This document shows, piece by piece, positions 1 through 41,401 of a stretch of 41,401 bases of DNA. The translations under genes were made by a program, and so were the position numbers. The number at the start of each line of letters is the position of its first letter. Within the stretch, counting starts at the first letter, position 1. A model generated the notes under the pieces. The model made no database searches. It was not told the DNA's origin and saw only the letters and a list, made by a program, of their open reading frames with translations. This DNA comes from Blastopirellula marina (GTDB taxonomy: Bacteria > Planctomycetota > Planctomycetia > Pirellulales > Thermoguttaceae): the NCBI GenBank assembly GCA_020721965.1, contig DYLS01000019.1:1-41401 (forward strand), given 5' to 3'.

Positions 1-269
1 CCATTTTGGAAGAGTCATGACGGGCTGGGATGGCAAAGCGCCGGGAAATGATCCCCTAAGGGCCGGCTGGCCTCGCGCACTGCCCGAGACTTGCAAGGTG
101 CTTGGGAATGGCGGTCTCGGAAATCGGGGTTTGCACTTTCCGTACAAGCTGATAGATTGTCCAGGCAAGGGGGCGGAATAATCGGTGTTGCTGGACCGCC
201 AGGGCGGGCGGGAATTGTGAGGGCAACTGCCGAGACTGGTTCGACCCGATCACGGAGGATCGAAAGAGC

Positions 270-1454
270 ATGGAAGCGCACGCCCTTCGAGCCGCCTTCT
301 TGGCGGTGGTGACGATCTGCTGTTGCGGGGCCGAGTATCGCACAGCCAACTTCCTGATTCGGAACCCTGATCCGCAGTTTGCCCGGCAAATGGGCGAGGC
401 TGCCGAGTCCTATCGCAAGCAATTGGCGGTTCTTTGGTTAGGCCAAGAACTGCCGAACTGGTCTCGGCCCTGTCCCGTGACGGTCCAGGACGGCCCTTCC
501 CTGGGAGCTGGTGGTCAAACCACGTTCATTTTCGATCGGGGTGAAGTATATGGCTGGGAGATGGCCATCCAAGGGTCGCGAGAAAGGCTGCTGGATTCTG
601 TCCTTCCGCATGAGATTACCCACATGATCCTCGCCAGCCATTTTCGACGCCCCCTGCCCCGCTGGGCGGATGAAGGTGCCGCCACCAGCGTGGAGCACAT
701 TTCGGAGCGCGAAAAGCACCGCCGCATGTTGATCCAATTCTTGCAAAAACGCCGCGGAATCCCGTTCAACAGGATGTTCGCCATGGAAGAGTATCCCCGG
801 GACATCATGCCGCTGTATGCCCAGGGCTTTTCCTTGACCGACTATTTGATTCAAGAGGGCGGGCACCGGCGGTTTGTGCAATTCCTGGAGGCCGGTTTGG
901 CCGACGGGGATTGGCATGGAGCGGTGCGGCAGATTTACGGATACAAGGAGTTGGGTGACCTGCAAAACCAATGGGTTGGCTGGGTTGCACAAGGCTATCC
1001 AGAGCGGCAACGCAAGGCTGTGCCGGTGGCAGTTGCGGTGTCGCAAGAGGCCGTTGCAGCCCAGCAGAATTTGGCCAGCGGGGAAGTCTCGATCGGGCCG
1101 CAGCCCCCGGGCGGCGCCTCGGTTTACCTCGCAGCGTCGTCCAGGGGTCAACCCGTACACGGTTCATCGAGCGGGGTGACACCCACGGTTGAGCCGCCAT
1201 TTCACGCTGCCGCCGAGTCTACCCGTGAAACAAACACCGAGATCGACTTTGGTGGATGGCGTCCCGCAAGCCAAACCGATCCCGCAACCACATGCATCGG
1301 GCTGAATCAACAACAGCCAGCATCGGCCCGCGACCAGGCGCTGATGGCGACAGCTTCAACCGAATCGCAGGTAAATCACGTGGGATATCCCCAGCCGGTG
1401 GAGCGACCCAGGCAAATCATCCTGGAGTGGAGTCACCCCACGTTGCTTCGCTGA
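270..1454 (+). CDS. Secreted HExxH zinc metallopeptidase, peptidase MA-like
   Basis: 394 residues. The N-terminus (residues 1-21, AAFLAVVTICCCGA region) looks like a signal peptide, so the product is probably exported. HEITH at residues 114-118 followed by WADEG at 132-136 gives the two His ligands, the catalytic Glu and a downstream Glu (E135) as third zinc ligand, the arrangement of gluzincins such as the peptidase MA-like/DUF1570 proteins common in planctomycetes. The catalytic part ends near residue 245; the remaining ~150 residues are rich in Ala, Gln, Ser and Pro and look disordered. The ATG at 270 follows GGAGG with 11 nt spacing. Substrate unknown. The gene stands upstream of a second protease-family gene, 102 nt away on the same strand. 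The zinc-peptidase fold is well supported; the exact family is an inference. Confidence 0.75.
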   Translation: MEAHALRAAFLAVVTICCCGAEYRTANFLIRNPDPQFARQMGEAAESYRKQLAVLWLGQELPNWSRPCPVTVQDGPSLGAGGQTTFIFDRGEVYGWEMAIQGSRERLLDSVLPHEITHMILASHFRRPLPRWADEGAATSVEHISEREKHRRMLIQFLQKRRGIPFNRMFAMEEYPRDIMPLYAQGFSLTDYLIQEGGHRRFVQFLEAGLADGDWHGAVRQIYGYKELGDLQNQWVGWVAQGYPERQRKAVPVAVAVSQEAVAAQQNLASGEVSIGPQPPGGASVYLAASSRGQPVHGSSSGVTPTVEPPFHAAAESTRETNTEIDFGGWRPASQTDPATTCIGLNQQQPASARDQALMATASTESQVNHVGYPQPVERPRQIILEWSHPTLLR

Positions 1455-1556
1455 GTTACTCCTACGCTCACCTACCGGTCCCGACCGGCAAGGCTGCTTG
1501 TGGATGAGGTGTATTGGTCTGGCCGATACCGGCACCGTTCGTGATTCCGAATTCCT

Positions 1557-2372
1557 ATGGCCGCATCCGAGGGTCCCTCGTGGACACGAAAAACAGTAGC
1601 CGAGAAGTCGGCGGTTGCTTCCAATACCAATCGCGCGACCGCGGAGGAGTATTGGATGGAGTCCCAGCTCCCCTTGGCTTCGCTCATGTTTGTGGCACCT
1701 CTGCTGATAGTGTACGAACTGGGCGTGGTTCTCCTCGGACCCGAGGCCATTCGCAACGGCGCCGAGGTCTGGATGCGGCAACTCCTCGCGGCACTAGGAA
1801 TTGGCCAGTACTTCGTGTTGCCGATGCTTACGGTGACCCTCTTGCTGGTATCGCATTATTTCACGGGCCGACGCTGGTATGTGCCTTCTACGACCCTCTG
1901 GGGCATGGCGGTGGAATCGGTACTTTTGGCGGTGGTGTTACGGCTCCTTCTTGGGTTGCAGTCCGTGGTGTTTGGATACCTGGGCGGCTTCGACAAGACA
2001 CCGCTCGACTTCCTAGCGGCACAGGCATCCCCGCCCTACACGAGCGAAGTGGCCGCCAAAGCCGTTGCCTACCTAGGGGCTGGCGTCTATGAGGAGCTAG
2101 TATTCCGGCTGATTTTTCTCACGGCCATTGCCAACGGCTTCAGGTTAACCGGTTTACCCGTCCGGTCGGCCCACATCCTGGGCATTTGCCTCAACAGCGT
2201 GTTATTTGCTGCCGCCCATTACGTGGGCCCCATGGGCGAGGCGTTCGGACTGTTCGGTATGTTGTTCCGACTAGTGGCTGGAATCTTTTTCGGCTTGCTG
2301 TTCCTAAATCGAGGCTTTGGTATCGCCGCTGGTAGCCACGCCGTTTATGACTTACTGGTGGGGCTAGTATAG
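1557..2372 (+). CDS. CPBP (CAAX/Abi) family intramembrane protease
   Basis: 271 residues, strongly hydrophobic, with about six to eight membrane segments after a polar N-terminus of ~35 residues. The motifs of the CPBP family are visible in order: EELVFR at residues 179-184 (the paired glutamates and Arg), FAAAH with H221, and HAVYD with H261. In characterised relatives these residues form a glutamate-dependent intramembrane protease site; many bacterial members process or protect against peptides, and the substrate here cannot be told. No strong ribosome site precedes the ATG at 1557, so the start could lie a little downstream, for example Met34. The 3' end converges with the aldehyde dehydrogenase gene with only 34 nt between them. 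Family assignment is firm, function open. Confidence 0.85.
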   Translation: MAASEGPSWTRKTVAEKSAVASNTNRATAEEYWMESQLPLASLMFVAPLLIVYELGVVLLGPEAIRNGAEVWMRQLLAALGIGQYFVLPMLTVTLLLVSHYFTGRRWYVPSTTLWGMAVESVLLAVVLRLLLGLQSVVFGYLGGFDKTPLDFLAAQASPPYTSEVAAKAVAYLGAGVYEELVFRLIFLTAIANGFRLTGLPVRSAHILGICLNSVLFAAAHYVGPMGEAFGLFGMLFRLVAGIFFGLLFLNRGFGIAAGSHAVYDLLVGLV

Positions 2373-2406
2373 TGCGAACCACGAAGATCGCTGCGGATAT
2401 CTCCTA

Positions 2407-3942
2407 TCAAGGCTTTTCTGCGCGATTCTTCCGGAGGAGTCGTTGAATGATACTTGCTAGCAGTTCGAATCCGTCATGCAGACGACTACGCACCGTCGGA
2501 CCGTGAGCCAGCTTCAAGAGAGAGCGAAGAATTCGCAGGTCGTGAGGAGTGTCAGGTTCAAGATGCCGCCACGGCCCCCTCTCGCGGGTGGTGATGCACT
2601 TGATCGCGGTCATCTCTAATAGCCCCTCCTCCCCTCGCGTGACGCCAAAACCGCTGCGCTGCCGCGGTGCAAAAGGGACGCGCGGATCGGCGGTGGGCAC
2701 GATCACGTCGTTGATCACCACGCATCCAACATCCAAACTGCGGGCCAAGCTCTCGGCTCCCTGTGCGGATCCGAAGATGGCGGCCCCCAATGCGTACGGA
2801 CATTGATTAGCGGCTGTGACGGCCTGATCATCATCGTCAACCGCGACCAGACAGATGACGGGCGCGAAAATATCGGCTTGAAGCATTTCCATTTCCGGTC
2901 TGGTATCCGCCAGAATCAAGGGCTTCATCTTGGAATCGCCCTCGTCATCCAATTCACCGATTAGCAATCGTGCGCCCCCGGCGAGGGCCGCCCGGGCTAG
3001 GCCGATAACACGCGAACGGATTCCTGATTCGACGAAGACGGGCGCCACCCGCGAAGCCGACTCGATCAAACGTCGACATAGTTCGGGAAAACGAGTTCGG
3101 GCGACGAAAACGCGACGCGGCGCAATGCAAGTGGCGCTGCCGTTGAATTGCAGCCCATAGCATAATGCCCTACAGGCCAGGTCCAGATCGGCATCATGAC
3201 GTACGAAGACGGCATCGCAACCAGATAGCGCCATGACTGTTGGAGTCAGAGTCTCGGCGGCCTGATGCAACACCAAGCGTCCTGTCTCCGCCGAGCCTGT
3301 TAGGACTACCAAGTCCACGCCGCGGCGAATCGCTGCGCGAGCAGCCTCGGGCGCTTCGGGCAAAACGTGCAACAGGCCGTGCGGCAATCCCGCCTGTTTC
3401 ATGAATCGTGCGAAACACTCCGCCACGGAAGAGCTGCCAGGCGCAGGCTTCCACAATACCGCATTTCCGGCGGTCAATGCCTGTAGCGTCTGTACCCCGG
3501 GTAAAAAGAGCGGGTAGTTCCTCGGCCCGATGATCAGGACGACCCCTCGTGGCTCCCGATTGATCTCCACACGGAGATTGCCCAACCACCAGGGACGATC
3601 CCGGCGTCTTGCCCGCTTCGGCTTGAGAATCCGGCATGCGTTACGTTGCAAGAAGCGAGCTGCGTCGGCCAAAGGCAGGATTTCCGATGCGACGGTATCC
3701 TTGGGTCGCCGATCTGGAAGGGCGAATGCCTGGCACATCTCTTCGCAGCAGGCCGCCAGAATCTCTCGAAAGCGTTGCACGACGTGGAGACGCTCTGGAA
3801 TAGCGAGCCTCTGCCATTCGCTCTGGGCAGCACGCGCAAATTGCAGCATGTCGCTAATCGAGTGGTTGGCGTCTGGTTGAACGTACAGGGCATCTCTCGA
3901 CGTTCCGGTTTCGATGTCTGATGCTGAATTGGTGGAAGTCAC
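2407..3942 (-). CDS. Aldehyde dehydrogenase superfamily protein lacking the usual general-base Glu
   Basis: 511 residues with the ALDH fold motifs in order: IIGPRNYPL (residues 137-145; coenzyme and oxyanion Asn), GNAVLWKPAPGSS (159-171; NAD-binding Lys165), LTGSAETG (214-221), and FNGSATC (266-272) with the nucleophile Cys272. The usual ELGGK segment is MALSGCD here, so the general-base Glu of hydrolytic ALDHs is Ala238. CoA-acylating ALDHs also lack this Glu, so acyl-CoA formation is possible but unproven. A C-terminal tail of about 55 basic residues after the fold is unusual. The start is GTG at 3942 with AGGAG 12 nt upstream. The gene stands alone, divergent from the rpmF-fab block and convergent with the CPBP protease. 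Substrate unknown. Confidence 0.85.
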   Translation of the reverse strand: MTSTNSASDIETGTSRDALYVQPDANHSISDMLQFARAAQSEWQRLAIPERLHVVQRFREILAACCEEMCQAFALPDRRPKDTVASEILPLADAARFLQRNACRILKPKRARRRDRPWWLGNLRVEINREPRGVVLIIGPRNYPLFLPGVQTLQALTAGNAVLWKPAPGSSSVAECFARFMKQAGLPHGLLHVLPEAPEAARAAIRRGVDLVVLTGSAETGRLVLHQAAETLTPTVMALSGCDAVFVRHDADLDLACRALCYGLQFNGSATCIAPRRVFVARTRFPELCRRLIESASRVAPVFVESGIRSRVIGLARAALAGGARLLIGELDDEGDSKMKPLILADTRPEMEMLQADIFAPVICLVAVDDDDQAVTAANQCPYALGAAIFGSAQGAESLARSLDVGCVVINDVIVPTADPRVPFAPRQRSGFGVTRGEEGLLEMTAIKCITTRERGPWRHLEPDTPHDLRILRSLLKLAHGPTVRSRLHDGFELLASIIQRLLRKNRAEKP

Positions 3943-4003
3943 GCCGTTATCACGCTCCTAAACACTCCCTTGGACTCGGTGGATGCAATTCTCGGTGGAG
4001 GCA

Positions 4004-4039
4004 ATTATACAAATAGAATAAGGCCGAAGGTGAATTATA
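4004..4039 (-). promoter_or_regulatory. Two TATAAT-like boxes upstream of the aldehyde dehydrogenase gene
   Basis: On the minus strand TATAAT occurs at 4009-4004 and again at 4039-4034, each inside the 8-mer GTATAATT, exactly 30 bp apart and 62-97 nt upstream of the GTG start. No good -35 hexamer accompanies either, so these are only candidate -10 elements. Confidence 0.3.
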
Positions 4040-4784
4040 CGGGAGGAACGACGTCGCTAGCGAACCGCTCGAGCGGAGCCGTGCGAAAAGAGAGTACGCA
4101 GCGATAAGATACGGTGTGAGGGCAGACGGGTGAAAGGCAACGGCGAGGGACCTCGACTGCGACGATAACGAGATTGCCAAGACTGGTTGGGGCAAGAGGG
4201 GCTTTCAATCCCATCACTAGACTTTTGCCTCTTGTATTCGCAAGCTTCTCCCGTCGCTCAGGAGATGGTCGGGGGAAGACAGTTTCCCATGAAAACGGCC
4301 CTCCTTTTTTTCTAAATTTCCCAGCACCTCAATTTGTCGCTGCCTCTCATAGGGGAATCGAGCAGTTTGCAAAAGTGCACTCATAACACCTGGAGTGAAC
4401 CCTACCGCAATAGGTGGTGCAATATAATACTTAAATGTTATATGAGTCGCATAATGATGCTGGGCAATTGTCGAGGATACCTTGGAGAAGGATGGTGGCC
4501 GGCTGCTAGAGCGAGCAGAAATAGCAATGGCTCGTCAACAGCTTCTAATCGCATTGCTCAAGGCATTTCGGGATGGCTTTGGCCCACCCTATAGCTTGCG
4601 TGAGGTTTGACAGCTCGTGAATTGAAGCTCAACTATGTTTACGTTTGAGGGTCGAATTGTGCCATAGTACGAGACGGGGTGGACATTGACATTTCGGCCG
4701 CGTCTCCCTACGATGATCGTTTCGCCGTCGAGCCAGGGTGCTTTGACCTATTGCGACTCACCCGCATTCGGTAAGCGCACGCGA

Positions 4785-4814
4785 CCCTCTTTTTGAGGGG
4801 GGATTTCGTTTTTT
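4785..4814 (+). terminator. Hairpin with T-rich tail, possible terminator
   Basis: CCCTC, a five-T loop and GAGGG form a 5-bp stem (4785-4799), followed after GGGATTTCG by a run of six T. The end resembles the stronger terminator after the giant gene (GGGGGGATTTT). No gene clearly ends just upstream, so its role is uncertain; it could end a small transcript. Confidence 0.3.
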
Positions 4815-4933
4815 GCAGGATGGCCCCGTGTCCCGGGGGAGCGAGTTGAGCGAGGGGCGTTTTTCGGTTTGCGGCGTATAGCGTGTATAGGCGTAAAGCG
4901 GCTTAGAAGTGCTACTGCGCTATGCTTTGTTGG

Positions 4934-4957
4934 GAATCGTGGAAATTTCCGTGATTC
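4934..4957. promoter_or_regulatory. 24-bp dyad upstream of rpmF-fab block, candidate operator
   Basis: The core GGAAATTTCC (4941-4950) is a perfect palindrome. It is flanked by GAATC on the left and GATTC on the right, also perfectly inverted, so 20 of 24 positions obey dyad symmetry; only the two GT steps flanking the core break it. Such a site suits a dimeric regulator. It lies 225-248 nt upstream of the rpmF start. No regulator gene is adjacent, and the sequence does not match the FapR or FadR consensus I know. Confidence 0.35.
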
Positions 4958-5181
4958 GCCTGTGTTTAGCGGTTTGTGAATTGCATAGGGCTCAGGTTTT
5001 GTGCCACCATTTGGTAATGCCATGCCGCGATAAGCGGCGTGAGGAGCTGAGGTCGGCTTGTCGGTGTGCATGGCTGGCCGATGCGATTTGTAGCGTAATG
5101 CGAGTTATACCGTAAGTGGTCCGCGATTGTGGGGATGAGCTCTCTTTGCGGCGTGGCCTGGGACCGAGAGCGGGAGAAACA

Positions 5182-5391
5182 ATGGCTGTTCCTAAAAGAA
5201 GGCAGAGCAACGCGAAAACGGGTTCGCGCCGTGCTCATGACCATTTGACCGTCCGCCCGTTAAACTATTGTCCGGAGTGCCGCGAGCCGATTGCGACCCA
5301 TGCCGTTTGCCCCAAGTGTGGTTACTACATGGGGAGGACGGTGGTGGATGTCACGGCGAAAGAAAGGCGGAAGAAAAAGTCGCAATCTTGA
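5182..5391 (+). CDS. rpmF: 50S ribosomal protein L32
   Basis: 69 residues beginning MAVPKRRQSNAKTGSRRAH, the typical L32 N-terminus, followed by a zinc ribbon with CPEC and CPKCG (the four-Cys form) and a basic tail ending in KKKSQS. The protein is a component of the large ribosomal subunit. The ATG at 5182 has GGGAG 5 nt upstream, which decides it over the longer open frame starting at 5116. It heads the fatty-acid block, with fabD starting 12 nt after its stop; rpmF next to fatty-acid or phospholipid genes is a widespread bacterial arrangement, although plsX and fabH, the usual intervening genes, are absent here. Confidence 0.95.
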   Translation: MAVPKRRQSNAKTGSRRAHDHLTVRPLNYCPECREPIATHAVCPKCGYYMGRTVVDVTAKERRKKKSQS

Positions 5392-5403
5392 TGCGAGGCA
5401 ACC

Positions 5404-6312
5404 TTGGGTAGGATCGCCTTTCTTTTTCCGGGCCAGGGCGCTCAAACGGTCGGCATGGGACGACGGCTTTACGAGGCCGTCCCGGCAGCCCGGGCTCTTT
5501 ATGACCGCGCACGCGAGGTATTGGGCTACGATTTGGCCAAGCTGTGCTTCGAGGGACCGGCCGACGAACTCGATTCTACGGTGATCAGCCAACCGGCCAT
5601 TTTCGTGACCAGTTTGGCAGCCCTGGAGTCCCTCCGCTCGGATAGCCCGGACGTAGTCCTGTCTTGCGAAGCGGCGGCTGGACTGAGCTTGGGCGAATAT
5701 ACGGCACTGGTTTTTGCAGGCGTTCTCTCGTTTGAAGACGGTTTGTGGTTGGTACAAAAGCGCGGAGAAGCCATGCAGGATGCCGCCGATGCGACTCCCG
5801 GCGGCATGGTAAGCATTCTGGGATTGGAACGCGCGGAGGTAGATCGCCTTTGTCGAGAGGCCAAGGGAGATGAGGTGCTCCAAATTGCCAATCTGTTGTG
5901 CCCCGGCAACATCGTCGTCTCGGGTACGACGGCGGCCTGCGAGAAGGCTGCCGAATTGGCATCTGGTTTCGGCGCCATGAAAGCCATACCCTTGGCGGTG
6001 GCGGGGGCCTTTCACACCGGCATCATGAGGCCCGCCGATTCTCGCCTCGCAGAGGCGTTGGAGAAGATTGCGGTGCATCCGCCGCGAATACCGGTTGTTT
6101 CCAATGTGGACGCTCGACCCCATCAAGATCCCGAGGAGATTCGTCAGCTCTTGATTCGGCAGGTTGTGGAACCTGTGCTCTGGGAAGATTCCATGCGATA
6201 CCTGATCGCGCAGGGATTCGACGGCTTTTACGAAGTGGGCCCGGGTCGGGTCTTGCGCGGCCTGATGCGCAGGATCGATCGCGGCATGTCGTGTCAAAAT
6301 GTCGAGGTGTAG
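5404..6312 (+). CDS. fabD: Malonyl-CoA:ACP transacylase
   Basis: 302 residues, normal FabD length. It transfers malonyl from CoA to acyl carrier protein, supplying extender units for fatty-acid synthesis in the cytoplasm. Visible residues: PGQGAQ near the N-terminus (oxyanion Gln11), GLSLGEYTAL with the nucleophile Ser95, Arg120 in QKRGEAMQ to bind the malonyl carboxylate, and the catalytic His204 in GAFHTGIM. The nucleophile motif is GLSLG rather than the E. coli GHSLG, a common variant. The only in-frame start is TTG at 5404, with GAGG 6 nt upstream; the ATG overlapping the rpmF stop at 5391 runs into a stop at once. Translation may be coupled to rpmF. Confidence 0.95.
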   Translation: MGRIAFLFPGQGAQTVGMGRRLYEAVPAARALYDRAREVLGYDLAKLCFEGPADELDSTVISQPAIFVTSLAALESLRSDSPDVVLSCEAAAGLSLGEYTALVFAGVLSFEDGLWLVQKRGEAMQDAADATPGGMVSILGLERAEVDRLCREAKGDEVLQIANLLCPGNIVVSGTTAACEKAAELASGFGAMKAIPLAVAGAFHTGIMRPADSRLAEALEKIAVHPPRIPVVSNVDARPHQDPEEIRQLLIRQVVEPVLWEDSMRYLIAQGFDGFYEVGPGRVLRGLMRRIDRGMSCQNVEV

Positions 6313-6456
6313 CGGCTTTCCGCGATTGCGAGGAGTTCGAACGTACCGCGGCGGCGTGCTGGTCTGACCGCCGTCTTAGAGCTTAATTTGAGCCGGTAAG
6401 GCAGAAGTGCGAACTTTTTTGAGAAATAGCCTTTGGGAGTCCAGGGAATCAGGGAA

Positions 6457-7227
6457 ATGACCGACGCAGTGTCTCCGCGGATGACGACCGATTTGAGTGG
6501 GCGAGTCGCCATCGTAACCGGTGCCGGACGTGGCATCGGGCGATGCATATCACGGACGTTGGCCCGCTGTGCAGCTACGATTGCCTGCGTGGATGTCAAT
6601 TTGGCCGCAGCGGAGGAAACGGTCTCCCTGATTCACGCGGACGGTGGGCAAGCCGCGGCGTTCGCTTGTGATGTAACTAATAGCGATCAAGTGAACGCAG
6701 TCGTGGATGCAGTGGTCCAACAGTACCAAGAGCTGCATATTCTGGTAAACAATGCGGGGATTACCCGTGATGGCCTCCTGTTGCGGATGAAGGACGAGCA
6801 GTGGGACGCCGTACTCAACGTCAATCTGCGGGGTACGTTTTTGTTTACGCGCGCCGCTGCCCGTCACCTGATCAAGGTTGGCGGGGCCAGGATCATCAAC
6901 ATCGCAAGTATTTCGGGTCTGATGGGAAATCCTGGGCAGGCAAACTATTCCGCATCAAAGGCTGGCGTCATTGGTTTCACCCGCACTGTGGCACGGGAGC
7001 TGGCCTCACGTCAGGTCACCGTGAATGCGGTAGCTCCGGGATTTATTGCAACAGATATGGCGCAGGCTCTGGGCGAGAGTATTTTGAAGCAAATTCAAGA
7101 TCGCACGCCACTGGGACGTTTAGGGGAGCCGCAGGATGTGGCCGATGCCGTGCTGTTTTTGGCAAGTCCTGCCGCGGCGTTTATCACCGGAACGGTGCTG
7201 CGAGTAGATGGTGGGCTTGCGGAGTAG
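6457..7227 (+). CDS. fabG: 3-oxoacyl-ACP reductase
   Basis: 256 residues, a classical short-chain dehydrogenase. It reduces 3-oxoacyl-ACP with NADPH in the elongation cycle. TGAGRGIG is the Rossmann glycine motif, NNAG follows the central strand, and the catalytic Ser, Tyr and Lys lie in IASISG and YSASK. The C-terminus (FITGTVLRVDGGLAE) is typical FabG. The ATG at 6457 follows two GGGAA runs; ATG 6481 would remove eight residues and is also possible. The gap to fabD is 144 nt. The position among fabD, acpP and fabF makes FabG far likelier than another SDR. Confidence 0.93.
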   Translation: MTDAVSPRMTTDLSGRVAIVTGAGRGIGRCISRTLARCAATIACVDVNLAAAEETVSLIHADGGQAAAFACDVTNSDQVNAVVDAVVQQYQELHILVNNAGITRDGLLLRMKDEQWDAVLNVNLRGTFLFTRAAARHLIKVGGARIINIASISGLMGNPGQANYSASKAGVIGFTRTVARELASRQVTVNAVAPGFIATDMAQALGESILKQIQDRTPLGRLGEPQDVADAVLFLASPAAAFITGTVLRVDGGLAE

Positions 7228-7334
7228 AACGCACCGCATCGGCATCGGGCGATCGTGGAGGGCCTTCCCATCTTGGACTGCTGCATGATCTTGGGCGATC
7301 TGGACAGTTTCTGGGGTTTTCATTAAGGTAGTAG

Positions 7335-7380
7335 TTTCAGTCAAATGGCTGAAAACAATCGGAGCTCACGATCCGATTGT
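7335..7380 (+). promoter_or_regulatory. Two adjacent hairpins between fabG and acpP
   Basis: TTTCAG (7335-7340) pairs with CTGAAA (7349-7354), and directly after it ACAATCGG (7355-7362) pairs perfectly with CCGATTGT (7373-7380), an 8-bp stem with a 10-nt loop. No T-run follows, so this is not a classic terminator. In the 246-nt gap it could be a processing or attenuation element that sets acpP apart from fabDG, since ACP is needed at much higher level. Confidence 0.4.
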
Positions 7381-7473
7381 TGTGTGAATTGACGAATTTG
7401 GGATCGCGGTCGCATCACCAAGCTGGTGGCCAATGACCGTATGATTTTTGCAATGTGGTAGAGGAGTACGAAA

Positions 7474-7737
7474 GTGTCGAGTATCGAAGAACGCGTGATG
7501 AAAATTGTCTCGGATAGTTTAGGTGTCGGCCCGGAACAGGTAACCCGAGAGTCTCATTTTGTGAACGATTTGGGGGCCGATTCGCTGGACCAGGCCGAAT
7601 TGGTCATGGCCCTGGAAGACGAATTCGATATTTCGATCCCGGAAGAGGTGGCGTCGCAGATTCAAACGGTGGGTCAAGCCATCGACCATATCCAGGAAGC
7701 GGTGGCCGAGGCCGACGGTGAGCAAAGTGGTGGTTGA
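7474..7737 (+). CDS. acpP: Acyl carrier protein
   Basis: 87 residues, acidic, all-helical ACP. It carries growing acyl chains on a phosphopantetheine arm attached to Ser37 in [17 protein letters not shown], the canonical DSL site. The GTG start at 7474 has GAGGAG 7 nt upstream. The C-terminus is a little longer than in E. coli AcpP (EADGEQSGG). It lies between fabG and fabF, the classic order. Confidence 0.96.
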
Positions 7738-7815
7738 GGTTGCAAGGCGTCCGGCCCCCAGGATGATGTTTGCGCGATCACAAATCTTCGCCTGGATGAT
7801 AATGTGTTCCCCAGC

Positions 7816-9066
7816 ATGAGACGACGTGTCGTAGTAACGGGAATGGGCGTGGTGACACCTCTCGGCTGCAAAGTCGATGAGCTGTGGGCCAGGCTTTGTC
7901 GTGGCGAGAGCGGCGTTCGGCCGATCGAGGGGTTCGATGTCTCCATCTTCAAGGTGAGATTTGGGGGCGAGATTCAGAATTGGAATCCGGTAGAATACCT
8001 CGATTCCAAGGAGCAGAAGCGGATCGACCGATTTGCTCAATACGCGCTCGTTGCGGCAACCGATGCGATACGCGAGTCCGGGCTGGATTTTGCCAAAGAG
8101 GACCGGCGGCGGTGTGCCAGCGTTATCGGCTCTGGCGTGGGCGGATTGGGCGAGATCGAGGCCCAGTTTCGCCGCTTGCTGGAAAAAGGCCCCGAACGGG
8201 TGTCGGCCTTCACGATTCCGAAAATGATGCTCAACGCGGCCGCCGGTTGTGTGTCGATTCAATTCGGCCTGAAGGGACCGGCCTACGGCGTGGTAACGGC
8301 CTGCGCCAGCGCCTCCAACGCCGTGGTTGAGGCGATCAAGGAGATTGAATCCGGCGATATGGACGTCGTGATCACCGGCGGGAGCGAAGCCGCCGTCACG
8401 CCCCTGGGGATCGCAGGTTTCGCGGCCATGAAGGCGCTGTCGGAACGCAACGACGATCCGCAACGGGCCAGTCGCCCCTTTGACCGGGATCGGGATGGAT
8501 TTGTGCTTAGCGAGGGAGCGGGCATTGTGGTGCTGGAGGAGTACGAGCACGCGCGCAAGCGAGGCGCCCCCATCCTGGCTGAAATGCTGGGCTATGGCGT
8601 TTCCTCTGATGCCGGACACATCACGCAACCGGACGAAAACGGAGTTGGCGCCGCCAGCGCCATGACCGATGCCCTGAAATCGGCCGGTTTAGCAAAGGAT
8701 CAAATCGACTACATCAATGCTCACGGGACTAGCACCCCGTTGGGGGATGTTGCCGAAACGGTGGCCATGAAGGCTGTGTTCGGCGAGTATGCCCATTCCG
8801 TACCCATTTCCAGTACGAAGAGCCAGCTCGGGCATCTTCTGGGGGCCAGTGGTGGCGTGGAACTGGTCATCTCGATTTTGGCCATTCGCAATGGTGTAAT
8901 ACCGCCCACGATCAACTTGGAGAATCCCGATCCTGCTTGCGATCTGGACTACACCGCCAATGTTGCCCGCGAGCGGCGGGTCCGGATAGCGATGTCCAAC
9001 AGTTTCGGCTTCGGCGGCCATAATGTTTCGCTGATCGTGGGCGAATTGCAAAATGGCTCACGTTGA
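7816..9066 (+). CDS. fabF: 3-oxoacyl-ACP synthase II
   Basis: 416 residues. This elongating condensing enzyme joins acyl-ACP with malonyl-ACP. The thiolase-fold Cys-His-His triad is visible: Cys in VVTACASASNA, His in NAHGTSTPLGD, and His in KSQLGHLLGASGG. The ending SNSFGFGGHN is diagnostic of FabF. The start is taken at ATG 7816 because MRRRVVVTGMG matches the family; GTG 7804 would add four residues, and neither has a strong ribosome site. It closes the fab block; fabH, plsX, fabZ and accB are not in the window. It is followed by 195 nt without a gene and convergent ptsI. Confidence 0.96.
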   Translation: MRRRVVVTGMGVVTPLGCKVDELWARLCRGESGVRPIEGFDVSIFKVRFGGEIQNWNPVEYLDSKEQKRIDRFAQYALVAATDAIRESGLDFAKEDRRRCASVIGSGVGGLGEIEAQFRRLLEKGPERVSAFTIPKMMLNAAAGCVSIQFGLKGPAYGVVTACASASNAVVEAIKEIESGDMDVVITGGSEAAVTPLGIAGFAAMKALSERNDDPQRASRPFDRDRDGFVLSEGAGIVVLEEYEHARKRGAPILAEMLGYGVSSDAGHITQPDENGVGAASAMTDALKSAGLAKDQIDYINAHGTSTPLGDVAETVAMKAVFGEYAHSVPISSTKSQLGHLLGASGGVELVISILAIRNGVIPPTINLENPDPACDLDYTANVARERRVRIAMSNSFGFGGHNVSLIVGELQNGSR

Positions 9067-9261
9067 TTCGCACCCAGAAAGATGAATGTACCCCACTCCC
9101 TGATGCCTTGCGCAGTGTACGCTTGTCGCCATGCGCTGACCGTCTGGGGTATGTAGGGGTGAGCTTTCACGCCGCTGAGCGGTTCCCGACGCCTGGCGTG
9201 TCGATGCGGATTCTTGTTCACAAGCCAATCGCACGGGCTGGAGGAGGCACGCCGATCGTGG

Positions 9262-11025
9262 CTATGGGAGTCGGCTGAACTCGGGTAGGATACTTACCAA
9301 CTCTTCACGCAGGTATGCCCGAATGTCGCGAGCGTTTTCCATTTCCATCGCTCTCTTCGCGACCATTCGGCACTGGGCGACCGTCACGCTGCGGCAGACC
9401 TTCTTGATTTCGAGGATCGCTCCCGCCGTGACACTGAACTGCCGCAGCCCCAATCCGATCAAGAGCATGGTGTAAATGGGGCTACTGCTCATCTGGCCGC
9501 ACAAACCTACCGGCACCCCATGTTCCTGCGCCGTCGCCAACGCTTGGGATAGCAGCCGAATCAAAGCCGGCTCGGCCGCGTTGTACAACGACACCACCGC
9601 ACGGTTCGTGCGGTCGACAGCCATTGTGTACTGGAGGAGATCGTTGGTACCGATGCTGATGAAGTCCACTTCCGGGAGGAAACGATCGAGCATAACCACC
9701 GTCGAGGGGACTTCGACCATCATTCCAATCGGGATTTCGCGGCGAAAAGGGATACCGGCTTCAGCCAGTTCCTCCATGACATCTGCCACGACGAATTTGG
9801 CTTGCCTCAACTCGGCAAGCGTGGCGATCAGGGGGAACATGATCTCGACCCTGCCGAGCGCCGAGGCTCGCAGGATTGCGCGGAGTTGCGATCGAAACAG
9901 AGGAAGATGGCGCAAGGCCAGTCGTATGCTGCGCAATCCGAGGCATGGGTTACTTTCGGTTTCCCAGCCCAACTGGCGTGGCAACCATTCGTGCGGGACT
10001 TTGTCGGCCCCCAAATCGAAGGTTCGGACGGTTACCGGGCGATCACCCATGCTCCGAATGACTTGGCAATAGGCTTGATAATGTTCCTCTTCTTGGGGTA
10101 ATGTCGATCGTCCCAGATAGAGAAACTCTGTCCGGTACAAGCCGATTCCTTCAGCGCCTTGTTCCAGGCAGGTTTCGGCCTCTTGTGGAAATTCGATGTT
10201 GCCCAGCAGGTGGATTCGCGTGCCATCCCGCGTTTCTGCCGGCAGACCCCGAAGATCGCGAAGCTCGACCTGTAACGCCGCGATGGCCCGAGATTGCGCC
10301 CGATACTCCTCCAACGTCACGTTGTCGGGACTGACGATGACGAGCCCGCGATCACCATCGACGATGATGGTATCGCCGCCGGATACCTCACCGAGAAACG
10401 GACCGGTACCCACAACTGCGGGGATGCCTAGCCCTTGCGCAACGATGGCCGTGTGTCCCCCGGGTCCGCCGGTCTCAGTCACAAAGCCTTGCACAAACCG
10501 GCGGTCCAACCTCGCCGTCTCACTCGGTGTCAGATTGGCGGCCAAGACCACGACGGGAGATTGCAACTCGAAGACCTCGCGGTGCGGTTGGCCCAGGAGG
10601 GATCGCAGAAGGAGTCTTTCGATGTCGTACACATCGTTGACTCGCTCTGCGAAGTTGGGATTGGGTAGGCGACGAAAAACGTCGGCGTAGCGTCGCAGCA
10701 CTCGGCTGACCGCGCGCTCGGGGGCATGGTGCCTTTCACGAATGAGGCTCTCGATGTCCTCCCTCAGCTTTGCGTCCTGCAAAATCTCGAGGTGGGCGTT
10801 GAAGATGGAACCGGATCGCTGTCCCAGTTCCCGAATGACGGCATCTCTTTGGCGGGACAATTCGCCAACGGCGCTTTCCAAAGCCTCACGGAACCGCCGA
10901 ATTTCTTCCTCCACCGCCGTACCTTCGATGAGGTGATCCGGTACGTCGAATGTCTCACGTCCCAAAACCATCGCCTCGCCGATGGCGATTCCCGAGGAGA
11001 CGGCGATTCCCTGGAGACGCAGCAT
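9262..11025 (-). CDS. ptsI: Phosphoenolpyruvate-protein phosphotransferase (PTS enzyme I)
   Basis: 587 residues, full length. Enzyme I takes phosphate from PEP onto a His and passes it to HPr. The phospho-His is His191 in GGPGGHTAIVAQGLG; the usual residue before it is Ser or Thr, here Gly. The PEP-binding barrel follows, with GIGLYRTEFLYL (about 293-304), the EI signature DFISIGTNDLLQYTMAVDR (454-472) and the active-site Cys509 in GLCGQMSSS. No GAF domain precedes it, so it is EI rather than EI-Ntr by architecture. ATG 11025 has AAGGA 11 nt upstream. It is the last gene of a leftward ptsN-ptsH-ptsI set, 83 nt after ptsH. Confidence 0.93.
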   Translation of the reverse strand: MLRLQGIAVSSGIAIGEAMVLGRETFDVPDHLIEGTAVEEEIRRFREALESAVGELSRQRDAVIRELGQRSGSIFNAHLEILQDAKLREDIESLIRERHHAPERAVSRVLRRYADVFRRLPNPNFAERVNDVYDIERLLLRSLLGQPHREVFELQSPVVVLAANLTPSETARLDRRFVQGFVTETGGPGGHTAIVAQGLGIPAVVGTGPFLGEVSGGDTIIVDGDRGLVIVSPDNVTLEEYRAQSRAIAALQVELRDLRGLPAETRDGTRIHLLGNIEFPQEAETCLEQGAEGIGLYRTEFLYLGRSTLPQEEEHYQAYCQVIRSMGDRPVTVRTFDLGADKVPHEWLPRQLGWETESNPCLGLRSIRLALRHLPLFRSQLRAILRASALGRVEIMFPLIATLAELRQAKFVVADVMEELAEAGIPFRREIPIGMMVEVPSTVVMLDRFLPEVDFISIGTNDLLQYTMAVDRTNRAVVSLYNAAEPALIRLLSQALATAQEHGVPVGLCGQMSSSPIYTMLLIGLGLRQFSVTAGAILEIKKVCRSVTVAQCRMVAKRAMEMENARDIRAYLREELVSILPEFSRLP

Positions 11026-11108
11026 TCTGACTCGATTCCTTCTGAGAGCGATGGTATCGAGGCCACGCAGCTTCCGCGGTAGGGATGCCTTGGGAGTTCC
11101 ACGGGAGA

Positions 11109-11519
11109 CTATGCATGGGATTCGTGTTCCGAATCCGGAGCGAACTCCTCCTCGAGAAACTTACGGTGAGCAAGCAGTTCGAGCGATTGCAAGAGTTCCT
11201 CGGCGTCGGGACCCTCGGCCTCGGCCAACACTTCGTCCCCCTGGAGGGCGCACAGGCTAAGCATATCCAAGACGCTCGTCCCGTCGGCTATATCGTGGAT
11301 TTCTTCTCTCGCTTTGCCATCTTCGCTAATTTTCCGTAGCAGTAGACGGCTCTGTGAGTTCAAAACCAGTTTACGAACCAGCGTGGCGGCCCGAGCGTGC
11401 AGCCCTGCCCGGTTGATAATTCGGATCGTGCGTCGAACCTTAGAGTTCGGCTTTTGCTCTTCCCGCGGATCCGTCTGCATGACCAACGTGCCTAAGCTAC
11501 GGCTATGCGTGGGCGACAT
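11109..11519 (-). CDS. ptsH: HPr-like phosphocarrier protein with N- and C-terminal extensions
   Basis: 136 residues from the chosen ATG at 11519 (GGGA 7 nt upstream); HPr is normally about 85-90. The HPr core runs from residue 28 to ~117. The phospho-His is His41 in NRAGLHARAATLV, and TSVLDMLSL places Ser82 at the position of the regulatory Ser46 of Gram-positive HPr, so control by an HPr kinase is possible, though none is in the window. Extra pieces are a polar N-terminus (~27 residues) and an acidic tail. ATG 11480 is an alternative start but has a poor ribosome site. It shuttles phosphate from EI to EIIA(Ntr). Confidence 0.9.
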   Translation of the reverse strand: MSPTHSRSLGTLVMQTDPREEQKPNSKVRRTIRIINRAGLHARAATLVRKLVLNSQSRLLLRKISEDGKAREEIHDIADGTSVLDMLSLCALQGDEVLAEAEGPDAEELLQSLELLAHRKFLEEEFAPDSEHESHA

Positions 11520-11805
11520 AAGAAAATCCCTGTCCGATCCAAGAAACAAGAAAGATGGGTTGCTCCTCGCAACCCGCTCTTCCCCTTCGGACAAGCAATG
11601 CCGCTAAGCATGTTCGCGTAAAATGGAAGCCTGTTCATTCAAAATGGATTTTCAATGCTTGTACGCCTACAAGTCGGTTTGCATTCAGGGAACGAACAGA
11701 CGCCATTTCGCCACGAAACTCCATTCTATTGTAAAACTGTAGTGGATGCCAGAAACGTTGCCCCCCGCATTTGAAACTTGGACCGCTCGAAAAAGCCGCC
11801 CGTCG

Positions 11806-12285
11806 CTAGCCGGCGAATTTCCCTTGGTCAGCCTCTTCCAGCAATTGCCAGACTTCATCCGCAGATCTCGCCGTCTTCAAAAAACGCGAAAAACGGTCAT
11901 GGTGAAGTTGTCGGGTGATGTATTCCAATGCCCGCAAATGGAGGCCAGGCTGATCGAGCGGAGAAATCACTAAAAAAAGTGAGTGGACTTTTTCACCGTC
12001 TAGTGCATCAAAATCCACTCCCTGTGGGCTGATCGCAACGGTGGCGATCAGGCGATCGATGCTGGCGTGCTTGGTGTGCGGAACCGCCACGCCGTGACCG
12101 ATTCCGGTGCTTCCCTCCTCTTCGCGGCGAACGATAGCCCGCACGATATCCTCCAATTGATCCTCGGCTAAGGCTCCCGCTTGCACCAAGGCTTGGCACA
12201 TCTCACGGATGATGGCCTCCTTGCTGTCGTCGACGTCAAAGTCGACCAGAATAGCATCCCGGACGATGAATTCGCTGAATTTCAT
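11806..12285 (-). CDS. ptsN: PTS EIIA(Ntr)-type regulatory protein
   Basis: 159 residues, a single EIIA domain of the fructose/Ntr type. The phospho-acceptor is His70 in GIGHGVAVPHTKH. There is no EIIB, EIIC or HPr domain attached, and no PTS permease gene in the window, so a regulatory role in a nitrogen-PTS-like relay is more likely than sugar uptake; this is inference. The ATG at 12285 has an excellent GGGAGGG site 5 nt upstream. It is the first gene of the leftward set, with 286 nt before ptsH, so ptsH-ptsI may also have their own promoter. Confidence 0.9.
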   Translation of the reverse strand: MKFSEFIVRDAILVDFDVDDSKEAIIREMCQALVQAGALAEDQLEDIVRAIVRREEEGSTGIGHGVAVPHTKHASIDRLIATVAISPQGVDFDALDGEKVHSLFLVISPLDQPGLHLRALEYITRQLHHDRFSRFLKTARSADEVWQLLEEADQGKFAG

Positions 12286-13037
12286 TCATCCCTCCCCTTG
12301 AAGTTTGTAGGAGAATCGAAGGGGTTGCGATAGAGTTTCCGATTCTGTTGGCAGTGATGCACCCGCACACGGTCTCACGAGGACCACGCAATGCGCTCTC
12401 CGGTTGCAAGTACCGTTGTAAGTGTTGCCACAGTAGGCCGACAGGTCAGAGCTTAGCCGGGCGAGGCCAGTCTCACCCACGCTGTCGTTCCGTCACAAGG
12501 CCAAATCCTAAGTTTAGCACGCCGTCGCGTGAGCCACAATTAGCCCGCCGACTGGCCTGCACGGCAGCCGCCGACGGAACGCCTCTTCCGAGACCTGATC
12601 GGTATCGCATCCAGGCGACCGCGCTGGCTGATCCGCGCAGCCACCGCTCCGCGTGGACGTTCTTTCTGGCATTGTTTGCCAATGTGTCCAGGCAACGAAT
12701 CTTCCCCAAAGTTAGTGAGAAGTCGCCAAGACTGCCTACTCAAGAGAGGGGGGGGATGGGTGAATTCTTGCCAATTTTGCGCGGATCGCCGTGCTTGACT
12801 ATTGACATCCCTGTTTTTCGTGCTTATATATGTTGCATAGCCTGCGCAATGGGTAATAACGGAACAGCCCTTATCTTCTGCATGACGCCCGCAGGTAGCA
12901 AGGTTCGCCAGCAAGAGTTTGAGTTCATCTTCGAGGGCATTCTACTTTTCCCGGCGTCATTTCCAAGCAGAACATTTGCCGCCGGTCGGGTTCATCGCCA
13001 TTTTTTCGTCTTCGGCACATCAGAGGAGATTCTTGCC
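12286..13037. other. Divergent intergenic region ptsN / giant surface protein
   Basis: About 750 nt between the leftward ptsN and the rightward giant gene. An open frame continues upstream of the giant gene's start to 12348, but its composition is not protein-like and the signal-type N-terminus begins only at 13038. The region holds a good promoter candidate (listed separately) about 208 nt before the start, implying a long leader. I see no riboswitch class that I recognise. Confidence 0.6.
12802..12830 (+). promoter_or_regulatory. Sigma70-type promoter candidate for the giant gene
   Basis: TTGACA at 12802-12807 and TATATA at 12825-12830 are separated by exactly 17 bp, the optimal spacing. 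A transcript would start near 12837 and leave a leader of about 200 nt before the ATG at 13038. Confidence 0.55.
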
Positions 13038-16000
13038 ATGCGGCTTAGCAGTATCTTTGGTCGTCGTTGGCGTTTGGCTACTCAATTCGGGCCGTCACGG
13101 AGATCAATCTTTACGGGACGATCCCAACGGCGAACGCGGGGCCTGGCCCTGGAGCCTCTGGAGCATCGGCGCCTTCTCAGCGTAGTCTCGATATCCGCGG
13201 ACGACCTGGGAGGGAATGGTTCCAACAACACGTTGGCGGACGAATTTCGGCTAGTTCGTAACGGCGGCAACCTCGAAGTTTTCATAGACGGGAATCTTTC
13301 CCAAAGCCTGAGCCTGGCAACGCTGGATGGAGTCAGTATTGCCGGATCGAGCGATACCGACACTGTTGTGATTGACCTGTCGGGCGGCTTATTTACTCTC
13401 GTGAGTGGCATTTTGTTCGATGGCGAGCAATTGGGACCCAATACGACGCCGAACGACACTCTTGTTCTCACGGGTGATCCGGGAACAACCGTCGGCCGAG
13501 TTGGCTACTTTTCAGGGCCAAATCTGGGCGATGGCAGCGATGACGGGTTGGTTTTGATCGACCCTGGTGACAGTGCAGGTGCCGGCGTGAGCGGGGTGCT
13601 CAACGGAGATGAACTTTCTGTCCGGTTTTTTAACCTCCAGCCGGTAATCGATACGGTCCCTGCTACCCAGCTCGATATCTTTGCCACGAACGCCAGCGAA
13701 ACGATTTCCGTCGTCAATGGACCGATTTATGGTGGCGACCAGACCGCGACCGTGAGCGCGGCCACGTTCGAAAGCTACTCCTTTGCTAATAAAAAGAACG
13801 TCACGGTCAATGCCCTGGACGGTTCGGACACGTTCGTTTTGAACTACTCGGTCCAGGTTCCGAGCTTGGAATTGCTGGACCTGTATGGCAACGAATTGAC
13901 GAATGGTTTGTTGGAAAGCGACGATGCATTGGGCGAAACGTTCCAAATCTTGGCCACAGGGCCGGGCACCATCGCCAACCGGATGTTCGGTCAAAATGGT
14001 GCAGACGTGTACACCAACAGCGCGACAAAGTTGCTCGATGCTCTGCAAAGCGACGTGCAGATGTACGGGCAGGCGGGAAACTCGATCATCGATCTCTCCG
14101 ATGTCAACGACGCCAGCGGCGACGTAATTACGATCGAGGGCAACAAGATTGTCGGTGCGGCTCCCGCGGCAATTGAGGTCTTTTTCGCCACGATCGAGGA
14201 TGTCCGCTTTGAAGCCACTTCCGGCGATGATCAGATTACCATCCTGTCCACTTTTGCCCCCTTCCAGTATCGCATCTCTGGTGGGCCTGGCTCCGATGCG
14301 TTTAACGTTGGTTCTTATGACGCAGACCCATCGCCCGCCGTCTCGTTGGCTTGGGCACCGTACGGCACTGGCGTGAACACGATTGGGCAAATCAAAGGTG
14401 CGCTGACCATTGTGCCGGGACCCGCGTCGGACAGCGGTACCGACACATTGTACGTGGACGACTCCGGGGGACTGGCTGGCTATGGCGGGGCGATGATTAA
14501 CGACGCAGCGGGCGGTGCGGTGTTGACTCGCACCACGACGCTGTTGGGGTTCGACGCGGCCGCGGACATCAAGTACGAATACACGCCCGGCGGTTCCGAA
14601 CTGGAGAATCTTTTCATCCACACGTCGCAGGCGGCGGACAATTTGGTGGTCAATACCACGTCAGCGCAAAATACGGAGATCAACCTCGGGGCAGGTGATG
14701 ATTTCGTCGTAATCGCTGGCGACTACCTCAGCGGCGCGAACGTTTTCAAAGGTGGTGATGACGCTGATACGATTTGGCTCAATACGTTGAACGACCTTGG
14801 CCACTGGTCGGTCTTGCCTTTGAGCCAAATTGAGATTGAAGGCAATAATCCGGCTGGAACCTTGGCCGGCGGGGACGTGGTTTCTGTACGCGAGCTGGGG
14901 GCCGGAGTTCCACGATCGCTCGGTTTCGATTATTCGGGAACCGGTGACGTAGTTTTGACAGGTCTTGCCTTGCCCGTCGACATCCGCACGGCGGAAGTGG
15001 TGGAATACCTGGGTGGCTCGGCAAATGACGACAGCCTGAGCGTTACGGGTACCGTCGCTGATGACCTGATCACCGTCGCGCCGTTGAGTGGCGACGGGGC
15101 GCGGGTCTTTCTGGGCGGCGATCCGTGGGACGGACCGGCGGCTGACGGGGACTTCTTCGATCAATATCCTGGCGTGGCGGGTGGCGGGGCTGGCCCCGAT
15201 CTGCACCTCTCGGGAGCGGCCGATCTGTACGTCGATGCCGCTGGCGGGACTGCCAATCGCCTTTATTTCTATGCCCCCAGCGAGGCTGATTTCGCCGACG
15301 GCCCCTCGGTGGTCGTGCCGGGTCTTGGCACGGGAAACGCATACGATCAAATCTCGGTGACGGATTCGGCGGTCAGTGTATGGAATAACTCGGTGGGCGG
15401 ACTGCTGCCAATCTCGTTCAACTCCGCGGCCTTGGTGCAGGCCAACCCGACCGACCGCGGACTCGTTGTAAACGCCGGCTTTGAGGCCTCCCCGGATGTC
15501 GGCGGTCTGGCTGACGATATTGACGTGACGCCATCCAGTCTCTTCGCCATCATGGTCAATGGTGGGAATCCCGTACCGACTTTCGCTCCAAACGGCGACC
15601 GGCTGCAATTCTCGGCTTTCGGGGACTTGGATATCTGGGCGGACAAAGGCGGCACGGTGAGCCTTGCCTATAGCGGCGGGGGAACCTTCCCTGTCGATTT
15701 CAGTTCCATCGAGGACCTCAGCCTTTTCGTGGGTGGCACCGTTAATCTGTACGGAGATAACAATGACCCCGGCGTCGATCAGAACGATCTTTTCGAGATC
15801 GTGGGCACCGGATACCAGTCATTCTCGCTATCGGTCAACGGTAGCCCGACGATCGAGCTTTCTGGTGTTACCGATTTGCATATCTTCGGCGATGACGCCT
15901 TGGGAACACCGAGCACTGGGTCGAACGATGTGGACACCCTCAATGTCACACCGTTTGCCGACAATTCGCCGACCGGCTGGGGTATCAACATCTCCTTTGA

Positions 16001-19000
16001 TGAGGGTAACCCAGTGGACGGTACCGGCGCCGTCCCCGATCCGATCATTTACAACGGCTTGCCGGGCATTTCCGAGAACATCGAGTTGGTGCCCACCGGT
16101 CCAGGGGACGGCCAGTTGCGAGTTACCAACGCCGCCGACGGATTGCTGATCACGGTGATCAATTACACGTCCAACACGGGCTTCATCATCAACGGTAATG
16201 ACGGCTCGGCAGGCGACACGGACGCCCTCGTCATTTCCGGCACCGATGGTGCGGACGACTTCATCGTCCAGAATGCCGATACCGTGGACGTGACGGGTAT
16301 TTTCAGTGTCGATTTCTCCAACTTCTCGGTCGTTACACTGCGAGGCCGGGCCGGTTTGGATAGCTTCACCGTTAATCCTGATAATCCGGAAATCATCATT
16401 GACGGCGGCGTGCCGGAAGGAAGCCTGCAATCGAACGGCGATCGTCTGACGGTGGTGACGGGCGGGGCGTCTTTCAGTATTATCCTCGGCCCCGAGGGCG
16501 ATCAGGGTACCGTTACGGTGACCGGAGAACAACCGATCTCCTTCGATCACTTGGAGACGCTGGAGATCGATGGCGTAGTGTACACACTGCCGGATTTGCA
16601 GGAACCGAACGACAGCCTGGATGGTGCCTCGGTCCTGGGTTCTCTCCCGCATCTGACCATCCAGGATCTGACGATTCACACCACGCAAGTGGGGACGACC
16701 AACGCCGACTACTTCCAAATCACGGCCCGGGATACGGGCGTCATGGTCGTCAACGTATTGTTCGAACGGGACGGCGTTGCGGGTAATTTGACGCTCGGTG
16801 AACTGGGGCTGGAGGTATTGGACGGCGCAGGCAATGTCGTTGCGACAGGTACGGCGACATCGCTTGGTGTCCAGGTCGCATTCCCGGTCGTTTCGCAAGA
16901 GCGTTATTACCTCCGCGTTTTCAGCACCGATAAGGATCCCAATACTTACACCTTGGAAGTCGAAAACTTTGCCGCGCCGATGCCGACCGCCGTTAGCTTG
17001 CACCCTGCCTTCGACACCGGCCGCGACGGAGTTGACGGCATCACGAATGCGGATAACCCCACGTTGCTGATTCAGGCCTGGTTGGCCGACTTCGCGGCGA
17101 AGGGGATTCCGGTATTGACCGCTGCTCAAGCCGCGGCGGGAACGCCGGGCGTGGCGGTGGAAGTCTTCATCAACGGTGTCAGCGCCGGTTTCGCTGACCC
17201 GTTCGGGCCGTCGAACAACGTCTTCTCGTTCGCGATGCCGGCCGGTTTGCTCGCGGCGGGTGTGCCGGGCGGCTACACCGGCTACCCCAACGCTCATGGT
17301 TGGATGAATTTCGTGAGCGCTGCCGTGCGGGTGTTCGACCCGCAGGTCGCACAGGCCACGGATGCACGGGAACTAGGCGTGCCAGCGGTGGTGACCTATG
17401 ACCCCAATACTCCCGATATTACCGTCGCTAGCCTGAGCCTCAATCCAGCGAGCGATAGCGGTATTGCGGGTGACGGGATCACGAAGGTCTCAGCCCCGAC
17501 GTTTGGCGGCGTGGCCGAGGCCAATGCCATCGTTCGCCTTTACGCTAATGGCCAGCTCGTGGGCCAGGCGGTGGCAGGCGCCGACCTGAGCGATGGTGTG
17601 GCAGGCAACGGCTTGGGGGCTTGGAGCATTACCAGCCAAAGTTTGGTGGACGGTGCGTACACGTTCGCCATCACCGAAGAAGACGTGGCGGGCAACGTAA
17701 CGAATATCGCGCAGAGCCCCACGGTTGCTCTGACGATCGATGCGACGCCACCTCAGATTCCCACGATCGACTTGCAAGATACGGATGACACGGGACGGTC
17801 CGATTTGGACAACGTGACGATCGGCGATCCGACGCAAACTCCGGGCGTGGTGGATGTCCGCATCTCGGCGGAGCCGGGGAGCACCGTCTGGGTGAAGGAC
17901 GGCGAGACTGTGATCGCGGCGTTCCTCTTTGACAACACCTTCGATTTGACGGACGGACTTGCGGACGGATTCGGTATCCTGACCATCGACTTCAACGCCA
18001 ACCAGCTCGCTTACAACATTCCTGCCCAAGGGCCGCACCCGCTGACCGTCGAATCGATCGATGTCGCAGGAAATGCCCGGCAATCCGAGCAGCTCTTGGT
18101 CACTGTCGATTTCACAGCCCCGGCCCCGCCGACAATCAATCTGGCCCCGTACAGCGACTCCGGTACGCCGGGCGATGGAGTTACCAACGTGTCGGCTCCG
18201 GCCTTCTATGGCTTTGCGGAGGCCAACGCCATCGTGCGCCTGTACGTGGATAACGGCAGTGGTCCGGTTCTTGCGGGATGGACGTATGCTCACTCCGACG
18301 AAAGCGACGGCAACCCAACGGATGGGCTTGGCCTATGGGAGATTACTTCCGAACCGTTGACTGATGAAGAGTACACGATTTGGGCGGAGGCCGAGGATCT
18401 GTCCGGCAACATCAGCGGTGAATCGGATCTCATCGGACTCGAAATAGACGCGACGCCGCCGCAGATTCCGACGATTGATCTCCAGGATGCTGATGACACC
18501 GGCTGGCACGACAAGGACAATGTGACCATTGGGGATCCGACGCAGACTCCGGGCGTGGTGGATGTCCGCATCTCGGCGGAGCCGGGGAGCACTGTTTACA
18601 TTAAAGACGGAAATACGATCGTCGATACGTTCGTGTTTGATGGGGCCTTCGATCTCACGGACGGTTTGGCCGATGGCTTCGGCATTCGGACAGTGGATTT
18701 CAACGCCAATCAGCTTGCGTTCAATATCCCTGCCCAGGGGCCGCACCCGCTGACCGTCGAATCTACCGATGTCGCAGGAAATGCCCGGCAATCCGAGCAG
18801 CTCTTGGTGACCGTGGATTATACCGCTCCGCTGACGCCCAGCTCACCCGACCTGTTGCCCAGCTCTGACAGCGGCGCCTTCGACAATGATAACGTTACCC
18901 GAATCAACGCTCCGGCCTTCCAAGGGGTCGGGGAGGCCAACACGCTGGTGCGCATCTGGGCAGAGGATGCGGCGGGGCAAATCCGCCTGGTGGGGCAGGG

Positions 19001-22000
19001 AACTGTAGGCTCCGACGAAAGCGACGGTGATCCGGCGAACGGATTGGGTGTATGGGAGGTCACAGTTGAACCGCTCGATGACGGTGTGTACGACATCACC
19101 GCCGAGCTGGAGGATCAGGCAGGCAATATCAGCCAGTGGTCCGAGGCACTCACAATTGAAATCGATACCTACGTGCCGAACACCGCATACCTCGATCTCA
19201 CGACGGGCGACGATACCGGGCGGAGCAATATCGACAACACGACGCTCGACAATACGCCGATCTTCACGGTGGGCACCAGCGATCCCAACGAGGCGATCCA
19301 CTTGTTGGCAAACAATTTGCGGTACCGCATCTACGACCGTACCGAAGGCAGCGGCGACGTGCTGATCTACGACAGCGGGACTTTGTTGAACGTGAATTCG
19401 GTGAACACGGGACCGCTGGGGCCGTTGGCCGACGGTGTCCACAACCTCAAGCTGGAAGTCGAAGACCGGGCGGGAAATATCAGCGATGACTTCTTATTGA
19501 CCGTTGTGGTCGATACGGCGGCCCCACCGGCGTCATTCGGGGAGCCAGGACCCGCCGATGACGGCTTGCATCCGGATAGCGACACCGGCCTGGTGAGCAT
19601 CCCGGCGACGCTGACGGATCGGATTACCAGCGATACCACGCCCACGCTCTGGGGGCGGACCGAGGCCGACGCGATCGTTCGCCTTTATGCGGACGTCAAC
19701 GGTAACGGGGCCATTGATGCTGGTGAACCCTTCCTGGGGCAGACGACGGCGGTACCGCTGGATGGCAACAACGCCGAACCGAACGGTTATTGGGAGATCA
19801 CTTCGGCGGTGGACCTCAATGACCCGGCCCTCTTTTTTGCCCAAGACGGCCTCCGCCGTTTGCTGATTCAGGCGACCGATCCGGCGGGGAACAACTCGGC
19901 GGTTCAACAGCTCGATATTTGGATCGATACGCAGGGCCCGCAGGTGGAGAACGTGTTCATCACGGCGGCTCCAGCGTTTAATCTGTTCAATCCCAAGCCT
20001 AGCGACGGACCGACGCCGCCGGTCGATCAGCTTTCGATTCGGGTCAAGGACTTACCCAATCGCGCCACGGGGTGGCTGTATGAGGCATTGGCCGGCAATT
20101 TGGACCCCGGCCATTTCAGCCTGGTCGGCGATGCCAACGGGACGATCCCCATTCAGTCGGTGGCGTTCGTTTCTGACCCGGTGGTCGATGGCTCGCCGGC
20201 CAGCGGCACGATCGTGCTCGGGTTTGCCCAGCCTCTGCCGGACGATCGCTTCACGCTGACGGTCTCTGACGAACTGCGCGATCCGGCGGGAAATCGTTTG
20301 GATGGCGAGTCCAATGCCGAGGAACCGCAGGATCCACCGCTGTTTCCGACGGGTGACGGGTTGCCGGGCGGGAGTTTCGTGGCCCGATTCACCGTCGATA
20401 GCCGACCGGAGGTGGGCGTCTGGGCGGCGGGGTCCGTTTGGGTTGACACCAATGGCAATTCCGTGTTCGATCCCGACAACTTGGATCACACCAATCGGGA
20501 TATCATCTATGCCCTCGGCTTTACCAGCGACGATGTGTTCGCGGGCAATTTTGCCTTGTCCGCCGGCGACACCGCCGACGGCTTCGACAAGCTGGCTGCT
20601 TACGGCCGGGTAGATGGCGACTTCCGTTGGTTGGTGGACACGGACAACGACGGGGTGCCGAACATCAATCTTGTGGAACCGGCTGTCGTGAACGGCCTGC
20701 CGTTCGCGGGACGCTTCGACGATAAAGATGTCAACGGCGACGAAGTCGGCGCGGTGACGGCGTTCCCGTCTGCGGGAGAGCCTTCCTACTGGTACTTCGA
20801 CACGAATCACGACTTCCAGGTGGACTACACCTTGACGAGCCAGTTGCGTGGTTATCCGGTCGTGGGCGACTTCGACGGGGATGGCTTCGACGACATGGCC
20901 ACCTGGATGGATGATACCTTCCAGATAGACCTGGCGAATGGCGTCCGGCGCGGTTGGGACGGTGTGGCAGACGCTACGTTTCGGTTTGGTTTCATTGGAA
21001 CGCAAGAGCGCCCAGTGGCGGCAGACATGGACCAGGATGGCTACGACGACCTTGGTCTGTGGGTTCCCAATCGCAGCGGTCAGACGCCCGGCGAGGCCGG
21101 CGAGTGGTACTTCTTGGTCTCCGGCGGGCAAACCCTGCTGAATCGCATCGTGGTCGATCCGATCCAGGGATGGAACATGATCGAGTTCACCCCGAAACCG
21201 TTCGGTAATGACATTTACCAACAGTTCGGTGATGAGTTCGCTCTGCCGGTGGTCGGCAACTTCGATCCGCCGGTGGTGCCTCAGTTCGGCGAGACCGGTG
21301 TCACGCTGAAAGGGACCGGGAACGACGACGTTCTGGAGATCGTCGCCGGCGATACCGCCGCCAATTGGACGATTCGGCTCAATGGCGAGGCACAAGTACT
21401 CGACGGTGCCCTGACAACCTTGACGGTAAACTTGGGCGGTGGGGCCGACCGGGTTGTGTTCACCGGCACGGCTGGCGACGATGTGTTGGAATCGGAGCCG
21501 GGGACGTTCGTCTTTTCGGGTACCGGATATGCGATCACCGTGTTGGAAGCCGAGACGTTGACGGCCAACATGGGGGCGGGTAACGACTCCGCGCTGCTCC
21601 ACGACGGCGTCGGCGACGAGACCGTCACCGTGTGGCCGGGCTTGGTGGCAGTCCAAGGCGACGGCTATCAGGTCGCGGTGGAAGCTGGCGAGGATGTCCG
21701 CGTCATCGCTGATCGCGGCGGTTCCGACGTGGCGTTGCTGTACGATTCCACGGGAGACGACGTGGCGGAGATTGCGGCCGGTTCACTGGTGCTGCGCGGC
21801 CAGGCTTTCCGCTCGGAGGCGGAAGGGTTTGAGTTCGCCCATGCCATCGCGCGGAGCGGCGGCAGCGACGTGGCCCACTTTGTCGGCAGCGCTGGGGTGG
21901 ATGAGTTCGTAGCCCGACCCGACTACAGCACGATGCTTTCCGGGGGCCTGTTCCGTCGGGCCAAGGGATTCGCGTCCGTGGACATCGCCGCCCCGGCCGG

Positions 22001-23030
22001 GAACCAAAGCTGGATCAAGCTTGTGGATGGCGACGGTGACGATACCTTCACTGGGTCGCCGACGGGAGCCAATCTGCGTGGTCCGGGCTACGACATCGCC
22101 GTGTTGGGCGTGGCCTATGTGCACGCGTATGCCCGGGGAGGCGGCAACGACGCAGCGGTCCTGAACGGCTCCGATGGCGACGACCGTTTGATCATCGATG
22201 ACCGGTTCGCCAAGCTGTTTGGCGATGGCTACTTCCTCCGCGCCAAATACTTCGAGACCGTGACGGTCGATACTCTGGGTGGAGCCGACACCGCGAAGGT
22301 ATGGGATACGCCGGGCGACGACACCTTCACCGGCGGCCCGAATGGCTTCACGTTGCGAACGCGGAAGCAAGCCTTCCAGGGAGCTGGCTTGGAGACCATC
22401 CAGGCTCTGTCCACCTACGGCGGCCAGGATGCCGCTTATCTGTACGATTCGGCGGGTGACGACCTGTTCACCGGTACGCCCACGCGAGCGACCCTGAGCG
22501 GGGCTGGATTCCTCCTGCGGGCTTCGGCCTTCGACTATGTGTATGCGTACTCGACCGGCGGCCGGGATGTTGCACAATTGACAGGCTCGACCGGGGACGA
22601 TATGTACACGGGTGACGCCGTTTACGGTAAACTCGCCGGTCCCGGTTTCTTCCTGCGGACCAAGAACTTTGCCGAGGTATCGGTGGCCTCAGGTGGAGGG
22701 GCGGATATCGGGCGGTTGACCGGTTCGGCAGGCGATGACTCGGCGTTTGCCGATGGTGTGGACTTCGTGCTCCAGAACCTGAACTTCGTGCGGAGCCTCA
22801 ATGGCTTCCGCAGCGTGCAGGTGAAGGGAACGGGTGGCAACGATACCGCGGAGGTGTGGAACGGTACCATCCAGCACGAACTCCTTCCCATGGATGGAGG
22901 CAACCCGCCGGTAGATCCCAACGCGGTCACCGCGATGTTCCAGCAGTTCAACCGGGTGAGCGTTCGCAATAGTGAACCGACGGGCGATCAGGAACTGGAG
23001 AACGTTGACAATATTACTTTCCTGTGGTAG
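13038..23030 (+). CDS. Giant secreted multidomain surface protein (LEPR-XLL signal, Ig-like and C-terminal repeats)
   Basis: 3,330 residues. The start is ATG 13038 with GAGGAG 9 nt upstream. The basic N-terminus leads into LEPLEHRRLLS (39-49), the LEPR-XLL-type export signal known from planctomycete giant proteins. Then: residues ~50-1180, beta-rich repeats with many acidic turns; ~1185-1315, a domain resembling bacterial pre-peptidase C-terminal (PPC) domains; ~1450-2300, at least seven Ig-like domains ending in AGN-containing strands, alternating two types; ~2450-2750, a segment with Ca-binding-like turns (GDFDGDGFDD, ADMDQDGYDD) resembling FG-GAP/VCBS repeats; 2799-3264, ten ~47-residue repeats. 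No catalytic motif or membrane anchor is visible. It probably acts as an adhesin or cell-surface structural protein; that is inference. It is monocistronic, with a strong terminator after it. Confidence 0.88.
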   Translation: MRLSSIFGRRWRLATQFGPSRRSIFTGRSQRRTRGLALEPLEHRRLLSVVSISADDLGGNGSNNTLADEFRLVRNGGNLEVFIDGNLSQSLSLATLDGVSIAGSSDTDTVVIDLSGGLFTLVSGILFDGEQLGPNTTPNDTLVLTGDPGTTVGRVGYFSGPNLGDGSDDGLVLIDPGDSAGAGVSGVLNGDELSVRFFNLQPVIDTVPATQLDIFATNASETISVVNGPIYGGDQTATVSAATFESYSFANKKNVTVNALDGSDTFVLNYSVQVPSLELLDLYGNELTNGLLESDDALGETFQILATGPGTIANRMFGQNGADVYTNSATKLLDALQSDVQMYGQAGNSIIDLSDVNDASGDVITIEGNKIVGAAPAAIEVFFATIEDVRFEATSGDDQITILSTFAPFQYRISGGPGSDAFNVGSYDADPSPAVSLAWAPYGTGVNTIGQIKGALTIVPGPASDSGTDTLYVDDSGGLAGYGGAMINDAAGGAVLTRTTTLLGFDAAADIKYEYTPGGSELENLFIHTSQAADNLVVNTTSAQNTEINLGAGDDFVVIAGDYLSGANVFKGGDDADTIWLNTLNDLGHWSVLPLSQIEIEGNNPAGTLAGGDVVSVRELGAGVPRSLGFDYSGTGDVVLTGLALPVDIRTAEVVEYLGGSANDDSLSVTGTVADDLITVAPLSGDGARVFLGGDPWDGPAADGDFFDQYPGVAGGGAGPDLHLSGAADLYVDAAGGTANRLYFYAPSEADFADGPSVVVPGLGTGNAYDQISVTDSAVSVWNNSVGGLLPISFNSAALVQANPTDRGLVVNAGFEASPDVGGLADDIDVTPSSLFAIMVNGGNPVPTFAPNGDRLQFSAFGDLDIWADKGGTVSLAYSGGGTFPVDFSSIEDLSLFVGGTVNLYGDNNDPGVDQNDLFEIVGTGYQSFSLSVNGSPTIELSGVTDLHIFGDDALGTPSTGSNDVDTLNVTPFADNSPTGWGINISFDEGNPVDGTGAVPDPIIYNGLPGISENIELVPTGPGDGQLRVTNAADGLLITVINYTSNTGFIINGNDGSAGDTDALVISGTDGADDFIVQNADTVDVTGIFSVDFSNFSVVTLRGRAGLDSFTVNPDNPEIIIDGGVPEGSLQSNGDRLTVVTGGASFSIILGPEGDQGTVTVTGEQPISFDHLETLEIDGVVYTLPDLQEPNDSLDGASVLGSLPHLTIQDLTIHTTQVGTTNADYFQITARDTGVMVVNVLFERDGVAGNLTLGELGLEVLDGAGNVVATGTATSLGVQVAFPVVSQERYYLRVFSTDKDPNTYTLEVENFAAPMPTAVSLHPAFDTGRDGVDGITNADNPTLLIQAWLADFAAKGIPVLTAAQAAAGTPGVAVEVFINGVSAGFADPFGPSNNVFSFAMPAGLLAAGVPGGYTGYPNAHGWMNFVSAAVRVFDPQVAQATDARELGVPAVVTYDPNTPDITVASLSLNPASDSGIAGDGITKVSAPTFGGVAEANAIVRLYANGQLVGQAVAGADLSDGVAGNGLGAWSITSQSLVDGAYTFAITEEDVAGNVTNIAQSPTVALTIDATPPQIPTIDLQDTDDTGRSDLDNVTIGDPTQTPGVVDVRISAEPGSTVWVKDGETVIAAFLFDNTFDLTDGLADGFGILTIDFNANQLAYNIPAQGPHPLTVESIDVAGNARQSEQLLVTVDFTAPAPPTINLAPYSDSGTPGDGVTNVSAPAFYGFAEANAIVRLYVDNGSGPVLAGWTYAHSDESDGNPTDGLGLWEITSEPLTDEEYTIWAEAEDLSGNISGESDLIGLEIDATPPQIPTIDLQDADDTGWHDKDNVTIGDPTQTPGVVDVRISAEPGSTVYIKDGNTIVDTFVFDGAFDLTDGLADGFGIRTVDFNANQLAFNIPAQGPHPLTVESTDVAGNARQSEQLLVTVDYTAPLTPSSPDLLPSSDSGAFDNDNVTRINAPAFQGVGEANTLVRIWAEDAAGQIRLVGQGTVGSDESDGDPANGLGVWEVTVEPLDDGVYDITAELEDQAGNISQWSEALTIEIDTYVPNTAYLDLTTGDDTGRSNIDNTTLDNTPIFTVGTSDPNEAIHLLANNLRYRIYDRTEGSGDVLIYDSGTLLNVNSVNTGPLGPLADGVHNLKLEVEDRAGNISDDFLLTVVVDTAAPPASFGEPGPADDGLHPDSDTGLVSIPATLTDRITSDTTPTLWGRTEADAIVRLYADVNGNGAIDAGEPFLGQTTAVPLDGNNAEPNGYWEITSAVDLNDPALFFAQDGLRRLLIQATDPAGNNSAVQQLDIWIDTQGPQVENVFITAAPAFNLFNPKPSDGPTPPVDQLSIRVKDLPNRATGWLYEALAGNLDPGHFSLVGDANGTIPIQSVAFVSDPVVDGSPASGTIVLGFAQPLPDDRFTLTVSDELRDPAGNRLDGESNAEEPQDPPLFPTGDGLPGGSFVARFTVDSRPEVGVWAAGSVWVDTNGNSVFDPDNLDHTNRDIIYALGFTSDDVFAGNFALSAGDTADGFDKLAAYGRVDGDFRWLVDTDNDGVPNINLVEPAVVNGLPFAGRFDDKDVNGDEVGAVTAFPSAGEPSYWYFDTNHDFQVDYTLTSQLRGYPVVGDFDGDGFDDMATWMDDTFQIDLANGVRRGWDGVADATFRFGFIGTQERPVAADMDQDGYDDLGLWVPNRSGQTPGEAGEWYFLVSGGQTLLNRIVVDPIQGWNMIEFTPKPFGNDIYQQFGDEFALPVVGNFDPPVVPQFGETGVTLKGTGNDDVLEIVAGDTAANWTIRLNGEAQVLDGALTTLTVNLGGGADRVVFTGTAGDDVLESEPGTFVFSGTGYAITVLEAETLTANMGAGNDSALLHDGVGDETVTVWPGLVAVQGDGYQVAVEAGEDVRVIADRGGSDVALLYDSTGDDVAEIAAGSLVLRGQAFRSEAEGFEFAHAIARSGGSDVAHFVGSAGVDEFVARPDYSTMLSGGLFRRAKGFASVDIAAPAGNQSWIKLVDGDGDDTFTGSPTGANLRGPGYDIAVLGVAYVHAYARGGGNDAAVLNGSDGDDRLIIDDRFAKLFGDGYFLRAKYFETVTVDTLGGADTAKVWDTPGDDTFTGGPNGFTLRTRKQAFQGAGLETIQALSTYGGQDAAYLYDSAGDDLFTGTPTRATLSGAGFLLRASAFDYVYAYSTGGRDVAQLTGSTGDDMYTGDAVYGKLAGPGFFLRTKNFAEVSVASGGGADIGRLTGSAGDDSAFADGVDFVLQNLNFVRSLNGFRSVQVKGTGGNDTAEVWNGTIQHELLPMDGGNPPVDPNAVTAMFQQFNRVSVRNSEPTGDQELENVDNITFLW
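17739..19163 (+). repeat. Long direct repeat: duplicated pair of Ig-like domains inside the giant gene
   Basis: Two units, 17739-18446 (236 codons) and 18447-19163 (239 codons), each hold a type B Ig-like domain (starting QIPTIDLQD.DDTG) followed by a type A domain (..SDSG...GEANxxVRxx). The type B halves are nearly identical at DNA level: a stretch of over 40 bp around GTGGTGGATGTCCGCATCTC and one of over 60 bp around GCCCGGCAATCCGAGCAGC match almost perfectly 708 bp apart, while the type A halves have diverged. This points to recent duplication or gene conversion of the B domain. Confidence 0.85.
21432..22829 (+). repeat. Ten tandem ~47-codon repeats at the C-terminus of the giant protein
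   Basis: Residues 2799-3264 divide into ten units of 46-47 residues. The consensus is roughly GGxDxAxLxxSxGDD, a short variable strand, then LxGxGFxxRAxxFxxVxAxS. DNA identity between units is low, so they are old. The GDD/GND turns recall, but do not match, the nonapeptide repeats of RTX proteins. An eleventh partial unit starts at TGGNDTAEVWNG. The repeat is expected to build an elongated beta-structure. Confidence 0.8.
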
Positions 23031-23364
23031 TCGCCCGATTGCACCTGTTTCAGACCGCTCGTCGAGGTAACTGCCTCGTGTGGTTATCGGTTTGAAAACG
23101 CTATTTCGGGCTGAAATCGCGTTCCCTTCCCTCCTGACTTGTCAGGGGGGATTTTTTTGCTGGATCGTCCTCGGGGGGCACGGATTGTCAAAATGCAGCC
23201 CCATGTGCGTGCTGGATCGGTTTTGGCTCGCGGCCCAGCATCGGGGCCTACCAATCGGCCGTGGAATGCGGTACATTCGGCAGTTTGGTGGAGCTTGTGT
23301 TGTCAAAGGCAACGTGGTTTTCCGGCCCGCTCATTGAAGTTGGCATTCCAGACGAGGATCGATC
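23031..23364. other. Intergenic region after the giant gene
   Basis: 334 nt without a gene. It contains the terminator of the giant gene (23129-23158) and, downstream, the leader of the acidic-protein gene. Beyond these I see nothing definite. Confidence 0.6.
23129..23158 (+). terminator. Rho-independent terminator of the giant gene
   Basis: CCCTCCTGAC (23129-23138) and GTCAGGGGGG (23141-23150) form a 10-bp stem with one T-G wobble and a very short loop, followed by A and seven T (23152-23158). It lies about 100 nt after the stop codon of the giant gene. Confidence 0.85.
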
Positions 23365-23748
23365 ATGGCCCTAGAGGAAAAGCCCAACCGTAACACTCAT
23401 CCGATTGACGCGGCCCCCGGGGAAGAAGATTCGCCCGAAGAAGAGAACGAAGAAGAATTTCCGTTCGAATTACCGACGGCCTTCCCCTCACCGCCGGAGA
23501 CCGAGGAGGGATTCGACGAATTCGACGAAGATGATTTCGACGATGACTTTGACGACGATTTCGAATTTGAGCCGGAGTACGAGCAGGAGATTGAGCGGGA
23601 ATTTGGAGATGGTGATTCCGCCACGGAGGAAGAGCCGGCGGAGCCTCCGCTTCCATTACCCGACGAAGAAGAGCCAGACCTGCCCGATGACGATGAGGGG
23701 ATCGCGCCTGACGAGGGTGAAGACGAGGAATTTGACGAGGATTATTGA
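23365..23748 (+). CDS. Very acidic, low-complexity small protein
   Basis: 127 residues, of which by my count about 59 are Asp or Glu (46%) against only one Lys and two Arg, so the net charge is near -55. Blocks such as FDDDFDDDFEFEPEYEQ alternate acidic residues with Phe and Tyr; Pro-rich linkers follow. No known domain, signal peptide or membrane segment is visible. It is probably disordered and might bind basic proteins, metal ions or nucleic-acid-binding partners; none of this is shown. The ATG 23365 has GAGG upstream (8 nt spacing). The coding assignment rests on the start site and reading-frame-specific composition. It sits alone between the giant gene's terminator and repeat element copy 1. 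Confidence 0.7.
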   Translation: MALEEKPNRNTHPIDAAPGEEDSPEEENEEEFPFELPTAFPSPPETEEGFDEFDEDDFDDDFDDDFEFEPEYEQEIEREFGDGDSATEEEPAEPPLPLPDEEEPDLPDDDEGIAPDEGEDEEFDEDY

Positions 23749-23860
23749 ATCTGGCGAAGCAATCGTGTTTGAAGAAGGGCGGCGGAGCATCGCAGGCGGA
23801 GGACGCTAAATCTAGCGGATTGAGCGGAATATCCCGTTTAGCAATTCCGTCGGATATTAC

Positions 23861-23966
23861 TACAGCGCAAGGTTGTCCGCTTGACTCAGCATCTTGTGAT
23901 GATGGGGCATAACGCCTCGCAATCTATGCTACGGACATAATACAATCGGGCGGACTTTGTGATGTT
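23861..23966 (+). repeat. Dispersed intergenic element, copy 1
   Basis: 106 bp starting TACAGCGCAAGG and ending near CGGACTTTGTGATGTT. It aligns without gaps to copy 2 (28619-28724); my hand count is about 78 of 106 identical. Internal landmarks are ACGCCTCGCAA and TATGCT. It lies between the acidic-protein gene and the purine nucleoside phosphorylase gene and contains no open frame of note. The right end has lost the ACAGCGCA inverted terminus that copy 2 keeps. Confidence 0.75.
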
Positions 23967-24020
23967 ATTTGGATCGGTGATCTATGCCGGAGATGGCATC
24001 GGCAAAGAGGGAATACTGGC

Positions 24021-24890
24021 ATGGCAGAAGGTTTGAGTCCCGTTGCTCAAGCGATACAAGATGCTGCGGTAGCGGTTCGTGCGCGCTGGCCGCAAATGGC
24101 GCACGCGGGGATTATTCTGGGAACGGGTCTGGGCAGCTTGGCCGGTGAAATCGAATCGACCGTCACCATACCCTACGAATCTATCCCTCATTTTCCGCGT
24201 TCCACAACGATCAGTCACGCTGGACAATTGGTTTGCGGTACGTTGGCAGGTGTGCCGGTGATCGCCATGGAGGGGCGATTTCACGCCTACGAAGGCTATA
24301 GCCATCAGCAGATCACGTTTCCGGTACGAGTGATGCGGGCGCTGGGAGCCAGGTTGCTGATCGTTTCCAACGCCTGCGGCGGAATGAATCCGCAGTATCA
24401 GCGTGGCGATATCGTGGTCATTGATGACCACATCAATCTGATGAACGGCAATCCGTTGATCGGACTCAACGATGAAACGTTGGGACCTCGCTTCCCGGAT
24501 ATGTCGCGGCCATACGATCCTGAACTGATTGCCCGGGCGATGGCGATTGCCAGGCACGAAGACTTCACCACGCATCGCGGGGTCTATGTTGCGGTTACCG
24601 GACCGAATTTGGAGACGCGGGCGGAATATCGCTTTCTTCGCGGCATCGGGGCCGACGTGGTGGGTATGTCCACCGTGCCGGAGGTGATCGTGGCAGTGCA
24701 CGCGGGGATGCGGGTGCTGGGGTTGTCCGTGGTGACGGATATGTGCTTGCCGGACGCTCTGGAGCCAGCCGTCGTCGAAGAGATCATCGCCGTGGCGGCC
24801 GCCGCGGAATCGAAACTGCGAAAGATCGTCCTGGGCGTCTTGAGTCAGGAATCGCAACTCCTTCGGGAAATGAGCGGAGCTGATCGCTGA
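24021..24890 (+). CDS. Purine nucleoside phosphorylase, trimeric type, with Asp in the base-recognition position
   Basis: 289 residues, PNP/MTAP family. It splits purine nucleosides with phosphate in salvage. GTGLGS (residues 34-39) binds phosphate, His88 lies in [16 protein letters not shown] at 116-121, [11 protein letters not shown] carries Glu198 (Glu201 of human PNP), and GMSTVPE binds the ribose region. The position of human Asn243 is Asp240 (VVTDMCLPD); Asp is found there in methylthioadenosine phosphorylases and favours 6-amino purines. Substrate choice between guanosine/inosine and adenosine-type nucleosides is therefore open. ATG 24021 has GAGGGAA 7 nt upstream. The gap to ileS is 193 nt. 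Confidence 0.9.
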
Positions 24891-25083
24891 TGTTGGATCA
24901 TGGCGGTCGGCGTGAAACCGGCCTCGAATCGACGTTCCGAGGAAGCAGGCTGCGCGTTTTCTGGACCGACGTCATGGTCCCAAATCGCGTGGGATTCCCC
25001 CGGCGTTTCCTCGCAACGCGTGAAAAGGACAGTCGCTAGGCTGGTTGAAAGTTCTACCTTCGTAAGATCGATGGCGAGATAGC

Positions 25084-28000
25084 ATGTTTGACCCTGTAGA
25101 TCGGGCTTTGACGTTTCCGCAACTCGAGGAGCGAATCTGCAAGTTTTGGAAGCAGGAAGATGTTTATCGCCGCTGTCTCGAGCTGCGTCGGGGGGGGCTG
25201 CGATTCGTGTTCTACGAGGGGCCGCCCACCGCAAACGGTCTGCCGCACCCCGGCCACTGTTTGACGCGAGCGATCAAGGACCTGTTTCCCCGGTACAAGA
25301 CGATGCGGGGGTATTTTTGCGAGCGTCGGGCAGGCTGGGATACGCACGGCCTGCCGGTCGAGGTGGAGGTGTGCAAGGAGCTGGGGATTCACTCCAAACA
25401 GGAGATCGAACAGTTTGGGGTGGAACCGTTCATCCGTCGCTGCCTAGAAAGCGTCTTTCGCTATACCAAGGAGTGGGAACAGCTTACCGAGCGAATCGGC
25501 TTTTGGATTCGGCTCGACGACGCCTACGTCACGTACCATCAAAGTTACGTGGAAAGCGTGTGGTGGGCCCTGAAGGAGCTGTTTCGCCGCGGACTCCTCT
25601 ATCAAGGGTATAAGATCGTCTGGTGGTGGGCCCAGGGCGGGACGGCGCTCTCCGCCGGTGAGGTGGGGCAGGGCTATCGTCAGGTTGCCGATCCGAGCGT
25701 CTATGTTCGATTTCCACTTCTTGATGAGGGCGACGTCGATTTGATCGTCTGGACGACAACGCCCTGGACGTTGCCTAGCAACCAGTTCGCGGCTATTCGC
25801 CCCGATTTGGCCTATCGCCGGATCCGCTTCGAGGGGGATGATCGGGATTGCATCTTAGCCGCGGCTCTCGTCGATACCCTGGCTCAGAAGTTGGGAAAAT
25901 CGTACCGAGTGGTGGCTGAATTTGCTGGTGAGCGGCTAATCGGAAGGCGTTATCGGCCACCGTTCGACTACTACTGGAAACGCTTGGGTGATCGAGTAGG
26001 ACGGCTGAAGAATGGTAGCAGCGAAGCTATTGCGTGGCGGGTGGTGGCCGCCGATTTCGTGACGATTGATACCGGAACGGGCGTGGTCCATCAAGCACCG
26101 GCCTTCGGAGAGGTGGATTACGAAGTGCTCCTCCGCGAGCAGGAGCGATTCTTGCATGGGGAAGGCCCGACTTTGATTTGTGCCGTGGCCCCGGACGGAA
26201 CTTTCACTGCGGAGGCCCCAGATTATCAGGGGCGCTGGGTAAAGGACTGCGATCGTGACATCATCCGGCAGATGCGAGCCTCGGGCACATTGCTTCACTC
26301 AGAGCAGTACGTGCACGATTACCCGTTCTGTTGGCGGGCGGATGAGGATCCCTTGATCCAATATCCCCGAAAAAGCTGGTTCATTCGTACCACCGCCTTT
26401 CGAGAGGCGATGTTAGCGAACAATCGGCTCATCGGCTGGTTGCCAGAGAATATCCGAGACGGGCGGTTTGGCAACTTCTTGGAGAGCAATGTGGATTGGG
26501 CGCTGTCTCGCGAAAGATTTTGGGGGACTCCCCTGCCCATTTGGGTGTGCGAGCAGACGGGCGGGATGGAGGCCGTGGGATCGTATGCCGAGCTGCTGGC
26601 CAAGCCGGGTGTGCAAGGGACGGAGGTCTGGGAGCAAGCGAAACAAGCGGATCCTGGCCTGGCCGAGCATCTGAAGGTGCATAAGCCGTATATCGACGCC
26701 GTGACTTATGCTTCTCCCTTCGCCGAAGGCGCTCGCATGAGGCGGGTGCCGGAGGTTATCGACTGCTGGTTCGACTCCGGTGCCATGCCGTTTGCGCAGT
26801 GGGGCTTTCCGCATCAGCCGGATTCAGCGGCACGCCTGTCGGAGCATTTCCCTGCCGATTTCATTAGCGAAGCCATCGATCAGACGCGGGGATGGTTCTA
26901 CAGCCTCCTTGCCATCAGCACACTATTATTTGGGCCAAAAGAAGATGAGACGGCGGGCGGTTCCTCACGCTTTCGAACAGAGACTGCCCCCAAGATCGAG
27001 TGCCCCCACCCGTTCCGTAACTGTGTCGTCTTGGGACTGATGCTGGGCGAAGATGGGCAGAAGATGTCCAAGAGCAAGCGGAATTACCGCGAACCCCAGG
27101 AGATATTCGATCGTTACGGCGCGGATGCGCTGCGATGGTACTTCTTCGCCAATCAAGCCCCCTGGACGTCCATTCGATACAACGAACAGGCGATCCGGGA
27201 AAGCGTTCCCGAGTTCCTGCTCCGGTTGTGGAACGTGTACACCTTCTTTGTGATCTACGCCAACATCGACGGCTGGAATCCGGCCCAAGCCTTGGCCGGG
27301 CCTGTGGACGATATGAAACCTGAGGTCTTGGCGGGCGGGGCTGGTTATCGCCCTCCTCACGAGCGGGCCGAGCTGGATCGCTGGATTCTCAGCGAGCTGC
27401 ATGCCACCGTGGACCAAGTTTGCCGGTCGCTGGATGCCTTTGACAACTTGTCGGCAGCTCAGGCCATGCAGGCTTTCGTGGATGCCTTGGCCAATTGGTA
27501 TGTGCGCCGCAGTCGTGCCCGTTTCTGGGCTGGGACATGGGATGGTGCGAAGACAGACGCCTATTGGACGCTTTATGAGTGTTTGGTAACCACCGTCAAA
27601 ATGACGGCTCCCTTCGTCCCGTTCATCTCGGAGGAAATATGGCAGAACTTGGTCGCGAAACCCTTTGGCGAACGAGCTAAAAAGAGTGTTCATTTGTGCG
27701 ACTACCCTCTGCCATCGCCCGAGTACCTGGATACCGTTTTGTGCCAACGCATGAATGCCGTGCGAGAACTGGTTTCACTGGGGCGCTCGGCCAGGGCCGC
27801 GGCCAAACTCAAGGTTCGCCAGCCGCTGTCCCGAGTGGAGATCATCCCCGCGGATCGCACTCACGAAGACTGGCTCAAGGAGCACGCGGAACTGATCTGT
27901 GAGGAGTTGAATGTCAAGGCCGTGGAATGGCCGGTGAACGCAGACCAGTATGTCGTGTACTCCGTACTGCCGGATTTCAAACGGCTAGGTCCGTGGTTGG

Positions 28001-28506
28001 GGCGAAAGTTACCCGCTCTCAAGGCTTGGTTGACTTCCGCGGATGGCGCCGCGATTCAGGCGTCCCTGGAACGTTCCGGTTGTGTGCGGGTTGAGCTTTC
28101 GGACGGTGTGGTGGAATTGACACGGGAGGACGTGCAGGTACGTTTGGCAGCTCGACCCGGCTGGACGGCCGCTCACGGCACCCAGGGCGTTGTCGTGCTG
28201 GCCACGGAGTTGACGCCGGAGCTGATCGCCGAAGGCTGGATCCGCGATCTCGTTCACGTCATTCAAAGCCGTCGTAAAGAATTGGACTTGGATTTCACGG
28301 ATCGAATTCGAATCGGTATTCAAACCGATTCGGAGTCCTTGAAAACCGCGATCCGCGACTTCGAGGACTATCTGAAGAGCGAAACGCTTGCCGTGCAGGT
28401 AGTCTTCGCGCCGATTCATAGGGCGGAAGGAAAGCAACTGAGGCTCGGCGAGAGCGATCTGGAACTGTTCATCGTGCGTGACGGCCAATTCGCTCGAGAA
28501 GCATGA
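25084..28506 (+). CDS. ileS: Isoleucyl-tRNA synthetase, IleRS2-like
   Basis: 1,140 residues. It charges tRNA-Ile with isoleucine in the cytosol. The class I signatures are HPGH (residues 55-58, HIGH motif) and KMSKS (660-664). Between them lies the CP1 editing domain with the usual [10 protein letters not shown] segment; GWFYSLL precedes the KMSKS part, and an anticodon-binding helical domain follows. The KMSKSKRNY context and the absence of the C-terminal zinc ribbon with paired CxxC of IleRS1 point to the eukaryote-like IleRS2 type, whose members often tolerate mupirocin. ATG 25084 has only a weak ribosome site (GGCGAGA). No T-box leader is seen upstream. Confidence 0.95.
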
Positions 28507-28576
28507 GGATGGTCCAAGTTGGGCTGGCGGGCTTCCGTGCCTGACGCTTTTCGTGACGACGGACTGGTTGAGGGCT

Positions 28577-28595
28577 GCGCGTATTCTTTACGCGC
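28577..28595 (+). terminator. Hairpin after ileS, possible terminator
   Basis: GCGCGTA and TACGCGC form a perfect 7-bp stem with a 5-nt loop, 70 nt after the ileS stop. The following sequence is only mildly T-rich (GGCATTTGTTGTT), so efficiency is uncertain. Confidence 0.45.
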
Positions 28596-28618
28596 GGCAT
28601 TTGTTGTTCGGCTAATCC

Positions 28619-28724
28619 TACAGCGCAGGATTGCTTCCTTCATTCAACATTTTGTAGTGATGGGACGCATCGCCTCGCAAGATATGCTTCGCTCGTCATG
28701 CAATCAAGCGGACTTTGCGCTGTT
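28619..28724 (+). repeat. Dispersed intergenic element, copy 2 (intact inverted termini)
   Basis: 106 bp with perfect 8-bp inverted termini, ACAGCGCA at the left and TGCGCTGT at the right. The arms are related beyond the termini: the reverse complement of the right arm (ACAGCGCAAAGTCCGCTTGA) resembles the left arm of copy 1 (ACAGCGCAAGGTTGTCCGCTTGA with a 4-5 nt indel), so the element is a large imperfect palindrome. It lies between the converging ileS and sulfatase genes. Confidence 0.78.
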
Positions 28725-28791
28725 CGGCTAGCCGTTCATCGCTCAGCGGCCTGCCAAGTCCGGAATCCCGTGACAGAGCTGGCTAGCTCCA

Positions 28792-30588
28792 TTAGGAAGA
28801 CCTCAACGGACAACTAGGGCTGGGCTCTGGCTTGAGAGGTTGCGGTTCAAAGTCATCTGGATTGACCCAGCCGGCCTTCAACGACTCGCCTCGCATAAAC
28901 CGTTCATAGAAGCCGCGGTTCGCCTCGTCGGCATACGGGTAACGATCGAAGACGTCGCCTTGTCCGCAGATGCGAGGATCGCCTTGTGTTTGTAGCTCCT
29001 CGGTCATGATTGCTGCGAGGCGGCGTCTCGTATCGTCGAATTCGGCTTGCGTGGCCAGGTTGTGGAGACATTGCGGGTCGGCTCGCAAGTCGTAAAGTTC
29101 CTCGGCTGGACGCAAGCCGAAACACAGTTGCCAGAAGGAACGATTCTCGCCGGATCGGTACAGTTGAAGAATCTGTGATTTGGTTGGGCTGCCGTCGCAG
29201 TTCAGATAACCGGTTTCGGGATTACCGGCCGGCCAGCGATTCGGTTCAAAATTCCGCAAGTAGAGCCAACCATCCGCGACGATTCCGCGAATCGGATACC
29301 CCCAGTCGTGCGGACGACCAACATCGTGACGTTCTTTGCCGAGGAGCACGTGATCCCGGGACGGATCGACCTTGCCACCGTGATGGGCCTGAAGAATGGG
29401 TACAAGGCTCTTTCCCGCCGCCGGAAGCATGCCCGACTCATCCCAATGTATTCCCGCGAGTTCCAAAAACGTCGGGGCGAGATCGGCGAAGCTGACGAAA
29501 TCCTCGATCACTCGGCCGGGAGCGGCAATGCCTTTCTTCCACATCATCGCGAGTGGTAGATGGGCGGATGCCTCGTAGCATTGCCCCTTTTCGCGGGGGA
29601 ACGGCGCGCCGTTGTCGGCGGTGACGATGACGAGTGTGTTGCCTAGCATCCCTTTCGCTTCGAGCAAGTCCAGCATGCGGGTGAGATGGCGGTCGAAATG
29701 TTCGATCTCGAAAACATAATCCAAGAGGTCCGTCCGTACTGTTTCGTTGTCGGGCCAGTAGCCTGGCACAGACGTGATCTCATCGATGGATTTTCCGCCC
29801 TTGGAAATGCCGGAGCTGAATTCGTAATCGCGGTGCGACTCCCAAGAGCCATACCAAAAGCACCAGGGTTGTCCTTCCGGGACGGCGGCCAGGAAATCGG
29901 CGAAATTAGCCGCGTAATCGATTTTCGAGATGCCGCGCGTGGGCGGCGGCGCCTTACGGGCATCGAAGGCTCGGCCAGTCACGGCCCGCGGCGATCCGTT
30001 TGCCTGACGCGCAACGCCCGGCGCCCAGCCCTTTCCCGTCTTGCCGACGAAGTACCCATGCTCCGCAAGCGTCTCCGGATAAACCTTGAACTTGCTAGGG
30101 AAATACGCGACATGGTTGCAGGCGTCCTCCAGTTGCCAGGAGTTGCGGCCCGTAAGGATGATAGCACGGCTAGGAGCGCACTTGGGATTGGGCGTGTAGG
30201 CATTTCGGAAAAGCAACCCTTCGCCGGCCACACGATCGAAGCCGGGGGTACGAACCCAGGTGCACCCGTAGGCCCCCATGTGTGGGAAAGATGCATCGTC
30301 CGCGATGCAGAGCAGGATGTTGGGGCGATCCGGCAATGCGGCTTCCTTCGCAGCCGCGACGCATGTAAGCTGGGGGGCTAAAAAGCAGAAAGCTAGGCCA
30401 AACGCGAAAGCAATTGGCGATATCGCTCGCCAAAAGTCTCGGGAAAGAAAGACGGCCTGGCTGAGCGATCGAATGTGATTGAACGATCGATCTCGGTTAA
30501 ACGATAGAGCGAGGTTGAACCAGCGCGTGCGGCTGCCGAGGCCCAATCGCCGCCGTGATGTCCGAACCGTGTAGCGGGCCTTCAACAT
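28792..30588 (-). CDS. Secreted sulfatase, type I (formylglycine-dependent)
   Basis: 598 residues from ATG 30588 (GGGAGG 7 nt upstream; the open frame continues to a TTG at 30609). Alkaline-phosphatase-superfamily sulfatase that hydrolyses sulfate esters or sulfamates, probably on sulfated polysaccharides. [12 protein letters not shown] supplies metal-binding Asp residues, [12 protein letters not shown] is the CxPSR motif whose Cys becomes formylglycine, GKTGKGW follows, and [14 protein letters not shown] carries the second metal-binding Asp-Asn. Layout and spacing resemble the heparan N-sulfatase-like subfamily (weak inference). A hydrophobic segment (about residues 56-80) is preceded by an unusually long, basic N-terminus with a coding microrepeat. 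The next gene upstream is the iron-type alcohol dehydrogenase. Confidence 0.9.
30466..30519 (-). repeat. 18-bp tandem repeat coding the sulfatase N-terminal extension
   Basis: Three 18-bp units on the minus strand, each starting TTCAA or TTTAA and ending CTATCG or GATCG, encode [12 protein letters not shown] and FNHIRS; a fourth degenerate unit follows (LSQAVF). They lie ahead of the hydrophobic export segment. Confidence 0.65.
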
Positions 30589-30665
30589 GCTCACGCCTCC
30601 CTTCGCCAAAAATACACGTCATTCGCCAGGTGCGGGACGTAAATCGTCATTCAACCTATTCACGT

Positions 30666-31853
30666 TCACGCAAGAATCTGCTCAAACAGTCCCCGCAGGA
30701 CTGCTTCATTGACAGGTGCCGGAGTTAGTTTCACCGCCTCCGGTGTTGCACGCAGGGCATGTTGCACCAGACGGTCCAGGTAGTTTGGCGGTGACTCCGG
30801 AGGGGGAGTGATTTTTTCTGGGAGTTCCGCTTGTCGTAGGACTTGAGAAATCTTATCGATGAGAGCTGCAATCGCCTTGTCGTCGTGGAACTCCGCGATC
30901 CGACAGCCACAGGCCAACTCTTTTAGGACATCCTGCGCGGTTTCCGCCATGAAACGGATGGCGGCCGGTCCCGCGATAGCGACACTCTGGCCGTGGGGAA
31001 TGCCAAAAACAGCGCCCAGGGCATGGGCCAGGGCATGGCCGACGGTTAACCCCGTGAGATCGTAGGCTGCTCCGGACATGGTTGCCGCCAAGGCCAATTG
31101 AGCCTTGGCTACCGCATCCCCTGCGTCGTCCAAGGCCCGGGGTAGGTGGTCGAGGATCATCCGAACGGCGTGTCCGGCCAGGATCGCAGAGATAGGATTC
31201 GCCATTCGACTGAGGCAGCTTTCGACGGCCTGGATCAAGGCGTCGGCAGCGCAGGCGGCAAGGATTTCGGGCGGACTTTCTGCGAGGAGGTCGGGATCGA
31301 TCACGGCGATCCGGGGGTGCAATCCATCACCCACCATGGCCGCCTTCGTCGCAAATTCCCAACCGGTAACTTCCGGCGGATAGTTGAACACCGCAACGGA
31401 AGTGACTTCGCTGCCGGTCCCGGCCGTGGTGGGAACCGCGATGACGGGGGCCGATTCCGTGATCCGCCGATGCGATTCGTTGGCGTTCGTGAACTCCCAA
31501 GGCGTGCCGGATAGTTTTGCGAGCGCCCCGATCCCTTTGGCCACGTCCAGCACGCTTCCCCCACCTACCGCCACAATCAAGTCGGCTCGCACACGGCGAT
31601 AAACGTCGGCTCCAGCGATCACGAGCGACTGATCAGGCTCGGCGTCGACTTCGAAATACGTCTCTACATGGACCCTTGCCGCGCGTAGGGCGTGCTGCGC
31701 TTTGCGATAGATCGCCTCCATGCCGGAGGCATCCTTGTAGCCCACCAACAATGCCGTCCAACCAAAGTCTTGAGCCAGCTCTCCCAGTTTTCGAATTCCC
31801 CCCCGACCGAACCGCACCAAGGTTGGCAGCCGAAAAGTCCAGTTGTGTAACAT
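30666..31853 (-). CDS. Iron-type alcohol dehydrogenase with one altered metal ligand
   Basis: 395 residues, group III alcohol dehydrogenase fold. NAD(P)-binding GGGS at 97-100, PTTAGTGSEVT at 141-151, and the helical metal-binding half with ADALIQAVES (201-211), GHALAHALG (272-280) and GIPHGQ (284-289). Compared with the Asp-His-His-His set of E. coli FucO, Asp204, His273 and His287 are present but the second ligand is Gln208. The enzyme may bind metal weakly or use another ion, or oxidise a different class of alcohol. ATG 31853 has GGAGA 8-9 nt upstream. It lies 156 nt after the UroD-type gene, at the 3' side of the methyl-transfer cluster, and could belong to it or stand alone. Confidence 0.88.
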   Translation of the reverse strand: MLHNWTFRLPTLVRFGRGGIRKLGELAQDFGWTALLVGYKDASGMEAIYRKAQHALRAARVHVETYFEVDAEPDQSLVIAGADVYRRVRADLIVAVGGGSVLDVAKGIGALAKLSGTPWEFTNANESHRRITESAPVIAVPTTAGTGSEVTSVAVFNYPPEVTGWEFATKAAMVGDGLHPRIAVIDPDLLAESPPEILAACAADALIQAVESCLSRMANPISAILAGHAVRMILDHLPRALDDAGDAVAKAQLALAATMSGAAYDLTGLTVGHALAHALGAVFGIPHGQSVAIAGPAAIRFMAETAQDVLKELACGCRIAEFHDDKAIAALIDKISQVLRQAELPEKITPPPESPPNYLDRLVQHALRATPEAVKLTPAPVNEAVLRGLFEQILA

Positions 31854-32009
31854 GCCGGACGAGTCTCCGTAAAAGTTTATGCGTCGTGCAAATCTGCCCT
31901 AAATTAACCTCAACCATACAGAAAACGTGTTCGTCCCGAATGAAGGGCACCGCGTGCTAGGCCGCAGTCCACCTTCGTTTTTGTCGCTTTCGGGCCTGCG
32001 AGGCCGCGC

Positions 32010-33056
32010 CTATTTGCGATCTTCGAGAGCCGTAGCCGACGGATCGGGCGGATGCGATCGGGCATACTCCGTGAGGGCGAGCAAATTGGCATGGGGCGTG
32101 CCACGCGGGACCTCGCACCCTGTCCCAACGATGTAGCGCGGCCTGGCCTCGGCATGGCAGCGGCGGATCGCCTGGGTCACGTCCTCCGGATTGCCGTTGC
32201 GGAGGCATTTGACCGGGTCGATGTTGCCTAGCAAGACTTGTGCCGGTCCCATTTTTTCGCGGCCCGCCGCCAGTGGGACCATGAAGTCGAGGTCCACGAT
32301 CTCACAACCCAGGCTACCCATGCCAGACAAGATTCGATTGGTATTGCCGCATATATGCAGGCGAATTCGCCCTCCTATTTCATGAATGGCATCGACCATG
32401 CGTTTTTCATAAGGAAGGACGAATTGATCGTAAATCTTGGGACCAACGAGGGATGCAGCGGCGTCTCCCACGCCGATGATGTCCACGCCGGCTTCGATCT
32501 GCGCCTTTGCGAAAGCCAGCTCCATCTCCAAGACGAATTCGAACAAGTCGCGGATGAATTGGGGATCGTCGAAGAAATCGGTCATCAAAGCATTGATGCC
32601 GCGAAGGTCGGCGGCTTCGGCACAAGGCCCCTCGATCCAGCCCTCGATCAGCAGCTCTCCGCCAACTCGCTTGCGAAAAAGCTCGGCGGCACGGACTCGA
32701 TCTTTCATGCGGCCTCCCCCCAGGGGGTTCGGCACACGAAGGCGGGACAGCGTCGTCTTGTCCGAAAGCAGGGCCTTGTCTTCCACAATCGCCGGCGGCT
32801 GATCCTCGAAATACTGGATCACGGCGCCACAATCGGCAGCTTCACGGGCAGGGTCGGAGATGCAGGAGACATAGTCGAATCCAAAGATTTCCGCTGTCTT
32901 GAGCTGAGCATCCACCAGCACCCGGTGGTCGGTTGCATAATCGGCGTAAGGAACGCCCAGGATGTCGGCGGCAAACATCATGGTGATGGGCATCAACGGC
33001 AGATGATCGCAATTCCCCGTCGCGATCATCTCCAGCACGCGTTGGTAGCTGTTCAT
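32010..33056 (-). CDS. UroD-family corrinoid methyltransferase (MtaA/CmuA-like), canonical metal site
   Basis: 348 residues from ATG 33056 (GGGAAGG 6 nt upstream; the longer frame to 33167 has no such site). The fold is that of uroporphyrinogen decarboxylase, but the family motifs are those of cobamide methyltransferases: LHICGN with His234 and Cys236, and GTGCEVPRGTP with Cys314, the zinc triad that activates thiol acceptors in MtaA/MtbA. True UroD lacks these, and no haem genes are nearby. Likely role: methyl transfer between a corrinoid protein and a donor or thiol acceptor that the sequence does not reveal. It is the last gene of the cluster that includes the corrinoid protein; a 256-nt gap separates it from DUF1638. 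Confidence 0.85.
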   Translation of the reverse strand: MNSYQRVLEMIATGNCDHLPLMPITMMFAADILGVPYADYATDHRVLVDAQLKTAEIFGFDYVSCISDPAREAADCGAVIQYFEDQPPAIVEDKALLSDKTTLSRLRVPNPLGGGRMKDRVRAAELFRKRVGGELLIEGWIEGPCAEAADLRGINALMTDFFDDPQFIRDLFEFVLEMELAFAKAQIEAGVDIIGVGDAAASLVGPKIYDQFVLPYEKRMVDAIHEIGGRIRLHICGNTNRILSGMGSLGCEIVDLDFMVPLAAGREKMGPAQVLLGNIDPVKCLRNGNPEDVTQAIRRCHAEARPRYIVGTGCEVPRGTPHANLLALTEYARSHPPDPSATALEDRK

Positions 33057-33312
33057 GGTTGGCCTTCCCGGTGGCCTTGCTCGGCCCTTGCGACAACCCC
33101 TTGTCCCCCGTTGCACGACAGCGTACTTGACCACGAATTGCGCAATACTTCGCTTATCGCAAGCCATGATAGCCTTGCGTGCCCAACGGAATCAAGCAGG
33201 CGGCGACTCAAGAGCCGAGGATGGGAATTGACATCAACGTGGGGAGATGGTGGGCACGATTCCAAGACGCGGGGCATCCAACGCAGCGCAAGTGGAAAAC
33301 CTCGCTTTTACG

Positions 33313-34086
33313 CTATCCATTTTCTTCTGGCCCTGTGCGGGCTGGGGAGGGAACCGCTCGAATCACGTCCGCATCGAAGGAGGCGGCAATCTGGTGGCCG
33401 GGCGGAACGATCAGGAATTCCGCCGGGTCCCATTTGCCGTTGACCAGATTTCGCAGAAGCCGCATGTTACCGGCCAGGGATTCGAATCGCCACTTTCGTT
33501 GTGCCGCGCGTTCCCGTGTAAGCCTTTCCAACTGGTCGTCCCGCGCCGTCCCTGTGCGGATGTAGGCCATCTTGCCATAATTCCTGGCAAGATCGCCCAA
33601 TTGCGCGCGAAGGTACTGAGCGTTCTCTTCGCCGTATTTTCGGACCCAATCCTCATAAGTCTCCAGCAGACCCAGTTTGCGGACGATGGAATCGGGACCG
33701 TGCTGGGAAAGATCTTCGCCCCGTTCGATCCATCCCGGTGTTTGAAAGTACACCCCCGGATTGTCGTAAAAGTAATCCAAATAGCGCTGCTTGTCACCGA
33801 GAAAGATCGTGATGCAGTCGTGGGCCCGGGGGACGACCAGGGGAATACTTCGTGCCGCTAGGCCGACCAAACCATTGTTGCAAAGCCCATAGGCCAGCGT
33901 GACGGCATCGTAGCGCGATTCCTGGACGGATGCCAATGCCTCGCGAATCCGCGCCGACATCACCACAGGGCCGACATCGTGCAAGCCTTTGGGGAGAAAG
34001 GCGACATCCACGATATGGGACGCATCGGCAATGGCTCCGCAGACCTCTCGGTAAAATATCTCGCAGGCAATCAACTGGATTCGCAC
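33313..34086 (-). CDS. DUF1638 protein, function unknown, in a methyl-transfer cluster
   Basis: 257 residues. It matches the uncharacterised DUF1638 family: LIACEIFYREVC at the N-terminus, TLAYGLCNNGL in the middle, and PRAHDCITIFLGDKQRY after it. Conserved Cys8, Cys16, Cys69 and Cys91 (approximate numbers) with His90 could bind a metal or cofactor; this is inference. GTG 34086 has GGGGAGGGG about 9 nt upstream. It lies between the two UroD-type methyltransferase genes, 47 nt after the first, so it is almost certainly cotranscribed and part of the corrinoid pathway. Possible roles include corrinoid activation, a methyl acceptor or an assembly factor; none is established. No signal peptide or membrane segment. 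Confidence 0.8.
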   Translation of the reverse strand: MRIQLIACEIFYREVCGAIADASHIVDVAFLPKGLHDVGPVVMSARIREALASVQESRYDAVTLAYGLCNNGLVGLAARSIPLVVPRAHDCITIFLGDKQRYLDYFYDNPGVYFQTPGWIERGEDLSQHGPDSIVRKLGLLETYEDWVRKYGEENAQYLRAQLGDLARNYGKMAYIRTGTARDDQLERLTRERAAQRKWRFESLAGNMRLLRNLVNGKWDPAEFLIVPPGHQIAASFDADVIRAVPSPARTGPEENG

Positions 34087-34133
34087 GCTTCCGGCCCCTC
34101 CCCATTTCCTCAGCTATTATCGAGCGGCTGAGG

Positions 34134-35369
34134 CTATTCCCGGCTGGAATTCGCTGGGAGGCCAATTGGATACTTTCCGACCTGTAAAGCAGTTTGGAAC
34201 ATGGCCACAATGTTTTCTGGCGGGCAATTGGCCTGGATATTGTGTACCGAAGCGAAGACGTATCCTCCGTCGGGGGCCAGTGCCGCGATGTGGGCCTGTA
34301 CTTCGGCGGCGACTTGTTCTGGCGTACCGAAGGGCAAGGTTCTTTGACAGTCGCATGAGCCACCCCAGAACGTCAATTGATGCCCAAACTGTTCCTTGAT
34401 CCGGCGGGGATCCATGCCGCGTGCCGTGGTCTGGATGGGGTTGAGGATATCTACCCCCATTTCAATCAGCATCGGGATGAAGTCGAAAATGGCGCCGTCA
34501 TTGTGCATGAACACCTTGAACGGTGTGTGTTGATGAATCCAATCCAGACCTTGCTTGTAAAAAGGGAAGATAAGGCGGCGAAACATGCGCGGTGAGAGAA
34601 ATGGCGCGTCTTGCGTTCCGAGATCGTCGTTGAATTGCACGATGTGTACGAATTCACCAACTGCCGCCGTGAAACGTCGGAGATTCTCGATCCAAGCCTC
34701 TACCAGGCGTTGGTACAAGGCCTCCACGTACTCTGGCTCTTGGGCCAAGGTCATCATCCAGGCCGAAAAGTCGCCCGTCCCCAAGCCGAAGAAAAGCTCG
34801 TACGGTGGTCCCATGGGGGCGATGATGGCGAAGTCGGTGTTTTGATAAATGGCTTCTGCCGCAGCCCTTAGATCGTCCAATTCTTGCTGTGAAAAGAGCG
34901 GCAAGTCCAGGGTTTCGGGGTCGGCGTGGGCTGCTCCAGGGTACGTGTCCAACCGGTCGAAATAGAATCCGTCCTTTGGCATTCGGGCCATCGGGCGGCC
35001 ATTCGAATGGTACAGCGTTAGGCTGCCGTCTTCCTCTTCAACGGGCTGGAAGCCACCGGGCACATCAACGGGCGTCCCGTCGAACAGCTTCCACGGTTTC
35101 CAACCTTCATTAGGGATGCCGAACGCAACAGCCTTGCGATTCAAGCCGATGACATCCACCCCGAATCGCTCGAGGATCGGCCGTTCGACTTCGGCCAGCA
35201 TCTGATATAAGTCGTAAACCTGGGTCGGCGTGGCGATCCCCAGGTGCTGTTTGAGGCGATAGTATGCCGAAGCGGCGATGCCCGACTGCCTCGTCCCGCC
35301 CAAATCAATGGGGACCCGATCAGGCTCCTCGTGGTTCAAAGCTCGCAGGACGCGTTCGCGGGAGAGCAT
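34134..35369 (-). CDS. UroD-family methyltransferase with altered metal site
   Basis: 411 residues from ATG 35369; the frame extends to 35465 but that would overlap the previous gene. The start of the product (MLSRERVLRALNHEEPDRVP) is typical of UroD-family methyltransferases. In place of the HxC motif there is FMHNDGAI, giving His289 and Asp291; a late Cys382 (NCPPENI) matches the third ligand of MtaA-type enzymes, and GGSCDC adds Cys339 and Cys341. The metal site therefore differs from that of its neighbour, which suggests a different methyl donor or acceptor. Acidic and aromatic pocket residues (NDDLGTQDAPFLSP) are well kept. It lies 41 nt after the homocysteine methyltransferase gene and 47 nt before DUF1638. 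Confidence 0.85.
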   Translation of the reverse strand: MLSRERVLRALNHEEPDRVPIDLGGTRQSGIAASAYYRLKQHLGIATPTQVYDLYQMLAEVERPILERFGVDVIGLNRKAVAFGIPNEGWKPWKLFDGTPVDVPGGFQPVEEEDGSLTLYHSNGRPMARMPKDGFYFDRLDTYPGAAHADPETLDLPLFSQQELDDLRAAAEAIYQNTDFAIIAPMGPPYELFFGLGTGDFSAWMMTLAQEPEYVEALYQRLVEAWIENLRRFTAAVGEFVHIVQFNDDLGTQDAPFLSPRMFRRLIFPFYKQGLDWIHQHTPFKVFMHNDGAIFDFIPMLIEMGVDILNPIQTTARGMDPRRIKEQFGHQLTFWGGSCDCQRTLPFGTPEQVAAEVQAHIAALAPDGGYVFASVHNIQANCPPENIVAMFQTALQVGKYPIGLPANSSRE

Positions 35370-35410
35370 GTGTCGACAATCGTCACGCAAGAGGGCAATA
35401 TGGCTTGCGA

Positions 35411-36286
35411 CTATCGGCCCAACCGCTCGCGAATGGCCGCGATAAAAGCGGGCGAGGTCCCGCAACAGCCGCCGATGAAGGCGACTCCCGCCTCCACGAA
35501 CTGCGGGATGTACGAGACAAACTCTTGCGGTGTCATGGCGTAGACGGCCTTTCCGTCGACGATTTGCGGCAAGCCGGCGTTGGGTTTGATCCAGACCGGT
35601 CGATCCGTAGCGGCTCGGAGTCGGCGAGCGATCGTGATATACCCCTCGATTCCCTGGCCGCAGTTGGCGCCAATGACATCCGCTCCAGCGTCGGAGAGCG
35701 CTTCGGCAGCTTGTTCTGGGGTGGTGCCCATCATGGTGCGGTCGCGGTTCTTTCCGGAGTCGAACGACATGCAGGCAACGGTGATCAAGCCTGCGGACTT
35801 GGCTCCGCGAATCGCAAGCATCGCCTCGCCGAGGTCCGACATCGTTTCGATGACCACGGCGTCCGCCCCGGCCTGGGCCAGTGCCCGCGCTTGTTCGGCG
35901 AAAGTCGCCTCCAGTTCATCCGGGTTCTTTTCGCCCGTCATCAAAAGGACGCCGGTTGGGCCGATGGAAGCGAAGACTTTCGCTCGATCTTGTGCCGCTC
36001 GCCGCGAGATGGCAACGCCGGCCTGGTTGATTTCGACAGCCCGGTCCGCTAGCCCTTGTCTGGCCAGGGTGATGCGATTGGCGCCGAACGTGTTGGTAAG
36101 AATGACTTGGCTACCGGCTTCGACGTATTCGCGTGCCACGGCCTCCACGGCTTCCGGGTGCGATAGATTCCATTCGTCGGGGCACACGCCGATAGGAAGC
36201 CCGCGCACTTGCAGTTGGGTCGCCCACGCACCGTCTGTGATGACAGGCGTTTGCCGCAAAAGTTGCTCTAAAAGAGAGACGGACAT
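35411..36286 (-). CDS. Homocysteine S-methyltransferase module (MetH N-terminal-type)
   Basis: 291 residues, a stand-alone barrel of the Pfam S-methyl_trans family. It activates homocysteine as zinc thiolate and accepts a methyl group to form methionine. The zinc ligands are Cys209 in GANCGQG and Cys274-Cys275 in GGCCGTSP. TDGAWATQLQ (residues 17-26) and NTFGANR (65-71) are family motifs. By length and motifs it matches the homocysteine module of cobalamin methionine synthase rather than a full MetH. ATG 36286 has GGAAAGG 7-8 nt upstream. Neighbours supply the folate and cobalamin modules as separate genes, so the donor is probably the methyl-corrinoid protein encoded at 39478-40128. Confidence 0.9.
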   Translation of the reverse strand: MSVSLLEQLLRQTPVITDGAWATQLQVRGLPIGVCPDEWNLSHPEAVEAVAREYVEAGSQVILTNTFGANRITLARQGLADRAVEINQAGVAISRRAAQDRAKVFASIGPTGVLLMTGEKNPDELEATFAEQARALAQAGADAVVIETMSDLGEAMLAIRGAKSAGLITVACMSFDSGKNRDRTMMGTTPEQAAEALSDAGADVIGANCGQGIEGYITIARRLRAATDRPVWIKPNAGLPQIVDGKAVYAMTPQEFVSYIPQFVEAGVAFIGGCCGTSPAFIAAIRERLGR

Positions 36287-36364
36287 AAACGATCGCCTTT
36301 CCAGAAACAGGACACGGTCGCCCGCTTTGGTCCGTGTCGCCTAGCCTGCGTCAACACGCGTTGC

Positions 36365-37237
36365 TTAGCCCGCGTAAAAATGACGTACTTGCATGAGAGC
36401 GTCGAAGCCATCGGCTTGGAGCACGGCTCGCAAGCATTGCATGGCGGGATGGTCGTCGGGCAGCAATTGGTAATTCCTTTTGACCGAACCGATGATCATG
36501 TCCAGCCCCAGGGGCATGGCGATCGTCAAAAACGCGCTCTCCAGGGCACTTTTCACAGGCGTACCGTCTTTACGTTTTGAGGGTAGCATGACCGTGAAGT
36601 TGCTCAAACCGACCGACATGTGTACCCCAGCGAGGTCGGGGTCGTTGTAGATTTTTTCTATGGCGGCAAGGAGGCGATTCAGGTTGCCCTCGGTATCGCC
36701 CGCGATCGGCGCTATCCCCGGATCAATGATCAGGTCGTCGTTCGGTATGCCGGGGTAATGGGTTCGTGCCGCCTTTACCAGGTCTTTCGCGGCTTGGTAG
36801 GTTTGGTCCGCTGTTCGGGCCGGGACGAGCTTGCCCGCTTCCAGCAACTCCGTGGCCAGAAGGATCGGTTTGAATCGCCGAACAGCGTATAGTTCCCACA
36901 TTTCTTCTCGCGCCGGCGTAATCGAATTGAGGACAGGGGCCTTGCCCGCCGCGCGGTCGGGTTGAAATGCGGAAAGACCTGCCCGAGCGATCGCCGGATC
37001 AGGCGTGTCAATGGACAGTGCCTTCGTGGTCACTCCCTGAACTTGTACAACGAGATCGGCCATGAACTCGGGTGATCTGGCACCCACGTTGACATCGATG
37101 TAGGTCGCCCCGCCTGCGTCCTGCATTCGGGCGAGTTCGAGGATGCCGGGAATGTCCCCCGCCTCGAACATGGCCTTGGTGGATGGTACGGAATCGTTGA
37201 TCGACTCCCCAATCATGGTCAGGCCTTGGATGGCCAT
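36365..37237 (-). CDS. Methyltetrahydrofolate:corrinoid methyltransferase (MeTr/AcsE-like)
   Basis: 290 residues, a pterin-binding TIM barrel. It moves the methyl group between methyl-tetrahydrofolate and the cobalt of a corrinoid protein. Residues matching the folate site of clostridial MeTr are present: IGESIN at 9-14, DVNVG (Asp48, Asn50), SIDT (Asp77), NSI (Asn104), IDPGIAPI (Asp172) and GLSNFT (Asn213). Dihydropteroate synthase is unlikely because the Met/Ser pattern and the genomic context are those of MeTr. ATG 37237 has GGGAGGG 7 nt upstream. It stands between methylenetetrahydrofolate reductase and homocysteine methyltransferase, exactly where a dispersed methionine synthase would need it. 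Confidence 0.9.
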   Translation of the reverse strand: MAIQGLTMIGESINDSVPSTKAMFEAGDIPGILELARMQDAGGATYIDVNVGARSPEFMADLVVQVQGVTTKALSIDTPDPAIARAGLSAFQPDRAAGKAPVLNSITPAREEMWELYAVRRFKPILLATELLEAGKLVPARTADQTYQAAKDLVKAARTHYPGIPNDDLIIDPGIAPIAGDTEGNLNRLLAAIEKIYNDPDLAGVHMSVGLSNFTVMLPSKRKDGTPVKSALESAFLTIAMPLGLDMIIGSVKRNYQLLPDDHPAMQCLRAVLQADGFDALMQVRHFYAG

Positions 37238-37447
37238 GCGACGTCCCTCCCGGAATCAGGCTCAACAATCGATACGTAAGTCCCTGTCCCGATGCCTTTC
37301 AAACAAGTTCGCAGTATATGGATATTTGTTTTACCGCCCTCTTTCAAGAATTGCGAGCAAGCCCTCGACGCGGGTGCGATACCTCGATCTTGGAACCAAC
37401 TTCGTGATGCTGCCGCTTGGTCATACCGTGGGGAGAGACATGCCGGC

Positions 37448-39109
37448 TCAGGCATGGTCGCCTTCGTGCTCCGTATCTTTTGGGGCGTGATGGTCCCGGT
37501 CCAAGAAAGTGTTTGCCCAGGACGATGTGTGCTGGAGATCCGCATTGTAGATAACCGGGGGACCCTCCAAGAATCGGTCCGTTTCGCCAAAGGCCTTCAA
37601 GCGTTGATAGACCTTGGCCCACAGGCATTCTTTGTCTTGCAATTCGCATTGGCCGTCCGAGGAACCACCGCATGGCCCATTGCGACTGCATTTGGAGCAC
37701 CAACGCTTGGGGCAAAGGTAAGCACAGTCCGGTAGGCTGCAATCCCCGCAGTCCTGGCATCCATACATGGCAAACTTGACATATCGCTCGGCGGTGTAGG
37801 CAGCTTTGGCGGGCAACGATGACGGCCGTTTGTCCCATCGCCTGTATATTCGCCGCAGTAGTCCCCAAAGTCCCCGGTCGCGGGTGAACGCCCAGCGATG
37901 GACGAAACGAGAGATTCGATAGCCGATGGTTGCGGCTTTGTTGCGACGAGGTCGTTCGAGTGATTTCAGGTATTCCCGATTGATGCGGTCGGGGGCACTC
38001 AGCCCCGTTTCTGGATCGTGTTCGAAGAAGAAGAACTCATGGGGCAACGAGAAACGGATTTCGGGAAGGAATTGCCGCCAGTCATCGGGACCAAAAGATT
38101 CGGCCAGTTCGATTACCCGGAAGAACGCCTCGGGGGAATTCATGCCTCCGAGATAGCCGCCAGCGAACCCAAGCCCCTTAAATACGGCCAATTGCTTGGC
38201 TGCCAACTCGCGAAAGAATGGAGCGCCGCGGTCTGGGCCGCCACCATACTTCTCGCAAATCGCCAACAGTTCATCGCTGACGACGCAACCCGGCAGCCTA
38301 CCATCATGAAAAATCTTGGCGATACCTCTTGTCAGAACGTAGGCATTGCCGATCACCGGCACGTTATGGATACCACGGGCGTGCAGGAAAAGCTTGACCT
38401 CGTGGAATTTGCGCATGTCGTAGCCCAACTGAGTGATTACCCATCGGGCGCCAGCGGCAATCTTGCGGATCAACTTGAAGTATTGGGGGACGAGTTCGTG
38501 CTCATGCCGCTTGAATGGAGACACGGCACAGCCGACGTAAAACGACGCGGGGGCCAGCCGATCCTTGCCTCCTTTGCCGTTCGAGATTTCCAGGCCACGA
38601 TTCATGGCCGTCAACAGGCTGATCAAGCCAACGGAATCCAGGTCGAAGACGCCGCTGGGCCGTCCGCCGAAACCGGTCACAGGGTAGTCGCCGGTCAAGG
38701 CCAACACATTCCATAACCCCTGGGCCGCCAGACGCCAGGCATAAGATTCCAGCCCACTGCGGTTCATATCCTTGCAGGTGAGGTGAATAACGACCTTTTT
38801 CTGCACGTTCGGTATGTCACGCAACAAGTCAGCCAGGGCGTCGGGCGGGAGCATGGGAGAACCGCCCGGATTGTCTGTGATCGAGATCCACGCGATACGA
38901 GGATCCAGGGCCAATTCTCGGGCCAATACCACGGGTGGCAGCTTTTCCGGGTCTGTTGGCAGCCCTCGCGTTGAGACGATCTCTGCCCCGTAGATGAACG
39001 TTCCACCTTCGACCCTTCGCCGGAAAGTGTCCCGTTCCGGGGATGATGAGCCGCCGCCAGGCCGCGACGGCCCAGCCTCATGGAATTCGGACGGCGAACC
39101 GGAGTTCAT
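37448..39109 (-). CDS. metF: Methylenetetrahydrofolate reductase fused to MetV-type cysteine-rich C-terminus
   Basis: 553 residues from ATG 39109. The first ~35 residues are polar linker; ~35-385 is the FAD-dependent MetF barrel (GAEIVSTRG, SITDNPGG, HLTCKDMNR, LALTGDYP). Residues ~440-510 form a separate segment with ten Cys in 45 residues (451, 454, 457, 462, 466, 471, 474, 480, 488, 495), matching the MTHFR C-terminal domain called MetV in acetogens, where MetV is usually a separate zinc or iron-sulfur protein. It interconverts methylene- and methyl-tetrahydrofolate; the electron donor may be a partner docking at the Cys segment rather than NADH. The longer start GTG 39154 abuts AAGGAGG with no spacing, so it is less likely. 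Confidence 0.88.
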   Translation of the reverse strand: MNSGSPSEFHEAGPSRPGGGSSSPERDTFRRRVEGGTFIYGAEIVSTRGLPTDPEKLPPVVLARELALDPRIAWISITDNPGGSPMLPPDALADLLRDIPNVQKKVVIHLTCKDMNRSGLESYAWRLAAQGLWNVLALTGDYPVTGFGGRPSGVFDLDSVGLISLLTAMNRGLEISNGKGGKDRLAPASFYVGCAVSPFKRHEHELVPQYFKLIRKIAAGARWVITQLGYDMRKFHEVKLFLHARGIHNVPVIGNAYVLTRGIAKIFHDGRLPGCVVSDELLAICEKYGGGPDRGAPFFRELAAKQLAVFKGLGFAGGYLGGMNSPEAFFRVIELAESFGPDDWRQFLPEIRFSLPHEFFFFEHDPETGLSAPDRINREYLKSLERPRRNKAATIGYRISRFVHRWAFTRDRGLWGLLRRIYRRWDKRPSSLPAKAAYTAERYVKFAMYGCQDCGDCSLPDCAYLCPKRWCSKCSRNGPCGGSSDGQCELQDKECLWAKVYQRLKAFGETDRFLEGPPVIYNADLQHTSSWANTFLDRDHHAPKDTEHEGDHA

Positions 39110-39216
39110 GTTTCCATGTCCCGCAAATGCTGCCCGAAAGGAACGGCTTTTCACCTCCTTGCGAGTACAGCCCGGGCCATATTTAGTACCACAGCGCAGC
39201 GTCCGCGTTCAGTACC

Positions 39217-39322
39217 ACAGCACAACGTCCGGCTGACTTCATGATGTGCCCAGCTTACGTTGCGAGAAGATATGTCCCCACACCGCAAGATTGTGCCATC
39301 ACGGCATAAGGTTGTACCAGGC
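39217..39322 (-). repeat. Dispersed intergenic element, copy 3 (inverted), with duplicated end
   Basis: Reading the plus strand from ACAGCACAACGTCCGG at 39217, the sequence aligns without gaps to the reverse complement of copy 2 for about 67 bp (about 47 matches by hand), including TTGCGAG and ATGTCCC-type landmarks; the rest is more diverged, so the right boundary is approximate. Its outer end is duplicated in tandem: AGTACCACAGC plus CGTCCG occurs at 39185-39205 and again at 39211-39231, 26 bp apart. It occupies most of the 323-nt gap between the corrinoid-protein gene and metF, and no gene is seen in that gap. Confidence 0.6.
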
Positions 39323-39477
39323 AAACAACCCTGCGGTGTAGTATTAGCAGGTGGCGCTCTCGCTCCGCGACGGTTTTGAAGCGGGAGGAGGATGACGGAG
39401 TGAGTCAGACGCTGCTCGGGGTATCATCGGGCCAGCCCCTCACGCCGATGATGACCGCGTTTTCTCGATTGCGAGTG

Positions 39478-40128
39478 TTAGGCTGTGGTTGCGAATTCGG
39501 ATACCAGCCTGCGTGCGAGGGCCACTGCCTCAGTCGCGTTTTCGCTGTAGCCGTCCGCGCCGATCTGTTCTGCGAATTGCGGGGTAAGCGGCGCACCGCC
39601 CACCATGACCCGAACCTTGTCCCGAAGCCCTGCCGATTGTAAGCGATCGACGACCGCCTTCATGTTGACCATGGTGGTGGTCAAAAGCGCCGACATGGCG
39701 ACGATGGTCCCCTCCTTTTCTCGAGCCGTGTCGACAAACTTATCGGGAGGTACATCCACGCCCAGGTCGATGACCTCGAATCCAGCACCTTCCAACATCG
39801 AGGCGACCAAATTCTTGCCGATGTCGTGCAGATCGCCCTTCACGGTACCGATAACCACGCGGCCCACCCGCTGTACGCCACCCGCTGCCAAGAGCGGTGT
39901 GAGCAGTTCCAGCGAGGCCTTCATGGCGCGTGCGGCGATCAGGAGTTCGGGGACGAAGTACTCGTTGCAGGCAAAGCGGTTGCCCACCTCGTTCATCGCC
40001 GGAATCATGTACTTGGCAATCAGTTCCGAAGGATCGGTGTTGGCTTCCAAGGCCGATTTTGTGACCTCCGCCGCAAGCCGATGGTCCCCATTGACGATTG
40101 CATCGTAGAGCTGCGAGTAGTCGGACAT
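39478..40128 (-). CDS. Corrinoid (methyl-carrier) protein
   Basis: 216 residues from ATG 40128 (GGAGG 5 nt upstream). Two parts: a four-helix cap (about residues 1-85) and a Rossmann-like cobalamin domain (88-216). The base-off/His-on motif is GDLHDIGKN with axial His101, followed by SALLTTT (146-152) and VGGAPLT (176-182). It carries the methyl group on cobalt between methyltransferases, as in MtaC, MtvC or the cobalamin module of MetH. It is the first gene of the leftward methyl-transfer cluster and the only corrinoid carrier in it. Nothing like a RamA/RACo reactivating protein is in the window, so reductive reactivation must be supplied elsewhere or by an unknown partner. Confidence 0.93.
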   Translation of the reverse strand: MSDYSQLYDAIVNGDHRLAAEVTKSALEANTDPSELIAKYMIPAMNEVGNRFACNEYFVPELLIAARAMKASLELLTPLLAAGGVQRVGRVVIGTVKGDLHDIGKNLVASMLEGAGFEVIDLGVDVPPDKFVDTAREKEGTIVAMSALLTTTMVNMKAVVDRLQSAGLRDKVRVMVGGAPLTPQFAEQIGADGYSENATEAVALARRLVSEFATTA

Positions 40129-40224
40129 AACCCCTCCGATTCGTGACGGCGTGCGTTGTCTGCGCACCAACAGCGCAATGGCGGATAGGCCGAGTGAATC
40201 CCCCTCCCTCGATACCTATCCTAC

Positions 40225-40288
40225 TTGCCCAATTATATTATCCGGACTGATAGAGGGTCACAAGAGCGCAAAAATTATTCTTGCCCAA
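40225..40288 (-). promoter_or_regulatory. Candidate promoter of the methyl-transfer cluster with repeated TTGGGCAA
   Basis: On the minus strand a perfect TATAAT lies at 40237-40232, 104 nt before the corrinoid-protein start, in an AT-rich stretch (GATAATATAATT). TTGTGA at 40263-40258 could be the -35, but spacing is 15-20 bp depending on which -10 register is used. The 8-mer TTGGGCAA occurs on both sides (40232-40225 and 40288-40281), 56 bp apart, as a regulator might require. No cobalamin riboswitch consensus was seen here. Confidence 0.4.
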
Positions 40289-40309
40289 TGGGGGGCGACG
40301 CAAACTCTT

Positions 40310-41218
40310 TCAATGTGCCTCGGGCGAGAGCGGCGTGATTCGCGGACCTGCGGCAGGGCGAAGATCGAAAAGCTTAGCGCCGCTGATATCCTCGAGAGAT
40401 CCGTGATCTTTGAAATAGAGATTCAACTGGCGTAATTTCGTCTCGGTAGATGCCTCGTTGGAGTCGCGGACCCCGGGTGCCGTCCCCCAAATCACGCGGG
40501 ATCCCCCGAGCGTTTCCACTTCCAATGGAATTTGCGAGCCTTGGGCGGTCTCGGTAGTCGAGGGCACGATTCGAGCGAGCCGCATGGAACTCCAGTAGGG
40601 GGCTAGGATTTCGGCTAGTTTTGCGGCGGCCTCAACGCGCGGGTCGCCCCAAGGCTGGCCAGCAACGTTGCTTGGCACGGTGTCGATTCCTTCGATTCGG
40701 GGATATTGTGCGGCCTCCTGCGGCGTGAAGTCGCGAGTTGGCAAAAGGATGCCGTGTACATCGACCGGCAACAAGCCTTCGCGAACGCGGACCATCGCAA
40801 CCGACTTACGGTATTCGCAGACGATTCGCAACCGGGCGGGAAAATTTTTCCGAATCTCATGGACCTCCGCAATCCACGGATGTGCGGTCGCCGCCTGAAA
40901 AACTGTTTCAGTCAGGCCTTCATCCAGAATGGAAACGGGTTTGCCATCCTCGATGTATGCGAAAATCTCCGGCCGCAAGTCATGATGAATCCATGCAGCC
41001 GATTCCGAGAGTTCGAGGCTTTCGGCCGTCAGCCGATACCGAGGATCATAGGCAAGCTGGGCTCCCGCTTGCTTCCAAAGCAAATTGCCAAACGCTGTAA
41101 TCGCCAGCAAGCCAAGGGCGATCGCGGCCAGGGCCCGGCCCAGCCAAGAAATGGCATTACGCGATGGCACGGGCTTTTCAGTGGACTTCTTGGCGCTAGC
41201 GGCTGGCTCGGCGGACAT
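40310..41218 (-). CDS. FtsQ-like cell-division protein with POTRA domain
   Basis: 302 residues from ATG 41218; GTG 41233 is an alternative whose ribosome site (AAGGAG) touches it. Architecture: polar cytoplasmic N-terminus, one membrane segment near residues 27-48 (ALAAIALGLLAITAFGNLLW), then an extracytoplasmic part. HPWIAEVHEIRKNFPARLRI, EYRKSVAMV and PVDVHGILLP follow the order of FtsQ/DivIB after the POTRA domain. In other bacteria FtsQ links the FtsB-FtsL complex to the divisome; planctomycetes generally lack FtsZ, so the role here is unclear. Sequence conservation is loose, so the call is by layout and motifs. It precedes the methyl-transfer cluster with a 181-nt gap and may end a cell-wall cluster beyond the window. 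Confidence 0.65.
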   Translation of the reverse strand: MSAEPAASAKKSTEKPVPSRNAISWLGRALAAIALGLLAITAFGNLLWKQAGAQLAYDPRYRLTAESLELSESAAWIHHDLRPEIFAYIEDGKPVSILDEGLTETVFQAATAHPWIAEVHEIRKNFPARLRIVCEYRKSVAMVRVREGLLPVDVHGILLPTRDFTPQEAAQYPRIEGIDTVPSNVAGQPWGDPRVEAAAKLAEILAPYWSSMRLARIVPSTTETAQGSQIPLEVETLGGSRVIWGTAPGVRDSNEASTETKLRQLNLYFKDHGSLEDISGAKLFDLRPAAGPRITPLSPEAH

Positions 41219-41401
41219 GTTCGATGTCGTCACTCCTTCTCGTGGGCATCAGTGCTCTCTCGCTTCTACCGGAGTTGGCGAGACCTCAGCGAAAGCGAGG
41301 CCGCGGTGAGTCACAACGCGTGCGATCGTAGTCGTTTACAGGGGTTCTCGTGGCTGCCAAACAGCTCGTCGTGTTGTTATTTCGAGCGAAGCGAGAAATC
41401 T

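Follow-up and report, generated by a model that had tools for sequence, protein, structure and literature searches.

What does a bacterium do with the homocysteine, folate and cobalamin parts of a methionine synthase when they are encoded as separate genes, in a single run with two UroD-fold proteins and a DUF1638 protein? The question is raised by a 41,401-nucleotide stretch of DNA (the window) from the planctomycete Blastopirellula marina, assigned to the family Thermoguttaceae. The evidence below makes it moderately probable that the cluster is a modular corrinoid methyl-transfer hub built around one carrier, working beside an ordinary MetH in the window's genome.

Organization of the gene run

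All seven open reading frames are present at the positions given in Table 1, co-directional on the minus strand, and each of the seven proteins scores above the Pfam cut-off in a profile search of the window proteins. Frames, strands and gaps agree with the preliminary description, which reported seven separate leftward genes spaced by 41–323 nt. The intergenic gaps are 323, 210, 78, 41, 47 and 256 nt with the starts chosen, on which they depend (UroD2 from 35369 and UroD1 from 33056, the UroD1 frame being open from 33167). The alcohol dehydrogenase gene at the downstream end follows UroD1 likewise in the same-genus genome G088, assembled as one contig, and in Thermogutta (L070), and possibly shares a transcription unit with the cluster. 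No Rfam family, and hence no riboswitch, was found at gathering score anywhere in the window, and the numbers of promoter-like sites (three, shuffle mean 4.1) and terminator-like sites (13, shuffle mean 11.5) are close to those of shuffled sequence, so that these sites do not mark the ends of an operon. The sulfatase gene farther downstream was considered as a pointer to methylated sulfated sugars, but this idea was dropped in view of the loci at which a relative lies near UroD1 (L070 and, with lower identity, L086, L124 and L138).

Table 1. Features of the gene run and its downstream flank
Feature	Position	Strand	Profile match or remark
Corrinoid carrier	39478..40128	-	PF02310 B12-binding 8.5e-31; PF02607 B12-binding_2 2.8e-23
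MetF fused to MetV-like, Cys-rich DUF5981 tail (MetF-MetV)	37448..39154	-	PF02219 MTHFR 7.9e-14; PF12225 DUF5981 9e-22
MeTr-type methyl-tetrahydrofolate:corrinoid methyltransferase (MeTr)	36365..37237	-	PF00809 Pterin_bind 1.1e-14
Homocysteine S-methyltransferase, zinc type (HMT)	35411..36286	-	PF02574 S-methyl_trans 9.3e-67
UroD2, UroD-fold protein, read as substrate-side methyltransferase	34134..35369	-	PF01208 URO-D 3.9e-27
DUF1638 protein	33313..34086	-	PF07796 2.5e-34
UroD1, MtaA/MtbA-like methyltransferase	32010..33056	-	PF01208 URO-D 5.6e-56
Iron-containing alcohol dehydrogenase (FeADH)	30666..31853	-	PF00465/PF25137; downstream end of run
Sulfatase	28792..30609		Downstream of run

Carrier, folate and homocysteine enzymes

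The best PDB match of the carrier is 1y80 (E 1.2e-62), followed by a trimethylamine methyltransferase corrinoid protein, and the histidine of DLHDIG within its GDLHDIG motif does not vary across an alignment of 14 sequences that contains the window's own. MeTr matches PDB entries 4o0q and 2e7f, the latter itself a MeTr, and scores 107 bits against NCBIfam PRK07535, under the cut-off of 259. The best PDB match of HMT is a 5-methyltetrahydrofolate S-homocysteine methyltransferase (1q7m, E 8.2e-51); residues C209, C274 and C275, which we take to be its zinc ligands, are the same in all 17 sequences aligned, the window's among them. Of the 42 family genomes with both MetF-MetV and the carrier, 25 have the two genes within 12 kb of each other.

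The two UroD-fold proteins

The predicted His-Cys-Cys zinc triad of UroD1 (H234, C236 and C314) is kept in the sequences of all 80 relatives (80/80). The closest solved structure is methylcobalamin:coenzyme M methyltransferase (PDB 4ay7, E 1e-21), and the score against TIGR01463 is 170.8 bits, under the cut-off of 235.4. A His-Cys-Cys triad is the rule for the S-/Se-methyltransferase branch of the UroD superfamily (PMC10418091), and since UroD1 retains this MtaA-type triad, with zinc as the predicted metal, its substrate is predicted to be a sulfur or selenium compound.

In UroD2, profile alignment to UroD1 places a predicted metal triad at His289-Asp291-His376, with neither Cys ligand present. 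Its AF2 model (pLDDT 85) aligns in VIA-align with Z 25.2 to a UroD and Z 23.5 to 4ay7, to which it shows 16% identity over 310 aligned residues and a weak profile match. O-demethylases of this fold are marked by substitution of at least one of the two Cys ligands, a pattern that UroD2 shows, and the His-Asp-His triad suggests an oxygen-type substrate. The triad is a weak guide to that substrate, however, since O-demethylases with the UroD fold do not all carry zinc: CdmB is reported without it, as is an enzyme from Moorella (PMC13222342).

The nearest solved structure of UroD1 also favours a placement on the acceptor side, as for methanogen MtaA, with methyl groups passing from methanol (through MtaB) or another donor (through UroD2) to the carrier and on to a small thiol. 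This alternative overlaps with the hub reading and would fix the direction of UroD1. In two relatives, L079 and L145, the gene set also encodes MtaB (PF12176), which speaks for it, but both proteins fall under the methanogen equivalog cut-off, and HMT already supplies a thiol acceptor within the set. Among the ten window proteins that were scanned, PF12176 has no match. We know of no use of coenzyme M in these bacteria, and we regard an acceptor-side UroD1 as possible but doubtful.

DUF1638 and reactivation of B12

The preliminary description had left the reactivation route open; DUF1638 is encoded in the cluster itself and RACo on contig C89, apart from the cluster and as the only RACo match in the window's genome. 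In L079, L101, L110, L126, L145 and L148, RACo is encoded next to UroD1 or DUF1638. Phaeobacter, with its split methionine synthase, depends on DUF1638 and a RamA-like protein to make methionine, and DUF1638 is linked in print to B12 reactivation (PMC5764234), the role assumed for it here by analogy with that published case. Residues C8, H36, C69, H89, D90 and C91 are invariant in 24 aligned DUF1638 sequences (window included). The AF2 model is confident (pLDDT 88); Foldseek found no match to it at E 0.001 or below, and the best VIA-align result is middling (Z 7.7, rmsd 3.8, 145 residues aligned). A kinship with LacI-type, sugar-binding or racemase-type two-domain proteins was set aside in view of these middling scores and the common arrangement.

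Conservation of the neighbourhood

The preliminary description had staked its reading in part on a conserved neighbourhood among relatives, and such a neighbourhood was found within the genus and across phyla. The genome G088 holds MeTr, HMT, UroD2, DUF1638, UroD1 and FeADH in one block, with the carrier and MetF-MetV ∼1.8 Mb away. In G086, of the same genus, MetF-MetV and UroD1 share a contig and DUF1638 lies on another, an arrangement in which, with ∼990 contigs, a change of gene order and an assembly effect look alike. A further genome of the genus (G087) has the carrier, MetF-MetV and MetH; searches there found nothing that matches DUF1638 or RACo, and no close UroD1. Within the family, DUF1638 is present in 48 of 52 genomes with UroD1 compared with 23 of 67 without it. 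Of the 47 family genomes, mostly drafts, that have both the carrier and UroD1, only four place them within 12 kb of each other. In view of this low proximity and of the distant carrier in G088, a single shared carrier is a conjecture.

The order carrier, HMT, (DUF1638), UroD1 recurs in Verrucomicrobia (L092, L114, L118, L122, L134 and L136), an acidobacterium (L128), Planctomycetota (L101) and an unassigned locus (L107), as well as in Planctomycetota L074, where MeTr follows the carrier, and in acidobacterium L079, where MtaB does. Chance does not account for the cluster, since the same genes adjoin in other genomes. The substrate enzyme differs between loci (UroD2 or a UroD2-like protein in the window, L107 and L128, MtaB in L079 and both in L145), as the hub model predicts. 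In the 54 loci where UroD1 is preceded by at least 3 kb of sequence, co-directional partners within 6 kb are DUF1638 in 17, HMT in 16, the carrier in 15, MeTr in one and MetF-MetV in none, and 26 loci lack all seven of the partners that were counted. On a tree of 45 of the 80 loci, chosen for clean frames (leaving out L079, L118, L122, L145 and others), plus the window, the partner-gene rows need four changes compared with a shuffled mean of 6.0, a value reached in 26 of 500 shuffles; loci with partner genes are thus at most weakly clustered.

These counts bear on a methylotrophic catabolic operon, in which UroD2, UroD1 or both would take the methyl group from a methoxy or methylthio compound and MeTr would pass it to folate, with MetF-MetV oxidizing it and HMT as a side exit; it overlaps with the hub reading and differs in the main exit. 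A substrate methyltransferase, carrier, MeTr and MetF fit the logic of three-component demethylases and of MetF2 (PMC12478193), and FeADH and the sulfatase lie downstream. Across phyla, however, UroD1 keeps company with HMT rather than with MeTr or MetF-MetV, and we entertain such an operon only tentatively.

Glycine betaine demethylation as in Ruegeria would use the same components, namely carrier, HMT, MeTr, MetF and DUF1638 (PMC12478193), and proteins of the MttB/MtgB family (PF06253) occur in six of the 22 genomes searched (G001, G007 and G018, plus those of L079, L110 and L128), the six being relatives that carry cluster genes. PF06253 has no match in the window's genome (G000), G086 or G088, which makes betaine a highly improbable substrate for the window's genome.

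Methionine synthase in the same genomes

The preliminary description proposed a search for loss of full-length metH alongside the cluster. The window's genome instead encodes on contig C67 a complete MetH of 1343 aa, activation domain included, so the cluster is not the sole methionine synthase there and metH loss is ruled out as the reason for it. Outside the family search, the activation domain is present in 15 of the 16 genomes whose loci pair UroD1 with partner genes, in 14 of the 16 inside an open frame of more than 1000 aa. Within the family, 36 of the 52 UroD1 genomes and 52 of the 71 DUF1638 genomes lack a strong match to the MetH activation domain (PF02965), so that a place beside MetH is not general, and in those 36 the cluster parts may be the methionine synthase; 84 of the 98 genomes without a strong match have the carrier. 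The term 'dispersed methionine synthase' is accordingly weakened for the window's genome and the 15 others and may hold in those 36 family genomes. Both DUF1638 (19 of 21 strong-MetH genomes versus 52 of 98 others) and UroD1 (16 of 21 versus 36 of 98) are commoner with MetH, in counts drawn from non-independent relatives and many incomplete genomes, for which Fisher values are not evidence by themselves. A carrier and HMT alone do not prove that methionine synthase has been replaced.

An ordinary split methionine synthase of the Phaeobacter kind would have carrier, HMT and MeTr using methyl-folate from MetF-MetV, DUF1638 and RACo reactivating B12 and the UroD genes as passengers. The three MetH parts and DUF1638 in the cluster, RACo in the genome and the family genomes without strong PF02965 are all consistent with it. 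It is nevertheless unlikely, given the complete metH and the ties of UroD1 to DUF1638 in the family and, at some of the cross-phylum loci, to the carrier, HMT or DUF1638, with MeTr so rare among those loci; these ties make UroD1 an unlikely passenger.

Proposed mechanism

The analysis shows a conserved set of genes, proteins that keep their metal-ligand residues, and a genome that encodes metH and RACo; from this we infer reaction directions, substrates, metals and a carrier common to all parts as follows. RACo and DUF1638 would hold the small corrinoid carrier at Co(I), and the UroD-type methyltransferases would exchange methyl groups with it, UroD2 drawing on an O-methyl donor or something comparable and UroD1, through its His-Cys-Cys zinc, on a thiol or selenol, or possibly working in reverse. 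One exit would be through HMT, which converts homocysteine to methionine, and the other through MeTr to methyl-tetrahydrofolate, which MetF-MetV could oxidize to methylene-folate. The preliminary description proposed such a one-carrier hub joining folate, homocysteine and further methyl compounds; it stands as the best reading of the evidence, with the sharing of the carrier, like the substrates, conjectural.

The joint presence of a substrate methyltransferase, a corrinoid protein and an acceptor methyltransferase argues for the hub, and so does the fact that HMT, the carrier and UroD1 have retained residues that bind metal or cobalt. The Ruegeria case, in which one carrier serves betaine demethylation and methionine synthesis (PMC12478193), and the need for DUF1638 and a RamA-like protein in Phaeobacter (PMC5764234) also count in its favour; the near absence of MeTr and MetF-MetV from the cross-phylum sets counts against it. 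For Planctomycetota, Verrucomicrobiota and Acidobacteriota, a folate-independent thiol-to-thiol relay is conceivable, if speculative: UroD1 would load the carrier from a methylated thiol or selenol and HMT would transfer the methyl group to homocysteine, so that methionine is regenerated alongside MetH; DUF1638 would be a Cys/His metalloprotein required for an active carrier. The hub reading offers a concrete, testable function for DUF1638 and for an MtaA-like methyltransferase that has no known substrate.

Comparison with known systems

The cluster appears to belong with the modular corrinoid methyltransferase and split methionine synthase systems, as a UroD-bearing version. With type 1 mlp clusters (PMC10418091) it shares an MtaA-like His-Cys-Cys UroD protein accompanied by a corrinoid protein; some relatives have RACo in common with them as well. 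Those clusters, reported in obligate anaerobes only, have at least two MtaA-like proteins (>25% identity to a characterized SCMT), a corrinoid reductive activase in the cluster and no tetrahydrofolate methylase within 20 kb, whereas here one protein is clearly MtaA-like (UroD2 was compared with 4ay7 only), the sole RACo match is on another contig and MeTr lies inside the cluster. The MtaABC, OdmB/VdmB and CdmBCA systems (PMC13391211, PMC13222342) likewise combine a substrate methyltransferase, a corrinoid protein and an MeTr-like acceptor enzyme, to which this cluster adds HMT, the His-Cys-Cys UroD1 and DUF1638.

The preliminary description suggested that the system may be undescribed, which is right only in part. 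A split synthase with DUF1638 and a RamA-like protein (PMC5764234) and a dual hub for methionine synthesis and glycine betaine, MtgBCDE with a metF paralogue (PMC12478193), are both published; for the UroD-type version no description was found in the open-licence literature listed. As in Phaeobacter inhibens and Ruegeria pomeroyi (PMC5764234, PMC12478193), the homocysteine, pterin-binding and B12-binding proteins are separate, a metF gene and DUF1638 are present and RACo/RamA is encoded elsewhere in the genome. Unlike MtgBCDE, the window's genome has a MetF with a MetV-like tail and a complete metH, the replacement of full-length MetH being a usual but not strict trait (108 of 156 MtgBCD genomes have no metH; PMC12478193). 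It also has no match to an MttB-type MtgB (PF06253), and two UroD-fold enzymes stand where Ruegeria has MtgB. If the hub reading is true, the one-carrier, many-methyl-donors design of Ruegeria betaine metabolism (PMC12478193) extends to phyla with few cultured members.

Gene arrangement and proposed role

All seven genes of the preliminary description lie on the minus strand, each with a match above its Pfam cut-off and with intergenic gaps of 41–323 nt among them; their order is given in the table together with other features. No Rfam family reached the gathering score in the window.

Features of the window, in transcription order for the cluster, and related loci elsewhere in its genome (C, contig; L, locus)
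Feature	Location	Coordinates	Strand
Carrier (small B12-binding corrinoid protein)	window		minus
MetF-MetV (MTHFR, MetF fused to a MetV-like DUF5981 tail)	window	37448–39154	minus
MeTr (methyl-tetrahydrofolate:corrinoid methyltransferase)	window		minus
HMT (homocysteine methyltransferase)	window		minus
UroD2 (UroD fold)	window		minus
DUF1638	window		minus
UroD1 (UroD fold)	window		minus
FeADH (iron-containing alcohol dehydrogenase)	window, after UroD1		minus
Very long open frame, 3560 aa	window	12348–23030	plus
Second stand-alone carrier adjoining another UroD-fold gene	L013, C309	8407–9054 and 9634–10839	minus
UroD-fold paralogue	L016, C358	3533–4819	
UroD-fold paralogue	L015, C49		
UroD-fold paralogue	L014, C227		

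A corrinoid methyl hub, served by one or two UroD-type methyltransferases and present beside MetH in this genome, is the best reading of the cluster. UroD2 would act on the donor side of the carrier and UroD1 on either the donor or the acceptor side, with methyl groups leaving the hub as methionine or as methyl-folate.

UroD1 aligns with the methylcobalamin:coenzyme M methyltransferase structure 4ay7 (E 1e-21), and its residues His234, Cys236 and Cys314 are kept in 80 of 80 relatives (the best 80 of 378). Kountz and Balskus describe His-Cys-Cys as the mark of S-/Se-methyltransferases in the UroD superfamily, one or both cysteines being replaced in the O-methyltransferases (PMC10418091). Such a sulfur-type UroD1 in the neighbourhood of the homocysteine methyltransferase suggests a possible thiol-to-thiol methyl relay. 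UroD2 also has the UroD fold (Z 25.2, r.m.s.d. 3.1, 306 aligned to 1j93; Z 23.5 to 4ay7), and in a profile alignment its His289, Asp291 and His376 stand in place of His-Cys-Cys, which points to a substrate of oxygen type or of another kind. Some UroD2-like relatives have cysteine instead of the aspartate, and zinc is reported to be absent from some UroD-fold methyltransferases (PMC13222342).

HMT resembles the N-terminal domain of MetH and has three invariant cysteines, MeTr resembles methyltetrahydrofolate:corrinoid methyltransferases, and the carrier is matched better by stand-alone corrinoid proteins than by MetH. Methionine is reported to rescue DUF1638-gene mutants of Phaeobacter, in a study that describes a distribution nearly that of a RamA-like protein and gives no specific function (Price et al., 2018, PMC5764234). 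Cys8, His36, Cys69, His89, Asp90 and Cys91 of DUF1638 are invariant in 24 sequences, and the protein may have a metal or Fe–S site; its predicted fold gave no convincing solved structural relative.

MetH and related genes in the same genome

On contig C67 of the 97% complete assembly (380 contigs, 4.95 Mb) there is a full-length metH, a 1343-aa frame with HMT, pterin and activation domains and both B12 domains (TIGR02082 score 1661.5 bits), so that the loss of metH proposed earlier as a check is not borne out in this genome. The corrinoid reductive activase RACo (RamA type) occurs as a single copy on C89. MetF-MetV is the sole match to itself in the genome; many relatives have a second MTHFR-like match with a frame of ∼600–700 aa. 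MetF-MetV may be the assembly's single MTHFR gene, unless another lies in a gap or escaped detection.

The second carrier is 42% identical to that of the window; among the matches listed, more than 25 family genomes likewise have a second carrier at comparable identity. Two of the further paralogues are 39–42% identical to UroD2 and the one on C227 is 23% identical to UroD1; tblastn gave no match to the other cluster proteins in the L014, L015 and L016 stretches.

Conservation in the family

Among 119 family genomes (43 of high quality), a carrier match was found in 110, RACo in 99 and DUF1638 in 71 (29 of the 43). DUF1638 accompanies UroD1 in 48 of the 52 genomes having an orthologue of the latter, within 12 kb in 23 genomes and on different contigs in 25. 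Carrier and MetF-MetV lie within 12 kb in 25 of the 42 genomes having both. MeTr-HMT-UroD2-DUF1638-UroD1-FeADH forms a single block in the one-contig genome G088 of the same genus, and carrier-MeTr-HMT-UroD2-DUF1638-UroD1 are grouped in genomes G004 and G006. The carrier is within 12 kb of UroD1 in only four of the 47 genomes having both. In G088 the carrier and MetF-MetV adjoin each other ∼1.8 Mb from the block. The DUF1638 match is split in two pieces in five family genomes (G094, G097, G113 and G114 of genus g39; G115 of g40), which may reflect errors of assembly, gene decay or an insertion specific to the lineage.

The MetH activation domain PF02965 was detected in 25 of the 119 genomes, strongly (E < 1e-80) in 21. 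Of the 98 genomes without a strong match, 84 have the carrier and 36 have UroD1 (out of 52 UroD1 genomes in all), so in much of the family methionine may be made by the split proteins. This pulls in the opposite direction to the higher frequency of DUF1638 (19/21 versus 52/98) and UroD1 (16/21 versus 36/98) in genomes with a strong MetH.

UroD1 loci across phyla

An alignment scan of a species-genome collection gave 378 stretches with UroD1 relatives, of which the best 80 (63–86% identity) were, by title, 44 Planctomycetota, 24 Verrucomicrobia, four Acidobacteria, two Hydrogenedentota, five unassigned and one other. Among these 80 loci, many of which are short, window queries matched DUF1638 in 28, HMT in 20, carrier in 16, UroD2 in eight and MeTr in three. 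Where at least 3 kb lay upstream (54 loci), one or more co-directional partners were found within 6 kb in 28, and none of the seven partners counted in the other 26. The order carrier-HMT-UroD1, in some loci with DUF1638 intervening, is found in Verrucomicrobia (L092, L114, L118, L122, L134, L136), Acidobacteria (L128), Planctomycetota (L101) and an unassigned contig (L107); in L074 MeTr follows the carrier.

In a tree of 46 UroD1 rows, that of the window groups with a protein on a contig titled Thermogutta sp. (86% identity) at 100/100 support, which points to a Thermoguttaceae planctomycete as host. Partner-gene rows are dispersed (four changes versus a shuffled mean of 6.0), so that the tree fits an old linkage, though transfer may have played a part. 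UroD1 of L091, titled Candidatus Nealsonbacteria, falls among Pirellulales rows; this contig is probably mis-binned.

The methanol:corrinoid methyltransferase family MtaB (PF12176) lies inside the set in L079 (Acidobacteria, after the carrier; E 5.6e-165) and L145 (E 5.9e-160), and a UroD2-like gene is directly upstream of the carrier in L107 and L128. The donor-side enzyme is therefore variable, while carrier, HMT and UroD1 are constant. Methanol is not assured as the MtaB substrate, since the scores (414.6 and 432.6) are below the NCBI methanogen-equivalog cut-off of 720. RACo adjoins UroD1 or DUF1638 in L079, L101, L110, L126, L145 and L148; in L110 and L126, RACo and a farther DUF1638 are oriented opposite to UroD1.

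PF02965 was found in 15 of 16 genomes checked (those of L079, the exception, L092, L101, L107, L110, L114, L118, L122, L124, L126, L128, L134, L136, L143, L145 and L149), in 14 of them within an open frame of more than 1000 aa. Among genomes checked beyond the family search, the UroD1 set is thus usually a second system beside MetH. Ten genomes with UroD1 and no detected partner all match PF02965, one below the cut-off. In G136, G138 and G142 (L097, L103 and L119, no partners near UroD1), the match (E 1e-25 to 1e-28) lies in a frame of only 889–917 aa, which would fit a MetH without its homocysteine module.

Comparison with known systems

No description of a carrier-HMT-DUF1638-UroD set was found among the papers listed in searches of open-licence full texts. 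Other UroD-fold methyltransferases whose substrate is unknown are mentioned in PMC13222342. By the published criteria the window cluster is not an mlp cluster. Methionine synthases of the MetE kind, which do not depend on folate, have been described (PMC7857596); the window HMT is of the MetH kind. For methanol metabolism in Moorella, a scheme of three components is described: a substrate enzyme, a corrinoid protein and a folate methyltransferase (PMC13391211). PF06253, the MttB/MtgB family, had matches in six of 22 genomes searched and none in the window's genome or its congeners G086 and G088. In Ruegeria, one carrier is reported to serve both the demethylation of betaine and the synthesis of methionine, alongside MetF2, DUF1638 and RamA (Mausz et al., 2025, PMC12478193); the window cluster has the same design, except that UroD-fold enzymes take the place of the Ruegeria MtgB.
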